DNA from: a virus
Virus record (IMG/VR): IMGVR_UViG_3300043446_005775
Span: 1-64,000 of that record
Direction: 5' to 3' (one strand)
DNA: 64,000 nt
In this document: positions 1 to 64,000 of the stretch, in pieces
Position numbering within the stretch: position 1 is the first letter of the stretch
Layout of the letters: the number at the start of each line of letters is the position of its first letter
Notes under the pieces: model-generated
Seen by the model: only the letters and a program-made list of their open reading frames with translations
Databases searched by the model: none
Told to the model about the DNA's origin: nothing
Made by a program: the position numbers and the translations under genes

Positions 1-1
1 C

Positions 2-3000
2 CCATTGAAAAGACCCGGGGAAATTGCTGCCGCGCTTTGCGCCGAACCACCAAGGGAGGCGATCAGCCTTGCTGTCACGCCATTGCAAGTGTCAAAGTCA
101 ACACATGTTGCCACAAAAGTAGCCGACTTTTTCGCTCCTGGCGAAAGGGGTGATGTGCGTCCGGTTCGTTTGGACACAGACAGCGAAACTGGTGGCGTCG
201 GAATTCTGAACCCTGTTGCTGATCATTCTGTTCAGTATGAAGGAATTCCCTTGTCGCACGTACGGCGAGCGCATCTGTCTCGAAATCCCACTACTGGTGA
301 ATTGGAGTGGGTGAGAGGTGAGGCCAGGGGCCGTTTGCCAAAAGTCATTCATGGAACCCTCTTGCATCCTTTTGCTGCAGCAGATGCCATTGATGCCATT
401 CACGCAGGATCTTTTAAAGACGAAGACGGCAATTTGCACGAAAGTCATGTTGCAAGCGCATCCCCAACGGGAATAGTAAGCAGACCTGCCAGCAGCGACG
501 AGCGTTTTTCTGGGGCAGACATCAGCAGTGTTCGCACAAACGGCCTGCTTGAAATTCACGGATTGCCGTTGTTCCATGGGATTCTTGCGGGATCAAATGC
601 ACACGATACAACAGGAGTAGGCGCAGAAAATTCCTATTACGATGAATGGGTAAAACAAGTTCAGGCAACAAATCCCGGGCAATTGAGTGGCGAAGCATTG
701 CTTGGTCGTCATGGTCGCTCATTGTACGCCACTCCGCCTGTTGTGGCGTTTGAAAGACCTTTGAACAGGGAGATTTCCAGACTCAGGCAAAGGCTTGCGT
801 TTCTGCAATCAAAAACAACAAAACTGACCGCAGAAGGCAGAATGGAGATGCGAAGCCTGGAGGAGGAGTTGAGGAGCAAAGAGCAGCTCATGCAAAAAAT
901 ACGGATCCCTGATTCCGCATCTGCGATGGCTGACGACTCTGATCTTGGGCAAAGTTTTTTTGGAATAGCTCCGACTCTTCGTGGGGGAATGGCTCCCATG
1001 TATGGAAAGCCTTCAAATCCTCTTCGTATCGAAGACCTGACGAGAACCGTTTCCGCAACTGGTGGTGATCGTCCATATCTGACAAGAGGGATGGGATTGT
1101 TTGTCGATCCATCGAAACATGCAGGTCACTACGCGCAAGTGGTTCGCGCCATGACCGTCCCCACCGTCGGTGTTGGAGGAGGATTGAGATCGCCAAATAG
1201 GCCGTTCAGCGTAATTCCCACGCGAGTCAGGGTTCATACATCAGTAGAGCCAAACACCCGCATGATTCCCGGTCTTCCAAACATTCCCTTGCGAAATGTT
1301 GCCGCACTTTACCCGACAATACGAGGACTTGTTCAAGGACAGGTATTTTTTTCCGATGAGGACGGCGTTCCCACCTATGTGACGGCAGCGGACAATGGGC
1401 CTGTTCTTTATAATCCACGCGCGGAAACACGGGCAAGCCTTGTGGCTGATGGCCTTCCCATGTATGAGCATTGGGGATATGCATACACAAAATCCGGAAC
1501 TGGCCACACCTTGGAACTCACTCGGCTTCAAGACTTGAAAGCACGTAGCGAGATAGATCCCGCAGTCAAATTCACCGATAGTGATCGGCAAAAATTGGTG
1601 AAATTACAAGAAGAGGTTGATGTTCGCAGGAAAGCATCAGATCTGTTTGGATACAATTCTGACACGCGCCCGAAAATTCCGGGAGTCCCAAATCAGTATG
1701 GGCATCCAACCATTGGCGAAGGACCAATTGCAAGAAGGGCGATTCCTGGTCTTGATCCCAATGCGGAAGTTTCAAAGACTCGTGCAGTATTCGATCCGTT
1801 GCAGATAGGTACGGCTGACCGGCCTTCATATATTTCCTTGAGCATGATTCCGGCTCAATCCTTGGACAACATCAGCAATACACGCGAGTCTCCATACTTG
1901 AGGGTGCTGCATGATCACGACGGTGTTCCTGATGAGGTCGTGCGCATTCCTGATCGTGGAACAACCACCAAAAGATTGTCTCCTGATGAGTTGACATCAG
2001 AGGAACTCGCAAAAAAGTCATTTCGTGCCGTTGTTTCGTCCGTGGGGACAAGTCGTTATCGCGTGGCAATGCTCTTGCCGTCAACGGCAAAGCATCCTGT
2101 GATATCAACCTATAATGTGAGATATTCCCCGCAAACAATGTCTTATCGGGCACCAGCAGGAGCGCCAAATTTGCTTGGACAAATACTTGGTTCTGTTTCA
2201 GAGGAAAATAACAGGAGAATAAGCCAGAATGTTGATCAGGCAAGAATATTCGAAGAATTATTTGCGGCGCGAGATTCTGATACAGGAAGAATTTTCCAGC
2301 AAGTCATTGATTCTTCGAACAATCCTTTTGCAATGCATGCAAACTTGCCATTATTTGAACCTGTATGGGACGCTGAAGGAAACCCGATACCGGGAGCGTA
2401 CCGGCAAAGCTTGCAAGCTTCGTATGTGTCACGTCCTCTTCCCGGAATAAGCGCTGCTGAAGCAGCAAGGGCTGGCCTCCAGCCCATTTACCAGCCGCCT
2501 GAAGGAAATATTCCTCCGATTTTATTGGATGACCCATACTCGCCCATGAGTCCTGACGGAACAAGATCAGCAAGGGGGTTGGCAGTATATCGACTGAATT
2601 CTGACACCGAAAATGGAATGCAGCTTCTGTTTCCGCAAAATGCCAACGCATATTTTGGCGTATATGACGGCCAGCTTCGTCCGGAATCTCGGCGAGAAAC
2701 ATACACATATGTCAATGATACGATTCGGGCAGCTCCGGTTCGACAAAGCAAGGAAGGATCTGATTCGACCATAGACAAGCATGCAGCCATTGAACTAAGC
2801 AGGAGATTATATTACAGGCGAAGAAATTCTGCAGAATTGGCATCGGGACAATACAAGATAATTCCGGTGTTCGAGCATGATACACAGCCATCAAAAAAGT
2901 CAAATGCACTCATGATGCGTGGATGGCAAAGCGAATTGATGGATGGCGTTTCTTCTCATCTTGAAACGGTTGAGAATCCTTCAAAAGAATATGTCGAAAA

Positions 3001-6000
3001 TTACATTATCGATTCCTTTGCTGCTGATCCTTTTGCAAATTCAGAAGACAAAAGATCCAGCATAAGTGATGATCAGGCACGTGCCATGTTCAATGCGCTT
3101 GGCGTGTTCCAAATGTCTCAGCCGGAGCAATTTAGCTTGCAGGAGTTTAAAAACTGGATGCGGGAAGGGCTCAAAAAAGGCAAGACAGACAAGGAAATCA
3201 TAGAAAATCGCCCAGTGATTGGAGATGCCGTTTTTTGGCCACAAGATCCAGCTCCTCCACAAGTGACGACGCCACGGAAAAAAATCGTTGGCGCATATCG
3301 CTTGTTTTCTCAAAGCAGGCCATTGAGTCTTGGCGAATGCAGCATAAGCGAGGATGGCCGATTGATGATTCCATTCAAATCGCCAGATTTTGATCAAATT
3401 CGGGAAGGTCAATCGTTGCAATTGTACTCATACAACGATGGGACTAAAGATGTTCGGTACCAATATACTCCTGATCAGTTGACAAAAAGGCTGCTTGATC
3501 CTCTTCTTATCACCGAGGTGATGTATGACAAAAGAAGCAAGATGGCCTTCTGTCGCACTTCCCAGCCAATTGCATCATATTTTGGAACGGATCCTGATGC
3601 CATTAGAAAACTTGAATCAGATCTTACAAAAAGTTTTTCAATAACTCTTCATCGGCATGAACTTCATCCTGTTTTGCCGTCCGATTTTGTTCCATATGAC
3701 GGATATATTGAACAAACTGACGAACCAATTCCTCCTGACTTGTTCATGAAAATGCTCATGGGAAACGAGTTAAGGGATGCAGAAAAGGAAGTGGCCAAAA
3801 ATATCCTTCGGTATTTTCATGCCGCGGCAACAAAAAGGGAGTTGGGCAACGACAGCGAGGGACTGCTTCGAAAAATAGGCGTTCCTGTTGATGCCCAGGA
3901 TTCTCATTACATGTTTGCAAGCCTGAAGCCGGAACATTACACATGGGCAAGGTTTGCTGCGGACACCACTGTTGATTTGAATAGCCCACAATATTCCGAA
4001 GTCATGCAACTCATAAAAAGCATGGGCAAAGATACCGTTGATGAAATAAGTGATCCGCAGCAAAGAATAAAGATCTTTGAAGCCATAAAAGAAGTGGCTC
4101 AAAATCCCGAAAAGCAGGAGAAAGGAATTGCCGAATGGCTCAAGCAACCTCTTGGCCAAGCCATTCTGAACTTTCGCAACAATCGAAAGCCGGATGCCGA
4201 TCCCATGGTTCAAGTAAAAGGAGACGAAGGACAATTACTCAGCAGGACAATTGGATCATTGAGATGGGATCCACGCGACAAGCAAATACAGACGGGCGGC
4301 GAACCCATTACTGTGGCGCAACATATTTTCCGGATGCTCGGCGGCGGAGGACAATCAGCAGAGCAGAAAACTGTCCTGAATGGGGATCGATATTCTTACA
4401 CAACAGAACAGGGACAACAAAGACAATTGTCAATCAACGGGTTGGTCAATACAGGGAATTCTCTCCTTCTTCAGGAATACAAAGGATGCATAAATGATGA
4501 GTTCCTGAAAGTCATCGGATTTGGGGCGATGGCTGATTTTGCTGCCAATCTGGATGATTTTGACAAGAATCACTCATCACTTGAGTATTTGGATCCAACA
4601 AAAGAGGCAACCGGAAATCCGTTTGACGCAATACGGAAAAAACTTTCCCTTTTTGCTTTGTCTGATGACAATCAAGAAAAGATACGGTTGGCTGGACAAA
4701 TACAAAAAATATGCGATTCCTACCGGAATCAACAGTTGCGTTTGGTGCATGAAAGAATTGGTTATTATGAAGAATTAAGAGATCCCCAGAAAGCCATGTT
4801 TACAGCACTTGCAAATGAGGGGATCGTAGGAAATTTTGACAGATTGCAGGACGTGCTTTCTTTAATCCCTGGAATGAAACCTCAGGAATCAAAGATCATT
4901 GGCTTTCTTGGCGAAAGTGATGATTTTGGAAACAGGATGCCAGGAAATTCTGGTTTTTATCGATCTTCTTCAAACTCGAACGCCTATGAGTGTTCCGAAG
5001 CATACTTGAATCCATCAGCGTTTCAAATTGTCGCTGGAGCCGGGCAAAACCAAGATGATGAAGACCTTACTTTTGCAAAAGCGTTGGAATATCCAGTCAT
5101 CAGGAAGGAAGTTCAACAGGTAGCAAGAATAGGAATGGAATTGCTTTTTGATCCCGAAGGAGTAGGAGATGCTTGGGAAAAATTGGATGAACAAGACAAA
5201 TCATTGCTTTGGACGCATTTGGGTCTTGAAACTGATCCCTCCAATTTGTTGAAAGGTATTGCAAATTACCTGGGAATCGATGAAAATGACATTCGCGCAG
5301 GCATGATGGAGCAAATAAAATCAAGCGTTACCAATCTCATGTCAGCTGAAATTGCAAATTCGGCCTCACTAACAGCCTTGCACATACAAAGAGAGCAAGA
5401 GAAATTGCGTGATAGTGCATACGAGGCCGCGAAAACAAAAACTGCCCCCAGAATTGATCCGCCTGCGCCACTGGTCAGAAGATGGTCACCATTGACGAAT
5501 GTTGTGCCTCATTTCAGAGCCTATGCAGAATACGGAATGGAAAAAACGGACAGATTTGAGGGCAGACTCCCCGAAGTTGTTGCTGCAACCCTTCATCCTG
5601 ACAATTCTTTTGTCCCGCCGATGGCTCCTTATTCAGACGAGCACGAATTGATGGACATTCCGTATGGCGAGGGCGTATTGCGTGGTCAATCACCATTTCC
5701 CGCATGTTCGGATACCATGCTTCAAAACGTGATGAGATTGAAGCAGGATGCAAGAGCTGCATCGAGAATCATTTATTGGGACAACCCTGCAAAGTCCAAC
5801 GATATTGTCACCGTTGATCAATTTGATGGAGCCATGTTTGGAAACTCCTTCTCAAGCAGATGGGCTCCATTGAGAATGCTTGGTCAGGACAGCAGTGACG
5901 ATTCTGTATCTGACGGAGCGGTGGCTTCAATAACAAAGCAGTATTTTGGAATCGATCAGGAAGATGACGCACAAACAGTGGCACTGAAAATTCAAAATGC

Positions 6001-9000
6001 CATTTTGCAAGGAAATGCGCTCAATGGATTGCTGCTTGCCGCAGATGTGGCAGATCAAGTTGACGTTGAAGAAACAGTTGAATTGCCTGGGCACACACGA
6101 GAAAATCCAAAAACAAAGAACGAAAGAGGGACAGGAAGAGTCCACAGGATAGACGGAATAGCTGGCCAACTTGGTCGATCAAAAGCTCAAAATGGCATTT
6201 ACGCAGTAGTTGACAAGAGTCCGGATGCCCTGAAGTTTGAAAGAACAGGAAACTCGATTACCATACAGAAGGGCTTGTCTTTTTCATGGGTAAGCAAGGG
6301 GCAATCAAAAATACCAGGGCAGATATTTTCTGCGCAGAAAGTCATCACTGATGTTCCAATAACAATATCCTGGAGCGTTCAATCAAACAGAATAAATATA
6401 AACCTTTCTGACTTGAGAAAGAAAACCGAAATCGTGTCGAGAATCATTGATTCCGACCTCACGCCCACCGAGGAAAAAAACGCTCAAGCAAGCGCCCGGG
6501 AGCATGCAACACGCGAATCAAATGCCAGATTGTTTTCAGGCGCAATGCCGCAGGAAATTCCATCATTGTCTTCGCATGATCCCAGAGTCAAAAGCGCCTT
6601 CCAATCTCAATTTGATTCCTCATTGGTTGGCACTGGAAACGGATTTGAAAGCGTCCAGAATGCCAGGGAATTTGAACTGTCTACCGGATGGTCGCTGCTT
6701 CATGAAGACGCCATCAGGGACGCTTTCAAGGATCAGCGTTTTGAGGCATTGATAGCCCCACACGCCTCAGGACAGCAAGGGATTGTAGTTGCGACACTTC
6801 CGCAGCAGGAAGACGATGAAAAAGTCCATGCAATAGTTTTTATCCCCATGATTCCGGCAGGAGATACCTCAGCTCTTCACGATCACACTGATCACATTGA
6901 TCGGGAAGGCGCGTTGATAGAAGAAAGACTGTATCATCAAGCGCGGGAGAGTTCGTATGTTCTAGGTTTGCATAGCGGAAGCCTGGATGCCAGCTCTGGA
7001 AATCCCGGTCAAACTGCTGCAGAAAGAATGAGTCGAGCTCCTAATTTTGTCAACGGATCCCGAAGTCCTCTGCGCAATGGAAAACCGGATAATATTCGCG
7101 TTGGAAGACCGCTCGAAAACGAAACCGAGCGAATGGCGAGAACGAAGAGGGGCGGAGATGGAACACCGCGCTCGACTCCGTCAGTATACGGAAGATTTGT
7201 CGTTGTTTCGTTGGATACAAACGATTTCCAAAAAAGAGATCTTGCTGGATCCTATGTATCATTCGGAGATGTTGACAACAAAAAGGCGAAAAGTATTGAA
7301 GAATTAAAGATTAAATTGCAAGAAGCGCGAAAAAAGGCAAAAGAGGCAGGAATTGAAACTGTCAGCAATGTGAATAAAAGAGTGGAGCTCATGACTCCAA
7401 CAGAAAAACTGATGCATGCTATAAATATGCTGGAGAAAGAGATTAGAACGGCACAACTGGGACTTTCAGAAAAACAAAGGAAAATTAATGAATCCGCCGA
7501 AGATATTGTCGTTGTTCCCAGGGAATCCATAACATCATATTGGGATCCAACAATCATAATGAATCATAGTTCAGTGGCGAAAATGACGCCATATCTGGCG
7601 TATTGGTTATCGCAAAAATCAAAGAGGCTCGATTTTTCTGATTCCATGAAGGAAACATATGATCACATACAAGAACATCCGTTGATTGATGACAGCGCAA
7701 AGGCAGCTCTTCGCGATGGAATCTTCAGTTCAATCGAGGAGAGAGACAGAAACACCGACAGTGCAAGTGCAAACGACAAGCTATTGGCAAAAGATCATGT
7801 CCATTCCAGATTGATAACGATTCCTGATGGGGACTCGAAAATATCTTTCTTGGAAATACCGGATAGGGTGCTGAAGATTGATCCAACGCTAAGTGACAGG
7901 AAGATTCGCTTTAGCTCCCAACAAATAGCAACGTTCTTGGAAGAACTTCCAAGTCAGCTGAAGAAGATTGCCGCAGAAAACGGCTTGACTGTATGGGCAA
8001 TCAACGGGAAGGTTTCGGAGGCGTTCAACTATACGAATAGGGCCGGTCAACCACTCGATGCGTATGGGTACAGGAAAAAAAATGTCATCATAGCCAGCAC
8101 GATAGGCGTTGATCCGATGATGGAGTTCATTACGCATTTTGCGGATTTCATTGCGGAAAAAACGTGGCTTGTACAAGACGAAATGCAAATGGGCCAATTA
8201 AACTCTGTCAACAAGAATTACGGGGAGTGTTACACCAAGGCTCTGGATTGGGCAAAAACCAAGATTGATCAGGCAAAAAAGATACGTGACTCAGGATTCA
8301 GAGAAAACCCAGATGATCCAATGTCAGAAGAGTTGCCGAGGGAAAAAAGATGGATTTTCAATGAAATATTGGCAAACATTTCAGATCAGGATGAATTGCA
8401 AGACCAATTGAAAGTTGCAAAAAAATTATTTCAGATATACATTGCAACACTTTTGTTTTCAAGTGGATCGTTTGCGGAATCCAAGTCGGGAAAGACGCAC
8501 ACGTATGTGAACATGCCTCCTGTCGGATGGCTGAATGGAGCGATGCCTCCCCCGCATTTTGTGAGTTTTGATCCTGTCGAACAAGCTACTGCTCTTGTGC
8601 ACAAAAATGTGAGATGGGAACAGTTGCTCAATGATACAAACGACGAAAGCAAGGGGATAAAAGATGACGCCGCAGCATTGAGCACGGCTGTTTCAGACTA
8701 TGTGCTGTCATTGAGCAAAACAGTTGCTCCGGAAGAAAAACACATTAACATTGCAAAACTGAAAATTAATGCGAACACCGATGCCGAGCAGAAAGAGTCC
8801 ATAACGTATGGAATCCAGCCTGTCAACCCATCATGGGGAGCAGAATTGAGAACATTGGAGCAGCAGCTAAAACAGCAAACAGGCCTAACAGAACAAGAAA
8901 AGGAACAGGAACGGGCGAAGATAAGTAAATTGAAAAAAACCATTGCAGATGCAAAAAATACGGGAGCCTTGGCAATCATTGCTTCTGCCGGAACAGGAAA

Positions 9001-11899
9001 AACAACAACAATAACGCAGAGAATTGCAAACATTGTTGCAGCTAATATTGCCAGTCCATCACAGTTCTTTATCGCAAGCTTCACTCGTGAATCAGCAGAT
9101 GATCTTCTTGAAAGATTAAATAAGGTTTTTCAGGATGGCACAACCAAGGACAACCTGTTCTCGAAAAGCCAGGTGAATACGTGGCACGGCATGATGATGA
9201 ATCTGCTTACTTCCCCAATAAAATGGCAAATTCCCGAGGGGTTGTTGAGCTTGGGAAAAGTCTTTGATACAGAAGTGATTCCCTTGAGATTTTTCATGAA
9301 AGAGGAGTTTGTTCCCGCGCAGGGAGATGCGCCAGCATACATCAAGCAGTCAGGTCCGGCATTTACAAACGCAAAGTCTGTGGTAATCATGGATAGCGAT
9401 GAGAAATCAGATGAAGCAACAAGGTTGGCAATCATGGAGTTGCGCAAGCAAGCTTGTCAGGAGGCAGGAGTTCCGTTGGGTGTCGGCAGAGATGATCCGG
9501 AACAATTTGGCAAGCATAAGGATTCTTTTGATGTAGGCAATCTTGACAACATGGAGAATATTTTCAAGCAAATCGAAAAGATAAAGAGTTTTGGATATAC
9601 TCCTGCTCAACTTGAGTTGGCTTTTGAGCAGAGAAGAATTGCGCGAATGTCCGACAGCAGCATTCCGCCAATCAGCAAGGAAGATTTGGATCTTCTTGCG
9701 GTTTACAAAAAACATCAGCAATTGATGCAGCAGAGACACTGGATGGATCACACCGATGTCTTGAATGCTGCGTATTCAGTTCTGAGTAATGACAGAAAAT
9801 TGCTTTCAATTTATCAAAGAAAATTCAGGCAATTCTTTGTTGACGAATTCCAGGACCAAAATGGAGTACAGAGCAAGCTTCTGGAGCTTCTTGCCCACAA
9901 AAAGAATGGCGGTTCTGGAAACGTCACCGTTGTGGGAGATGCCAATCAAGCTATTTTCTCTTGGCGCGGATCTTCTTCAGATTTCCTGAACAATTTTGAT
10001 AGAGAGTATGGCGGTGTCAAGAAAACCATCAGCACAAACTACCGCTCAACACAGAATATCATTGAAACTGCAAACAGATTGCAATTGGTAAACAACACCG
10101 AAAGCAGGGCCAAGATGAAACCTCGGCCAAATGCGCCAGTGGGAGATCCGGTCCATCTGATCAAATGCGATACCCAGGACGACCAGATCAATTTCATTGC
10201 AAATCAAATACTGCAACTTATCGGAAAATCGAGACAAGAAGACGCAGTCATACCAACGGGAGAAATGATGTTCAATAAAAAAGACATCATGATTATTTGC
10301 CGCACAAATAGGGAAGCCAGGAGCATCACTGCCCAGCTCAATGCAAAAGGCATTGATGCTGCTGAAGTGCAAAGGCAACACGTAAGAAGACTTGACCGAG
10401 AAGAAGACGACAGGTCGGTCTTTGATCTGGGTTCAAGAGATACTGGCAGAAAAGTGGCAAGATTGGCTCGGTCAAGAAGGGAAACAGGATCACAGCATCT
10501 CTTTGAGGTTGTAGACGCCCTCGCCCTTGCAAATGACTACAACCAAAAACATGATGTGGATTATCCCAAAAAATGGACAAACAAGGCATTGTCCATCATG
10601 TCAACGATATCGCAGATCCTGCAAAAAAATAATGCAGGCATCAAAAAAGGAGTATTTTACAAGGATCTCATAGAGGCATATGCAGACCATCTGGAGACAA
10701 GATCACAGGATTCGCTTTTCCGCTTTTTAATGAAAAGCACTAGCGTTGCGGCCGGAAACTTGAGAGACAGGTTGACAAAAAAACAGCTATCCATTTTGCA
10801 AAGTGTTCAATCAATTGCAGAACAAGCAGCGAGAAAAAAGACAACAACTGCCGAAGGATATCTGGAGGCGATGTTTGGATCACCTACATTTTTCCAAAAG
10901 AAGCTGATGGCAATTGCAAAATCATCAAAAAATAACAAGGCATACAAATTGAATGAAGTCAGGGAATTCCTTGTTGAATTGGGAATTCTGGGAGGAGACG
11001 GAACGCAGCAGATGCGAGCCCTTTCAAGCATTCCCAAAATCCTGAGAATACAAGCCGACAGGGCACGAGCTGAGGCGGAGGCCTTCAATTCAACACAGGC
11101 CAACCAAGTGCGCGTGATTACCATTCATAAGGCAAAGGGAATGGAGGCTCCGGTTGTATTCTTGCCAAGCTGGTCAAGCGGCAACATGCCGTTGGAACAA
11201 AGCAAAACAGGCGGGGCAATACCTCGCGCCGAAGAAGCCAATCTGGGATACGTTGCGCTGACCAGGGCGAAGAGTCTTGCCTATGTGAGTTATGCCGCAA
11301 AATCAGGATCAGGGCGCGAGCAGGAAATTTCCCCTTTTGCTTCCTTGTTCCCAAAGACATCAAGCAAGATATGGGGATTTGACGGATCCTCACTCTCCGT
11401 GACTCGTGATACGACAGGCAGCCGGGCAACATCCTCTGCAGGGCCTAGTCGAGAGTTATCATATGCAGGATATGGATCGTCAGGTGGCATAGATCGGCAA
11501 GAACATGCAGCTCAATTGCTGACACTCCTTGCCCTTTTGCAAGGAAGGAGTCTCATCAGATCATCATACGCCCCTCTTGGGGTGACTCCTTGGGGAAGGC
11601 CTACATTTACGGAAAAAGGCACCATCGCCAGCGCGAGAGGCCACCTATTCAATCCCGAAAGCGAACAAGCCCCCGCTGCTGCTACTCCTCCCTCGCGCGT
11701 TAGGCATGATCCAGATGCTGATTCGGACATTGATTTGGACAATGAACCAGATTTTGATGTTTCAGCCTTCGACTCCTTGGAGAGAAGCTTGAGATTTCCC
11801 AACGTTTCCTCGTTTTTCAAGGCGAATCAACTGAAAAAATCGTTCTTTCGTGAGCAGCCAATACCAAGAGTTCCTTTCCGCGGCAAGATCCTTGTCTAG
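2..11899 (+). CDS. Giant polyvalent-type protein with C-terminal UvrD/Rep SF1A helicase (5' partial)
   Basis: The frame is open to the window edge, so the true start is probably upstream; the first start-like codon inside is TTG at 5 (residue numbers count from it). The first ~2900 residues are soluble and match no family I recognise; ~2945-2985 is a Glu/Lys/Gln-rich coiled coil. The C-terminal ~800 residues hold all SF1A helicase motifs: Walker A ASAGTGKTT at 2993-3001, FTRES (Ia), NTWHGMM (Ib), DEFQD at 3280-3284 (II), VGDANQAIFSWRG from 3310 (III), TNYRST near 3345 (IV), TIHKAKGME near 3706 (V) and YVALTRA at 3749-3755 (VI). It is therefore predicted to be an active ATP-dependent 3'-5' translocase or helicase. 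About 150 Asp-rich residues follow. Ordinary UvrD proteins are ~700 aa, so this is a helicase fused to a huge extra region, as in polyvalent proteins thought to enter the host with phage DNA. The helicase call is firm; delivery is inference. Confidence 0.9.
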   Translation, partial: PLKRPGEIAAALCAEPPREAISLAVTPLQVSKSTHVATKVADFFAPGERGDVRPVRLDTDSETGGVGILNPVADHSVQYEGIPLSHVRRAHLSRNPTTGELEWVRGEARGRLPKVIHGTLLHPFAAADAIDAIHAGSFKDEDGNLHESHVASASPTGIVSRPASSDERFSGADISSVRTNGLLEIHGLPLFHGILAGSNAHDTTGVGAENSYYDEWVKQVQATNPGQLSGEALLGRHGRSLYATPPVVAFERPLNREISRLRQRLAFLQSKTTKLTAEGRMEMRSLEEELRSKEQLMQKIRIPDSASAMADDSDLGQSFFGIAPTLRGGMAPMYGKPSNPLRIEDLTRTVSATGGDRPYLTRGMGLFVDPSKHAGHYAQVVRAMTVPTVGVGGGLRSPNRPFSVIPTRVRVHTSVEPNTRMIPGLPNIPLRNVAALYPTIRGLVQGQVFFSDEDGVPTYVTAADNGPVLYNPRAETRASLVADGLPMYEHWGYAYTKSGTGHTLELTRLQDLKARSEIDPAVKFTDSDRQKLVKLQEEVDVRRKASDLFGYNSDTRPKIPGVPNQYGHPTIGEGPIARRAIPGLDPNAEVSKTRAVFDPLQIGTADRPSYISLSMIPAQSLDNISNTRESPYLRVLHDHDGVPDEVVRIPDRGTTTKRLSPDELTSEELAKKSFRAVVSSVGTSRYRVAMLLPSTAKHPVISTYNVRYSPQTMSYRAPAGAPNLLGQILGSVSEENNRRISQNVDQARIFEELFAARDSDTGRIFQQVIDSSNNPFAMHANLPLFEPVWDAEGNPIPGAYRQSLQASYVSRPLPGISAAEAARAGLQPIYQPPEGNIPPILLDDPYSPMSPDGTRSARGLAVYRLNSDTENGMQLLFPQNANAYFGVYDGQLRPESRRETYTYVNDTIRAAPVRQSKEGSDSTIDKHAAIELSRRLYYRRRNSAELASGQYKIIPVFEHDTQPSKKSNALMMRGWQSELMDGVSSHLETVENPSKEYVENYIIDSFAADPFANSEDKRSSISDDQARAMFNALGVFQMSQPEQFSLQEFKNWMREGLKKGKTDKEIIENRPVIGDAVFWPQDPAPPQVTTPRKKIVGAYRLFSQSRPLSLGECSISEDGRLMIPFKSPDFDQIREGQSLQLYSYNDGTKDVRYQYTPDQLTKRLLDPLLITEVMYDKRSKMAFCRTSQPIASYFGTDPDAIRKLESDLTKSFSITLHRHELHPVLPSDFVPYDGYIEQTDEPIPPDLFMKMLMGNELRDAEKEVAKNILRYFHAAATKRELGNDSEGLLRKIGVPVDAQDSHYMFASLKPEHYTWARFAADTTVDLNSPQYSEVMQLIKSMGKDTVDEISDPQQRIKIFEAIKEVAQNPEKQEKGIAEWLKQPLGQAILNFRNNRKPDADPMVQVKGDEGQLLSRTIGSLRWDPRDKQIQTGGEPITVAQHIFRMLGGGGQSAEQKTVLNGDRYSYTTEQGQQRQLSINGLVNTGNSLLLQEYKGCINDEFLKVIGFGAMADFAANLDDFDKNHSSLEYLDPTKEATGNPFDAIRKKLSLFALSDDNQEKIRLAGQIQKICDSYRNQQLRLVHERIGYYEELRDPQKAMFTALANEGIVGNFDRLQDVLSLIPGMKPQESKIIGFLGESDDFGNRMPGNSGFYRSSSNSNAYECSEAYLNPSAFQIVAGAGQNQDDEDLTFAKALEYPVIRKEVQQVARIGMELLFDPEGVGDAWEKLDEQDKSLLWTHLGLETDPSNLLKGIANYLGIDENDIRAGMMEQIKSSVTNLMSAEIANSASLTALHIQREQEKLRDSAYEAAKTKTAPRIDPPAPLVRRWSPLTNVVPHFRAYAEYGMEKTDRFEGRLPEVVAATLHPDNSFVPPMAPYSDEHELMDIPYGEGVLRGQSPFPACSDTMLQNVMRLKQDARAASRIIYWDNPAKSNDIVTVDQFDGAMFGNSFSSRWAPLRMLGQDSSDDSVSDGAVASITKQYFGIDQEDDAQTVALKIQNAILQGNALNGLLLAADVADQVDVEETVELPGHTRENPKTKNERGTGRVHRIDGIAGQLGRSKAQNGIYAVVDKSPDALKFERTGNSITIQKGLSFSWVSKGQSKIPGQIFSAQKVITDVPITISWSVQSNRININLSDLRKKTEIVSRIIDSDLTPTEEKNAQASAREHATRESNARLFSGAMPQEIPSLSSHDPRVKSAFQSQFDSSLVGTGNGFESVQNAREFELSTGWSLLHEDAIRDAFKDQRFEALIAPHASGQQGIVVATLPQQEDDEKVHAIVFIPMIPAGDTSALHDHTDHIDREGALIEERLYHQARESSYVLGLHSGSLDASSGNPGQTAAERMSRAPNFVNGSRSPLRNGKPDNIRVGRPLENETERMARTKRGGDGTPRSTPSVYGRFVVVSLDTNDFQKRDLAGSYVSFGDVDNKKAKSIEELKIKLQEARKKAKEAGIETVSNVNKRVELMTPTEKLMHAINMLEKEIRTAQLGLSEKQRKINESAEDIVVVPRESITSYWDPTIIMNHSSVAKMTPYLAYWLSQKSKRLDFSDSMKETYDHIQEHPLIDDSAKAALRDGIFSSIEERDRNTDSASANDKLLAKDHVHSRLITIPDGDSKISFLEIPDRVLKIDPTLSDRKIRFSSQQIATFLEELPSQLKKIAAENGLTVWAINGKVSEAFNYTNRAGQPLDAYGYRKKNVIIASTIGVDPMMEFITHFADFIAEKTWLVQDEMQMGQLNSVNKNYGECYTKALDWAKTKIDQAKKIRDSGFRENPDDPMSEELPREKRWIFNEILANISDQDELQDQLKVAKKLFQIYIATLLFSSGSFAESKSGKTHTYVNMPPVGWLNGAMPPPHFVSFDPVEQATALVHKNVRWEQLLNDTNDESKGIKDDAAALSTAVSDYVLSLSKTVAPEEKHINIAKLKINANTDAEQKESITYGIQPVNPSWGAELRTLEQQLKQQTGLTEQEKEQERAKISKLKKTIADAKNTGALAIIASAGTGKTTTITQRIANIVAANIASPSQFFIASFTRESADDLLERLNKVFQDGTTKDNLFSKSQVNTWHGMMMNLLTSPIKWQIPEGLLSLGKVFDTEVIPLRFFMKEEFVPAQGDAPAYIKQSGPAFTNAKSVVIMDSDEKSDEATRLAIMELRKQACQEAGVPLGVGRDDPEQFGKHKDSFDVGNLDNMENIFKQIEKIKSFGYTPAQLELAFEQRRIARMSDSSIPPISKEDLDLLAVYKKHQQLMQQRHWMDHTDVLNAAYSVLSNDRKLLSIYQRKFRQFFVDEFQDQNGVQSKLLELLAHKKNGGSGNVTVVGDANQAIFSWRGSSSDFLNNFDREYGGVKKTISTNYRSTQNIIETANRLQLVNNTESRAKMKPRPNAPVGDPVHLIKCDTQDDQINFIANQILQLIGKSRQEDAVIPTGEMMFNKKDIMIICRTNREARSITAQLNAKGIDAAEVQRQHVRRLDREEDDRSVFDLGSRDTGRKVARLARSRRETGSQHLFEVVDALALANDYNQKHDVDYPKKWTNKALSIMSTISQILQKNNAGIKKGVFYKDLIEAYADHLETRSQDSLFRFLMKSTSVAAGNLRDRLTKKQLSILQSVQSIAEQAARKKTTTAEGYLEAMFGSPTFFQKKLMAIAKSSKNNKAYKLNEVREFLVELGILGGDGTQQMRALSSIPKILRIQADRARAEAEAFNSTQANQVRVITIHKAKGMEAPVVFLPSWSSGNMPLEQSKTGGAIPRAEEANLGYVALTRAKSLAYVSYAAKSGSGREQEISPFASLFPKTSSKIWGFDGSSLSVTRDTTGSRATSSAGPSRELSYAGYGSSGGIDRQEHAAQLLTLLALLQGRSLIRSSYAPLGVTPWGRPTFTEKGTIASARGHLFNPESEQAPAAATPPSRVRHDPDADSDIDLDNEPDFDVSAFDSLERSLRFPNVSSFFKANQLKKSFFREQPIPRVPFRGKILV

Positions 11900-11930
11900 A
11901 TAGCGAACGGTGCGTCCTCTCAGACCATCA

Positions 11931-11940
11931 TGATATACTA
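11931..11940 (+). promoter_or_regulatory. Candidate -10-like box TGATATACTA
   Basis: An AT-rich TATACT box lies in the short gap after the giant helicase gene, 17 nt before the ATG of the 94-aa gene. It resembles boxes in other gaps of this window (see 52341 and 53511). No convincing -35 box is visible. Confidence 0.3.
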
Positions 11941-11957
11941 GAGCAAAGGAGAACAGA

Positions 11958-12242
11958 ATGGCAATCACAAAGAAAAACGACCAGTTTTACTATGATTATG
12001 AAGAAGACGACGACGAAGGCGACTCATCGCAAACATGGGTTCCCATCGAGAAACTCAGGGGCCGTCATCGCCGACAAGCACTTCAGGAATTGCATAGAGG
12101 TCGATTTGCCAATGTCAGGAATATCGATGCCGAGGAAGCGGAAAAAATGCTTACCTGGATGCGAAGGAAAAAGACGTTTTCCGACAAGGACATCAAGAGG
12201 GCCGAGCAAAAGCTTGCCGCAGAAAAGAAACTGTTTGGTTAA
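11958..12242 (+). CDS. Small charged protein of unknown function (94 aa)
   Basis: ATG is preceded by AAAGGAG at 11944-11950, a strong ribosome binding site that fixes this start. The protein has an acidic N-terminal patch (YEEDDDEGD, residues 13-21), then a basic helical region (RGRHRRQALQELHRGR) and a Lys/Glu-rich C-terminus. There is no membrane segment, signal peptide or recognisable motif. It sits between the two giant genes with a 20-nt gap to the second, so it is probably co-translated with it and may be a partner of one of them. A helix-rich nucleic-acid- or protein-binding adaptor is possible, but no family is recognised. Confidence 0.8.
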   Translation: MAITKKNDQFYYDYEEDDDEGDSSQTWVPIEKLRGRHRRQALQELHRGRFANVRNIDAEEAEKMLTWMRRKKTFSDKDIKRAEQKLAAEKKLFG

Positions 12243-12262
12243 TCAAGCCCAAGGATATCTGA

Positions 12263-15200
12263 ATGAGTGACAACGAACCAGTGGCAACAGAAAGTGGCAC
12301 TTCGTATCTTGCATCTGATATCCATGCCTTGAGCAAAACCAATGATACAGCAGAAAGAAGCATTGGCGTACTTGTCGACAGGCCAGTTGACAGCAGTGCT
12401 GAGCCGCAAACTGATGCCCCTCCGCTGGCGTCAAGTGGAGTGGCATTCGTGCCACATGTCACACCCATGCAACCGAAGGGCCCCATCGGGAGTGAGCAAA
12501 TCGGCGGCAGCGCTGAAACCGATGCTCTCGTTCGCAAGTCGCCGATTGGTCGAGCTATTCAAAGAGCCATTGCAGACGGCGGCGGCGCTCAGGAGCGACC
12601 GCTCTCTGAAGCGAATGTTGCAGTTCCCGGAGGGTTCAAGTACGATGTCAATGGACAGCCAATACTTGTTCGGCCTTCGGGAACCGGACCTTTCACCGTC
12701 ACTCTTGGAGCGAACAGTCCAGCAGTTTCAGTAGCTGATCCGCACGGCGTGGCAGATGTAGCCGCGAGTCACTTGCAAAATGCAAGCATACAAAGGGCTG
12801 CTCCCACCATAGGGACAGCGGCAGATGTCGCAATTGGACAGCACCTGCAAAGACAAGATCATGCAGCGCAGCAGATGCGTCGAAGAAGTCGCAACGCGAC
12901 TGATGATTCAGAATCAGGAATCGGATTTAACGGCAGGGATGAGTTTGGCATCAAGACCATCGACAAGGTCCGATACCAGAGGCTTCTGGATAGAGAAGCC
13001 ACATCATGGAACACACCGCTGGATGCGGATTTTGATTTCGAATTTGTGCCCGGAAAGGGCGCTGATGCGCAAAAAGTCCTTTTGGATATAGTGCCTACAC
13101 GCGACAGTTCAGGGTCATACCTGAAGAAACAACAGCAGGCGGAGGCTTCGCTGCTTCGTCCTGAACGTGAAGCCGCAGAATTGGCATACGCAAGATATCA
13201 CGAGGAGAAAGGAAACCTGGGCTTCGTAGGGAAAATCAATGCCATGCGCAATGGAATCATTGACACGAGCAATGATTCACAAGAATCAGTATCTTATGCA
13301 ACGCACGACAGGACTGTGTACAGGGTTTTTTCGTTTGAAGACAAGGGAAAAAGGAAGGTCGTCATCCGGGAACCCATTATTCCGGGAGCGATAGGAGGCA
13401 CTCCTGCCGGGGAAGAGGCTAGCGTGGATACAGCTTCTGGAGTCCTTTTCCCAGCAGATATCAATCAGGACTTTTCAACGCTTTGGCAATTTCTTGACTC
13501 TCGTGACAACAAGAGAAGCGCAAAGTCAGAATCAATTCTCAGTGCATATGTAAACCGGGTCACAGAAATCGCCAAGGCAAGGTGGGAAGAACATATTGCC
13601 GGAAAAGAAGCAATCGCGGGTCGGCCTCCCATAGTCCAGGCAAGAGAAGGCCTTGTTGGAATAACTCGTGAATCAGGACTCAGTGGAGAGGCACATGCAG
13701 ATGCCGCTCTGGGCTCCGAAGACAGGAGGGGGCCAGATGACGAGGTCGCAGTTGCCAGGCGAATTGCCACACAAGCAGGCGAAGTCGCCCATCAAGCAAA
13801 CCTTAGGGAAATTGAAAACAAAGTTCCTTCAACAATGGATGATGATCATTTAGATGCAATTATTCCAGAATTGGCAGGCAGTTACACGCCGACGGCCCCG
13901 GTCATCGAGACTGATTGGCAAGCAGAAGCCGCATCGCTGTCGGCGGACAAAATCCAATCTGCCGCGGATGCAGTGGAGCGCGATCTGCTTAAGTCGCAAT
14001 CTGCTGTTTCCTCAAGCGAGATGAATGACACTTTTGAAGATGTGAATATTCCGGGATTGAAAAAACGCAGTGAATTTCCGTCACTTGCTGCGTATTTCCA
14101 GGCGGTGAACAAGCGGTACCGGCAAAGCAAAGACTCCGTAGAATTGTTCAATTTGAATATTCGTGTTTACAAGGCATTTATTGCCCAGAAAAATAGTCGA
14201 AGAATTGAAGCGTTCAGAAGATCAAAATTAAGCTTGCATCCGCTTGTGGAAGACAGTGCAAGAAGCGGAACGGCACGATTGCCTAATGTTTCAGCCACGC
14301 TGATGCAAATGGCTTCTTCCTCTTCAAAGGCAGACAATCTCGAAAGCATTGCCATGGCCATTCCAGCAGTGGCAACCGCGGGAATAATTGACGTTCTTCG
14401 CACACAGCAAGGCTCTTCCGACTTTCAAAAAGAGGCTGGCGCGGCAATTGCAAAAACCCTGACCGATTCTCTCGAATCCGCATTGAATCAGCGCCTGAGA
14501 GATGAGCATCTGATTGACAGGGCAGGGTTTGATACGGCGTTTCCTCAAATCGGCCTCAACAATTCCTCATCGGTGTTGTCAGGGTTCTTGAATGATACGC
14601 TGAAAGCCGCGATACCGCAGGATTCACTGGGTTTCAATGAGGAGTTCCGCACAAGGTTCTCAGATGAATATGAGAACAGGCTGAGAATCTCGCAGGCAGC
14701 TCTCTTGTCTGGCAATAAAGAAGCGATACAGGAAGCAAAAGATTCCATCTCTGAATTTGGGAAAAAAGAATTCGTCATGACCAAGGACGAAGAAAAGACT
14801 CTTAAAGCCATGCGAAAAAAGGGAAATTCCTTTATCTCCGATTGCATAGCATGGATGGAAAAAATTGGAAGAAGTGGCAAGCAATTCAAGCTACCGGGAA
14901 AAGACCCCGCAATTGTTTTATCGGAAGCGGCAGAGAAAGGCGACTTCGTAACAGTGTTGCGAGTCTTGGCGATGAATCTTGCCCCAAAGGAATATGTCAC
15001 TCTCAACCGCGATGACAACGCAAGAATGCCTATTGAGAAGCCATCAGAACAAGATCTGGCTGCAGCGAGGGAAAGAATTTTCCGCCTCGTTCATGATCTT
15101 TTGTCAAGTGATCAGTATGCAGACGATGTCAGAAAAGAAGTGCTTGCCACAGAGAATTATAATCTTTATCTACACACAGCAACTGGTCTTTCAGAGCTTG

Positions 15201-18200
15201 TTGGAATCGGTTTCTCAATGGCTGACAGGAAGACAAAGGAATGGCACTTTAGTCCTATCAGGTACATGGCAAACGCCGACATTATGAAGTTTGCAAATGA
15301 AAGAGCAAAAGTTGCCATTGAAAATGGCCTGCGGGGTGACTACCTCTCCAATTACGTACGCAATGCTCTTGCCAAGGAGTTCGATGGCGATCCACGCATC
15401 AGGGTGCCGGTGCTCCCCTCGCGTCGCCTAAACTCGGAGGGTAAGATCCACGTGGCTCTCTCTGTAGGAAATGAGGCGAAATCGATCAATATCGAATCCT
15501 ATGCTATGCAGGCAATACGGACAGTGCAGAAAGGGATTCAGGATCAATTAGAGAGGCACCTCAAGTCAGGAAAGTCACGTGAGACATTCAAGGGGGATTA
15601 TTCCAATCTTGGCTTGGATGAACCAAGAGCTCCGACAGGGTTGTTGCCAAAGCGATTGCCAGATGATGCCCCTGAGAAATTGAGGGATGACTGGCAGCAT
15701 GCGGCTGGGTTGTACAAGAAAAGCCAACGCGCGGAATATTACAAATCGCTTGACGCCAAAAGGCGAGCCGCGCTTGACATGTGCATTGGCAAAAACCCGG
15801 TGATTGATTCAGGTGATTTTGACTGGGGAAATGATGATCACAAGGCTTTGCTTGGAGATTGGCTATTTTCAAGATATCCGCAAGAGTCCTTGGGGAAACT
15901 CACGACGAGAAAAACGCAACAAGTCCCCGTTGCCGCGTACATGCAGCAATTTCTCCAGAATCCTGCTGATGGAGAATTGATCAGAAAGCTGGAGGCAGCC
16001 CTTGGAAACAAGCCTGTTGTCGTTGACAGGAAAACATTTGATCCCGCATTGAAGGCGAAGGCAACTCCTGAGATGCTGCTGGCAACCAATCCTCTTTGGT
16101 CCGCGTTTCTTTCGGCCAATGACCCGGAAAAATTGATCAATCATCCGTTTCAGCTTTCATTTTTCCATTCCATTTTTCAATCGGGATTGAAAAAAATAGA
16201 CGGACAATCATTGAAACCTGTTGAGGGAAGAACCAAATCAGCATTTGATGAGGAAGTAAATCGCATTGCAGGCTGGATAGAAGGCCAGCTGGGAAGAAGA
16301 GCAATTGAAGCGGGAGCTGCAGACAAGAAAATCAAAGCATCTGAAACTGTGTCCTTTTGGTCACAAAATGCTGTCTTGGCAGAACACACCGCGGCTTTCC
16401 TTTCTGCTGGAAACGAAGAATTAATCAAAGAGATAGAGAGGCAATTGCTTCAAAACCCTGGCGACCAGAAATTGCAGGACGATTTGAATGAACTGCAAAT
16501 AATCCAGGAAGATTCCGAGAAGGATCCAAGCAGAAAATCGATTAGATTCACACGTCGGCAGAGGGATGCCAACAACAACGACCTGGGAGCAGTTGCTCCA
16601 GATATGTTAGCCGATTATGTCCAGGCAAAATCCCGAATCATGCGCGACTACTCGCCTGTGAATGATTTGTCAACCCATCAGCCAATTCCCGTGGGAATTC
16701 TTGCGGGTATCGTCAAGGACTCTTTGCTGAGGTCACGCAATCCATCCGATTTCATTCTTGACTTGTCTCCGGCAATACCAAGAGATTCACAGGCAACTTC
16801 ACTGGCAGCCATCGATTCCGTTGCCGCAGATGTGCAAAAAGAAATAGATCAGAGAAAATCACAACAGGAGCTTGAGCAATCAGCAATGGGGCCAGCGAGC
16901 CTTGTTCCAGTAACCGAATCGTCAGTGCGGGAAATCATGAGTGAATCAAAGAAAAAGGGAATCATTCCAATAGGAAGATCAAGTCATGCATATCCGGCAA
17001 CGCTCAGGGGGAATCATGGAAAATCCAAGGAATTCCCTGTGATCTATACGTATGGATTCAGCGAATTGGTGGAATCTCCCAGCATTGTGCATTTGATTAG
17101 CGATCCCATTGCTGCTTCCGCAGGAGCTCAGTACGGAGCAATTAGTTCATTGGGGGATGTGCAAAATGCAATAAGGACTGTCAGCGACTCACTCGGATCA
17201 ATCGATGGCATGGATAGCGAAGCGCCGCTTCTTACCAGAAAACAGCACATTGACATGCATGTCACTACGTGGATGCAAAAATTGCAGACTTCTGAAAATT
17301 TCGGAGAGATTGACAACATAATCAGGGAACTGAACAAAGTTGACCAAAACCAACAACTTGACCTTTCTGACATGTATAGTTCTGATTGGACAAAGAAATT
17401 TTCAAAACTGCTAGAGAGATATTGCCAATCCAACGCCATAGCAATGATCACACCGGCTGATTCCGCTTACCCGCCATACCTGCTCAAGAGCCCCGGACGA
17501 AGACAATCCGGTGATGACGATCCTACTCCCTACACGCCCTCCGTGTTGTTTGTGAAAGGAAATCCACGCGCATTCCAACAAGTGCGCGATAATTCCGAGA
17601 GGGTTGTAACATGCATTGGCGTTGGAGAAGGAAAGACACACGGCGAGGATGTAGAGCACGGAAATGCCGTTTCTCAAAAAGCATGCGAAGTTGTCACGCG
17701 CCTTTCTTCGGCGTTCAAAGACAAGTCGTGGACTATTGTTACTTCATTGACTGGAGGCACAAACGATGCCATTCTTCAAACTGCGTTGCGATGGCAAATG
17801 CCAACAATTATCGTCGCTCCCTTTGGATTCAACACTTCTGCCGAATTGGGCTCATTTGGCCCAAGATTCAAGGATGCAAAGAGCAGGCTAAATGATGCAT
17901 TGGACAAAAACGCCGTTGTCATGACGGAATGCTTGCCTGGAATGGGAATGCAGAGACCAAAAAATGGGGCAGGCAGGGATTCTGTTCGCGAACATCAGCG
18001 CTTGCTCGCGGAACTGTCTTCTGCGACGATTGTCATTTCGGCGACTGGCACTCGCAATTGGGTTCAGACAGAAGGACAACGGAAAGGAATAAGTCCTGAG
18101 TATCTCGCCGCGATGATTGACGGATCGAGCGTGTCGAAGGTATTGAACGCCAAAGTTGAGGATTCCATCCCGATCTATGTTGCGCAACAGGCCGCAAGGC

Positions 18201-21200
18201 AAAAGAGGGCAGTGTTCGTCTTGCGTCCTGACACAATTGTCAACCATGAAGCAGCCATGGCGGAAGGAAGAATGAGCGGAAATGTGCAGCTTACGTCATC
18301 TTCGATCAGGAATGTCTTTTTCCTTGATACCGATGATCCAAAAAAGCAGCTTGAAAAATACATCAGCAAAGCGCCAATAGACATACCTCCTGTGAGCAAA
18401 GCGCAATCCGCCGTGGAAGACATTCTGAATGTGGCGCAAATGAGCAGGCCGCAAGGCATGACCGACGAGGAATTTCTCGGCACATTGTCAAATGTCTTGG
18501 TGGCGAAGAATGCAAGGATGATTGCCACTACGCGTCATTGGCTATCAGGAATCAAAGCGCAAAGGAATCCTGACGGAAGCCCTGTTTCGGTATTGATTGA
18601 TTCTCCAGATACCGACGATGCAAGCTTGCGAAATCTGCTTCTTGCAAAGGAAATGGGAGTTCACACAGTCGTTGTTCCCAGTCAAGCCATCTATTCGAGA
18701 ACAAGGATGCCGGATGAATACGAAATCACAGAAGAAGGCCCTGTGCTGAAGAAATTGAATTCACTCGATGACTGGGCTCCTCTCAAAAACAACGACAGGC
18801 TTTCTGGAACAAGCCTCATAGAACTGACATTTCGCGCAGACAACACGTCATCGGATCCGTATAGATTGGCTTTTGAGACGCCGGAGCTGGCGTTTGCGGC
18901 GACGAGGTTTTCAACAAGGGCTGACAGGGAGGCGCTTGCCGGACTATCCAATGATGACAGGCACTACAGGCAGAAATTAGCCAAGATACGAAAGGCAGAG
19001 CGAGAAAACAAGCTTTCCGCCATTCGTCCCGAGCAAGCAATCAAGGAAATGTATGAAATCCTGAGGCAAAAATTCAACTCGGAAACCTACAGGACCATAT
19101 TGATGCATACTGGAACCGCAGATATTGTGCACGGAAGCGATGGGGAAGATTTCTGGGGAGTTCCAAATTTCATGTCTTTATCAAAAACATCATTGATCAA
19201 GACTGGCATTGGGAACAACATGCTTGGAAAACTCCTGATGCATATCCGTTCTTTCATTAGTGCCTATCCTTCGAGCCGCCTTCCCAAGACTCTTTCTGAT
19301 GATTCCTGCCAAAGAATGCTGGATGGCGGAAGAAAACGAGACGAAACGATGGCGTGGCATGAGGCGCTTGGCCTCATGGGGCTTTCAGACAGGGACATCA
19401 CCCTTGCTCCAACCGTGCAAAGAGCCGTGGAGCCATTGAAGACCAAGGAGTTGCGCATAGGAATCACCGGCTCACGGGATCTCGATGGCTTGCTTACCGA
19501 AGACATGGTCAGGCATGCCCTTGAGCGGTCCATCAAGATCGCTCGCCCCGGCCCGAAGACCATTTCACCGCAGGCCGGGGCAGATCCCGCAAAGAAGCGC
19601 TCTGCGTGGGAAATGGCACATGGCATTGACATAGCGAATCCGGGACAAGCCAGTGATGCATTGTACACGGCTCATTCCATCGTTCATGGCGGAGCTGCTG
19701 GAGTCGATTCCGTTGCTGCTGCATATTTTCGCGATCATAATTTTACGAATGTCACAGCAATTCCCTATGAAGAACTCTCGACAAAGGAGGATAATTTTCA
19801 CAGGAAAGATCGCACTGCAGGACACAGGAGAAACACCAAGATCGTTGCAGATTGTGATGTATTGGTTGCAATCTGGGATGGGAAAAGTGCTGGCACATTA
19901 GACGCAATCATGAAAGGCATACGAATGCAAAAACGCATGCTGATCTGGACGCCGGATGGCAAAGGCGGGTTGGCCCTTCAGAAAATAAATCCGGCCGAAA
20001 AAGGAACCATAACATTGTCAACGCCCTTTTCCCCTGTTGTCAAGGAAGGTTCCGCAATACATGATTATCATCATGCTGGAGCAAATGTTGCCAGCTCGGA
20101 AGCACGTGCGTTTGCAGAAAAACTTAGAACCGCATCGCTTGTCTTGGGCCTGCATCATTCTTCCCGGTACGCTCAAGGATTGTATAGGGATTCAAGGACG
20201 ATTGGCGCACAAAAACCGATCATCGTTCTTGGCGGAGGCCAATCGCATCTGTCGGAAGGTTCTGCGGACGACCAGAAACGTGCAGACAGTGAGCTCCTCG
20301 GGTTCTTCCCTGCAGACCAGAAGTTGACGGAAGGACTCATTTACAAGGGTCGCCTCAATGGGGAATGGAATAATTATCATCATGTTTCTGATCCGGACAG
20401 TTATGCCGCTCTTGGATATCAATCAACAAGGAATGCAGACTCATTTGCAGCAAGCAATACTGCTGCGTCAAGGGCATTGCAGGAAGTGATTAACGCCAGA
20501 ACACGTTCCGGATATTCAAATCTCACAAGATCCCAGTTGGCAGCAGGCTTGGGCGCACTCTTGGGGCTTGGTAGCGCAACAGCGTCGCAAGAGGATGTTA
20601 AATCGCATAGAATTAGCGATATCGACACGCAGATACTTGAGACAAGGCTTAATCCGCTTCTTGACGACGCCGAAAAACTGGAGAAGGTCAGAAGCCTTGA
20701 GGAAGAAAAGCAGAAAATTATCAATGAAGTGCCATCTCGGACGGTAGCATTGGCAAAAAGCGAGGATGGTCAGCGCGGATTGCAAGCCATGGGACATGGC
20801 GCACATCGATCCATTCCTTATGCGGAAGAGGTCGCGCCATCGAATCATCAGTATGCCGAAACCGCAGTCGTCTCAAGCGAAGCAATCCCGCACATATATG
20901 CATCAATAAGTATTTCCATGGCTCCCAGCAAGAAGAAAACAAACGTTATCGATTCAACCATTCATGTGATGCTTTATCACAGGGATGGACAAGATGATCC
21001 CATACCAGTGCAAAGCATGGTATACCACATTCCTGATTCTCCACTTGTAACCACGCTTGCGCAACCATCGGACGAGAGCGCCCATACCCGGGGAACAAAA
21101 TCCGGAAGGTGGCTGGATGGATATGGCAACTACCGGCGGATCATTCGCATGCTTTCCGGAGATTTGGCAAAGGATTTGCTGGCCAGATATCATGCTGGAT

Positions 21201-24200
21201 CAATTCACCAGGAAGTGAGGGCAATCACGAGAACCCGGGATGTTGCCAACAACATTCCGGGAAGAGGTGTCGGCATTCCATTGCAAATTGCGCCGCAATC
21301 GGATGCGTTAACGAGTCTGCAAAGGCAAACATCGGCCACACCATCCGTGCATGCGTTTGATCCGGATTCAGTAGACTTGAAAAGAGTGAGCAATGGAGAT
21401 CAATTATCAAAAGATGCGGTTGACAGAGGGAGGCCCAGAATAATAAGCCAGGAGCAGATAAATGCCTATGTCGGGCAATGCAGGGCACGGCGAAGCTGGC
21501 CTCCCGTTTCAGAAGCAAGGATTTCTCAACGGCAACGCGAAGACACGAGAGCAAGCACATTCAATCCCCGGTATCAATTCACCCCCAATGTGAGGAAAGG
21601 GGACAAATTATCTCCATTATTTACCTCGTGGACCGTCCTTGGTGGAGAGACGACAAAATTTGAGGCAAAACGTGTCGCGCAGGACAGTCTTCGTTCAGCG
21701 TACGGACAATCTCAAGCAACACTTGCGGAAAGATCAGCCATTCAAAATGCTGATGGAACATTCAAGGTCAGTGCGAACCCCCAGAAACCGACAACCACTG
21801 CACTTGCACTATTTGGTCCGGCAACACGGATGGTCAGGGGTGCCCCCATTGATCGAGAGACTGGAGGGAACGAGCCTTACAACATCAATATCCTTGCCCT
21901 GCTTGGCGGAAGTCCGTTACATGTGTCCCCAGGAACTGGCCATTCGCCAATAGTTCCCAATGATGCCGTTCATCCCGAATATGCGTATGTCGCCGGAGGG
22001 AACCTTTCATCAGCAATCACCGACTTGTTGAAAATTCCCGAGCAGGGGAAGATCACCCTTGACGGATACTCGGATGCAGCATTATGTGTCGACCTTCAGC
22101 AGTATTTGCAACTTTCCCCAAAAGAGTCCTTGACACGCAAGCAACTGGAGCCTATCGTTGAGGATCTTCTCCGTCGACGCATCGGAGGAAGAAAGGCGCT
22201 GGATCAATTGGATTACGGACGACCAGTTGATAACCTAGCCTTGGTTGCCGGAGTGGGCGCTCCCATGTCAATACCCGCGCAATGGGACCGGTTGCGAGAT
22301 TCATTGTTCTATCTTGGAAAAAGAACGGCATTTTCTGAAGATGCTCCACGCGCAGTGATCGATGAGAATCTTCAGCAAGCAATGAGAAAATCAAGATTGA
22401 AGGTTGCAACAGGCTTGGAATTGCTTGCCTCGCTGGTTGTTGAAAGGGCCAATGGGAAAAGTGCATCACCGTTGGGCGCGGGAAAGACGACGACAATGCA
22501 AGACTACCTGCGTCGTTTCCTTCCTCCGGGCGCCACAACTTTCGACGATGATGCGCTCGCACGAAAAAACCTTGATGAGCATATTCAGGAGACCATGAAA
22601 ATGTTCGTGTTCCTGAGAAGTATCGACTCCGGATCCGATGCTTCTCAGATGCGAATATTCCAGCAAGGCAGCGGAAAAACCGCAGTTGAGCCGCTTGTGA
22701 AAAACCTCAGGAACGCGCTCTCGATCACATCAACGGACAATAGCAGAAAAATCATCTCGCAAATGGGATATCTTGCCTCAGCAATGGATGTCATGAATTC
22801 AATGAACGTGGACTTCAATCACGAGGACAAGATTTCACCAGAATCAACCATAGCAAAGATCTTTTCCCCATCATCGGCAAGCTCATCTGGAAAAACAAAG
22901 CTAATCATTGTTCCCGGATCAGTTTGGCAAGCAAAAACTATTCCAGGAGCAAATTTCTATGATCAAGGCAGGAATGAATTGTCTCCTCCGGAAAGAATGA
23001 ATCTCCTCGCAAACGTGATTGTTTGCTCAAGGAACGAGGAAATAAACAAGATCTTCCTTGGCATTACCGCAGGAACTGACAAGCAAACCCAGGCAGGATC
23101 CTTGAGCGAAATTCTTGACAAAGGCCAGAAAGGCGTTAGCGTCCCTGAAGGAGATGACCATTATGTCTACATAGGATGTCCATTAGGAGAGGATATCGGA
23201 GAAAACGTGTTGCATTTCGATGAAACAAAATCTGCGGAGTACAAGGCAAGCGTAGCGTTGGCCATGGCTCACGCGGCAAACATCAAGGCTGGGCGCAAGG
23301 CTGGCGTGGGCATCAACCTTGCAAGCGACGACGACAGGTTCAGGACCCTCCAGCAAAACAATGTTGATAAATTCAACCGGATTGCCAGCATGGCGCTGAA
23401 TGCCGCAAATGGTACACTTTCCGCAGATCATGCCATACGAGAGCGCCAGGTCCGCGCTCTCGTATGGGCCACACTGTATGTTGATGGGGTGCATGACGAA
23501 AAACGCAAGCGGCAGACCGCGGAACCTGACAGCCCCGTGCTGGTATACGCTCCTGAAGAATCCCTGATCGGCCGCTATGTCGGAGAAGACGGGAACGGTA
23601 TCATCACTCCTGTCGAGCGCACCAACTGGATGGAAAGCCTGTCTGATCTTCGCAATATCGTATTGGGGAACATGGGCATCAAGAGGCCAGCGACAGTCAT
23701 CAGCTTGTCAACCATTGCTCCTCCTGCTCCCGAAGTGGAAGAGACGCCTGCGGGAACAATCGCTGCACCGGCCTCCGTTGGTCAGCGAAGCAGAAAGGAG
23801 GAACTTATCAGGGAGGTTGATGATCTCAAGGCAGAATTGGGAGATCAGGCTCCGAAACCAGTAACATTTGGCGGACGTGCCGGAGACATGGGGGTCGGGG
23901 TCAATTCCCTGCAAGCGGAATTGACGCGAAGACTTGTCGCCGCGCAAGACGAGCTTTCCACGCTTGTGATGGACGGCCTTTCCTCAGAAGGAGAAAAAAA
24001 AGCCGCCGATGCAAAGAGGGAAGAATTCGAAGAGGCGAGGAAAGCATACGAGCAAGCCGCCGAGGCAAGGAGGGAGTCTTCGGCCCCCGAGATGGTAATC
24101 ACTGGTTTCCGGTCTGAATTGTCGAACTGGTCTGTCGAGAATCCGGACATATTCCCAACATTCACGTATGTGAACGACAAGGGGGAACAAAAGCCTTTTA

Positions 24201-25723
24201 TTGTTCCCCACGGTGCTGCACAATTTGAACTTTTTTTCGGTTCCGGAGCATTTAGTGTTTCACCGGAAAACATTGAAACCAGAATGCGTGAAGGAATGGA
24301 ATTTGTGGAGGCTGCAAAAAGACTGATAAGGGAGCATTCTCAATTGCCAAGAGGCAACAACAGCGACGAAAGCAATGAATTTGCCCGGATGCTCGCCAAG
24401 AATTCATTTCGCATTCCAGGAAGCAGCACACAGCAATTCGTTAATTACCAGACCTATCTGGAGGCGATTGCGGGTTGGCAATCTGCAGCAAAAGCGGACA
24501 CAGTGGAAAACCGACGATCATACATGAGGATGATCCGGGATCTTGCCATAATCGAAGAACAATCCGCGCAACAGAAAATGATCGCTGCATATGGAGATCA
24601 TTCAGAGCCAGCAATAACGAGAGCCTTGGAAGATCGTCAGAAATACATTGATGCTGCATCAGCGCTGAATGCCGTCATTGATTCCATGAGCGCCTCGCAA
24701 AAACTCATTTGCAGGCAACCGGAAAAAATTCCATTGGCAGACCAATCATCAGCTGTCCCGGTTGAGCTCATGCAATCAAAGGAGTACGATCATCTCAAGG
24801 ATGTCGCGAAGGAACTCAAGGACAAGATGGGTGGGACAACATTCCGGTTGAATCCGTATGAGTTGAATCTGATCCTCACGCAACATGACCCGGCAAATAC
24901 GATTGGCAACGTCCTGTTGCGAGGTACCCTGTTTTCAAAAGGCGCTCCGTTGATTCATTATTTGCAGTCTGTATCCCTGGAGAGCGATGTACTCTATTCG
25001 CCTCTCGCACAAGCATTCAGGATTTCAAGATACTTCACCGTGAACGATCTGATTACCGTATTGACTGACTTACGAAAGGCCCTAACTGCCGAAAAGAAGA
25101 AAAGCGATCCCGATTCCGAAAGAATTGACAAGCTGACATCACAAATTCACCGGGCGACCGGAATGCTCAACGCCGCAGCACATCCATGTGACGACAATGA
25201 CAAGGAGACACTGTTTGGCGCGTTTGACAGATTCTATGCGGAGGCGTCCAGAGCGTTTGCCCTGCTGCTTGGAAACCGGAGCAGGAAACTTGAAGACATG
25301 GAAAACATATGGAAAAATAGCCAGGGAAATCCGATAGGCACATTGCGTTTCTGGCGTGACCAGTTCATGTTCGTGAACGACAGTGAACGCATTTCCGGCC
25401 AAATAGAGGTTGAAACCAACGGCAACGTTCGTCCAGCTCCTTCATACGAGTGGACACAGGCGAAAGAGTGGGTTCCCCTCAAGAAAACATCCTTTCAGGA
25501 ATGGATACGAAGAATATCCCCTGATATTCAAAGTCAGAACACTACTGATCAGCGCATTCAGGACTTCAACTTGCTCCGAGGAAAATTCCCAGATATTGCA
25601 AAATCACTTTCTTCGATATACAAAATGCCGTATTTCGCAAAGTCCCGGCGATTGCCCAAGGTCCGAAAGAAACGCACAGGTCTCCTCCTTCGTTCTTATG
25701 ATAAAATAACATACAGAGCATGA
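12263..25723 (+). CDS. Giant polyvalent-type protein: DprA-like, NADAR and SLOG/DUF2493 domains (4486 aa)
   Basis: ATG follows AAGGAT at 12251-12256. The N-terminal ~1700 residues are unassigned. Residues ~1734-2000 resemble DprA: YPPYL at 1736-1740, PSVLFVKGN, a Rossmann strand VVTCIGVGEG at 1781, TSLTGGTNDA near 1826-1836 in place of the usual SGxAxGID loop, and HQRLLAELSSATIVISA near 1910-1926 in place of RNRIIAGLS. Residues ~2170-2335 match NADAR: FETPELAFAATRF near 2203, KFNSE, HTGTADIVHGS, DFWGV, then NNMLGKLLMHIRSF. NADAR enzymes remove ADP-ribose from guanine bases or related adducts. Residues ~2397-2560 match the DUF2493/YspA SLOG family: RIGITGSRD at 2398, HGGAAGVDS at 2475-2483, HRRN and VAIWDGKSAGT at 2535-2545. 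The C-terminal ~1900 residues are unassigned, with a weak GAGKTTT near 3405. The domain set fits a polyvalent protein dealing with nucleotide or ADP-ribose chemistry and incoming DNA. NADAR and SLOG calls are strong; DprA-like is divergent but good. Confidence 0.88.
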   Translation: MSDNEPVATESGTSYLASDIHALSKTNDTAERSIGVLVDRPVDSSAEPQTDAPPLASSGVAFVPHVTPMQPKGPIGSEQIGGSAETDALVRKSPIGRAIQRAIADGGGAQERPLSEANVAVPGGFKYDVNGQPILVRPSGTGPFTVTLGANSPAVSVADPHGVADVAASHLQNASIQRAAPTIGTAADVAIGQHLQRQDHAAQQMRRRSRNATDDSESGIGFNGRDEFGIKTIDKVRYQRLLDREATSWNTPLDADFDFEFVPGKGADAQKVLLDIVPTRDSSGSYLKKQQQAEASLLRPEREAAELAYARYHEEKGNLGFVGKINAMRNGIIDTSNDSQESVSYATHDRTVYRVFSFEDKGKRKVVIREPIIPGAIGGTPAGEEASVDTASGVLFPADINQDFSTLWQFLDSRDNKRSAKSESILSAYVNRVTEIAKARWEEHIAGKEAIAGRPPIVQAREGLVGITRESGLSGEAHADAALGSEDRRGPDDEVAVARRIATQAGEVAHQANLREIENKVPSTMDDDHLDAIIPELAGSYTPTAPVIETDWQAEAASLSADKIQSAADAVERDLLKSQSAVSSSEMNDTFEDVNIPGLKKRSEFPSLAAYFQAVNKRYRQSKDSVELFNLNIRVYKAFIAQKNSRRIEAFRRSKLSLHPLVEDSARSGTARLPNVSATLMQMASSSSKADNLESIAMAIPAVATAGIIDVLRTQQGSSDFQKEAGAAIAKTLTDSLESALNQRLRDEHLIDRAGFDTAFPQIGLNNSSSVLSGFLNDTLKAAIPQDSLGFNEEFRTRFSDEYENRLRISQAALLSGNKEAIQEAKDSISEFGKKEFVMTKDEEKTLKAMRKKGNSFISDCIAWMEKIGRSGKQFKLPGKDPAIVLSEAAEKGDFVTVLRVLAMNLAPKEYVTLNRDDNARMPIEKPSEQDLAAARERIFRLVHDLLSSDQYADDVRKEVLATENYNLYLHTATGLSELVGIGFSMADRKTKEWHFSPIRYMANADIMKFANERAKVAIENGLRGDYLSNYVRNALAKEFDGDPRIRVPVLPSRRLNSEGKIHVALSVGNEAKSINIESYAMQAIRTVQKGIQDQLERHLKSGKSRETFKGDYSNLGLDEPRAPTGLLPKRLPDDAPEKLRDDWQHAAGLYKKSQRAEYYKSLDAKRRAALDMCIGKNPVIDSGDFDWGNDDHKALLGDWLFSRYPQESLGKLTTRKTQQVPVAAYMQQFLQNPADGELIRKLEAALGNKPVVVDRKTFDPALKAKATPEMLLATNPLWSAFLSANDPEKLINHPFQLSFFHSIFQSGLKKIDGQSLKPVEGRTKSAFDEEVNRIAGWIEGQLGRRAIEAGAADKKIKASETVSFWSQNAVLAEHTAAFLSAGNEELIKEIERQLLQNPGDQKLQDDLNELQIIQEDSEKDPSRKSIRFTRRQRDANNNDLGAVAPDMLADYVQAKSRIMRDYSPVNDLSTHQPIPVGILAGIVKDSLLRSRNPSDFILDLSPAIPRDSQATSLAAIDSVAADVQKEIDQRKSQQELEQSAMGPASLVPVTESSVREIMSESKKKGIIPIGRSSHAYPATLRGNHGKSKEFPVIYTYGFSELVESPSIVHLISDPIAASAGAQYGAISSLGDVQNAIRTVSDSLGSIDGMDSEAPLLTRKQHIDMHVTTWMQKLQTSENFGEIDNIIRELNKVDQNQQLDLSDMYSSDWTKKFSKLLERYCQSNAIAMITPADSAYPPYLLKSPGRRQSGDDDPTPYTPSVLFVKGNPRAFQQVRDNSERVVTCIGVGEGKTHGEDVEHGNAVSQKACEVVTRLSSAFKDKSWTIVTSLTGGTNDAILQTALRWQMPTIIVAPFGFNTSAELGSFGPRFKDAKSRLNDALDKNAVVMTECLPGMGMQRPKNGAGRDSVREHQRLLAELSSATIVISATGTRNWVQTEGQRKGISPEYLAAMIDGSSVSKVLNAKVEDSIPIYVAQQAARQKRAVFVLRPDTIVNHEAAMAEGRMSGNVQLTSSSIRNVFFLDTDDPKKQLEKYISKAPIDIPPVSKAQSAVEDILNVAQMSRPQGMTDEEFLGTLSNVLVAKNARMIATTRHWLSGIKAQRNPDGSPVSVLIDSPDTDDASLRNLLLAKEMGVHTVVVPSQAIYSRTRMPDEYEITEEGPVLKKLNSLDDWAPLKNNDRLSGTSLIELTFRADNTSSDPYRLAFETPELAFAATRFSTRADREALAGLSNDDRHYRQKLAKIRKAERENKLSAIRPEQAIKEMYEILRQKFNSETYRTILMHTGTADIVHGSDGEDFWGVPNFMSLSKTSLIKTGIGNNMLGKLLMHIRSFISAYPSSRLPKTLSDDSCQRMLDGGRKRDETMAWHEALGLMGLSDRDITLAPTVQRAVEPLKTKELRIGITGSRDLDGLLTEDMVRHALERSIKIARPGPKTISPQAGADPAKKRSAWEMAHGIDIANPGQASDALYTAHSIVHGGAAGVDSVAAAYFRDHNFTNVTAIPYEELSTKEDNFHRKDRTAGHRRNTKIVADCDVLVAIWDGKSAGTLDAIMKGIRMQKRMLIWTPDGKGGLALQKINPAEKGTITLSTPFSPVVKEGSAIHDYHHAGANVASSEARAFAEKLRTASLVLGLHHSSRYAQGLYRDSRTIGAQKPIIVLGGGQSHLSEGSADDQKRADSELLGFFPADQKLTEGLIYKGRLNGEWNNYHHVSDPDSYAALGYQSTRNADSFAASNTAASRALQEVINARTRSGYSNLTRSQLAAGLGALLGLGSATASQEDVKSHRISDIDTQILETRLNPLLDDAEKLEKVRSLEEEKQKIINEVPSRTVALAKSEDGQRGLQAMGHGAHRSIPYAEEVAPSNHQYAETAVVSSEAIPHIYASISISMAPSKKKTNVIDSTIHVMLYHRDGQDDPIPVQSMVYHIPDSPLVTTLAQPSDESAHTRGTKSGRWLDGYGNYRRIIRMLSGDLAKDLLARYHAGSIHQEVRAITRTRDVANNIPGRGVGIPLQIAPQSDALTSLQRQTSATPSVHAFDPDSVDLKRVSNGDQLSKDAVDRGRPRIISQEQINAYVGQCRARRSWPPVSEARISQRQREDTRASTFNPRYQFTPNVRKGDKLSPLFTSWTVLGGETTKFEAKRVAQDSLRSAYGQSQATLAERSAIQNADGTFKVSANPQKPTTTALALFGPATRMVRGAPIDRETGGNEPYNINILALLGGSPLHVSPGTGHSPIVPNDAVHPEYAYVAGGNLSSAITDLLKIPEQGKITLDGYSDAALCVDLQQYLQLSPKESLTRKQLEPIVEDLLRRRIGGRKALDQLDYGRPVDNLALVAGVGAPMSIPAQWDRLRDSLFYLGKRTAFSEDAPRAVIDENLQQAMRKSRLKVATGLELLASLVVERANGKSASPLGAGKTTTMQDYLRRFLPPGATTFDDDALARKNLDEHIQETMKMFVFLRSIDSGSDASQMRIFQQGSGKTAVEPLVKNLRNALSITSTDNSRKIISQMGYLASAMDVMNSMNVDFNHEDKISPESTIAKIFSPSSASSSGKTKLIIVPGSVWQAKTIPGANFYDQGRNELSPPERMNLLANVIVCSRNEEINKIFLGITAGTDKQTQAGSLSEILDKGQKGVSVPEGDDHYVYIGCPLGEDIGENVLHFDETKSAEYKASVALAMAHAANIKAGRKAGVGINLASDDDRFRTLQQNNVDKFNRIASMALNAANGTLSADHAIRERQVRALVWATLYVDGVHDEKRKRQTAEPDSPVLVYAPEESLIGRYVGEDGNGIITPVERTNWMESLSDLRNIVLGNMGIKRPATVISLSTIAPPAPEVEETPAGTIAAPASVGQRSRKEELIREVDDLKAELGDQAPKPVTFGGRAGDMGVGVNSLQAELTRRLVAAQDELSTLVMDGLSSEGEKKAADAKREEFEEARKAYEQAAEARRESSAPEMVITGFRSELSNWSVENPDIFPTFTYVNDKGEQKPFIVPHGAAQFELFFGSGAFSVSPENIETRMREGMEFVEAAKRLIREHSQLPRGNNSDESNEFARMLAKNSFRIPGSSTQQFVNYQTYLEAIAGWQSAAKADTVENRRSYMRMIRDLAIIEEQSAQQKMIAAYGDHSEPAITRALEDRQKYIDAASALNAVIDSMSASQKLICRQPEKIPLADQSSAVPVELMQSKEYDHLKDVAKELKDKMGGTTFRLNPYELNLILTQHDPANTIGNVLLRGTLFSKGAPLIHYLQSVSLESDVLYSPLAQAFRISRYFTVNDLITVLTDLRKALTAEKKKSDPDSERIDKLTSQIHRATGMLNAAAHPCDDNDKETLFGAFDRFYAEASRAFALLLGNRSRKLEDMENIWKNSQGNPIGTLRFWRDQFMFVNDSERISGQIEVETNGNVRPAPSYEWTQAKEWVPLKKTSFQEWIRRISPDIQSQNTTDQRIQDFNLLRGKFPDIAKSLSSIYKMPYFAKSRRLPKVRKKRTGLLLRSYDKITYRA

Positions 25724-25726
25724 CAG

Positions 25727-26392
25727 ATGAGCAACAAGGAATTAGGCAGCAAAGGATATGGTCACTGGATGTTCCTTCCCGGAGGGCAGCTGTCTTATGT
25801 GGGAGGAGCAATGACCGCACTTCACCCTCATTATGAAATCAGGAAGACAAAGCACAAAGTCAAGAAAATAACAAAAGCCAAGATGCATGAACTGGAATCA
25901 AATCATGATCACCAGATGATCATCGTTGGGGACAGCAGCGTTCCTCACAATGATCTTCTCGGATTGACTGAGGCGATCAAGAAAATATTGCGATCAAGCA
26001 TGAATATAAAAAGGGGATCTTCCAGGCATGGAGATGAGCATGACATGGCATTTGGAAGCACATCCATCTTTGCCAACACAAGCAGGGACGCAGACGGCAT
26101 GAATTTCGTCATCATTGATGGAAACGGACACCCGGTCATGGTTACCAGGCGCGAAAGCAATCATCGTGATCCAACAGCTTCGTTGCTTAACGATGTTGCC
26201 GAATATCTTGCGCACGAACACCACAGACTTGCATGGCACATTCATGACAAGGATGACAATGAGATAAACGGCGCACCTGATCACATATTGCCAAACATGT
26301 CTGCGTTGCGTTGCTGGCCAGTGCATGCGTCACAGATGATTTTTCGCTGTCCACCGCTGATCGACACGGATCCCGAGGAAAGCGATGAATAG
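25727..26392 (+). CDS. Unknown His-rich protein (221 aa)
   Basis: ATG lies 3 nt after the stop of the giant DprA/NADAR gene with only a weak purine-rich ribosome site, so translation is probably coupled. The protein is soluble and His-rich (HDHQMIIVG, GDEHDMAFG, AHEHHRLAWHIHDKDD), which might bind metal, but spacing fits no metalloenzyme motif I know. The N-terminus has a Gly-rich stretch (GYGHWMFLPGGQLSYVGG) followed by a Lys-rich segment. The gene overlaps the next start by 8 nt, placing it in one translational unit with the HD-domain gene. Function unknown. Confidence 0.75.
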   Translation: MSNKELGSKGYGHWMFLPGGQLSYVGGAMTALHPHYEIRKTKHKVKKITKAKMHELESNHDHQMIIVGDSSVPHNDLLGLTEAIKKILRSSMNIKRGSSRHGDEHDMAFGSTSIFANTSRDADGMNFVIIDGNGHPVMVTRRESNHRDPTASLLNDVAEYLAHEHHRLAWHIHDKDDNEINGAPDHILPNMSALRCWPVHASQMIFRCPPLIDTDPEESDE

Positions 26393-29300
26393 GATAGTAA
26401 AATCGATCATTGAAATAAGTGATCTTCCTGATGATGAAGAGAGTGATTCGTCAAAAAAACAACCGGCAAGCGACTATCATCATCTCTGGTCCAAGAATAC
26501 TGCAGCGTTCATGGGCATACCGATTGACGAGATATTGCCAGATTGCGTCTCGACAAGCGACAAGATAGCCGCCATGGATCGCTCGTTCATGAACGAGTTT
26601 CATGGGATTCTCAGCCAATCAAGGCAGTCATTCCAGATGATTGATTTGCTCGGGAAAAAAATCCTTTCCTATTCCAAACTATACTGCTATGCCGGGAAGA
26701 AGATACTTCGCGCGGACGACATGCGCATGATGATCGATGTGTTTGCCCGGTCATTTGGCCCAGAAGAGATGAAGACCTTGGCAAAGCTGATGCGCACGAC
26801 CTACAAGGGCATCAAGAGGGAAATGGACAGCCTTCGCGTGTCCAAAAAGCTTGATTTCCCGTATCGTCATCCTTCGCTGTCCATTCATGAGGATTCCATA
26901 TATCCGCACGGACAAGGATCCTACGGCCAGTCGCATTCGTGGGTCTACGGAAAACAATCCTATGTGGAATATACGAATATTATGGCAAAGCCTGAAGGCA
27001 AGGCAATACATCCATTCCTGCTCATAGAAATGCATCTGTCCAAGACTGGCAACAATGGGCTTTCTGTGGAAAGCGGCATCATCGGCCAATCGTTCTCGAT
27101 TGACGGATCAGGAAATATCGAGAAAAACACAAGCAACACGTTATCCTATGCATGGCAGGATTATCTTGAGGAACACATGAAGTCGACATCCTCATGGGCG
27201 CAAAGCACGAGCAAGGATGGAATCAAGAAAGCCTCGATAGAAATTGCGCACCCAAAAGTGGGAATACCATGGTTTTCCGCGGTTGAAACTTCCATGGACA
27301 GCCAATTGATGTTTGATACCGAGAAAAACATGCAGATATTCTTGGGCAAGAGAAAAAAGATCGGGCATCTGACGTATGCCGACACCGCGAACGATGATGC
27401 TGAAAGCCGGTCAAGGCGCCTGCTGGAGTTTCTTGGCAGGTACATCGCATCGGAAATAGTCGCGTATGGCTATGCTTCCCACGCCGGAATGTCCACCCCT
27501 CATTGTTGCGAAGTCCCACCAAACGGTAACCCGTGGTTGTCGTTCCGGGTGTCCGGAAGAATAAGCTCGGTTCCCTCAATCAGTACTGGGCAGTCTGCAT
27601 ATCCGGACAACTACTTGAGCCTGCCGAATGATTCCGAAGACCAAACCAATGGTTATTCGCCCATGCGGGTTGACTGGACACAATTTCAAAAGGAAACGTA
27701 TCACATCGTGGTGCAACCGAGCGTGACAAGATTCATGCATGACGCATTCAATTATCATGTCGATGTGCGAATCTTGCCGAACGGGTCCGGCGCTGCTGTC
27801 GTCCTGTTTTCTGATTCCTTCAATTTCATTGACGAAATGCGCGTCACCATGCCCGATCCGGATCGCGCAACCGTTATTGGCCAGGTGGCGTTGGCAAATG
27901 CGGTTGGAATCCGGAACTCGCCAACCTACGATGATCTTGGATGCAAGGTGCTCCCGGTTCCCATCGCTCTCTCAGAACAACGGACTGCATCAAGATCCTC
28001 ATTTTCCGTTGGCGCCGAACTCTCCGTTTTTGAATCCATGCCTCGTGATTTCATCTCCTATCATATCAATTCCGCATCAACCGTCATGTACAAGACTTCC
28101 GACATGTCGCAGCTGCGCGGAAACATCACGAACGCATTGAAGATGTTCAATACGAGAACCATTGACCAGAATAATCTGAGCAGCTTTATTTCCTGGAATG
28201 ATTTCGGTTCGTATTGCGGAGAGCATTTCATTGAAAATTTCAATGATTCATTCATGAAATCTGCGCATGCCTATTTTACTCCTGCCTCCTTGCAAAGTCT
28301 CCTGAAATCAATGCAGCAGTATTTTTCCGCGCATCAATTGAATGATTTTGGAATACATGACATTCCGGAGGTAAAGGAAAAAAACGAGAATACTTTTGTA
28401 AGCCTTTCACCAAAGACGTTGCTGAAGACATCATCACTGAGCAATGGACTGTCCTATGCTGTCTATCTTGTGCGCCATGTCCCGCATCAATCCGTGACCG
28501 AGTCCATGATCCCGATTGAAAAAACGATGTTCAATTCACTGTTCTCCTTCTACATGACATGTGTGAATCCCAATGGACATGAAATTTGCGTCTATCAGCC
28601 ATCCTTCAACATGAAGGCTGGAAATTATCCGCGCTATGCCTCTCTCGCAGACATTGTATGCGGGTATTTCCCGGACTTCATTTGCTGGATGACAAATGAG
28701 GGGTTGCGACTGCACAAGTCAAGCCAGATCTCCTCCGCTTCCTATGCAAGAATTGCAGAGATGCATAAGGTTGATCCAGCATCCGTTGCGAAGGATATTG
28801 AGATGCCCTTTTCCCCTGATGCATCCATGATCAGCGGCCAGAAGGAGATAGTCAGAAGATGGATTACTTATCATTTCCCGTCATTGGCAATCATTAACCA
28901 AGGCGGACCTCGCAAGGGAGGCTCCATAGTGGATCATCTCATGGAATCGGCGCTTGCCGTAGACACGCCAAGGGGGAAGGACAACTACAGCCCTTCGGAA
29001 AGCCTGAATGATGAAAATGTTGCACGGCTGCTGAGACTTGCAATGCTCCTCCACGATGTTGGGAGAAGCTTTCCGAGCGAAGGCGGTGTTGGCCCGGTGG
29101 AAAAGGGGCATGCGCACTATTCCGCGGCGCTTGCCAGAACCATCCTTTCCCAGTTCTATCTCAAGGAACGGGAAATCGCGGCAATAGAGAAGTGGATCTA
29201 TCATCATGACATCTTCGAAAAAGCAGTCATGGGCGCATATGGAACGATTGATGAGGCATCCCTTCATATCGCAAAAATTGCCGAGACCATAGACGACGCA

Positions 29301-30323
29301 GAGATTCTTTATCATGTCTATCGTTGCGACACGGATTTCCTCGGCAATTACCAGACAGCGGCAAGCATTCGCAGGGATGCCGGGAAACCGCTTCTCGATG
29401 CTGGCGACATACTGGATCGCGCGATCCAGTATATCACGTCAAGTACGCTGTCAAAGGTCTCTCTTCAAAGAAAGAGAGTCTCAAGGACATTCCAGGATGT
29501 GGGAACTTTCTGGTCTGATATTGCCCCCAAGGATACCAACTCGGAGAAAGTCATCAGGTCGCTAAGAATTGGTAGCGACTATGAAATTTCATCCCGACCG
29601 ATAAACAGAACCGCATTCTCGCCTGAATATCTCCTGAAGGCAGAGGCAATCATCAAGGATGTGAACAAGAATACCGATGCGTCATTTGCCAGAGCCTTTG
29701 GGATGTCCTATGATGGAAACACGGGAAGGATAGCGCGGTGCTTCCACTGGGCAAGCATCGATACGGTGCAGACCATATTCCTTGAGGGGATGATGCCATA
29801 CGCATCCATTGATGGAAGAAGCATTTACGCTTCGGTCAACTCTGCATCGCCGCTTCCTGTTCCGCTCTATAACGATGATTACGTGGCTCTTGTCGTCTTC
29901 GATTACCATTGTGGCAATATCATCTCAAAGAAATCCCTTGAGCTCCTCAGCAAGCAATACGTGCAGTGGAAGAAAGCGAAATTGGGAACGTCCGTGTTTT
30001 CCCTGAGCCGCGATGAAAATGACTTGATTGATAACGCAAAAGTGGGGCTTGACCTCGGCTATGCATCCTCCCTTGATTCTCATGCAGGGAAAAAGATACT
30101 TTGCTGCTTCGACACAAACAGGATTGCGCTCATCACGGCAATGGCCGTTCCGATGAAAGTCGCGACAAAAGACCTGTCGCCAAGCTTCAAAGGCTCTCCC
30201 CTGGATTTTTATGGTCGCGCCCATACTGGTCAATTCCGCAAGATCGCCTTGCCTGAATTGTCCTATGAAGATTTGAAAATAGAAGAAGCGAATGATCTTT
30301 GGTTAGGTGACATCAATGAATGA
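26385..30323 (+). CDS. Large HD-domain phosphohydrolase protein with possible ART-like C-terminus (1312 aa)
   Basis: ATG overlaps the previous gene by 8 nt and follows GAGGAAAG at 26375-26382. The first ~840 residues are unassigned. An HD metal-dependent phosphohydrolase domain spans ~845-990: H851 (VDHLMES), H890-D891 (LLHDVGR), H909/H911 (HAHYSAALA), H940-H941-D942 (YHHDIF) and Asp near 981. HD enzymes usually hydrolyse nucleotides, cyclic nucleotides or phosphoesters. Further on, H1121 (CFHWASIDTVQTIFLEGM) and Y1148 (SIYAS), followed by a VALVVFD strand, recall the H...Y pattern of ADP-ribosyltransferase or RNA 2'-phosphotransferase folds (xHxTs..n...Il..Gl); this is only suggestive. The neighbour carries NADAR and SLOG domains, so a shared role in nucleotide or ADP-ribose metabolism is attractive. 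HD call firm; ART-like call weak. Confidence 0.85.
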   Translation: MNRIVKSIIEISDLPDDEESDSSKKQPASDYHHLWSKNTAAFMGIPIDEILPDCVSTSDKIAAMDRSFMNEFHGILSQSRQSFQMIDLLGKKILSYSKLYCYAGKKILRADDMRMMIDVFARSFGPEEMKTLAKLMRTTYKGIKREMDSLRVSKKLDFPYRHPSLSIHEDSIYPHGQGSYGQSHSWVYGKQSYVEYTNIMAKPEGKAIHPFLLIEMHLSKTGNNGLSVESGIIGQSFSIDGSGNIEKNTSNTLSYAWQDYLEEHMKSTSSWAQSTSKDGIKKASIEIAHPKVGIPWFSAVETSMDSQLMFDTEKNMQIFLGKRKKIGHLTYADTANDDAESRSRRLLEFLGRYIASEIVAYGYASHAGMSTPHCCEVPPNGNPWLSFRVSGRISSVPSISTGQSAYPDNYLSLPNDSEDQTNGYSPMRVDWTQFQKETYHIVVQPSVTRFMHDAFNYHVDVRILPNGSGAAVVLFSDSFNFIDEMRVTMPDPDRATVIGQVALANAVGIRNSPTYDDLGCKVLPVPIALSEQRTASRSSFSVGAELSVFESMPRDFISYHINSASTVMYKTSDMSQLRGNITNALKMFNTRTIDQNNLSSFISWNDFGSYCGEHFIENFNDSFMKSAHAYFTPASLQSLLKSMQQYFSAHQLNDFGIHDIPEVKEKNENTFVSLSPKTLLKTSSLSNGLSYAVYLVRHVPHQSVTESMIPIEKTMFNSLFSFYMTCVNPNGHEICVYQPSFNMKAGNYPRYASLADIVCGYFPDFICWMTNEGLRLHKSSQISSASYARIAEMHKVDPASVAKDIEMPFSPDASMISGQKEIVRRWITYHFPSLAIINQGGPRKGGSIVDHLMESALAVDTPRGKDNYSPSESLNDENVARLLRLAMLLHDVGRSFPSEGGVGPVEKGHAHYSAALARTILSQFYLKEREIAAIEKWIYHHDIFEKAVMGAYGTIDEASLHIAKIAETIDDAEILYHVYRCDTDFLGNYQTAASIRRDAGKPLLDAGDILDRAIQYITSSTLSKVSLQRKRVSRTFQDVGTFWSDIAPKDTNSEKVIRSLRIGSDYEISSRPINRTAFSPEYLLKAEAIIKDVNKNTDASFARAFGMSYDGNTGRIARCFHWASIDTVQTIFLEGMMPYASIDGRSIYASVNSASPLPVPLYNDDYVALVVFDYHCGNIISKKSLELLSKQYVQWKKAKLGTSVFSLSRDENDLIDNAKVGLDLGYASSLDSHAGKKILCCFDTNRIALITAMAVPMKVATKDLSPSFKGSPLDFYGRAHTGQFRKIALPELSYEDLKIEEANDLWLGDINE

Positions 30324-30978
30324 TAGGATGGAACGCTATGTCAATGATGACAAGTCCGCATTGATTGAGAAATACTCATCAATGATTCCCGTGAATATCA
30401 TGAACAGAAGCAAGGATTCATCCACCTACACCATCCTGTTGGGAATAGAGCGGCTTGATCTCCCTAAACTGACATCGGGCGATGCCGTTGTTTGGTGGTA
30501 TTGCATCCAGCTGAAGACGTGCAAGACGTGCGTCTTTCTTTCGGAAAAACAAAAGGAATTCCCGTATCAGATGTGCAACAATCCGAAGATATCCATTCGC
30601 CTGTTTGAAATCATTTCACGAAGCATGTCGACTTGTGATGAGTGGCATGCGGGGTTTTCTGAAGAGCGCATCGAAAGCGAACGATCAATGGGATATTCGG
30701 AGAACCTTTACGTTCTTGCGGCATTGATCAAGATGGGCCTCCGAGACATGCCGAAAAATATTCCCATACCTGCAATTGGAGCGGTAAAAATGTTACAGTT
30801 TTCCATAGAGCTTGCCGCTGCCGCGGACATCCATAACGCCATTGTTCATGAATACGTACAATTGTGTGTCTTGAAGCGATCTGGACATGATATTGACGAT
30901 GAATATTTTTCCGTTGTTTCACAAAGGGAATTGCCCTTGATACAAGGGAATAAATTCAATACCAATCTGCTACTATGA
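30316..30978 (+). CDS. Small Cys-rich protein, possible zinc-binding (220 aa)
   Basis: I chose ATG 30316 because AGGTGA at 30305-30310 sits 5 nt upstream; a GTG at 30307 in frame lacks a site. It overlaps the HD-domain gene by 8 nt, so the two are coupled. Residues ~60-110 hold CKTC, then about 15 residues later a Cys, and later a C-D-E-W motif: four spaced cysteines suggesting a treble-clef-like zinc or Fe-S site. The C-terminal half is helical and hydrophobic in patches (AVKMLQFSIELAAAADIHNAIVHEYVQLCVL) without a clear membrane segment. No family recognised; a small accessory to the HD protein is possible from context alone. Confidence 0.75.
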   Translation: MNDRMERYVNDDKSALIEKYSSMIPVNIMNRSKDSSTYTILLGIERLDLPKLTSGDAVVWWYCIQLKTCKTCVFLSEKQKEFPYQMCNNPKISIRLFEIISRSMSTCDEWHAGFSEERIESERSMGYSENLYVLAALIKMGLRDMPKNIPIPAIGAVKMLQFSIELAAAADIHNAIVHEYVQLCVLKRSGHDIDDEYFSVVSQRELPLIQGNKFNTNLLL

Positions 30979-30997
30979 AAATTGTCCGGAGAAGAAG

Positions 30998-33900
30998 ATG
31001 GTTCAGTTGACAAAAGAGACTTCCTGGTCGGGAAAATGGGATGAGGAAAATGACCGCGCTTCCCTGGAGCAGGAGAAGCGACGGATCGCTGCGTTATCAA
31101 AAAGAATTGGCAGGATGGTCACCTCGGCAGATTTCGAGCTTCTCGCTGGCCCGAAGGCAACGAGAGCCGGGATTGAGCAGGCGCTAGGGCAGACGCTTGA
31201 CAGTGGCCCCAACGAACGCGTCGGACAGGCTGACCTCATGATCCTGCTTCGCCGAATGGACAAGGCAATAAGGAAAAGCCTTCCGCTCGAAGCGCACGGC
31301 AACTCCGCGTTTCCAGTTCGTGATGAACGCTACCGTCGGCCAGATGGAACAGTAAATGAGCATCAAGGGGAACATACGGATCGTTACCTTGCCGGGATTG
31401 CAAACAACCATGGCGAAGAGGCAGCAAATGAAGTTCGCCAAGCCATCCAGAGGGGCGATGTCCTGAAGGTTGCAAACAAGTACAAGAGAGATCGCGTTCA
31501 GGAGGGCACACGGGCAAGCGAAGACTCCGAATCCGATGATTGCGAGCATCCGGGCGGCGATATTGACGGGTTCATTCATCCCGAGTATCGAGCTAGAGGA
31601 TGGGATCCGGACACGAAGGCTTTCCAGGCAGAATATGCCGGTATGGGGGTTCGTGATTACTATTCCGAAATGTATTCACGCCTTTATCCCAAGGAAATTT
31701 CGGACCAGATCGTGCAGGGATTGTTTGGTGATCGGAATGAGGAGAATTCAAGGCCCCCCGACATGAAGCAAATACGCAGGGAGCGTCCCAGAAGACAGAA
31801 ATTGGATATGCCCAGCTATTCCGATGATGAATGGGAAGGCCTTCTGAACCAAGATCCCGGAAGACGCGCAGGGCGGCGGATCTATGGAGATGCTGAGCGG
31901 GATATCTATTCCAATGATCCAAGAGATGACCAGTCACCGGAGGATGATGAATCTCCCCGGGAGCAGCAATCAATTCCCACTGAAGAGAATCCCACTCCTG
32001 ATGGTGGCCCGATTGAAGAAACAAGCACTGACGAACACCAGCAACATCGAAAGGATCCCAACTTCGTCAGGATTGATGACCTGTCTCCATTCCGTGGTTT
32101 CATCAAGAAGGCGCGACAATATCTCAAGACAAAAAGCGATGTTGCTCCGGGAAAGCAATCCCATGCATTGTCACGTGCTCTTTTGCGCGGGGAACTCACA
32201 ACAAGGGCGCTCCCTTCCATCAGGGCGCAGGCCACGAAGGAGGCTATCAACAACAATGTCCGCTCACAGGTGAATCAGAACGAGGATCCTTTGGAGGGAA
32301 TGAACAAGAGAACACTCGGGAAATACTACCGGATGGCCATACAGAGGATCTTTTCCGCGGCAAAAAAGCAAGCAGGAAACAGGAAGCGTGTTCAGCGCCA
32401 AGAACAAAGTCAGCGAACCAAGACATACATGAGAATGCCTGAAACGCGTCCATCACTCACTCAGGAAGGTACAGGCAGGGCAGTTGCCCCTAATGCCTCC
32501 TCGTCCGTGTCCACGAACAGTGGCCCAATTATTCCTCGGGAATACAAGGATGCGTTGCAAGAATACAATGACGAGTATTACTTGCCTTACGACACTGACA
32601 ATTTTCATAACCTGACGGAACTGGGCTTGGTCGATGAGGACGGGAATTGGGTAAGCAAAAAAATGGCACCCGTTCTCAAGGAAAATGGATTCTGGGAGAT
32701 TGAATCCGTAGGCGAAACGCAAAAGTCCTTGATCGGCAGAATGCGCAAGGCTTTGCGAAAAGCCGAGGATGCGACGCGACCCTTGGCCGTGGAACATGTT
32801 GTCGTAAGTGATAAGTATACGTCACGGAAACCGACTTATCTTGATTCGTTCCCGCCTTCCGGAAGACAATCCTCACCTGATGACGGCGATGTCCGGGATT
32901 TGACCGGCCGTGGCTCAGATAACCAAAAGCTGGTGGATACAGCTGGACTCCAGAACAGGCGTGACAGCTTTTGGCAAAGCGGATCAACGGCGCTGCCGAG
33001 TATTGCGCCAAACAGGTCGCCTGATCCGAACAAGAAAGATCGATTGCTCTCCTACAATCGGGATACCGATGCATGGGAAGGAAAGCTGACGCGTGTTCAT
33101 TCGGGAATTCTCCATCCCGCAGTGGCGCTTGGGAAATTTGGCTATGACTTGGCTCGGGCTGGCATTGCTGGCCTTACAACGGTTGATCTCAATGATGTGG
33201 GACACCTCGCCAATAATGCGGCAAAGGATGCCACCAGTGTCGCACAGGATACACTTGCCGGACTTGGCTCGGGACTCAAGCGCACAAAGGATTGGGTCAA
33301 GCAGACCATAGGGCCAAAACTGGGATTCGGACCGGATCAGAGCACTGCCAAGGAAACAGTTGGGGACGGTGCCACGAATCCTTACGGCGCTGAGGTGACG
33401 GGAATTGGCGGGGAAGCGCCACACAACAGCATGAGCACTCAGGATCTTTGGGATAGTAGCGATCCCGTGCACAAGGCCGCACTCATTGATCGGCTCAGGC
33501 AGCATCCTCGCACTCGGGCCAAATGGGATAGATGGAATAACGCCGTCCCTGGACCAAGAAAGGATGCCGCAAGGCAAGAACTGAATGCAGCCGTGGCAGA
33601 TCTGATCGAAGAAGAGAAGGCCGCTGCGCATAAAAATACACCCGATCAACAAAGGATCGAGAGAGCACGGAGTCGGGAAGACGTAAGAAAGCTATCTATG
33701 GAAGAGCCGCAGTTACTTGCCGGAATCCTCAGCAACTGGATGAGGGCTGGAGATGCTGTGCCCGATCCAGGAGCTCCAAAAGATGCCAACCCTAGGTACC
33801 AGCGAACATTAACCAAAGATGAGCAGGTAAAACTCAGGCAAAAAATGCTCGAAAATCCTGAGTTAGGAGCGTCCATTGCGCAATCATTGCTTGCTGGCAT

Positions 33901-36544
33901 GAGAAAGAAGCCGACCACAACGCGTGATCCTAAGGCTCAGGCAGCACAAGACACAAAAATAGCATTGCTAACTAAAATTGCAAAAGGCGACCCCTCGTCG
34001 GGGTTGTATAACGCCCTCATGGAAATTATCAATCAGATGGCCACCGGCACTGGAGACACGAATCCAAATGCGATTGACTCAACTACTACTGATTCAGCTG
34101 TTCAAGCAGAGCAAAACGCACGAATGAGCGCAGAGATTGACCTCAGAGAACACAGCAAAAATCATGGCGTCGAATCAAAACAATTCCTGGATGCCGCTAA
34201 TCGGCATCCAGAAATACAAAGAATAGACGATTTGATCGATGAGAGAAAACAACAGATAGGCGCAGCGGGAGGAGGGAACCGTGGAGCAGTACAAGAGCTG
34301 AGAGATACTTTGAATGTTCTTCAGCAAAGAAGAGCCGAAACCATACAAAGATTCAAGGAACAATTCAAGCCGAGGGCCCCTGAAGAGGCGCAGGCTGAAC
34401 TTGACGCTCCTGTTACAGTCTCTCCTGATCTAGAGTCTACACTCAGAACCAATGGCGATAGATTTGGCGTTGACTCAGTGGAATTTCTTGATTCCGCTAA
34501 TAACCATCCAGAAGTAAAAAATTTAAACGACTTGATTATTGCTCTAAAGCAGGAACTAAGAACGATGGGATTGAGCGCGGATCCTAATGAAAAAGCGAAG
34601 AAGAAGAAAGATTTGGAAGCTCTTCAGGAACAAAGATCCGAGGCCATAAAAAAATTGCAGGAACAATTCAGGCCCAAGACCGCTAAAGAGGTGACAGAAG
34701 AGGCAACAAGACTTATGGCTGGGGATGGTCCGCCAGTAAATGCAACTCCTGAGATGAGGGCAGCGGCAGAAGCATGGTTGGCCAGTATGCTCGCTGGTCG
34801 TGGTGCACCCCCTGTTGCACCCCCTGCTGGTGGTGAACTCCCTGCTGGTGAACGCCCTGCTGGTGAACTCCCTGCTGAACGCCCTGTTGATGGTGCCGCT
34901 GTTGATGGTGCCGCTGCTGGTGAATCCGATGGTGTTAAACCCGCTGCTGCTGATGCCGCTGCTGGTGAATCCGATGGTGTTAAACCCGCTGCTGCTGATG
35001 CTGCTGGTGGTGTATCCGAGCCCCAAAACTTCTCCGGGCAAGACCTTAACGGTCGTGATTTCTCGGGACAGGATTTGACAGGTGCCAACCTGTCCAGTGC
35101 CAACTTGACCAATGCCAAACTGCCCAATGCCAAACTGTCCGGTGCCGATCTGACAGGTGCCAACCTGTCCAGTGCCAATCTGACCAATGCCGACCTGCCC
35201 GGTGCCAAACTGCCCGGTGCCCACCTGCGCGATGCCGACCTGCGTCGTGCCGACCTGACTGGGGCCGATCTGACCGGGGCCAGACTGGCCGGGGCCAAAC
35301 TGACCGGGGCCAGCCTGACCGGGGCCAACTTCACGGATGCCGACCTGACTGGTGCCGACCTGAAGTATGTCGTCCTGCTGGATGTTAACCTGACTGGCGC
35401 CGACCTGACTGGTGTCTCCCTGTCTGGGGCAAACACGATGGGTGCCTACACGCTAGACGACTCTGGTAAAAAAGTTCGATTCGTTGCTCCGGTTAGCGGT
35501 GGTACCTCTACCACTCCTGCAGATGTTGAAAACGTTGCAAGAACGGCTTTGGAAAATATGGGACCCGGTGGTGATGGCAAAACTGACGATCCTGTAGATC
35601 TGGTCAACGTCGATATAAGCGGCATGACTCCAGAGCAGTTGCAAGCACACAAGGAAGCCATAGAAAAAGAAATGGATGAAGAATCCAAACGGCTGGGGAA
35701 TCAATTTGGTGGAAGATGGCATTTCGCACCCCAGGAAGAGAGAAAGAGACTAAATGCCCTTTCTTTGGCGCATACGTTTGCCATAAGGGCGATCAACGAC
35801 AGGCGTTCTACTCCTCCTCCTCCTGCCGCTGTTGAAACCGCTGTTGAACGCCCTGCTGAACTCACTCCTGAAAAGGTTGCAAGTGCGACTTTGGGCGATC
35901 TGGAACCTACTAAAGATGTAGTTGATGTCGATATAAGTGACATGAATGAAAGTCAATTAAAAAGACACTTGAAAAACATAAACGACGAAATGACAAAGAT
36001 TTCCGCAGAAATCATGAATCTTCCTAATCAATGGAAAAGCGCAAGCATGGAACAAATAGCGAGGATCAATGCCCTTGAGGGGGCACGTGTGGATGCGGAC
36101 AAAAAAGCAAGGAGTTTTAGACCTGTTGGAGTTGCGACAGCAGCAACACGTCAACCCACGTCACCTGAGGAAATTGCCTCGCTCCTCAACAGAACCGGCG
36201 CTAGGCGTCCTGACACCGCCGAAAGTCTGCGCCCAACACTGGAGACCAGTCCTGTATCCATGGAACAACTTGAGACGCAAGTGGCGTTACTTCCCGAAGC
36301 GGACAGATCAGCCATGCGGGAGTCTATCGCACAATTGAGAACTTATCAAGCTGCGGTGGACGCCGCGACGGATCCAGAAGAAAGAGCTGCTTACCAAGAA
36401 GAAGTAAATAGAATGATTGAGGCTTTGCGAACGAAGGGAATTCTGAAGAGTTCATTATCAAGAAAAATGCCGAGGAAGTTCTCAAAGTCATCCCTGTCAA
36501 ATGATCCCAAAAGACTCATCATGTCAATCTACAATTCATTATAA
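30998..36544 (+). CDS. Large modular protein with duplicated segments and pentapeptide-repeat array (1848 aa)
   Basis: ATG follows CCGGAGAAG (30986-30994). The first ~1000 residues are charged, Arg/Asp-rich and low in order, with one Ala/Gly-rich apolar stretch near 710-750 (PAVALGKFGYDLARAGIAGL). Two internal duplications are visible: a ~80-residue unit (SKQFLDAANRHPEIQ, then SVEFLDSANNHPEVK, each followed by a coiled coil ending FKEQFKPR / LQEQFRPK) at ~1055-1235, and a second pair (VNVDISGMTPEQLQAH and VDVDISDMNESQLKRH) at ~1535-1690. Between them lie a Pro/Ala/Glu-rich linker and ~28 pentapeptide repeats A(D/N)LxX at ~1341-1484, which should form a right-handed quadrilateral beta-helix. 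Pentapeptide-repeat proteins include DNA mimics that bind gyrase, but many have unknown roles. It sits just before the head genes; an internal virion or ejected protein is my guess. Confidence 0.8.
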   Translation: MVQLTKETSWSGKWDEENDRASLEQEKRRIAALSKRIGRMVTSADFELLAGPKATRAGIEQALGQTLDSGPNERVGQADLMILLRRMDKAIRKSLPLEAHGNSAFPVRDERYRRPDGTVNEHQGEHTDRYLAGIANNHGEEAANEVRQAIQRGDVLKVANKYKRDRVQEGTRASEDSESDDCEHPGGDIDGFIHPEYRARGWDPDTKAFQAEYAGMGVRDYYSEMYSRLYPKEISDQIVQGLFGDRNEENSRPPDMKQIRRERPRRQKLDMPSYSDDEWEGLLNQDPGRRAGRRIYGDAERDIYSNDPRDDQSPEDDESPREQQSIPTEENPTPDGGPIEETSTDEHQQHRKDPNFVRIDDLSPFRGFIKKARQYLKTKSDVAPGKQSHALSRALLRGELTTRALPSIRAQATKEAINNNVRSQVNQNEDPLEGMNKRTLGKYYRMAIQRIFSAAKKQAGNRKRVQRQEQSQRTKTYMRMPETRPSLTQEGTGRAVAPNASSSVSTNSGPIIPREYKDALQEYNDEYYLPYDTDNFHNLTELGLVDEDGNWVSKKMAPVLKENGFWEIESVGETQKSLIGRMRKALRKAEDATRPLAVEHVVVSDKYTSRKPTYLDSFPPSGRQSSPDDGDVRDLTGRGSDNQKLVDTAGLQNRRDSFWQSGSTALPSIAPNRSPDPNKKDRLLSYNRDTDAWEGKLTRVHSGILHPAVALGKFGYDLARAGIAGLTTVDLNDVGHLANNAAKDATSVAQDTLAGLGSGLKRTKDWVKQTIGPKLGFGPDQSTAKETVGDGATNPYGAEVTGIGGEAPHNSMSTQDLWDSSDPVHKAALIDRLRQHPRTRAKWDRWNNAVPGPRKDAARQELNAAVADLIEEEKAAAHKNTPDQQRIERARSREDVRKLSMEEPQLLAGILSNWMRAGDAVPDPGAPKDANPRYQRTLTKDEQVKLRQKMLENPELGASIAQSLLAGMRKKPTTTRDPKAQAAQDTKIALLTKIAKGDPSSGLYNALMEIINQMATGTGDTNPNAIDSTTTDSAVQAEQNARMSAEIDLREHSKNHGVESKQFLDAANRHPEIQRIDDLIDERKQQIGAAGGGNRGAVQELRDTLNVLQQRRAETIQRFKEQFKPRAPEEAQAELDAPVTVSPDLESTLRTNGDRFGVDSVEFLDSANNHPEVKNLNDLIIALKQELRTMGLSADPNEKAKKKKDLEALQEQRSEAIKKLQEQFRPKTAKEVTEEATRLMAGDGPPVNATPEMRAAAEAWLASMLAGRGAPPVAPPAGGELPAGERPAGELPAERPVDGAAVDGAAAGESDGVKPAAADAAAGESDGVKPAAADAAGGVSEPQNFSGQDLNGRDFSGQDLTGANLSSANLTNAKLPNAKLSGADLTGANLSSANLTNADLPGAKLPGAHLRDADLRRADLTGADLTGARLAGAKLTGASLTGANFTDADLTGADLKYVVLLDVNLTGADLTGVSLSGANTMGAYTLDDSGKKVRFVAPVSGGTSTTPADVENVARTALENMGPGGDGKTDDPVDLVNVDISGMTPEQLQAHKEAIEKEMDEESKRLGNQFGGRWHFAPQEERKRLNALSLAHTFAIRAINDRRSTPPPPAAVETAVERPAELTPEKVASATLGDLEPTKDVVDVDISDMNESQLKRHLKNINDEMTKISAEIMNLPNQWKSASMEQIARINALEGARVDADKKARSFRPVGVATAATRQPTSPEEIASLLNRTGARRPDTAESLRPTLETSPVSMEQLETQVALLPEADRSAMRESIAQLRTYQAAVDAATDPEERAAYQEEVNRMIEALRTKGILKSSLSRKMPRKFSKSSLSNDPKRLIMSIYNSL
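34922..35011 (+). repeat. Two tandem copies of a 45-bp unit
   Basis: The unit starting GAATCCGATGGTGTTAAACC occurs at 34922 and again at 34967, exactly 45 bp apart, encoding a 15-residue Ala-rich linker (core ESDGVKPAAADAA) twice. It lies inside the Pro/Ala linker of the 1848-aa protein, just before the pentapeptide repeats, and is a likely site of length change by slippage or recombination. Confidence 0.9.
35021..35450 (+). repeat. Degenerate 15-bp coding repeats (pentapeptide array)
   Basis: About 28 near-identical 15-bp units of the form GGTGCCGACCTGACT encode the A(D/N)LTG pentapeptides of the 1848-aa protein. Codon choice is very uniform between adjacent units (GCC then AAC/GAC/AAA then CTG), which points to recent expansion. 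The repetition also produces long false reading frames in other frames and on the other strand. Confidence 0.9.
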
Positions 36545-36546
36545 TT
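36537..36546 (+). promoter_or_regulatory. Candidate -10 box CATTATAATT
   Basis: TATAAT spans the stop codon of the 1848-aa gene, 17 nt before the next ATG at 36563. It matches the sigma-70 -10 consensus exactly, but no clear -35 is seen and an AT-rich stop region could give this by chance. Confidence 0.25.
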
Positions 36547-36562
36547 GTGCAAGGAGAAAGCA

Positions 36563-37213
36563 ATGGCATCGCTAGAACACAACATGTCGAAGTTGAAGGT
36601 CAAGGAAAAGGCAGAGAAGCTGGGCGTTGACCGGGCTGTGGCGTCCCATAGCGGCGGCCGTCGTTCTTCCAGGAAATCCTTTCAGGCAGTGCTGTATCCA
36701 AAAACTGCATCAAGGAACACGACCATTGAGCAGCGGGTGCGAAGCCTGCAGAAATCCGTGCAGAATACGGCCGGAATAGGGCGCATCATGGAGAACATCG
36801 CCGACATCGTCGGTTCTTCGTTCAACTCTCCGATGCCGATGCCCATGACAAGTGATGGGTCTCCTGATTGGGACGGCCCGAATGAGAACAGTTTTGTCAT
36901 GATGCCAATCAACAACAAGAAGTCGAGCTTGCATGGAAGATTCGTGATTCTTCAGAAGCTGCCAAATGGAATGTACAAGATTGCTGAAAAGCCCTCTGGC
37001 AAGAAGAAGAAGGCCAAGGATGACGATGACGATGATGATCGTGACAATCGTGACAATGATGAGGGAAAAGTCAGCAAGGGGATCATCACGGGTTCCCGGC
37101 AACAACGACGTGACAAGGGTGCCACACATCACTGGGCGCCGAGGGGTGTTTCCTCCCGCAGCCCAAGAACGGCAGGAAGGGGCCCCAAGGGGTCGAAGAG
37201 TGGGGCGCTCTGA
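36563..37213 (+). CDS. Unknown basic/acidic low-complexity protein (216 aa)
   Basis: ATG 36563 is favoured over TTG 36545 because AAGGAG at 36551-36556 sits 6 nt before it. The N-terminal half is basic (SGGRRSSRKSF) and helical around residues 50-80. A short beta segment follows (HGRFVILQKLPNGMYKIAEKP), then Lys, a run of Asp (KKKKAKDDDDDDDRDNRDND) and a basic Arg/Gly/Ser tail. Such charge blocks are common in DNA-packaged or internal head proteins. Its stop overlaps the next start (TGATG), so the two are translationally coupled. No family recognised. Confidence 0.75.
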   Translation: MASLEHNMSKLKVKEKAEKLGVDRAVASHSGGRRSSRKSFQAVLYPKTASRNTTIEQRVRSLQKSVQNTAGIGRIMENIADIVGSSFNSPMPMPMTSDGSPDWDGPNENSFVMMPINNKKSSLHGRFVILQKLPNGMYKIAEKPSGKKKKAKDDDDDDDRDNRDNDEGKVSKGIITGSRQQRRDKGATHHWAPRGVSSRSPRTAGRGPKGSKSGAL

Positions 37214-37812
37214 TGCGCACCAGCAGGAAAGTCGGAGCGAGGAATGCCCCCGCCCTGACGCCGACTGGCTTGCGCAAATCATCTTCGGGAAATGGCGGCC
37301 CCAATGCCGAGAAAAGTCACGGCATCCCAACTGCGCTCCGCAGGGAAAAGTCTGGCCCAGCAGCGCAAAAGGCGACCAATATCGAAAACCAATTTCGATA
37401 TGCGCTGCTTAGGAAAGGATTGGACTTCATCGAGCAAGCGAACATTGGCCCGTGGTCCTGCGATTTTCTCCTGCCCGATCACAAGATTGTCATCGAAGCT
37501 GATGGTGAATACTGGCATTCGATTCCGAAAACCATCATGAAGGACAGGAGGAAAGATCTCTGGTTACGATCAAAAGGCTATTCGGTCTTGCACTTTGAAG
37601 GAAAACGCATATCTGCAGATCCGGATGGCTGCATAAGCAAAGTGATACAATTGATAGAAAAGAATAAACTTTCCCTTGTGATTGAAGAAGAAGAAGAAGA
37701 AGAATTCATGGAAAAGCCGGAAATAGCCATAGCAAAGGAAACCGACGACGATGCAGAATACGAAGCTTGGCTCTCTTCCGGATCTGTCGGATCACGAGGA
37801 AGCCTTGGTTAA
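37213..37812 (+). CDS. DUF559/Vsr-like PD-(D/E)XK endonuclease (199 aa)
   Basis: ATG overlaps the previous stop in TGATG. Residues ~57-135 match the DUF559 (COG2852) fold related to very-short-patch-repair nucleases: Glu in TNIENQFRYALLRKG at the first helix, then Asp in SCDFLLPDHKIVIEADGEYWH with the I-E-x-D core, a helix with KDRRKDLWLRSKGY, then a strand SVLHFEGKRI. These are the expected acidic metal ligands, so a DNA nicking or cutting activity is predicted; the target is unknown. The first ~55 residues are low-complexity and basic and the C-terminus carries an EEEEEEE run (GAA repeat at 37686-37706), so the nuclease is embedded in disordered tails. Confidence 0.82.
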   Translation: MRTSRKVGARNAPALTPTGLRKSSSGNGGPNAEKSHGIPTALRREKSGPAAQKATNIENQFRYALLRKGLDFIEQANIGPWSCDFLLPDHKIVIEADGEYWHSIPKTIMKDRRKDLWLRSKGYSVLHFEGKRISADPDGCISKVIQLIEKNKLSLVIEEEEEEEFMEKPEIAIAKETDDDAEYEAWLSSGSVGSRGSLG

Positions 37813-38053
37813 GAAACTGAAGAAAAGTCTGCGTATTCCTCATATCTCCCACTCGGGAAATGCCGTGTGCACCAACCCATCCTGCAGGGCAAGAATGATC
37901 AAGTCCAATGCAAATCTTGAGGTAAATTCAATCTCACATCGCGCAGTCATGATTACAGGAAAAACAAAAATCTTTCTGATCGGCAAATCAATCATTGCCG
38001 AATGTGTATGCGGAACAAGATACGACCTTGATGGCGCACTGAGTGAGGAATGA
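37751..38053 (+). CDS. Small zinc-ribbon candidate (100 aa)
   Basis: ATG 37751 has AAAGGAA at 37735-37741 upstream and overlaps the end of the DUF559 gene by 62 nt in another frame; a TTG at 37805 with GAGGAAG just upstream is an alternative that would reduce the overlap. The protein has CTNPSC near residue 40 and CVCG near residue 85, four cysteines plausibly holding one zinc, around a beta-rich core (HRAVMITGKTKIFLIG). The next gene starts 1 nt after its stop. Function unknown; a small structural zinc-ribbon is the best description. Confidence 0.6.
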   Translation: MQNTKLGSLPDLSDHEEALVKKLKKSLRIPHISHSGNAVCTNPSCRARMIKSNANLEVNSISHRAVMITGKTKIFLIGKSIIAECVCGTRYDLDGALSEE

Positions 38054-38054
38054 C

Positions 38055-39515
38055 ATGCCAGTATTGCAAATGCTAGTAGCAACAGACAAGACAGAATATT
38101 CAAGATACAATTTCTCGACCCGGGTCATCACGGTTACTGCAACCGCGGCACTGGGAACAATAGAGCTTGAAGATTCCTTTGTCTTTTCCATACGAAGGGT
38201 GCTTACGGAAAACTGGCCGGAAGAACACTCTGCGCTCATGACCAAGACAATTACGGCAACAAGCCAGGATGTGGCCACGCAATCGGTGACTTGTCAATTC
38301 ACCATCGGATCCGATGATCTTGATCAGGATTTCATCAGCCGATCCCTGCATGCACAGTACCGGGTGCGAGTTGCCGCAGGATCATCCTACTGGGAGTGTC
38401 CGTCGCTGATTTCCATTGCGATCATCACGACACGCGAGATGCGAGAGGAGTGGTGCTATGGTGCTCCGCTCAAGGCAATGGAAGTGCTTGGAGTCAAGTT
38501 CCAGCCACGAAACATCACCGGGTTCTCAATTGATGAGGTGTCCAACGGCGTAGTCCCTGGAGTGAAGACGTTTGCATTGAAATACATTGCGCCGATTGCG
38601 CCAGCAACCGCCCATCAGTGGACGCTGCAATGGGACAGCGGGACACCCATATCGATCACGTCCCCGGCCAGGCAGCAGTACCTTCTTCTTGACGAGACCA
38701 ACATCAACTACATGCTTGTTGATATCAACCCTGCCTTTCTGCCGCGCGTCAGCATGACGGAATCCCTTCTCGTGTCCGAACTGGCAATGACTGACGAGAT
38801 GATCCAGCGAAGAATTGCCTTTGCCATTGGCTCTGCGGAATCATTGCTTGGATTTCCGATGGAGCCGAACCTGATAACGACATTGCCCCGTCACCCCGGA
38901 CAGACACAGGAGTTGCAGCACCAGGCGGATCATTGGGACCGGATCGGCAGACCGGCAGACTTCATCGCTCCGGTTGACCTCATGATGTGGCCGACATTCA
39001 GGCTTCCCCAGCAATGGTGCCTCAAGCTGCATGAAATCTATGGATACCATTCCACCAACAAGATCGTGAAGGTGACGGAAGACTGGTTTGCCACCACGGT
39101 TGACCGGATGAGCGGACTGGTCTCCCTTGTTCCTTCATTGGGGAGCTTTGCGCAGTGGCAGGTTTACACGTATCCGCTGATCTCTCCCTTTTACATGCGT
39201 CATAATATTCCTTCGTTCTGGCAGTACACGGGCATCTTCGGATTGCCTGACCTCACCAATGATGGACGCGCCCCTGTGCGCGAACTGATCGGAAGGATTG
39301 GCGCAACCTCCATCCTCACTGAGGCCGGAAGAGGCTATCAAGGGGGATTATCTGGGGAATCAACATCCCGGGACGGAATTTCCAGCAGCCGATCATTCAA
39401 TCCCGGCGGCCCATACGCCAACACGATCCAGGCTCATCAGCAATGGATACAGGCAGAAGCCCCGCGATTGAAGAGCAAGCTCGGAGGCGTCCTGATCCAA
39501 ATGATTGGAGCATAG
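38055..39515 (+). CDS. Virion structural protein, neck/adaptor-like (486 aa)
   Basis: ATG 38055 is preferred over GTG 38043 because GAGG at 38046 is 5-6 nt upstream and the preceding stop is adjacent. The N-terminal ~230 residues are beta-rich and Thr/Ser-rich. The middle has a helix of adaptor type (RRIAFAIGSAESLLGFPMEP). The C-terminal part has SFWQYTGIFGLP and then GLSGESTSRDGISSSRS plus GPYA, a pattern I associate with a structural protein found next to head-neck genes in large myoviruses. It is followed directly by a Cys-rich neck candidate and lies upstream of the prohead protease. I considered portal but the portal stem/clip pattern is not visible. Confidence 0.7.
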   Translation: MPVLQMLVATDKTEYSRYNFSTRVITVTATAALGTIELEDSFVFSIRRVLTENWPEEHSALMTKTITATSQDVATQSVTCQFTIGSDDLDQDFISRSLHAQYRVRVAAGSSYWECPSLISIAIITTREMREEWCYGAPLKAMEVLGVKFQPRNITGFSIDEVSNGVVPGVKTFALKYIAPIAPATAHQWTLQWDSGTPISITSPARQQYLLLDETNINYMLVDINPAFLPRVSMTESLLVSELAMTDEMIQRRIAFAIGSAESLLGFPMEPNLITTLPRHPGQTQELQHQADHWDRIGRPADFIAPVDLMMWPTFRLPQQWCLKLHEIYGYHSTNKIVKVTEDWFATTVDRMSGLVSLVPSLGSFAQWQVYTYPLISPFYMRHNIPSFWQYTGIFGLPDLTNDGRAPVRELIGRIGATSILTEAGRGYQGGLSGESTSRDGISSSRSFNPGGPYANTIQAHQQWIQAEAPRLKSKLGGVLIQMIGA

Positions 39516-39517
39516 TC

Positions 39518-40195
39518 ATGCCTATCGATATCCAGCAGCATGTTCGATTCATTCTCCGGCATGGGGAGCGGGTTGTCCATTACCGTGGCATCCTGTGTTC
39601 CTGCTCCCCAACAGCAAGGCCGGAAGAGGCAGACCTAGGGTGCCAGAAATGCAACGGACTTGGAATATTCTGGGTTGACCCCGTGACGGTCATCGCGCTT
39701 GTGCATGGACTGGATTCCGACCGTTCCGGAAGGCTTTGGCTGCAGACCGGAATTGCGCTTCCCGAGGACATGACCTGCTCTCCATTGCCCAATGCTGCAC
39801 GAAGGTTCAAGGATTACGACAAGGTCATTCCCACATGGCCGCGAGGATTTCCATACCCTGGGGAACTGCTTATCCGCGGCCAAAAGGAGGTGCTGATCTA
39901 CCGGCCAGTCGGGAAGATCATGCGTGTCTCGCAAGTCCACGCAACCAATGGAAAGGAAACAACGTGGACACAAGGTGAGGATTTTGAGATGGCCGGGGAA
40001 GACCAGAAAAGACTCGAATGGTTTCCCAACAAGGGGCCGACTGCCAATTCCACGTACTCGGTGCTGTATGAGCCAAGGTTCGAGTTCGTCTCATGGACCC
40101 CGCCAGCTCCGCGATGGGAACGTGGCCGCGACCTTGGAGTGCGGGTGCTGCTCCGCAAGATCCACTTGCCGTGGCCGGTGACGAACTGGGGCTAG
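39518..40195 (+). CDS. Cys-rich neck/head-completion candidate (225 aa)
   Basis: ATG 39518 is chosen over the longer ATG 39443 since it abuts the previous stop and has TTGGAG at 39504-39509. Residues ~25-55 contain CSCS then, after an acidic loop, CQKCNGLG, a DnaJ-like CxxCxGxG arrangement likely to hold zinc. The rest is beta-rich and Trp/Pro-rich, ending WERGRDLGVRVLLRKIHLPWP. Short Cys-containing proteins of this type occur among head-tail joining proteins; the position between a neck protein and the protease/capsid genes supports that. Exact function not established. Confidence 0.65.
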   Translation: MPIDIQQHVRFILRHGERVVHYRGILCSCSPTARPEEADLGCQKCNGLGIFWVDPVTVIALVHGLDSDRSGRLWLQTGIALPEDMTCSPLPNAARRFKDYDKVIPTWPRGFPYPGELLIRGQKEVLIYRPVGKIMRVSQVHATNGKETTWTQGEDFEMAGEDQKRLEWFPNKGPTANSTYSVLYEPRFEFVSWTPPAPRWERGRDLGVRVLLRKIHLPWPVTNWG

Positions 40196-40210
40196 CCTGC
40201 CGTGCGACGG

Positions 40211-40221
40211 TGTGGTATAGT
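40211..40221 (+). promoter_or_regulatory. Candidate late-promoter box TGTGGTATAGT
   Basis: This 11-mer lies 15 nt before the ATG at 40237 and differs at one base from TGTGGTATACT at 52341. The TG preceding TATA could act as an extended -10, or it may be a phage-specific late box. Confidence 0.4.
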
Positions 40222-40236
40222 CGCATCAGGAGGAAC

Positions 40237-40818
40237 ATGTCGCAGGGCTACAGACCCCAATCGGGAGGACGGGATTCCGGACCTTCCTATGATCAGATCC
40301 TGCAAGAAGTCCGCAATGCAGGGATGATCTCCACTACGACCTCCGTGGATGTTGCACCAACTGCCGGAAACGAGTACCTGTGCATTGTCCGCGCGGAGTG
40401 CACCATGCCGCCGCTGCGTGAAGGCGATCAGCCGCGCCTGTACTCGGGGCTTGGCGCAGCATATCCGCGCAAGAACGGACAGAATGTTGTCCACGGCGTC
40501 AGTAATCCTGCGTTTTACATGCACATTGCCGAGAGTCGCGCAAAGAAACGCGCGTGGATGGATGCCATTGGGCGTGGCGACGGACTTGAGGAGAACATCC
40601 GTGAGGATGTCATGATGGATCGCGCCCACACTTCAGCAGCACGTGATGCGGCTGCCCTTCCTCCTCCGCGTTGGCAGATGTCCGATGAAGCAGCTCATCG
40701 GCTTGTCTCCCTTAGCACCTATACCTTTGAAGAGGCCAAAGCCATGACAAAGGAAGAAGCCAAGAGCGCAGTCCAAGCGATCAATGCAAAATTGGCTTCC
40801 ACGGAAGGCGAAAATTGA
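40237..40818 (+). CDS. Rad52/Erf-like ssDNA-annealing protein candidate (193 aa)
   Basis: ATG 40237 follows AGGAGG (40228-40233); the frame extends upstream to 40093 but that part overlaps the previous gene. The pattern is a beta strand EYLCIVRAECTM, then a strand with LYSGLGAAYPRKN, then HIAESRAKKRAWMDAIGRG. This recalls the 'G(I/L)GdA...AETRAxxRALRdA' core of Rad52/Erf-type single-strand annealing proteins. The C-terminal ~45 residues (MSDEAAHRLVSLSTYTFEEAKAMTKEEAKSAV) resemble the small helical tail common in that group. Such proteins anneal ssDNA in phage recombination. Its place among neck genes is unusual, so a structural role of this fold cannot be ruled out. Confidence 0.5.
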   Translation: MSQGYRPQSGGRDSGPSYDQILQEVRNAGMISTTTSVDVAPTAGNEYLCIVRAECTMPPLREGDQPRLYSGLGAAYPRKNGQNVVHGVSNPAFYMHIAESRAKKRAWMDAIGRGDGLEENIREDVMMDRAHTSAARDAAALPPPRWQMSDEAAHRLVSLSTYTFEEAKAMTKEEAKSAVQAINAKLASTEGEN

Positions 40819-40843
40819 CAAGCCCCATGAATAATGCCCAGTA

Positions 40844-40858
40844 GGTATTATATATAGG
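40844..40858 (+). promoter_or_regulatory. Candidate AT-rich promoter box before a structured leader
   Basis: GGTATTATATATAGG lies 27 nt after the stop of the annealing-protein candidate and before the strong hairpin at 40890-40953. If used, the hairpin would sit in the 5' leader of the prohead protease mRNA. Confidence 0.35.
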
Positions 40859-40889
40859 ACAAAAGAGTAGGGCCAGCGCAGACATGCGA

Positions 40890-40953
40890 AGGGGCCGTCA
40901 TTACCCGGATTGGCCTTGCGGATGCAAGGATTTTTGGGGTAATGACGGCCCCT
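40890..40953 (+). terminator. Perfect 17-bp hairpin with nested hairpin (terminator or leader structure)
   Basis: AGGGGCCGTCATTACCC (40890-40906) pairs perfectly with GGGTAATGACGGCCCCT (40937-40953). The 30-nt loop contains a second perfect hairpin, CCTTGC-GGAT-GCAAGG. It fills most of the 160-bp gap before the protease gene, followed by TATTAATTTT. It could be a terminator with an imperfect U-tract, or an mRNA leader element acting on the protease start 25 nt downstream, which has no good ribosome site. Confidence 0.7.
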
Positions 40954-40978
40954 ATTAATTTTGGGATAGAATTGACAC

Positions 40979-41959
40979 ATGAATCAAGCAGATACCATAA
41001 GACAACATAGAAAAAGCCTTGCAGAAATGGATGGCGTAAGCGCAACCTTCGAGGTTCCGCTTACGTACATCAAGTCCTTTGTTGGGAACTACACCACATC
41101 AATGGGCGAGGTCAAGAAGGGTCGCATCATTGAAGGCATCGCTTCCACTGAGGACAAGGACCAGCAGGGAGAGATCGTGGTTCAGGACAAGATGGATTGT
41201 TCCTACTTGCTTGAAAAGGGGTTTTTGAATTGGAATCATTCGCATGCACCGGAAGACCAGATCGGAAAGCCCTTGGAGGTCATCAAGCTGGCTGGCGGCC
41301 CATCGACCCCGAATGGGTTGCCGTGCACGTTCTTCCGGGCGTTGCTCTTCGAGAGCATGCCACGAGCTGAAGCGGTGTGGACATTGAGCAAGGCTCTGGA
41401 GGATTCAGCCGGGGTTGGCCAGGACAGGTATCTTGGGTTCTCCGTGGAAGGCGGTGTCCGGGTACGCCACAACAATATCCTGATGGAGACCATGGTCAGG
41501 CACATGGCCGCCACGCATGAGCCGGTGAATGCCCAGGCAGTTGCCCGTTGTGTCCTGGCGAAAAGCCAAGGTTTCAAGGTCGAGGAGAATGTGCTGATTG
41601 ACACGCTTGATGATAATGTCCCGCATTTCATCTTCAAGAGTTTTTCGCAACTCTCGAAATCCCTTCTGCTTGCCAAGAATGTTTCCGCGGAAGTTTCTTC
41701 CCATGCGACACTTGCGGAGATGTCTCCTCTTCGGCGCGAATTTCTGAGCCGCAAGGGGAGCAAGCATCGGAAGTCTTTTGCGGACGTTCTCTATGGGGAT
41801 TGTGCTCACGGAAACAGATGCAAGTCTGGAGACACATTCAAGAAAGGCTATCAGGGTGCACTGGATCATCTGGTGTACTGTGGAGGCATGCAACCTGCAG
41901 AAGCGGCAAAATCACTCTTGTCGCATATACGTATGTTAAAATCAAATCAGAATCTTTAA
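40979..41959 (+). CDS. Prohead serine protease (XkdF-like family) (326 aa)
   Basis: ATG 40979 has only a weak purine upstream (GGGATAG), so the start is less sure than most. Residues ~45-190 follow the prohead-protease pattern: GRIIEGIASTEDKDQQGEIV, FLNWNHS (putative catalytic His), IGKPLEV, then LGFSVEGG and later VRHMAATHEPVN. The Ser of FSVEGG-type strands is a candidate nucleophile. These proteases cut scaffold and capsid precursors during head maturation. The C-terminal ~130 residues are extra, with a Cys/His cluster (YGDCAHGNRCKSGD) and a helical end. The scaffold-like and capsid genes follow, the classical protease-scaffold-capsid order. Confidence 0.82.
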   Translation: MNQADTIRQHRKSLAEMDGVSATFEVPLTYIKSFVGNYTTSMGEVKKGRIIEGIASTEDKDQQGEIVVQDKMDCSYLLEKGFLNWNHSHAPEDQIGKPLEVIKLAGGPSTPNGLPCTFFRALLFESMPRAEAVWTLSKALEDSAGVGQDRYLGFSVEGGVRVRHNNILMETMVRHMAATHEPVNAQAVARCVLAKSQGFKVEENVLIDTLDDNVPHFIFKSFSQLSKSLLLAKNVSAEVSSHATLAEMSPLRREFLSRKGSKHRKSFADVLYGDCAHGNRCKSGDTFKKGYQGALDHLVYCGGMQPAEAAKSLLSHIRMLKSNQNL

Positions 41960-41969
41960 GGAGGAAATA

Positions 41970-43517
41970 ATGGTTAGTGAAATGCAGTTAGCCAGAAGAC
42001 AGCTCGACAAGGAGCTTAATCGGCACAACATCCCTGATGCACTGCAAGTCCTCGACCGTGCTGTTGGCGGGTTGATTGACCTTGCCAAGAGCCGTGTCGG
42101 CGATGGCGTGACAAATGCCAAGGAAGTCAAGAACCCATTTGGCGATCCACCCGGAATTCCGGGAGCGGGGAAAGCTGATGGGAACTACCGCTTGCCGAAG
42201 TTCGCTGGCGTCTACACCAATACCCAAAGTGTGCCCAAGAAGAAGGTGAAGACCAAGTCGGAGTCCTCGACAGCGCTTCCCACCGCTGCCGGGAGCATGC
42301 GTCTCGGCAAGGCTGCCGACGGGATGTACGAAGACGAGGAGAAGGCCTGGGACGAAGACGAGGAGAAAGGCTGGGGTAACGACAACGACAACGACGCTGA
42401 TGACAGCGAGGGCATGACCTACAAGGGTCCCCGAGGCATGGGTCCGGGCATGAGCGCCGGTGGCGGCGAAGATGACGATGAGGAGTACGATCCCGACGCT
42501 GACGACGACGAAGAAGGCGAAGACGACGGGGACTATGATGATTCGGATAACGAAGAGCGTTATGACGAAGAGGGAAATCCCGATCCGAATGGCGAGTACG
42601 ACAAGGATGGCAATAAGATCGGACCTTCGGACGACGACGAGGAAGAGGAAGAGGAAGAGGACGAAGAGCAAGAAGGTGGTGGGGATGCCTCTCGCCAGCA
42701 GGCCTTGGAAGAATTGCTTTCCCGAGACAACAAGTACGACAAGGGACCGGGCATGCGGCCGCGCAAGCCAGTAATGCCACCGGCCCCACCCCCGGCTCCG
42801 GCTGGCCCTCCGGGCATGCCTCCGGGAGCAGGACCAATGGCAGGAGGAGGTGCGCCTATGGCACAGAGTTTCCAGCGGAGCCGCAAGGCCAGGCTCGGCG
42901 ATATTCACAAGGCTCTGGTTTCTGGCCCTGATGGGGCACAGGTCGCAGAGGTTGTGGAAGCCAGCAAGGAACTTGCACAGATGGTGAATGTTTTCGGACG
43001 ATTCCTCGCGGACATCTCGACACAGGTCGAGTCGGTTCGTCAGGAGCAGTACGAGAGCACCGCCATGCTGGCCAATGCGGTCAGCACAGTCGTGAAGAGT
43101 CAGGCTGCCATGGCTCTTGGCCTTGAGCGGATTGCCAAGTCCGCGACAGCACTGGCGCAGAACAACGCCCCGATGCAGAAGTCGCTCCGTCAGGAACCTG
43201 CTTCTCGCCCGAATCCCGGAGTGCTCATGAATGGAAAGGTCATGTCCGAAGGAGCCCAGCTCCGTCGCTCGAACGCGACCGTTCTTGATGATTCGGGATA
43301 CGCGATGGTGTCCGGTTCCCAGATCGAAGGGCGCTTGACAAAGTCCCTGGTTGGAACGGTTATCCAGCAGTCGGTACTGGACGGGGAATATTCCCCCAAG
43401 GAAGCGCTTCGTTGGTTGACTGAAACCGATAGTCCGACAACGGGCCCTATTGGAGTGTTCCAGCAGCTTCCTCCGAAGCTGCGTGATCGCATCATCGCGA
43501 AGACACAAGAAGTCTAA
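41970..43517 (+). CDS. Scaffold-like protein, acidic and Pro-rich (515 aa)
   Basis: ATG follows TAAGGAGG (41957-41964), whose TAA is the stop of the protease gene. Residues ~115-235 are extremely acidic (runs of D/E), ~255-300 Pro/Gly/Ala-rich, and ~310-400 a long helix suited to coiled-coil assembly (LGDIHKALVSG through ALGLERIAKSA). The C-terminal ~100 residues are more ordered. Position between protease and major capsid gene, helical core and low complexity all fit an internal scaffold that is removed during maturation. The assignment rests on context and composition, not on sequence match. Confidence 0.68.
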   Translation: MVSEMQLARRQLDKELNRHNIPDALQVLDRAVGGLIDLAKSRVGDGVTNAKEVKNPFGDPPGIPGAGKADGNYRLPKFAGVYTNTQSVPKKKVKTKSESSTALPTAAGSMRLGKAADGMYEDEEKAWDEDEEKGWGNDNDNDADDSEGMTYKGPRGMGPGMSAGGGEDDDEEYDPDADDDEEGEDDGDYDDSDNEERYDEEGNPDPNGEYDKDGNKIGPSDDDEEEEEEEDEEQEGGGDASRQQALEELLSRDNKYDKGPGMRPRKPVMPPAPPPAPAGPPGMPPGAGPMAGGGAPMAQSFQRSRKARLGDIHKALVSGPDGAQVAEVVEASKELAQMVNVFGRFLADISTQVESVRQEQYESTAMLANAVSTVVKSQAAMALGLERIAKSATALAQNNAPMQKSLRQEPASRPNPGVLMNGKVMSEGAQLRRSNATVLDDSGYAMVSGSQIEGRLTKSLVGTVIQQSVLDGEYSPKEALRWLTETDSPTTGPIGVFQQLPPKLRDRIIAKTQEV

Positions 43518-43540
43518 GAAAGAAAGAAGGAGGATCGAAA

Positions 43541-45469
43541 ATGGCACTTTTGACAGAGTTCCCTTCGGGGTACAAAAAGCCGGAGCCGCTTAACAAGTCG
43601 TTTGACATGATTGTTCGCGACTGGAGTCGGCAGCAGTTCGGAGGCGACGACATCGTCGACGAGATTCGCAAGGCGCTCAGCACAGGCGTTGCTTCCCAGA
43701 TCACCGCTGGCGGCGCGGTTACCGCTGGCAACAACAATCCGGGCGAGACCACTGCGTTGCGTCTTGAGAACCTCGACAATACCATGACGAGCGTCTTGGC
43801 GACCGCGGAGCATCTCAAGATTTTCCGCTGGCTTCACAAGGAGCCCAGCAAGCAGCCGTTCTATCAGTGGAACCGTCGCGAGTCGTATGGCTCGACAAGA
43901 GGGTTCTTCGGATTTCAGGAAGGCGGGTTACCCAACGGCGGCAAGGGTCAGTGGTCAAGAAATGGTGCGTACGTCAAGTTCCTTGGTACCAAGGGCGGGG
44001 TAACCCATCCTGCGGTGCTGACGAACATCCTCGGTGGCATGTCGGTTGACCCGGTTGCCGAAGATCAGCTTGGCCGTACCATGGACTTCATGCAGCGCAT
44101 CGAAAGAGCCGTCATGTATGGCGACGAGGATATCTACGATGTTTCGGGCTCTGATGCGAACTACGACGGAATCCTGAAGCAGCTTACGCAGAAGCGCTCG
44201 AAGAACATCATCGACCTTGAAGGCAAGCCGCTCACGCTCGACGTGATCGCGAATGTCGCGTCGCGACTGGTCAGCGAAGGCAAGCTTCTTTCCTTCAACG
44301 ACATCTCGCTCTTCATGAGCCCCCAGAACATCGAGGACTTCGGCAAGCTGCGGTACTCGACCATTCTTGGCACCAACAATGAGCCCGGAGGCCCTGGTAC
44401 GCGCGTGGACCGTGCTGACCTGACCACCTCGGCTCGCAACAACCTCATCGCCGGTCTGTCCATCGTTGGACAGGCGACATCGTTCGGCGTGATTCCGTTC
44501 GAGTGGTCGATTTTCACCGAACCGGTCGAAGGCAGCGATCCGCTGGTAACCGGAGATCCTTCCGCTCCCGCTGCGCCGCTCAACAATTCGCCGCTGTATG
44601 CGAATCGTCTATCCACGCAGATCACAAGCGCCAGTAATGTCGCCTCTGACCTGGATTCTGCCGTTGCAGTCGTTTCGAAGAGAGTGAGCGGAACGGTTAC
44701 CACGTCGCTGAGCGCCACGTATTACAGACGCGACCAGGCTCCCGGGAGTGCCATGATCAACGGGACTCGTGACGGCACAGGATACAGCAGCGCCACCTCC
44801 TTGAGCACTCCTTCTGAAACCACCACGGTAACGAGCTATTCCGATAGCGGCGGAACACCGTACATCAACGAAGGAAGAATCTGCCACAATATCACCGTCG
44901 CTGCTGCATCAAGCAAGCATGATGCGTCTGATACCACATTCTACTGGTACCGTGCATCGTCGGTCAACGACAATGGCGAGTCCGCTGCCTCGTATGTCTC
45001 TTCTGGAGCGGTAAGCCCATCGAAGGATTATGTCGTGAAGTTCCTCATCCCACGTGTTCAGGGAACCGGTCTCGCCGCTGCCCGTGCGTACCGGATCTAC
45101 CGCTTGGCATCCACCGTCGAGAATCCAACTTACCAGCCTTCGCTTTCTTCGACCACCGTTGGAGTTGGAACAGCTGGATGGCAGTTTGTCGGATATGTCG
45201 CAGATCCCGGCGTTGGTGACTGGGTCGAGTTCACGGACTCGAACGGAGCCTCTTCGGACTACACCAACTTCCGGCCGGGCACCAACATCGCCCCGTTGCT
45301 TTGCCGTAACAGTGCTGACCTGTGCGTCGCGCAGATGTCGCCGCTGCTCAAGATGCCGCTTGCCCCGACAAGCACAACCTTTGAGTATCTGCTGCTTCTG
45401 TACCATACGCTGGTCCTCAAGGCACCGGAGCGTCAGTTCATCTTCAAGAATGTCGGCAAGCTGAACTAA
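43541..45469 (+). CDS. Major capsid protein, HK97-type with inserted Ig/FnIII-like domain (642 aa)
   Basis: ATG follows AAGGAGG (43527-43533), the strongest ribosome site in the window. The N-terminal ~380 residues carry the capsid pattern: a long N-arm with a charged helix, HLKIFRWLHKEP, a loop with GFFGFQEGG, then MDFMQRIERAVMYGDEDI and LSFNDISLFMSPQNI. Residues ~386-573 look like an insertion of beta-sandwich type: YWYRASSVNDNGESAASYVS and AARAYRIYRLA are typical of FnIII/Ig-like modules. The final ~60 residues return to the capsid end (APTSTTFEYLLLLYHTLVL then ERQFIFKNVGKLN). At ~380-400 residues without the insert, the core length fits HK97-fold capsids. A strong hairpin follows the gene. 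Confidence 0.85.
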   Translation: MALLTEFPSGYKKPEPLNKSFDMIVRDWSRQQFGGDDIVDEIRKALSTGVASQITAGGAVTAGNNNPGETTALRLENLDNTMTSVLATAEHLKIFRWLHKEPSKQPFYQWNRRESYGSTRGFFGFQEGGLPNGGKGQWSRNGAYVKFLGTKGGVTHPAVLTNILGGMSVDPVAEDQLGRTMDFMQRIERAVMYGDEDIYDVSGSDANYDGILKQLTQKRSKNIIDLEGKPLTLDVIANVASRLVSEGKLLSFNDISLFMSPQNIEDFGKLRYSTILGTNNEPGGPGTRVDRADLTTSARNNLIAGLSIVGQATSFGVIPFEWSIFTEPVEGSDPLVTGDPSAPAAPLNNSPLYANRLSTQITSASNVASDLDSAVAVVSKRVSGTVTTSLSATYYRRDQAPGSAMINGTRDGTGYSSATSLSTPSETTTVTSYSDSGGTPYINEGRICHNITVAAASSKHDASDTTFYWYRASSVNDNGESAASYVSSGAVSPSKDYVVKFLIPRVQGTGLAAARAYRIYRLASTVENPTYQPSLSSTTVGVGTAGWQFVGYVADPGVGDWVEFTDSNGASSDYTNFRPGTNIAPLLCRNSADLCVAQMSPLLKMPLAPTSTTFEYLLLLYHTLVLKAPERQFIFKNVGKLN

Positions 45470-45471
45470 TA

Positions 45472-45483
45472 CCTGTTATACTT
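45472..45483 (+). promoter_or_regulatory. Candidate -10-like box CCTGTTATACTT
   Basis: TGTTATACTT sits just after the capsid stop and upstream of the 15-bp hairpin at 45494-45546. It matches other late-gene boxes in having TATACT. A promoter ahead of a terminator-like hairpin is odd and repeats the arrangement at 40844-40953. Confidence 0.3.
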
Positions 45484-45493
45484 ACACTAATGC

Positions 45494-45546
45494 AATATTG
45501 CCGGGAACGGGGAACCATTCTGGGTTGCCAGGTTCCCGGCAATATT
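45494..45546 (+). terminator. 15-bp perfect hairpin after the capsid gene
   Basis: AATATTGCCGGGAAC (45494-45508) pairs perfectly with GTTCCCGGCAATATT (45532-45546) around a 23-nt loop that can pair further (GGAACC with GGTTGCC). It lies 25 nt after the capsid stop, where a terminator or mRNA 3'-end stabiliser is expected for a highly expressed gene. The U-tract is short (CTTTATAAT). Confidence 0.75.
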
Positions 45547-45547
45547 C

Positions 45548-45556
45548 TTTATAATC
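45548..45556 (+). promoter_or_regulatory. Candidate -10 box TTTATAATC
   Basis: A perfect TATAAT lies immediately after the post-capsid hairpin and 19 nt before the ATG at 45575; it could restart transcription of the tail genes or be part of the terminator tail. Confidence 0.3.
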
Positions 45557-45574
45557 ATCAGAAGAGGTGTCAAT

Positions 45575-46081
45575 ATGCCAAGAATGAATCCACAGGAAAA
45601 AGCGGAAATGATGAAGGCGCGACTTGCCGATGTGCAGCGTGAGCAGGCAGCAATTGCCACAACAGCTATCGAGGCAGTCGAAAAGGGCACTGATCCGGAG
45701 CTGGCCGTGCAGCTTGCCGAAGCTGCAGCAAGCGAGATTCCCAGCGTTTCGGAATTGTCAAATCGGCTTAGCAAGGTTGCGCAACACATGATCCCTGCGA
45801 CAGTCTCGGATTACAACGCGATTTCGACAAATCGCCTCGATTATGTTCCGGAAGTTCCTGCCGAGAACAGGTTGCCACATGTTGTCGATTCCCCATTTAG
45901 CGAGGGAGTGAAAATCTGGCGACGAAATCCAAACGGCCCCGCGTTCTTTTCGATGACCCATCCGAATGGAACGCGAGGCACAGTCGCGTTTGACGCGAAC
46001 GGCATTGGCTTTGCGCCCGAAGAGTTTGCAACGCTACTCATTCGTGGGGGCATGTGTGTCCGCGTGAAGGAAACACCGTAA
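45575..46081 (+). CDS. Unknown virion-region protein (168 aa)
   Basis: ATG follows AGAGGTG (45562-45568). Residues 1-80 are helical and Ala/Glu-rich (ATTAIEAVEKGTDPELAVQLAEAAASE); residues ~100-165 are a small beta domain (FSEGVKIWRRNPNGPAFFSMTHPNGTRGTVAFD). It is the first gene after the capsid and its stop overlaps the next start (TAATG). Head-tail joining or decoration is possible from position; no family is recognised. Confidence 0.75.
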   Translation: MPRMNPQEKAEMMKARLADVQREQAAIATTAIEAVEKGTDPELAVQLAEAAASEIPSVSELSNRLSKVAQHMIPATVSDYNAISTNRLDYVPEVPAENRLPHVVDSPFSEGVKIWRRNPNGPAFFSMTHPNGTRGTVAFDANGIGFAPEEFATLLIRGGMCVRVKETP

Positions 46082-46752
46082 TGCCATACCCGACATTCTC
46101 CCCTAATGCATCCACGGCAAACATCCTGAATGATGTCAGCGGCAACAGTTTCGTTGTTCACGATTTCAATGAGGCGCAGAGACAGTATTTCATTTCCCGC
46201 GCCCCGTTTTTCGTCCGTGATGTCCTTCTCTGCGCAGCGTATCCCCTGCGATTTGATCTGCCCGGACGTACATCGTTCCTTATTGAGCATCCTCATCGAA
46301 CCGTTGAGTTGACGGTATCCCTGACCGGATCCATCTCCAACTATGGTGGCGTCACATTGTCTCCCGCAGAACTGGTGGCTGGATCGGCCACGGCGCTTAC
46401 GGTGAATGGGTACTCGATTGCATATCCGTATCGATTTTTTTCGGTATCACTCGCGGGAGGAGGCAGTGGTTTTGCGCTAAACCTGACTGCAGTGCCTGAC
46501 AGCAGCGGCTCTTCGCTCAATGACTTCGCCCTTGCGATTGGAACAGCAGGAAGTGGATGGGAGGCTGGGGACCTGATTGCCATCGGAGACCCGTATTTCA
46601 ACGGCGGTGTATTGCGAGTTGACACTGTTTCTGCTCATCCCCACCCTGTCGCCACATTCACCGTCGTGAGGCCGGGCAAGGGCTACAAAGAAGGGGTCGC
46701 GCAGATGGGCACACATGCCGCGTATATCAGCCTGTCTGCGATGAGGGCATAA
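46081..46752 (+). CDS. Neck/tail-region protein with a Gly-rich beta domain shared with the sheath (223 aa)
   Basis: ATG 46081 overlaps the previous stop (TAATG); a longer in-frame start at 46054 would overlap more. The N-terminal ~75 residues include FNEAQRQYFISRAPFFVRDVLLCA and FLIEHPHRTVELTVS. Residues ~130-215 contain GSGWEAGDLIAIGDPYFNGGVLRV and VRPGKGYKEGVAQMG, the same GSGYxxGDxLxxxG...GxGYxxG pattern seen in the sheath insertion (49370-49560). It probably belongs to the head-tail joining or tail completion group, but identity is open. Confidence 0.72.
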   Translation: MPYPTFSPNASTANILNDVSGNSFVVHDFNEAQRQYFISRAPFFVRDVLLCAAYPLRFDLPGRTSFLIEHPHRTVELTVSLTGSISNYGGVTLSPAELVAGSATALTVNGYSIAYPYRFFSVSLAGGGSGFALNLTAVPDSSGSSLNDFALAIGTAGSGWEAGDLIAIGDPYFNGGVLRVDTVSAHPHPVATFTVVRPGKGYKEGVAQMGTHAAYISLSAMRA

Positions 46753-46753
46753 G

Positions 46754-47416
46754 ATGTCCCTGCCCGAATTTGTATTCCACTCCCGCGTAGTGGACTTCTA
46801 CGAAAGGATACGGGCCGGGAAGAACCTGCACAAGCTTGACGAGATGTTTTTCTATCTTGACGAAAAAAGCCTGTCCATGACCAAGAGGTGGATCATGGAC
46901 GAGCGGTTCCCATGGACCATCGGCAAGGGATGGTCCCTCCTTTCCCAGGCTCCTCCATTGGTTGCCATGACCATGGACTCCGAAGCCGACCGCCCCGGTG
47001 GGCAATTTCTCGGGAATGTCGCTGGTGTGCCATCCATTTCGTATGAGCCGGATGGAGTCACGCCACAGTTCTACTTCGAGACCAATGGACGGCTGAAAAA
47101 CGCAACGTACAGATTCTTCCTTGTCGCGCCAAATCCCGACATGATCTCCACCATGTACACCATGGTGCTTCGTGCGCTGATGGAAGGTGAACAGCCGCCC
47201 GTGGATGAGCCGCACATCATTCCTTACGAGGAGTATGGCATCGGGGAGTTGCACTATAGTGGGTCGGACATCAGCCCGAATCAGAGTTTCCTGCCAAATG
47301 TCATGTTTGCGCGAAACCTGACCGTTAATTGCACCTATCTTGCTTCATGGACCGGAAGGTCTTTTGGAAAAGATGGCTTTGTATCAAGCATAGATATTGA
47401 AGAAAAAATACCGTAG
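46754..47416 (+). CDS. Tail completion/terminator candidate (220 aa)
   Basis: ATG 46754 lies 1 nt after the previous stop with GAGGG at 46743-46747. The protein is mixed alpha/beta: PEFVFHSRVVDFYERIRAGKN, a motif RWIMDERFPWTIGKG, then YRFFLVAPNPDMISTMYTMVLRALM and, near the end, NCTYLASWTGRSF. The middle phrase, a strand followed by a long amphipathic helix, is typical of small proteins that cap tails. Position just before the sheath gene agrees with tail terminator or completion proteins in myoviruses. No direct family match, so this is contextual. Confidence 0.65.
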   Translation: MSLPEFVFHSRVVDFYERIRAGKNLHKLDEMFFYLDEKSLSMTKRWIMDERFPWTIGKGWSLLSQAPPLVAMTMDSEADRPGGQFLGNVAGVPSISYEPDGVTPQFYFETNGRLKNATYRFFLVAPNPDMISTMYTMVLRALMEGEQPPVDEPHIIPYEEYGIGELHYSGSDISPNQSFLPNVMFARNLTVNCTYLASWTGRSFGKDGFVSSIDIEEKIP

Positions 47417-47435
47417 CATAGATATGAGGTTTAAA

Positions 47436-47729
47436 ATGGCCAGAACAAGCAAATCTTCACCCAACATTCTCCAGAACCCGAATGACGCGCTGTCCGAAGA
47501 AGTGATTGACGAAACAGCAACTGCGCCGGAAGAACCACAGGCAGTGTGGGAAGTTCCCGGCGAAGTGGAACACATCGTCAACCTTGAAACATGGAGCAAG
47601 GATTGCAACACAATGAGTCCGGAACTGATTGGCGGATTCGTGCATCATGCCCGTGCCCTTAACCTGCGGTATGACACCCCTTCGGGATGGAAAGCCAAGG
47701 CAATCTCTTGGTCAAAAAAGCCCGTATAA
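47436..47729 (+). CDS. Small tail-region protein of unknown function (97 aa)
   Basis: ATG 47436 is preferred over ATG 47397/47424 because GAGGT at 47426-47430 sits 5 nt upstream and there is no overlap with the previous gene. The protein begins with a polar disordered segment (SSPNILQNPNDALSEE), then an acidic Pro-rich part, and ends in a compact segment (MSPELIGGFVHHARALNLRYD then GWKAKAISWSKK). Placement directly before the sheath suggests a tail accessory. No family recognised. Confidence 0.7.
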   Translation: MARTSKSSPNILQNPNDALSEEVIDETATAPEEPQAVWEVPGEVEHIVNLETWSKDCNTMSPELIGGFVHHARALNLRYDTPSGWKAKAISWSKKPV

Positions 47730-47733
47730 TAAA
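47722..47733 (+). promoter_or_regulatory. Candidate -10 box CCGTATAATAAA
   Basis: GTATAAT overlaps the stop of the 97-aa gene and lies 36 nt before the sheath ATG at 47769, in an AT-rich gap; a good match to a -10 element without visible -35. Confidence 0.35.
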
Positions 47734-47768
47734 AAATATTGAGTACAGAGTGATGATAGGAGGAAACA

Positions 47769-50700
47769 ATGTCTGTTGCTTTTAATGGTGTGGTGCTCGT
47801 TGCTCCAGGAGTCGCTTCGTATATCGACGATTCAGCCTCCAGCAGTTCTCCCACAACGTCTGCGAATGCGATTGCGATTCTTGGAGAGGCAGAACGCGGA
47901 GAAACCGGACAGCCGGTCGTGTTCACTGATTCCTCGACGGTACGTGCCTACTATGGCACAAGCAGCGTCGATCTGCCGCTTATTTATGGCATTACAAGAG
48001 CCATGAATGCCGGGGCATCCCGTGTCTACGGATTACGGGTTGGCAATGCCACGAAGGCATCCGTGTCCATCACCTCTGGAACACGAAACATTATCTCCCT
48101 TGTTGCCAAGGAGTGGGGAAACACTGGCAACTCATGGAATCTTGAGATAAGCACAAATCCTTCTGATTCGATGGCAAAGGACATCAAGCTGACGCTGCAT
48201 GATGGCCGCATCTACAAGCAATCCAAGATTGGGAAGAATGTTGCTCAAATCGAGTACTATTCGCCAATTTATTCCTTGGGATCGGGCGAGATTTTCCAGG
48301 TGACTTCCGGAACATACGGTGGGGTTACTGCCACGGTGCAGGCTCCGCTCTATGATTTTCGTGGCTTTGCCGTGGATGGCGTTGCTGAGGGATCGGTGCT
48401 CTCGGGCGGTGGCGCAATCACCGATGCCGGTTCGTTTGGGGCAGGCCGGTGCGTGGCCCTCTCGGTTGTTTCGCCAGTAGGGACATCGAATGCCGAACGG
48501 GGCCATATCTACTTCCAGAGCGATGACGCTACCGTGGCTGGTGCGCCACGCACTGGCAATATCGGAGGGGATGCTGCGTTCCCTGTCAGGGCGCAGACAA
48601 CGACCAAGAAGAACTTGTCCGGCGCGTATCTCTGGCAGCCAACTGCGCAGATCATTGCGGTCAACCAGGTTCCGACTCTTGTCCTGAAGTCTCCGGATTC
48701 CACCAAGAATGACGTGTATATTCCCTTGCAACCATACGACACGCTGGCGAAATTGTCCGCAAGAGTCAATCAGTATTACTCCCTTTCGAGGGCGGGTAGT
48801 GCGGCTGTTCCTGCAATTTCCGCATCCGTCAACGGCGCTCCGAGCGCGACAACATTCGAGCGATTGGGATTGACAGAAGATTCCGGATCAGTCCAGTTTG
48901 GATTAACTGATCGTGATGGAGCAAATCGCACGACAATCAGTGTTCCTTACACCCGAATGGAAACAATTTCGGAGTTTATTGCCTCTGTCCAAGCGGATTT
49001 GAGAACCATCAACAACACAGGGCTTGTCGGGGCTGAATCCCTGTCGTTGGCGACAGCGGAATACCGGCAGGTGTCCGGGCAAATCACGGGCAATCTGGGA
49101 GCGGTAGCTTCGGCTGCCACGGGGACAATCGTTGCAACGTTGACGGGCCCCTCCGTTACCGGAGTTGCGTTCACTGGATCCGGATTTGTCAGCGGAGACC
49201 TGGCAACAATTACGTCGGGGTCTGCAAGTGCCGTGGTGAAGTTCACCTCATCAAGCGCCGCCACCGTTCAGACATCGACAACGGGATGGAGAGTCGCCGC
49301 AGGAACCGGCACCGGAGCGACGTTCACCACTACCGTCAATGGCCAGGGAGCCATCACGAGTGCCACCGTTACATTAGGATCAGCAGGATCAGGATATGCG
49401 GTAGGAGATGTGCTGGGTGTCGGAGGAGCAGGAACTTCGGGAACACTTACGGTTGCCACATTGGCGTCAGGAGGGAGCAACGGTCTCGGCGCAATTGCAA
49501 CGGTAACCATCTTGAATGCTGGAACTGGCTACATTGCCGGATCCAACGTGGCGACGACGTTCCTGACCGCTTCCCCGGGAAGCACGGTGTCCGTCCCTTC
49601 GCTTGCTGTGGTGCCAGTCAAGCCAATCATCGTGTTCAATACAGGTTCGCAAGCAAAGTTCTATTCAGTCATCCCTAGCTCAAACACGTTTCTCCCATTG
49701 ATCGGACTTGATGACGCGTCGACAAATGTAGGAGGATCAACCATTTCTGGCGTATCCTTCAACACGCCTGTCGTCAACTTTGTTGCGGCAAAGCCAGCGG
49801 TAAGCGCGAACGGATGGAAACTCAGCCTTGCGCCGGGAATGGCTGACGGGACGTTGTCCAGCTCAAAACTTGACATGTTTCCGATTCCCATTCCTGTATT
49901 CACGACTGCTGCCCTTCAGGATGATGCGACACTTTCGAAGACGTATTTCTCCGCAAATACGAATGCATTGGTTGAGGCCTTGAATGGAAGCACCTTCGGG
50001 GCACTTGTTGAGGCGACGAAGCTCTATAGTTCAGCGCGAATTGACAATGGCGTCTACGCATTCACCGGCGCTATCGAAACCCCTGTGGAGCCATCCCATT
50101 GGGATGATGCCTTGGCAAAACTGCAGCAAATTGAGGATCTTGAGATCATTGTCCCAATGACATCGAATGCCTCGATCCAGAGCGCAACCCTTGCCCATTG
50201 CCTGAGCATGTCCGGACCTGCCGGGAAGCGAGAGCGATTCGCAGTCTTTGGTGGTCCGCTGGGAATGTCCAACGCAGAAGTTTCGGCACTGGCGGCACAA
50301 TTCAACGACAAGCGAGCCGTCGTGGTGTGGCCTGGGATCAAGGATTACAACGATCAAGGCGACCTCATCACTTGGGCACCATACTTCGCTGCGGCGACCA
50401 TCGCCGGGCAGTTGGCTGCACAGTCGGATGTTGCCACACCGTTGACAAACAAGTCGGTGAGCATCCGTGGCCTTGAGACAATCCCGAGATTGACGGAAAT
50501 CGACGACCTTGTCAATGCTGGCGTCCTTGTCATCCGGTATGACTCGAACCGCGGCTATAGCGTGGCACAATCGTTGACTACATGGAGTGGCGATACCCGT
50601 TATGTGCGTCGCGAAATCTCGACAATGCGGAGTGCAGATCTTGTCATGCGACGAGTGCGCGGATCAATTGCAAACATCATCGGAAGCAAGTTGACTCCTA

Positions 50701-50900
50701 CGTTGATCAATACAATCAAGAGTCGAATCACGACACAACTTGAGATTTGCGAGAATGCCCAGCTTATCGTTGGCAACGCGCAGTTTCCGGCATACAAGGA
50801 CATCCTCATCCGTGCGGTCGGAGATGCGGTATACGCGGAATTCTCGATCAGCCCTGCGATCCCGGCAAATTACCTGCTGATTACCGCGCACATCATGTAA
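47769..50900 (+). CDS. Contractile tail sheath protein with inserted Gly-rich beta domains (1043 aa)
   Basis: ATG follows AGGAGG (47758-47763). The N-terminus has the sheath start: VVLVAPGVASYIDDSAS, AIAILGEAERG, TDSSTVRAYYG, then a Rossmann-like LIYGITRAMNAGASRVYGLRV. The C-terminal ~260 residues are the conserved sheath end: LEIIVPMTSNA, AVVVWPGI, WAPYFAAATIAG, VSIRGLETIPRLTEIDDLVNAGVLVIRYDS (in part), RYVRREISTMR, and LIVGN. Sheath proteins are usually 350-700 aa; here ~430-630 is an insertion with Gly-rich repeats (GSGYAVGDVLGVGG, GTGYIAGSNV) shared with the 46081 gene. The insert should decorate the outer tail surface. The tube genes follow directly. Confidence 0.92.
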   Translation: MSVAFNGVVLVAPGVASYIDDSASSSSPTTSANAIAILGEAERGETGQPVVFTDSSTVRAYYGTSSVDLPLIYGITRAMNAGASRVYGLRVGNATKASVSITSGTRNIISLVAKEWGNTGNSWNLEISTNPSDSMAKDIKLTLHDGRIYKQSKIGKNVAQIEYYSPIYSLGSGEIFQVTSGTYGGVTATVQAPLYDFRGFAVDGVAEGSVLSGGGAITDAGSFGAGRCVALSVVSPVGTSNAERGHIYFQSDDATVAGAPRTGNIGGDAAFPVRAQTTTKKNLSGAYLWQPTAQIIAVNQVPTLVLKSPDSTKNDVYIPLQPYDTLAKLSARVNQYYSLSRAGSAAVPAISASVNGAPSATTFERLGLTEDSGSVQFGLTDRDGANRTTISVPYTRMETISEFIASVQADLRTINNTGLVGAESLSLATAEYRQVSGQITGNLGAVASAATGTIVATLTGPSVTGVAFTGSGFVSGDLATITSGSASAVVKFTSSSAATVQTSTTGWRVAAGTGTGATFTTTVNGQGAITSATVTLGSAGSGYAVGDVLGVGGAGTSGTLTVATLASGGSNGLGAIATVTILNAGTGYIAGSNVATTFLTASPGSTVSVPSLAVVPVKPIIVFNTGSQAKFYSVIPSSNTFLPLIGLDDASTNVGGSTISGVSFNTPVVNFVAAKPAVSANGWKLSLAPGMADGTLSSSKLDMFPIPIPVFTTAALQDDATLSKTYFSANTNALVEALNGSTFGALVEATKLYSSARIDNGVYAFTGAIETPVEPSHWDDALAKLQQIEDLEIIVPMTSNASIQSATLAHCLSMSGPAGKRERFAVFGGPLGMSNAEVSALAAQFNDKRAVVVWPGIKDYNDQGDLITWAPYFAAATIAGQLAAQSDVATPLTNKSVSIRGLETIPRLTEIDDLVNAGVLVIRYDSNRGYSVAQSLTTWSGDTRYVRREISTMRSADLVMRRVRGSIANIIGSKLTPTLINTIKSRITTQLEICENAQLIVGNAQFPAYKDILIRAVGDAVYAEFSISPAIPANYLLITAHIM

Positions 50901-50910
50901 GGAATTCATA

Positions 50911-51585
50911 ATGACTGCCAAGCTATGGGATACCGGAGTACGAACAGGAGGCAAGGTCTTGCTCAAGATGGACGACAAGGTCATTGCCTTTGCCCAGTCA
51001 GCACGATTTCGTGATGATTATGGGCTTGAACCAGTCCAGATCATCGGACAGCTTCAAGCCATTGAGTACGTTCCTACCCATGCTCGACACGAAATTACCG
51101 TCACAACGCTTGTTGTTCGCAATGCAAGTCTTGTGAGTATGGGGCTTGAGCCCGGATCCGCAGGAAGTTTTGGAATACTGACTCCGGAGAATACCAGTGG
51201 CGCCGTAGGACAGGGAATTGTCAATGCATCACCAGGGCGGGTAGGAACTAATGAACCGGGCTCCGCAATAGGAGCCTGGAATGCCACGTTCAACGGCCCT
51301 GGCGCTGATGCCAATGTCAATGCATTCGGATACCTGACGTTTTATCGGGTTTTGCATCAACGGGTATTTGATATCGAAGTGGTAGACATGGAATTCCTTG
51401 ACGCGGACCAAGCAGCTGATTCGCTTTTCTTGGGCAACACATTACTCAAGTATGTGAATTGCTTCTTTGCTGGCGGAGAGGTGTCGGTGGACTCCAATCG
51501 GGTCTTGATGCATACCGCAACATTTTATGCTCAGGACAAGGATGGAAATTTCGGGTTGCATTCAAGACCGGCACCAGTATTTTAA
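50911..51585 (+). CDS. Tail tube protein, copy 1 (224 aa)
   Basis: ATG follows AAGGAATTC (50899-50907), 10 nt after the sheath stop. This and the next gene are clear paralogs: both begin AKLWDTGVRTGGKVLLKMD, share FAQSARFRDDYGLEPV, GLEPGSAGSFG and VLHQ(R/K)VFDIEVVD, and end NCFFAGGxxSVDxNRVLMH then FYAQDKDG. Position after the sheath, small size and beta-rich sequence identify them as tail tube subunits. Residues ~85-135 differ most between copies and are probably a surface loop. Confidence 0.85.
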   Translation: MTAKLWDTGVRTGGKVLLKMDDKVIAFAQSARFRDDYGLEPVQIIGQLQAIEYVPTHARHEITVTTLVVRNASLVSMGLEPGSAGSFGILTPENTSGAVGQGIVNASPGRVGTNEPGSAIGAWNATFNGPGADANVNAFGYLTFYRVLHQRVFDIEVVDMEFLDADQAADSLFLGNTLLKYVNCFFAGGEVSVDSNRVLMHTATFYAQDKDGNFGLHSRPAPVF

Positions 51586-51615
51586 TCAACAAGTATCAAG
51601 AAAAGGAGAAAGAAC

Positions 51616-52284
51616 ATGGCAAAGCTTTGGGACACAGGGGTACGCACAGGTGGGAAAGTCCTGCTCAAGATGGACGGTGCTGTCATCGGATTTGCGCAAT
51701 CGGCGCGATTCCGCGATGATTATGGTCTTGAACCAGTCCATATTGTCGGACAGCTGCAGACGATTGAGTATGTGCCAATGCATGCGCGACATGAAATCCA
51801 GATGTCCGTCCTTGTCGTGCGGAACACCAGCTTGGCCGCAATGGGACTGGAGCCAGGTTCCGCTGGCAGCTTCGGATTGATCCCGGACTCTGTTTCGACC
51901 CAGCTGGGATCATCAGGGTCAATCGTTGGAAGCAGCCCTGCCAGGACAGGGCCTGAGAACGGATGGGACAAAACACTCCCCGGCACTACTGGCGCAAACG
52001 CAAACCTGGGCAATCCAGCCCTGATGTCGGACAAGGCCGCTCCATATCGGGTCTTGCATCAGAAAGTGTTTGACATCGAAGTTGTTGATGCGCAGTACAA
52101 TACCGCTGCTGACGTCACCAACACAACCTTTCAAGGACATGTCATTGCCAAGTACCTGAATTGCTTCTTTGCTGGCGGCGATCTCTCCGTTGACGCCAAC
52201 CGGGTGTTGATGCACAATGTGACATTTTATGCGCAAGACAAGGATGGCCGTTACGGACTCAATGGAAACAACGCTATTTCGTAA
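51616..52284 (+). CDS. Tail tube protein, copy 2 (222 aa)
   Basis: ATG follows AAGGAG (51604-51609). Closely related to copy 1 over the full length, with divergent residues ~85-140 and the C-terminal tail. Having two tandem tube-like genes suggests division of labour, for instance a main tube and a tube-initiator or neck-proximal ring. A terminator hairpin lies 30 nt downstream, so the sheath and tube genes probably form one transcription unit. Confidence 0.85.
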   Translation: MAKLWDTGVRTGGKVLLKMDGAVIGFAQSARFRDDYGLEPVHIVGQLQTIEYVPMHARHEIQMSVLVVRNTSLAAMGLEPGSAGSFGLIPDSVSTQLGSSGSIVGSSPARTGPENGWDKTLPGTTGANANLGNPALMSDKAAPYRVLHQKVFDIEVVDAQYNTAADVTNTTFQGHVIAKYLNCFFAGGDLSVDANRVLMHNVTFYAQDKDGRYGLNGNNAIS

Positions 52285-52313
52285 TGCGTAATGCACAGTC
52301 GCGCTTCTTTATG

Positions 52314-52357
52314 CCACGGTTTTCGACGACAGAAGAAAACTGTGGTATACTTTTTTT
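52314..52357 (+). terminator. Rho-independent terminator after the tube genes
   Basis: CCACGGTTTTC (52314-52324) pairs with GAAAACTGTGG (52335-52345), 11 bp with one G-U wobble and a 10-nt loop, followed by TATAC and seven T (52351-52357). This is the most canonical terminator in the window. Confidence 0.8.
52341..52351 (+). promoter_or_regulatory. Candidate late-promoter box TGTGGTATACT inside terminator
   Basis: The box overlaps the 3' arm of the terminator and lies 27 nt before the chaperone ATG. It is one base different from TGTGGTATAGT at 40211. Part of its similarity may be due to hairpin pairing, so evidence is modest. Confidence 0.3.
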
Positions 52358-52378
52358 AAATACATCGAGGGAGATCAC

Positions 52379-52801
52379 ATGGCCAACGAAGAAGCACCTG
52401 AACTAACTATTGCGCAGATTGCCGCGAAAGCAGTCGAACCGATCAAGCCTTCGTACGCTACCGACACAAAGACATACGATCCCAACAAGCCGCACGAGAT
52501 CGATGGGCCAGCCGGAAAGATCGGCGTAGTACGTGGCCACATGAACATGCAGCGCATGGCTGGGAAAGCCGTTGCCGTCGCCCTTCAGGGGTTATCTGTT
52601 GATAATCGCACGTATGAAATGACGTACATGAGCCTGATGATCCAGTTTGTTACCCAATCACCCGGATATCTTCCCGCGTATGCCAATGGGAATATCGATA
52701 AGTTCCTGGAAAACATTTACGAGTTTGAAGACTTGTCTCACTACTTCAACGAATGGGAGTCCTGGCGAAACTCGTTTCGTGTCTCCCGACCGGTTTCTTG
52801 A
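52379..52801 (+). CDS. Tail assembly chaperone, short form (gpG-like, 140 aa)
   Basis: ATG follows GAGGGAG (52367-52373). The gene lies between tube and tape measure genes, the classical place for the tail assembly chaperone that wraps the tape measure during tail growth. The protein has an N-terminal disordered part and a helical core (MAGKAVAVALQGLSVDNRTYEM, MSLMIQFVTQSPGYLPAYANG, HYFNEWESWRNSF). It ends at TGA 52799-52801 inside a longer open frame in another register that runs to 53480, so it is probably the short product of a programmed frameshift pair. Identification relies on gene order and frameshift architecture. Confidence 0.78.
   Translation: MANEEAPELTIAQIAAKAVEPIKPSYATDTKTYDPNKPHEIDGPAGKIGVVRGHMNMQRMAGKAVAVALQGLSVDNRTYEMTYMSLMIQFVTQSPGYLPAYANGNIDKFLENIYEFEDLSHYFNEWESWRNSFRVSRPVS
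52775..52801 (+). other. Candidate programmed frameshift region (+1 or -2)
   Basis: The short form is read in one frame to TGA 52799-52801; the downstream frame is reached by +1 (or -2). TTTC at 52775-52778 lets a Phe tRNA re-pair from TTT to TTC in the +1 frame. The end of the short frame, TCT TGA C, also resembles stop-stalled +1 sites. The precise slip cannot be decided from sequence. Confidence 0.5.
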
Positions 52802-53480
52802 CAGGAAAATTCGCCGCAACGCCCTTGAGGGCGTCTATGAATCAGACATGCTGGAATGGTACCGGCAACAATACAATCTTCCATTGACTGACGAGAAGTA
52901 TCTCCGTGTCTCTTCTGAAGAGGCAGCGCTTGATTTTTATCGCCGCCAGTTTTACATGGAGGTTCAATTCGGTGTGCGCAAATGGGGCGATCTTGATCCG
53001 GTGTTCAAGATGCCACCGCTGCCGATGCTCAAGCAATTTGGCGGAGTGCTTCCTTCTCCAAATGGCTATGGATATGACGATGATGATACTATCGACGAGA
53101 AGAGGCTGCAACAACAAGTTGCGGAACGTCAGTCTTCGCGTCCGCGAACATCAGCAAGTGGTGCAGATCGCGTTCGTCCCGCACAGGAAAGAGGCTCCAC
53201 CCCTCCAGGCAGCACGAAGAGAAAAAGCGATGCGCCTTCGGAGTTCCTGGAGCCAAGCCCCAATCTTCCCCCTCATCTTGCCCATGATATTGTCAGCACC
53301 GGGTCCAACATGGTCAAGACGGAAAGTGCGGAGTACGGAATGGAAGAGGATGAATTCTGGGAATTCGTTGCGTTGGTGGAGCGTCTCGATGCAGAAGAAG
53401 CGCGAAAGGCAAACAAGGGAGAGGAATGGCAAGTCGTTGAGTCCTTGAGTCCGGAGTCGCGACAAAGGACTTCCGAGTAA
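52794..53480 (+). CDS. Tail assembly chaperone extension (T part of gpG-T-like fusion)
   Basis: The frame is open from at least 52647, but its overlapped part looks like shadow; coherent sequence starts near the stop of the short form (FLDRKIRRNALEGVYESDMLEWYRQQYN, shown here in part). It has helical, coding-like sequence, EEAALDFYRRQFYMEVQFG, then a Pro/Ser/Arg-rich tail and an acidic end (MEEDEFWEFVALVERLDAEEARK). There is no ribosome binding site before the internal ATG at 52848, so expression by frameshift from the short form is most likely, giving a ~365-aa fusion. The tape measure gene follows after 85 nt. Confidence 0.72.
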   Translation, partial: FLDRKIRRNALEGVYESDMLEWYRQQYNLPLTDEKYLRVSSEEAALDFYRRQFYMEVQFGVRKWGDLDPVFKMPPLPMLKQFGGVLPSPNGYGYDDDDTIDEKRLQQQVAERQSSRPRTSASGADRVRPAQERGSTPPGSTKRKSDAPSEFLEPSPNLPPHLAHDIVSTGSNMVKTESAEYGMEEDEFWEFVALVERLDAEEARKANKGEEWQVVESLSPESRQRTSE

Positions 53481-53510
53481 TTCTCAAGCGCAGTTGTCCA
53501 TGTTTGGATA

Positions 53511-53520
53511 GGTATACTAT
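53511..53520 (+). promoter_or_regulatory. Candidate late-promoter box GGTATACTAT
   Basis: GGTATACTAT lies in the 85-bp gap before the tape measure gene, 45 nt before its ATG. TATACT again matches boxes at 52341 and 11931. No clear -35 box at the usual distance. Confidence 0.4.
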
Positions 53521-53565
53521 TTAGTAGCAGTAGCAAAAACTTGCAAATCTGGAGAGGTTAACATC

Positions 53566-56500
53566 ATGGCAACGCCCAAGGGAGTACCTGCTAGAGCATC
53601 AACTGCACAAGTCGCGCGTAATCTCGCCACAGATGTTATGTACACGGGCGCCAGAAAAGTGGCGGAATCCTCTGCCCTTACTCCGGGTCAGGTTGATGCC
53701 CAGATTCGCGAGGGTTCAACTATCAGCCGTCAGCAGGATTATGACGTAGGTTCCTTTTCTCGGCAGCTCAAGGACCTCGGCACCTCTTTGGAGAGCTTGA
53801 ACAAAAGTTTCATCAATGCCTCGAAAGGACTGAACGCCACAACGCAAGAAAACATCACCATGATGAAGATTGCCATGAGAAATGTTGGCAATGACAGGAA
53901 TGCCATAGGAAATGCTGCCGCAGCCGCACAATCGACGCTGTCTACCGCATATTATGGCGGCATGAACCGTGGGCAGGCAATGCAGAACATTGAAGCACTT
54001 TCCCAATCGGGAGTGCTTGGTTCGGGATCACGGGCGACAGGAGGCACGGCGATGTCCATCCAGTCGTACAACACGGCGTTCACGGCAGCAAGCGCTGCAT
54101 CCGGAGGGTTTGGAACACGTGCTGATCAGTACGGGATGACTGCAACAGCCATGCTGAACAACATGGCGCAACGGGGCGCACAGGGCATTAGTGGCAGCCA
54201 GGTAACAACGACCTTGGGTGCCATCAATCTGGCTGCACAGCAGAACAACAATGCGATGCTTCACAACGTGGCCCCAGGGGCATACGCGAAAGCAGAGCAG
54301 TCAATGATGGCTGGTGCGACCCAAGCCAACCCGATGCTCATGGCCGGGTTCAGCAAGGCGCGTTCGGGAATCCAGAGGCGCAACCAGGAAAGTCTTGACG
54401 CCGCCGAAAGCGAAGCAGCAAAGATTGAGGCGCAGATTGCATCGACAACGGATGAGGCCAGAAAATCCGAGCTGCAATCGCAACTTACTGCCAAGAAAGA
54501 TGAAGCGAAGACATTCAGGACGCGATTGGACACACTTTCTGCGGCAAGGAAAGCTGGCCCCATGGGGGTGCAAGCATACATGGAAACTGGCGACATAGAG
54601 GCAAATGCTGAAATCATTCAAGGCCAGATGAGGCAATTCATGGGCAAAAGGGGTGGCGATCCCACCGGGATGAGCGCCCGGGCGATCATGGCGAGATCAC
54701 AAATTGCGCAAGCCAATGGCTTGACCATGCAAGAGGTAACCAGCATGCTCCAAACCCAGGCAGCTTTGCCGCAAGTAAAGGCGAGGCAAGCTGAAGCTGC
54801 GCAATACATGTCAACCGAGTATCAGGACATTGGAAAGACATACAAGAGTGGAGGCAAGACAGTCACCCGGACCGCAGAGGCGGCCAACCAGATACAAGAG
54901 GCTTTTCAGGGAACATTCAGATCCGGAACATTTGAGGATTTCAGAAGATCCGCATTGAACACTACTGAGCAGACCGGCCAAAGCGCCAAATTCAAAACAT
55001 CACTGCAAAGAGATCTTGATGCAATTGCAGCCAATTCTACATTGGACGATAAAGGCAAGCTTGACGCAGCAAGGGCAATAACAAAAAGGGCAATCAATGA
55101 AGGGTCGGGCGGAGAGATCTTTCAGGCAAGCAGCACCGGAGTTGCGGCAAATAAACTGCAAGAAGGTCAAGCCGGAGCAGTTCAACTCGATAATGCGTTC
55201 AAGTCCGCTGGAAAATCCATGAACGACATGGCAAAAGCTTCAATCCAGTATGCAGATGACATTGCAAAGGCTGCTGGGGCAATGCCCAAGGGAGACAGGA
55301 GCACGGGAACTATGCAGAGCGCAGCTGCAGACGCGTCGGCAGCTGCAGTTGATGCCGCTACGAAAGCAGCGACGGCAGCGTCATCAGCAGCGTCATCAGC
55401 ACCGGACGCGGTTTCAGCTTTCCTGTTCACTCCTTCGCCAGGGCCAGGAGGAGCCACCAAGGGCGGCACTGGCAAGCCCTCCACCACTGGCAAGCCCTCC
55501 ACCACTGGCAAGCCCTCCACCGCCTCCCCTGACAATCCCGCCGCCATCCCTGATCAGCCGCAAAAAGGCTCCGAATTTGGCGGTCCTGTATTCCGCGGAT
55601 TATCAGGGATAGTGGGGGAACGTGGCCCTGAAATATTCACTCCGAAACAGGATGGGTTCATCACGACCAACAAGGACAGTTCCTCAATCAGCGACTTGTT
55701 CAAATCGTCATTGAGTGCAATCAACCGGGCATTTACCGGAGGGCTTTCAAAATCGATGAAGGACAAGCCCCCATCGACGCCAATGCCTGCTGGCGCAAGC
55801 GTGGACGGCAGCACCGCTCCAGTGGGGGGCGGAGATGACGGCAAGGATTTCCTCGGAAAGGTAGCAGCCATGTTCGAATCCGGTGGCGATCCCGGTCGTG
55901 TCTCCACAGGACAGGGGGATGCTGGAGGAAAAAGCTTTGGAGCATTCCAGTTGTCCAGCAAGACCGGGTCACTGGAAGCATTCCTCAAGCAAACCGGCTA
56001 CATAAAGAACTTCGAAGGCATGAACCTGAAGAACCCCGGCAAGGATGTGGAGGCGCAGTGGAAGAAGCTTGCCGAAAATCCAGACTTCGTCAAGGCGCAG
56101 TCGGGATACGCAAAAGAAAAATATTATGATCCCTACTTGGCAATGCTGAAGAAAAACGGCATTGACCTTTCTGGCAAGGGAAGAGCCGTGGACGAAATGA
56201 TCCTCAGTACGGCAAACCAGTACGGAGCAGGATCATCCGTTCTCTTGAACGCCTTCAAGGGAAAGAACGTCGCTCAAATGTCCCCAGAGGAAATCATCAC
56301 GACCGCCCAGAAATACAAGGCCGACTCAACTGAAACATATTTCTCAAGCAGCAGCGAAAATGTACGCGCGGGAGTAAAGAACCGCATTGCCAAGGAGCAG
56401 GCAATGCTATTGGGCATGACCAAGAGAGCCGAAGGCGGAGATATTGTCCGGGGAGAACCAACATTGGTTGGCGAAAAGGGCCCCGAGATGTTCGTTCCAA

Positions 56501-56706
56501 ACTCCGGCGGGTCTGTCTCGTCGTCCGCGCAAACAAAAAAATTGCTGGAAGCGAAGCAAGACTCAGGCAATGGCGGAGGAAGCAAGGAGGTATCAGGTAA
56601 AATAATTGTTGAATTCGTTTCGGATGGACAGAAAGTGGGTGAAGCTGAACTCAAGTTCAACGGACCTGATCAAAGAGTATCAATCAATCCGCGACAAAGA
56701 AGATAA
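53566..56706 (+). CDS. Tape measure protein with lysozyme-like domain (1046 aa)
   Basis: ATG follows GGAGAGG (53551-53557). Tape measure proteins span the tail lumen and set its length. The N-terminal ~650 residues are helical and Ala/Gln/Ser-rich with coiled coil (~270-345). Two copies of the tape-measure signature occur: GIVGERGPEIFTP (~680-692) and TLVGEKGPEMFVP (~966-978). Between them, ~760-945 resembles a phage peptidoglycan-hydrolase fold: MFESGGDPGRVS with Glu771 as candidate catalytic acid, KSFGAFQLSSKTGS, and ILSTANQYGAG. This would help the tail tip pass the cell wall. A Pro/Ser/Thr linker with three GKPSTT repeats lies at ~636-653. At 1046 aa it predicts a tail of roughly 150 nm if about 1.5 angstrom per residue holds. 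Confidence 0.85.
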   Translation: MATPKGVPARASTAQVARNLATDVMYTGARKVAESSALTPGQVDAQIREGSTISRQQDYDVGSFSRQLKDLGTSLESLNKSFINASKGLNATTQENITMMKIAMRNVGNDRNAIGNAAAAAQSTLSTAYYGGMNRGQAMQNIEALSQSGVLGSGSRATGGTAMSIQSYNTAFTAASAASGGFGTRADQYGMTATAMLNNMAQRGAQGISGSQVTTTLGAINLAAQQNNNAMLHNVAPGAYAKAEQSMMAGATQANPMLMAGFSKARSGIQRRNQESLDAAESEAAKIEAQIASTTDEARKSELQSQLTAKKDEAKTFRTRLDTLSAARKAGPMGVQAYMETGDIEANAEIIQGQMRQFMGKRGGDPTGMSARAIMARSQIAQANGLTMQEVTSMLQTQAALPQVKARQAEAAQYMSTEYQDIGKTYKSGGKTVTRTAEAANQIQEAFQGTFRSGTFEDFRRSALNTTEQTGQSAKFKTSLQRDLDAIAANSTLDDKGKLDAARAITKRAINEGSGGEIFQASSTGVAANKLQEGQAGAVQLDNAFKSAGKSMNDMAKASIQYADDIAKAAGAMPKGDRSTGTMQSAAADASAAAVDAATKAATAASSAASSAPDAVSAFLFTPSPGPGGATKGGTGKPSTTGKPSTTGKPSTASPDNPAAIPDQPQKGSEFGGPVFRGLSGIVGERGPEIFTPKQDGFITTNKDSSSISDLFKSSLSAINRAFTGGLSKSMKDKPPSTPMPAGASVDGSTAPVGGGDDGKDFLGKVAAMFESGGDPGRVSTGQGDAGGKSFGAFQLSSKTGSLEAFLKQTGYIKNFEGMNLKNPGKDVEAQWKKLAENPDFVKAQSGYAKEKYYDPYLAMLKKNGIDLSGKGRAVDEMILSTANQYGAGSSVLLNAFKGKNVAQMSPEEIITTAQKYKADSTETYFSSSSENVRAGVKNRIAKEQAMLLGMTKRAEGGDIVRGEPTLVGEKGPEMFVPNSGGSVSSSAQTKKLLEAKQDSGNGGGSKEVSGKIIVEFVSDGQKVGEAELKFNGPDQRVSINPRQRR
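55471..55524 (+). repeat. Three tandem 18-bp repeats in tape measure gene
   Basis: GGCAAGCCCTCCACCACT occurs at 55471 and 55489, and with a slight change (ending GCC) at 55507, encoding GKPSTT linkers before the second half of the tape measure protein. Such units are prone to slippage. Confidence 0.9.
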
Positions 56707-56718
56707 CTGGAGGCGACC

Positions 56719-59061
56719 GTGAGTAGCCAATCGGCAAGTGTATCGCCTCTTCTGCAAAGAATACAGATCGGCAAATATGACATCAGTGATTTCGTGATGA
56801 GTTGCGAAGTCATGAAGTCCTTGAAGGAGCCTGCTGGGTTTTTCAGCATGACTCTCCGGCCCGAAATCATTGACAATGGTATTGTGGATTTCAACGACCT
56901 TCATGTCAACGACTTCGTGGAAATTCGTGTCGGAAGATTTGTCGTGCAGACATCCGGGGGCATGGATGCGCCAATTGTCATGCGCGGCATGGTTGATGCC
57001 ATCGAGATATCCGAAAGCTACAGTCAGGGACTTGATGGAACGCCACAAAGAACAGTGAGCGTAAGCGGACGCGATCTTTCCAAGCTTATCATTGACAAAT
57101 CACTTTGGATTCCACAAGAACAGTTTGCGGATTATTCCGTTGACAGATCCCAGCTTATTCTTGATTTGCAGGGCAAATTATTGGATTCCCCGAAAACTGA
57201 CGGGGCTTTCCAGGAATTGAAGCCGTGGATTGAAAGCATCATGAAGGATGTGTTCACGGATCCCCTTGTCGGATTTGATGTTGGGAATACCATAAATTTT
57301 GCCATTGATGTCAATCTGCCAAAGAATTCGCTTAATCAAGAGCGCGTAAAGGCACTGACCTCATTTACCTTAAGTAGTTCAAAGGGAACACTTTTCAACT
57401 ACATTGATTCCTACATCACCCGTCCATTCATGGAAATGTTCATTGAGGACTATGAAACGGAAACAAGGCTCAAGATTCGATGGGCCCCATTCAGGGACAG
57501 GAATGGAGATTTCCCATATCAGGCGCTTGAGCATATGGGAGCAGCAAATCCGGATGGCACCATGAACGACAACGCAGGAAGCGCACGATTCTGGTGGGAC
57601 ACCAAACGTGACCCCTCTGTGATCGAAATAGGCTCGAATGAGATCGTGCAAAAAAGCATCCGGCGGCACTCAGGGGATGTCTATACCTATTTTTTCACAA
57701 CATGGAGTGGATTCAAATCTGCTGATCCAGCGGCAGGAGATCGACCGTTATGGGACAGTGCCGAGAAACCAGTAGTCCAGGAGCCGGAAACTGCCATGCT
57801 CGGCCCGAAAAAATACCTGAACATGAATCCCCGTTTCAATCCTCAATATGATTTCGTCGGAATCAAGCGTTTCGGATTGAAGCCGCTGGTGGTTCCGATT
57901 CCATTCTGGACACAAGATGATCAGGAAGAAACAGGAAGTACCACTACGACAAGCCGCACTGTGGCGGTAGTTGACACAACGCGCACCATGACCACGGGAG
58001 GCTCCGATTCCACAGCAGTCAGCAAGTCTCTCAGATCCGCAGAAGAGGCAATAGCGTGGGCTCGGGCACAGCCATCATCGGACTACGTCAAGATAGAAGG
58101 TGGCCAAACAGTTACCTATTGTGAGATGTTCACAAGAAAAGCATACAATAGTTCGATCCTGTATCCCACCGCATGGGCAAATGCATCAAGAAACAGGACA
58201 TCGGGATCCCTTTCTGATGCAAAAATTGGCAGCTTGATATTTTTCAAGCAAGACAAATCCAACGGGAATGCCGGACATGTGGCGCTGATCACCAGAATTG
58301 AGGAAAAGGCATCGGGCGCCAAATTATATTACATGCTTGGCGCAGTCAACTCAGGACTCAAGGAAGAACCGGTAAACTCATCCTCGAACCCCTATTGGGT
58401 GAAGCTGTTCTATGGGATTGGATCAGCAGAAAAGTCCTATGGTGCGGGGGCAACCACGATTTCAGAAGTCACATCAACCATCACTCCTGTCACGGAGGAG
58501 GATGCGTCGGGAAAACCCACGACAACGCGGACAGTGATCGTGGACAAGGTTACGGCAGAAAAGCCATCAGATGAGATTTCTGCGCTCCTTGACGACTGCA
58601 ATCAATGGATGTATGACACCCTAAGGCAAATGGACAAGGTTTATACTGGTAAAATGAGATTGATTGGCAATCCGTTCATAAAGATAGGAATGGAACTCGT
58701 CATCGATGATGACAAGGAACGCTCCTATTCGTCATACAAATCCACCAGCAGCAGGGTATCAACAAATTCGGCAGTAGAATCTGCAGTAGGCAGCGAGATA
58801 CTTCAAACTGGAATTGACAGGAGAGAACGTTACTACATAGAATCCGTTCATCATTCCTGGAGTGTCTTTCCATCCCCGAATTTCATGACTGAAGTTGGAC
58901 TGACCCGAGGCATTTTTGTCAATGGATCAAGCAACGTTCTCCCTGCTGGTGATGAAGGTGGTTTTGCGGCGACGCATACCAAGTGGGGAACTGAAACATC
59001 AACACGCTTGACGGATGCAGAAATGGCGGCCATAAACGGAATAGAAGTTGTGGAAAGCTGA
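56719..59061 (+). CDS. Baseplate hub protein with embedded NlpC/P60- or CHAP-like peptidase (780 aa)
   Basis: GTG 56719 is chosen because TGGAGG at 56708-56713 is 5 nt upstream and the previous stop is close by. The N-terminal ~230 residues fit the gp27/XkdQ-type hub: IQIGKYDISDFVMSCEVMKS (20 shown), GFFSMTLRP, VNDFVEIRVG, IVMRGMVDAIEISES, TVSVSGRDLSKL. Residues ~435-570 look inserted: AEEAIAWARAQ, C468 in VTYCEMFTRKAY, AKIGSLIFFKQ, H520 in GHVALIT and YMLGAVNSG, the Cys-His arrangement of NlpC/P60 or CHAP cell-wall peptidases. The hub sequence resumes afterwards (MRLIGNPFIKIGMELVI then YYIESVHHSWSVFP). The spike gene follows 6 nt later. The protein would hold the spike and cut peptidoglycan during infection. 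Confidence 0.82.
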   Translation: MSSQSASVSPLLQRIQIGKYDISDFVMSCEVMKSLKEPAGFFSMTLRPEIIDNGIVDFNDLHVNDFVEIRVGRFVVQTSGGMDAPIVMRGMVDAIEISESYSQGLDGTPQRTVSVSGRDLSKLIIDKSLWIPQEQFADYSVDRSQLILDLQGKLLDSPKTDGAFQELKPWIESIMKDVFTDPLVGFDVGNTINFAIDVNLPKNSLNQERVKALTSFTLSSSKGTLFNYIDSYITRPFMEMFIEDYETETRLKIRWAPFRDRNGDFPYQALEHMGAANPDGTMNDNAGSARFWWDTKRDPSVIEIGSNEIVQKSIRRHSGDVYTYFFTTWSGFKSADPAAGDRPLWDSAEKPVVQEPETAMLGPKKYLNMNPRFNPQYDFVGIKRFGLKPLVVPIPFWTQDDQEETGSTTTTSRTVAVVDTTRTMTTGGSDSTAVSKSLRSAEEAIAWARAQPSSDYVKIEGGQTVTYCEMFTRKAYNSSILYPTAWANASRNRTSGSLSDAKIGSLIFFKQDKSNGNAGHVALITRIEEKASGAKLYYMLGAVNSGLKEEPVNSSSNPYWVKLFYGIGSAEKSYGAGATTISEVTSTITPVTEEDASGKPTTTRTVIVDKVTAEKPSDEISALLDDCNQWMYDTLRQMDKVYTGKMRLIGNPFIKIGMELVIDDDKERSYSSYKSTSSRVSTNSAVESAVGSEILQTGIDRRERYYIESVHHSWSVFPSPNFMTEVGLTRGIFVNGSSNVLPAGDEGGFAATHTKWGTETSTRLTDAEMAAINGIEVVES

Positions 59062-59067
59062 AAAAGC

Positions 59068-62000
59068 ATGAGCGTCAGAGGAATTTCGTTTGCTGATTCC
59101 GCGCTCGGTGGACAATCAGCACTTGCAAGCATAGGGGAAAGGTCTCCTTTTCAGGACAATACGCCCTCCCTTATTTTTGCAAAGGTAGTATCCGTCAATT
59201 ATGACGCACATACCATAAATTGCGTAGGGCTTTCCCAGCAACGAAGCAAGAGATTTGACAACGTCCCGGTATTGTCATCTGCATTCACGAATAAGCATGG
59301 CACAACAAATCTTCCAGTCATCTCCGCTCCTGCAGGCAGCACGGATCTCGAAAAGACTCGGCTCGAAGATGATAATTCTGCATTGGCAGCCATTGCCTTT
59401 TTTGAGAACACTGCGTCGAAACCAGTCTGCATTGGATTTGTGTATCCAAGCGGAGATGGAGAGGTGCTTTTTGCCGAAGAAGGACTCTCCATTGATCGCC
59501 ACAACAGTAACGTGTATGAGCGATTGGACAGGAAGGGAAACTGGGAATTCGTTTTCCCTGACTCGACATTCCTGAAAATAGCACGAACGGACGAACTTTC
59601 GGAAATAACCGATCTGACGGGCAAGAACGCATCTGGCAACGCCTCTGACAACGCCAGGAGAAAATGGCAGATAGATTATGATCATGATCGATCAATAATC
59701 CTTTCGCATGCATATGGCGCACGTATGACGCTTGGGCAGACAGGTCTCAGGATCACTACGTCAACGCTGAACAAGAATGCAAATCCCGACACTGGCGAAG
59801 CAATAAAATCCCAGAACCTTTCATGGTCATTCCAATCAGACGGAACCATCACTTCAAACTTCACTTCCCTCAGTTTTGTCACGAACATTGGCACAGTATT
59901 TTCCATTGATCAATATGGATCACTGTTTACCAACTCGCCCGTAAGCATTGACAACACGTTTGTTGTGTCAGGAACAACAAACCTTCCCTACGAAACGTAT
60001 GTGGATGGCAAACGCATCGACTTGCTGATTTCGGAAATTGCTCAGTGGTACACCAACAATCATCGGCATACGTACACCGATACATATGACAATGGAGGAG
60101 ATACCCGGTGGACAGACTCTACCGAGATCACTTCATCCCTGACGATTCTTCCCTCTACCCCGGCAACAACGGGCGCGGCAGGAGAAACAACCACAGGAGC
60201 GGACACTGGTGCCACGACAACAGCGGCTGCGGTGGCGGGAGCAACTGGCGCTGCCCTCGCCACCGGCATAGACCCGTCCAAGATATTCATCGGCGTATCA
60301 AGCTCCGTTGGCGAGTCGGAGTTTGCCGCGCGAGCCGACCACTCGCACGGTCTTGATACACCACAAACGCCAACGCCACTGTCGTTGCTCGTCGAGGGGC
60401 TCATCGGGCAAAGTGCACTTGCTGCCCGAAGCGATCACCGGCACCAACTCCTTGATGTTGCCGGACTGAAAATAAATAATTCTTTCACCCAACTCAACAC
60501 ATTCCAGGCGGGGCTTTCAGCCACATCACCAGGATTGACCGGTGCATCGCGATGGATGGGCGCAACCACATCAGGGGCGCCACAATCCGGCTCGTACAAG
60601 AAAGGAGACTTCGTCGTTGACCAGACTGGGTCATTCTGGATATGCACTGCCGATGGATCACAAGGAACGTGGCTGCAAATTGGCGGGACAAAGTACGGTA
60701 CATCTTCCCTGTCAACCGGCGCAGTGAACCTTCCCGGAACCAGCCTGTTCCTTTCTCGACAGGATCATGTGCACTCCGTGGGCGCTGCCACCGTGGGGAC
60801 CGTGGCAATCGTCAATGGATCGGTAACGCCGGAAAAGCTATCGTTCACTGCCGCAACGCAAGCGGACCTGAACGCACACACGTCAAGTCTGCATCTTTCC
60901 ATCGGAACAACCGATAGCACCGCCGCTGCCGGAAACCACACACACACCTTGCAATCGTTCGTTGTCATTGGCGGCGAGACCTCCATGTTGTCCGCATCGG
61001 CAGTCACCATTGGCGGAGCGCCATTGACACTCAGGAACTACGCGTCAACAGGGTCTTTGGTGATTTCCCAGTCGGGAATCCTCACCCTTGCCGGAACCGA
61101 GATCAATCTTGACGCTTCAAGCGTGAAGATCAATGGAGTCTCCATACAGAACCTTGCAGGAATTTCCCCGGGAGGCGGAACAACAGGGATCGTCTCTTCC
61201 CAGTCTGCTTCGGAATATACCTACACCCTCCGGGCAATCACGACAAATGACACGACATCCGTGACATTGACCACGAACTCTTCCTCTCCATCGTCAACAA
61301 ACATGATTCTCGTGACTGCCGGAGAAGTGTGGTCCTATCAAGTCATCCTTACCGCAAATTCCTCGGCAGGAACATCCGTGGGAAGATGGACGGCCAATGG
61401 CCTGATAAAGCGAGGGGCAACCATCGCATCCACGACACTCGTGAACGATCCCGGCATAGAAGGGTTTTTTGAACCGGCGCTGGAAAACTGCATCATTTCC
61501 ATTTCGGCCGAAAATACTACCTATGGAGCGCTGGCAATAGCGGTCACCGGCATGGCCAGCACATCGATTGCGTGGACTGCCTCCGTCAAGGTTTCCGGCA
61601 TCCAGACTCCGCTGGCATCAATACCGACGGAAACGTTCGGCTCGTCAGGATCAACCACCGGATATGGAAGATTCACTTTTGCATCAGGGAAATTCGTGAC
61701 TGATGGGGATTCGCAATATGGAGTGCAAGTCCTTCGTGGATCAACCAGTGATGATGTGCCATTGATTCTCACCTCAAATGGATTGCCCGTGTCGAATCAG
61801 AATATTCCCATTCTTTCCTCGAATTCCTCCTGGATTTTTGACATCAAGGTTGCGGCGAACTGCACAGGGTCGAAAGCGGCCCTGTGGGCATTCACCGGAT
61901 TGATTCGCAAGGCGCTGACGAACGCATCGACGTACATGGTCGGATTGATAGACAGCAAATCAACATCTGATCCGGATCTTGAGGATATTGAAATAACAAT

Positions 62001-62103
62001 AGAGGCAAACACCACCTATGGCGGCATAAATGTCCAGGTCAAGGGAATTGAATCAACCCTTCTGCATTGGGTTGCAACAGTGCAAACTACTGAAGTCATA
62101 TAA
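59068..62103 (+). CDS. Baseplate spike/fibre protein with OB-like N-terminus and repeated beta domains (1011 aa)
   Basis: ATG 59068 lies 6 nt after the hub stop with a weak GGAAAG upstream. Residues ~30-150 resemble the OB-fold of gpV/gp5-type spikes (IFAKVVSVNYDAHTINCVGL, KPVCIGFVYPSGDGEVLFA). A beta-rich shaft follows (ARMTLGQTGLRITTS). Three DHxH fibre motifs occur: RADHSH (~421), RSDHRH (~453) and RQDHVH (~563), each followed by a Gly-rich loop, as in many phage fibres. A KKGDFVVDQTGSFWICTADG module sits at ~510-535. The C-terminus has two copies of a ~135-residue beta domain (~714-848 and ~864-1011) that recurs in the next two genes. Role: cell-puncturing spike with receptor-contacting arms. 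Confidence 0.78.
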   Translation: MSVRGISFADSALGGQSALASIGERSPFQDNTPSLIFAKVVSVNYDAHTINCVGLSQQRSKRFDNVPVLSSAFTNKHGTTNLPVISAPAGSTDLEKTRLEDDNSALAAIAFFENTASKPVCIGFVYPSGDGEVLFAEEGLSIDRHNSNVYERLDRKGNWEFVFPDSTFLKIARTDELSEITDLTGKNASGNASDNARRKWQIDYDHDRSIILSHAYGARMTLGQTGLRITTSTLNKNANPDTGEAIKSQNLSWSFQSDGTITSNFTSLSFVTNIGTVFSIDQYGSLFTNSPVSIDNTFVVSGTTNLPYETYVDGKRIDLLISEIAQWYTNNHRHTYTDTYDNGGDTRWTDSTEITSSLTILPSTPATTGAAGETTTGADTGATTTAAAVAGATGAALATGIDPSKIFIGVSSSVGESEFAARADHSHGLDTPQTPTPLSLLVEGLIGQSALAARSDHRHQLLDVAGLKINNSFTQLNTFQAGLSATSPGLTGASRWMGATTSGAPQSGSYKKGDFVVDQTGSFWICTADGSQGTWLQIGGTKYGTSSLSTGAVNLPGTSLFLSRQDHVHSVGAATVGTVAIVNGSVTPEKLSFTAATQADLNAHTSSLHLSIGTTDSTAAAGNHTHTLQSFVVIGGETSMLSASAVTIGGAPLTLRNYASTGSLVISQSGILTLAGTEINLDASSVKINGVSIQNLAGISPGGGTTGIVSSQSASEYTYTLRAITTNDTTSVTLTTNSSSPSSTNMILVTAGEVWSYQVILTANSSAGTSVGRWTANGLIKRGATIASTTLVNDPGIEGFFEPALENCIISISAENTTYGALAIAVTGMASTSIAWTASVKVSGIQTPLASIPTETFGSSGSTTGYGRFTFASGKFVTDGDSQYGVQVLRGSTSDDVPLILTSNGLPVSNQNIPILSSNSSWIFDIKVAANCTGSKAALWAFTGLIRKALTNASTYMVGLIDSKSTSDPDLEDIEITIEANTTYGGINVQVKGIESTLLHWVATVQTTEVI

Positions 62104-62107
62104 AATA

Positions 62108-62117
62108 GGTATAGTTT
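62108..62117 (+). promoter_or_regulatory. Candidate late-promoter box GGTATAGTTT
   Basis: GGTATAGT lies in the 33-bp gap before the fibre gene at 62137 and shares GGTATAGT with the box at 40214. Confidence 0.4.
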
Positions 62118-62136
62118 AACGGCGAAGGAAATGCGA

Positions 62137-62787
62137 ATGGCATACATAACAACGGGAAAATCCCAATATGTGCTGACAATTCCGTTCGGGGTTTCACAGA
62201 ATGTCTTGCCGGGAAGCTCAATTCCTGCAAGATTTGCTGGAGCAACGACAGATGGCCCTCCCACGATCAATGGGAAATACAATGTCGGCGACTTTGTCAT
62301 TGACACATCCGGGAAAATTCACATCTGCCATACTGCCGGATCCGCAAGCAGCCCTGGGTTATGGCACACGATATCCGCCAGTGGCGCATTATCTGCAAAT
62401 GATTTCGGGAAATTGCAAGCGACAACCACCGATGGAACAACAATTGTGGACATGACAAAAGACGGACTTGCAAAATCAAGCGCAAACAGCATTGTCATCC
62501 CGGTAAACACCGCTGTCATGGCGAACATCAGCATCATGGCGAATGCATCTGGGGCCTATGCCGCCATGTGGAAATTCTCAGGCCTTTTTCGCAGGCAAAC
62601 ATCCCTTGGATCTGCCACATTGGTTGGCATATCGCAGAACGAGGTCGTTGCGGATCCATATTTCAATTCCTCGTACATCGACATTGATACTGAATCGACA
62701 TTCGGTTCGATTTCGCTCAAGGTAAAAGGCCCTGACACAAGAAACATCACGTGGTCATCAACCTTTCAATTGATTGGACTTTCATGA
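62137..62787 (+). CDS. Fibre-like protein with recurrent beta domain (216 aa)
   Basis: ATG 62137 is preferred over ATG 62131: GAAGGA at 62124-62129 is 7 nt upstream of it but only 1 nt before the other. Residues ~45-75 hold NGKYNVGDFVIDTSGKIHIC, the same module as KKGDFVVDQTGSFWIC in the spike protein. Residues ~90-215 are a copy of the C-terminal spike beta domain: AMWKFSGLFRRQTSLGSATLVG and FGSISLKVKG...NITWSSTFQ. It probably attaches to or replaces arms at the baseplate. Start of the next gene overlaps its stop (ATGA). Confidence 0.75.
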   Translation: MAYITTGKSQYVLTIPFGVSQNVLPGSSIPARFAGATTDGPPTINGKYNVGDFVIDTSGKIHICHTAGSASSPGLWHTISASGALSANDFGKLQATTTDGTTIVDMTKDGLAKSSANSIVIPVNTAVMANISIMANASGAYAAMWKFSGLFRRQTSLGSATLVGISQNEVVADPYFNSSYIDIDTESTFGSISLKVKGPDTRNITWSSTFQLIGLS

Positions 62788-63218
62788 TGGTAATCATATC
62801 CGGAACATCAACCGTCATTACCGCGGCTTTATATCATCAGGAAGTTGTTTTGAAGGGTTCCACTAATGGCACAGCAACTGTTACGCTAACAACAGATGGT
62901 TCAGGATCATATGCAAAGGCATTCATACCGGAGCTGGGGAAGAGCATGGTTTGCTCAATTGGGGTTTGCGCGTCATACAACGGAATCTTCTCCGCATCAT
63001 GGTATGGAAACGTGACTTTGCGGAAAGGATCCACTCATGGAAGCCTGCAAATATCTGGATTGCAGATGAGCGAAACAACTTCAGATGCCGAGCTTGTGAG
63101 TGCACAAGTATCCTTTGATGTTGATTCGTCAAATGGTGCGCTGATCATCCAATGCACCGGGGTAACGAACATGAATCCCCTTAAATGGGTGGCGAGAATA
63201 AGCACTGTGGAGGCATAA
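62784..63218 (+). CDS. Fibre-like protein, single recurrent beta domain (144 aa)
   Basis: ATG 62784 (or 62787, ATGATG) overlaps the previous stop, so translation is coupled; a longer ATG at 62751 would overlap more and lacks a site. Nearly the whole protein is one beta domain of the spike/fibre type: ATVTLTTDGSGSYAKAFIP, SASWYGNVTLRKGSTHGSLQ, ALIIQCTGVTNMNPLKWVAR. It is the fourth copy in this cluster (two in the spike, one each in the two following genes). No own signal for secretion; a virion component. Confidence 0.7.
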   Translation: MMVIISGTSTVITAALYHQEVVLKGSTNGTATVTLTTDGSGSYAKAFIPELGKSMVCSIGVCASYNGIFSASWYGNVTLRKGSTHGSLQISGLQMSETTSDAELVSAQVSFDVDSSNGALIIQCTGVTNMNPLKWVARISTVEA

Positions 63219-63222
63219 AAAA

Positions 63223-64000
63223 ATGGCAGCAGAAATTTTCACAGCGGTAAAGCAAACAACATTCAAGGATCAGATCACCGGCGTACTCGCCAAAGGCCTT
63301 GTCGTTGGCAAGGCGACTCATGCAACCGAAAACACGGACGCTTCGGCAATGACCATCGATGCGTACACTGTTTCGGCGGCACAGTCCGGATATGCACACG
63401 GACTCTACGTCACAGGCCCTCTTGCCTCGGCTGCCTCTGCCACCACGATGGCCAATGTAATCACCACGTACATCGCTGCTCCGACAAAATCCGGATCAGC
63501 ATCAATAACCAATGCGTATGCATTGAGACTTGCCGCTCCTTCGGCAGCGGATACAGAGAATTACTCATTATGGGCAGAGGGAAGCGCAAAGATCGATGGA
63601 ACATCGATCTTGCTGGGAACAAAGACAAATAGCGTAACCACGGCAACCGTCGGCGGAGCATACACAGGCAATATCCTCAAGATTGCCAGCACCGCCGGAG
63701 GAACCATCAACCTCACAACCGATGTAACCAGCGGAACCGTGAACATTTTTGACAGCGTGACCGGTACTGCAAATATTGTCAAGGCAGCGACAACCATCAA
63801 TATCGGATCTATAACTGCTGCATCAACAATGAATTTAGGGGGCGGAAACGCAGTCGCAGCAACCCTTGTCATCGGTGGCACAGTGACCTCCAATACCCTC
63901 AAACTAAGAAGTATTAATAGTGGATCAATCAACCTGACAACGGATGCCACCACTACTGATGTCAATATCTTTACTGCCGCAACGGGTATGTTTTCGATTG
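63223..64000 (+). CDS. Tail fibre-like protein, 3' partial
   Basis: ATG 63223 follows GTGGAGG (63207-63213). The frame runs off the window end (259 codons seen). The N-terminal ~25 residues (AAEIFTAVKQTTFKDQITG) look like an attachment part. The rest is Ala/Thr/Ser/Gly-rich and beta-repetitive: GSAKIDGTSILLG, GGTINLTTDVTSGTVNIF, GSINLTTDATTTDVNIF, with a ~60-residue periodic pattern typical of triple-beta-helix fibre shafts. It continues the fibre cluster; the receptor-binding end and any chaperone domain would lie beyond the window. Confidence 0.78.
   Translation, partial: MAAEIFTAVKQTTFKDQITGVLAKGLVVGKATHATENTDASAMTIDAYTVSAAQSGYAHGLYVTGPLASAASATTMANVITTYIAAPTKSGSASITNAYALRLAAPSAADTENYSLWAEGSAKIDGTSILLGTKTNSVTTATVGGAYTGNILKIASTAGGTINLTTDVTSGTVNIFDSVTGTANIVKAATTINIGSITAASTMNLGGGNAVAATLVIGGTVTSNTLKLRSINSGSINLTTDATTTDVNIFTAATGMFSI

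Follow-up and report, generated by a model that had tools for sequence, protein, structure and literature searches.

Gene content of the locus

The window, by which we mean the whole stretch of 64,000 nucleotides analyzed (positions 1 to 64,000 of IMG/VR virus record IMGVR_UViG_3300043446_005775), contains an uninterrupted open reading frame for a 4486-aa protein, P0001. This gene adjoins that of a second giant protein bearing a UvrD helicase and lies upstream of contractile-tailed phage structural genes, as follows.

5..11899, plus strand: neighboring giant protein of 3964 aa or more, its frame running off the record start, with a UvrD-type helicase toward the C terminus (nt ~8954-11299)
12263..25723, plus strand: P0001, a giant protein of polyvalent type, 4486 aa
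25727..26392, plus strand: 221-aa protein, 3 bp after the P0001 gene
26385..30323, plus strand: 1312-aa HD-domain protein, overlapping the preceding gene
39443..62103, plus strand: contractile-tailed phage structural module (head protease, major head protein, tail sheath, and tail/baseplate proteins), downstream of P0001

Much of this arrangement recurs in two related contigs, G010 and G013. The order UvrD giant, DprA-like giant, protein of ~225 aa, HD protein of ~1312 aa, and head genes is common to the window and G013, the 221-aa protein occupying the same place there, and the HD protein is conserved in both contigs. The UvrD giant has one counterpart of 4202 aa, in G010, and another of 2570 aa, in G013. 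Searching with the helicase brought up relatives that have little in common beyond the helicase itself. The DprA giant of G013 is canonical, at 2228 aa, with no NADAR or SLOG domain detected, and G013 also encodes a Macro+NADAR protein, indicating that ADP-ribose handling recurs in this clade. Promoter and terminator scans yielded matches no more numerous than those in shuffled sequences.

Three domains fused in P0001

Profiles and fold matches place in P0001 a DprA/ShosA-like domain, then a NADAR domain, then a DUF2493/YAcAr-type SLOG domain, with a strongly conserved segment between the first two. Structure models of the region were built from two regional alignments.

17231..18274, plus strand: DprA/ShosA-like domain (residues ~1657-2004), an N-terminal helical part plus a degenerate SLOG/Rossmann part (Pfam match 1721-1928)
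18563..18757, plus strand: conserved segment (residues ~2101-2165), VSVLIDSPDTDDASLRNLLLAKEMGVHTVVVP
18758..19267, plus strand: NADAR domain (residues ~2166-2335), YbiA/NADAR fold, Pfam 5.5e-10, pocket residues E2208, R2215, and H2290
19442..20002, plus strand: DUF2493/YAcAr-type SLOG domain (residues ~2394-2580), with motifs GITGSR, HGGAAGVD, AGHRRNTKIVADCD, and WDGKSAGT intact

The 4272-aa ortholog in G010 has an identical domain order, indicating that the fusion is real and maintained. The three domains that the initial annotation had read in one 4486-aa phage protein are thus confirmed, its coordinates were off by no more than a few tens of bases, and structure prediction yielded the NADAR and SLOG folds that it expected. 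Family matches cover ~17423-20002, and the DprA-like fold begins earlier, near residue 1657 (nt 17231).

P0001 is multidomain, exceeds 2000 aa, carries conflict-related domains (DprA-like, NADAR, and SLOG), and is phage encoded, followed on its strand by head and tail genes, all of which are features of polyvalent proteins. Most of the chain has no enzyme signature in Pfam: across the remaining ~3500 residues there was no Pfam match to a zincin-like or other peptidase, or to other hallmark polyvalent domains, all of which can diverge. The segment at residues 2101-2165 matched no Pfam or PHROGs family, and no fold could be assigned to this stretch, where model confidence is low; the block at residues 2101-2200 has 49% identity to G010, the top value among all 100-residue blocks.

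The fusion was found in two contigs only, the window and G010. No match to the whole region was found among isolated phages and plasmids by DNA or protein search, and a single-protein pattern search of viral contigs found nothing. An alignment-based search of viral contigs recovered only G010 plus one weak locus in the NADAR region, the same kind of search found none in bacterial and archaeal genomes, and a search with the DprA alignment recovered G010 alone. Across 80 viral NADAR loci, the reading frames span 100-242 aa, apart from the giant of G010 and a single Macro+NADAR frame of 851 aa. Against the PDB, single-domain sequence searches were uninformative; profiles succeeded for NADAR and DprA, and the profile search for SLOG was unsuccessful.

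A DprA/ShosA-like domain without its DNA-binding signature

Pfam DNA_processg_A (PF02481) matches residues 1721-1928 (E = 2.2e-6, 27.4 bits), slightly under its cut-off of 29.6 bits, which the G010 and G013 counterparts pass (1.9e-29 and 4.1e-22, respectively). The domain also misses the curated DprA threshold (TIGR00732, 20.5 bits versus a cut-off of 191), and its PADLOC ShosA match (7.8e-8) is better than its NCBIfam dprA match (2.1e-4). Its model is of low confidence (mean pLDDT, 47.6) and matches ShosA with a Z score of 15.8 over 238 residues and DprA with a Z score of 15.0 over 231 residues, ShosA and DprA chains being tied as fold matches (15.8, 15.6, and 15.0).

The domain is degenerate: it has neither the GxR arginine nor the SGxAxGxD or RNR motif. 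The GxR loop reads GVGE in the window, GTAK in G010, and GTRN in G013, so that only G013 retains the arginine, whose equivalents R115/R52 in DprA contribute to single-stranded DNA (ssDNA) binding (PMC4066776). These losses speak against the earlier proposal that the DprA-like domain protects incoming DNA, and they counsel caution in taking phage DprA-like domains as DNA-loading factors before their binding residues have been checked.

A NADAR domain with a substituted catalytic site

The assignment of the NADAR domain is secure. Pfam NADAR (PF08719) matches residues 2191-2331 (E = 5.5e-10; 40.2 bits, over a cut-off of 35.1), PHROGs phrog_1017 matches at 4e-12, and a profile that excludes the window and its ortholog scores 57.8 bits (E = 1.5e-17), the best of 300 block shuffles reaching 5.1 bits. 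The core is modeled with pLDDT mostly ~80-96 and matches YbiA (Z = 10.9) and the P. nicotianae NADAR 8bau (Z = 9.4).

Of the three catalytic residues, the window retains one. The catalytic glutamate (equivalent to E43/E88) is E2208, a position occupied by glutamate in 80 of 80 viral NADARs. At the position of the catalytic lysine (K50/K95), the window has R2215 and G010 has leucine, and lysine stands in all 78 remaining viral NADARs in which the position is filled; because this otherwise near-invariant residue is lost only in these orthologs, the divergent pair offers a natural test of which catalytic residues a NADAR can do without. The third acid (E or D) is replaced by H2290, and histidine occurs here in 3 of 81 viral NADARs. 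Phage NADARs of the gp30.3 type are reported to carry histidine at this position; they align poorly with the window. The window also retains W2298 and GxNxLGKLLMxxR, and both orthologs have E2208 and this core motif.

With two of the three catalytic positions substituted, the domain may only bind its ligand or may be inactive. In published work, NADARs of several kinds, including T4 gp30.3, hydrolyzed guanine-ADP-ribose in vitro, as did the K95R form of the E. coli C7 NADAR; neither this mutant nor the T4 NADAR, whose class is of the His type, rescued cells from DarT1 toxicity. No DarT or other ART toxin gene was found beside the NADAR among the ORFs scanned in this fragmentary record, the set of libraries applied varying between ORFs. 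The loss of pocket residues that the initial annotation named as grounds for doubt has therefore occurred in part: two positions are substituted and E2208 stands.

An intact SLOG domain

SLOG is the sole domain of the trio to retain all of its motifs (GxxGSR, GGAxGxD, RN..IV..D, and WD..S.GT), and it does so within a Rossmannoid SLOG fold, keeping the motif positions common to stand-alone phage SLOGs. Its match to Pfam YAcAr (DUF2493, PF10686) is partial (E = 0.04; 14.2 bits versus a cut-off of 28.2), and because this model misses even the SLOG domain of G010, it is insensitive here and cannot prove absence. PHROGs phrog_289 matches at 4e-11, and a SLOG profile that likewise excludes the window and its ortholog scores 54.3 bits (E = 2.6e-16), 4.4 being the highest score among shuffles. 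The model (pLDDT mostly ~80-96) matches YpsA (Z = 11.9) and ThsA (Z = 9.5), placing the fold near YpsA, DprA, and the cyclic ADP-ribose-binding SLOG of ThsA. At 47% identity to G010, the domain is among the most conserved parts of P0001.

Possible functions of P0001

Because two of the three domains are without residues key to their better-known relatives, a polyvalent protein directed at ADP-ribose signals is probable relative to a plain DNA-repair enzyme. The reading that we favor, at slightly less than an even chance, is that P0001 is a polyvalent protein of giant size in which the SLOG-NADAR part would act on soluble ADP-ribose signals, either binding or degrading them. P0001 joins several conflict-type domains in one chain of a contractile-tailed phage, encoded just upstream of virion genes, and it would probably serve the very start of infection, either carried into the host (presumably packaged in the virion) or made at that time. 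Its working part would most likely be the DUF2493-type SLOG and NADAR pair, which may bind, and possibly hydrolyze, small ADP-ribose-derived immune signals, with ADP-ribose phosphates and isomers of cyclic ADP-ribose among the candidate ligands. At this gene position the DprA-like domain appears to be an older resident, its ssDNA-binding signature having been lost in the window lineage, and is now probably a scaffold or a ligand- or partner-binding module; the order of domain gain is our reconstruction. A stronger version, in which the megaprotein is injected and unites a SLOG that binds signals, a NADAR with a rewired catalytic set, and a repurposed DprA/ShosA-like domain into a new sponge and eraser of host ADP-ribose immune signals with chemistry unlike that of known NADARs, is unlikely.

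Three other explanations bear on the same observations. That P0001 is a large structural or internal-head protein, its inactive enzyme folds serving as mere scaffold, is rather unlikely: signature positions are eroded in both the DprA-like and NADAR domains, the gene sits among virion genes, and most of the chain carries no enzyme signature, but the SLOG motifs are retained in one of the best-conserved parts of the protein, and both orthologs keep E2208 and the NADAR core. The account given by the initial annotation, in which the NADAR strips DarT1-type guanine adducts from phage DNA and the DprA-like domain handles incoming ssDNA by protecting or loading it, appears quite unlikely. In vitro activity of several NADARs, including the K95R form that shares its arginine with the window, and the adjoining helicase giant would suit it; however, the K-to-R mutant and the His-type phage NADAR were active in vitro without rescue from DarT1, which disfavors DarT reversal, and G010 has leucine at the lysine position. 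The absence of the ssDNA-binding arginine, RNR, and SGxAxGxD weighs likewise against DNA protection.

Less probable again is a toxin-antitoxin blocker, in which the DprA-like domain would imitate ShosA, itself a DprA-like antitoxin from the ShosTA defense, and neutralize a host toxin, the NADAR and SLOG domains being separate modules. ShosA is the first-listed structural match and is favored over DprA by family searches, and loss of DNA-binding residues would suit a protein-binding role, but the Z scores are tied, the solved ShosA sequence has the RNR and SGLAxGID motifs that the window does not, and there is no known toxin partner. What stands of the earlier interpretation, then, is the set of domains and the theme of ADP-ribose conflict, phage NADAR and SLOG having been independently linked to counter-defense (PMC9503650). 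If the SLOG-NADAR part works in the manner that we favor, P0001 may be a preloaded phage answer to NAD-derived immune signaling, packed with other functions into one giant protein.

Comparison with known systems

Polyvalent proteins are often longer than 2000 aa, are encoded by phages or plasmids, and are likely packaged (PMC5512222, Iyer 2017). P0001 resembles those of phages and conjugative elements in being a very long phage protein that fuses conflict-type domains and is encoded with virion genes, and UvrD helicases are also known from such proteins. It differs in that no hallmark peptidase domain was detected with Pfam, and the 2017 text has no NADAR and mentions DprA once, in passing. 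DprA is conserved in some jumbo phages (PMC7824862). The window domain shares with DprA and ShosA a fold over ~230 residues, N-terminal helical part included, but is without the ssDNA-binding arginine and the two signature motifs.

With NADAR hydrolases (YbiA, the DarT1-associated NADAR, and T4 gp30.3), the window shares the fold, the catalytic glutamate, WG, and the GxNxLGKLLMxxR core, but it has arginine for the catalytic lysine (leucine in the ortholog) and histidine for the third acid, and a longer unrelated stretch replaces the LSNF motif. NADAR and SLOG domains co-occur and fuse in phages, where they were proposed to counter soluble ADP-ribose signals (PMC9503650, Iyer 2022). The window likewise has a phage NADAR and a YAcAr-type SLOG of the kind found fused or neighboring among the viral NADAR, SLOG, and Macro proteins described there; those exemplars are described as typically stand-alone, whereas the window encodes a giant fusion. 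The kind of protein is already known (Iyer 2017, 2022), and the giant DprA-like/NADAR/SLOG trio is a new variant of it.

Domain composition of the giant protein

The three domains that the initial annotation assigned to the 4486-aa protein are real, as judged from Pfam and PHROGs matches, independent profiles for NADAR and SLOG, and structure comparison. The NADAR domain exceeds its Pfam cutoff, the DprA-like domain falls slightly below its own, and the second SLOG domain lies far below its own yet has a strong PHROGs match. When scored with profiles from other viral sequences only, the NADAR and SLOG domains of the window reach 58 and 54 bits, the best of 300 block shuffles being 5.1 and 4.4, respectively. 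In AlphaFold models (29 sequences), pLDDT is mostly ~80 to 96 across the NADAR core and SLOG. The NADAR model matches YbiA (Z 10.9, rmsd 3.0, 131 residues) and the P. nicotianae NADAR (Z 9.4, rmsd 4.1, 147 residues), and the SLOG model matches YpsA (Z 11.9), DprA (Z ~11), and ThsA (Z 9.5). The low-confidence DprA-like model (three sequences only; mean pLDDT 47.6, best stretches 74 to 84) matches ShosA (Z 15.8, rmsd 4.2, 238 residues) and DprA (Z 15.0 to 15.6, ~230 residues), both of which outscore its other SLOG matches. Between the DprA-like and NADAR domains is a strongly conserved segment, possibly a NADAR extension or an additional Rossmann-like half:

18563-18757 (residues 2101-2165), without family match

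Gene neighborhood

IMG/VR classes the source record (77,255 bases) as linear, and its first 64 kb form the window; the record is probably a fragment. The giant open reading frame (12263-25723) has no internal stop. Upstream is a second giant frame, which spans at least 3964 aa and encodes a UvrD-type helicase close to its end. Downstream, on the same strand, are genes for proteins of 221 aa and 1312 aa (the latter with an HD domain) and for smaller products, with spacings from the giant gene onward of 3, -8, -17, 19, 0, -1, and 230 bases. Farther downstream on that strand, head protease, major head protein, tail sheath, and tail/baseplate genes identify a contractile-tailed phage. The window also contains the following:

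30998-36544, 1848-aa pentapeptide-repeat protein
37213-37812, DUF559/Vsr-like endonuclease
43541-45469, major head protein
50911-51585 and 51616-52284, adjacent genes of near-equal length, both with matches to phrog_985 (a virion-protein family), probably the product of tandem duplication

The major head protein is 76 to 79% identical to that of the related contig G013 at both ends only; residues ~340 to 546 do not align, a sequence pattern that suggests a variable inserted region.

Conservation of the fusion

A search with the major head protein recovered 13 related contigs. One of these, G010, has two giant frames (4202 and 4272 aa) ordered as in the window, the second aligning with the window protein over its whole length, which rules out an assembly accident as the source of the fusion. 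Identity between the two is 47% in SLOG, 37% in NADAR, 35% in the DprA-like part, and 30% across the N-terminal 1500 residues.

In G013 (184 kb), the order is kept, with frames of 2570 aa (UvrD), 2228 aa (DprA), 231 aa, and 1371 aa (HD), measured stop to stop, and neither NADAR nor SLOG was detected in the 2228-aa giant. Its NADAR is located elsewhere, in an 849-aa protein also carrying a DarG-like macro domain (L033:9596-12145, minus strand; contig ~146.6 to 149.1 kb) and having the usual E/K/E residues. A DprA-type giant beside a helicase giant would thus be the older arrangement, with NADAR and SLOG apparently gained in the lineage of the window and G010; their loss in G013 is a possible alternative to such a gain. 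Another relative, G017, encodes a class II ribonucleotide reductase split by an intein that carries a LAGLIDADG endonuclease (L057:10981-14721, minus strand).

Elsewhere among viral contigs, stand-alone NADAR and SLOG genes are directly adjacent (L081:5830-6743) or lie ~1.5 to 3.5 kb apart (L101, L120, and L121). Except for the G010 giant and an 851-aa Macro+NADAR frame, all 80 fetched viral NADAR loci have frames of 100 to 242 aa. Component by component, the separate ideas are already published; in open-licence PubMed Central text (figures with architectures aside), we found no description of the DprA-like/NADAR/SLOG trio in a protein of >4000 aa or of NADARs without the catalytic lysine.

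Residue states and proposed function

Residue states decide the interpretation. The arginine of the GxR loop (R115 in S. pneumoniae, placed in GxR by the residue numbering of an alignment; R52 in H. pylori) contributes to single-stranded DNA binding together with a five-lysine basic patch (PMC4066776). The DprA motif series reads GTRN, SGLAHGTD, KRNR in G013; GTAK, SGMAKGID, HRNR in G010; and GVGE, TSLTGGTN, EHQR in the window. The initial proposal that incoming DNA is protected therefore loses ground for this domain: with the GxR arginine absent (GVGE), RecA loading or single-stranded DNA shielding is unlikely. A ShosA-like protein-binding role is a possibility because ShosA is both the top-listed structural match and the PADLOC assignment (7.8e-8).

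Among 81 viral NADARs, the catalytic glutamate is conserved in all 80 with a residue there, and the catalytic lysine in 78 of 80, the exceptions being arginine in the window and leucine in G010. The third acid is glutamate in 78 and histidine in 3 (the window, G010, and L066, a stand-alone NADAR that still has the lysine). In the E. coli C7 NADAR, the lysine is essential, and arginine works in vitro but fails in DarT1 rescue; the T4 NADAR, whose class is described as His-type, shows in vitro activity without rescue. The window's NADAR may hydrolyze, use altered chemistry, or only bind. SLOG retains the motif positions common to a stand-alone phage DUF2493 protein.

The best-supported reading is that of a polyvalent protein, a class of multidomain phage and plasmid proteins, often over 2000 aa, that are likely transferred with DNA (Iyer et al. 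2017, PMC5512222). Phage NADAR and SLOG domains are described as co-occurring and fusing, with a proposed role against soluble ADP-ribose signals (Iyer et al. 2022, PMC9503650). The window agrees with these descriptions at every point checkable here. We infer, rather than observe, the packaging, ligand, and activity of the giant protein. Of its parts, SLOG is the likeliest to be functional; in its predicted fold it resembles the SLOG domain of ThsA, the domain that binds cADPR.
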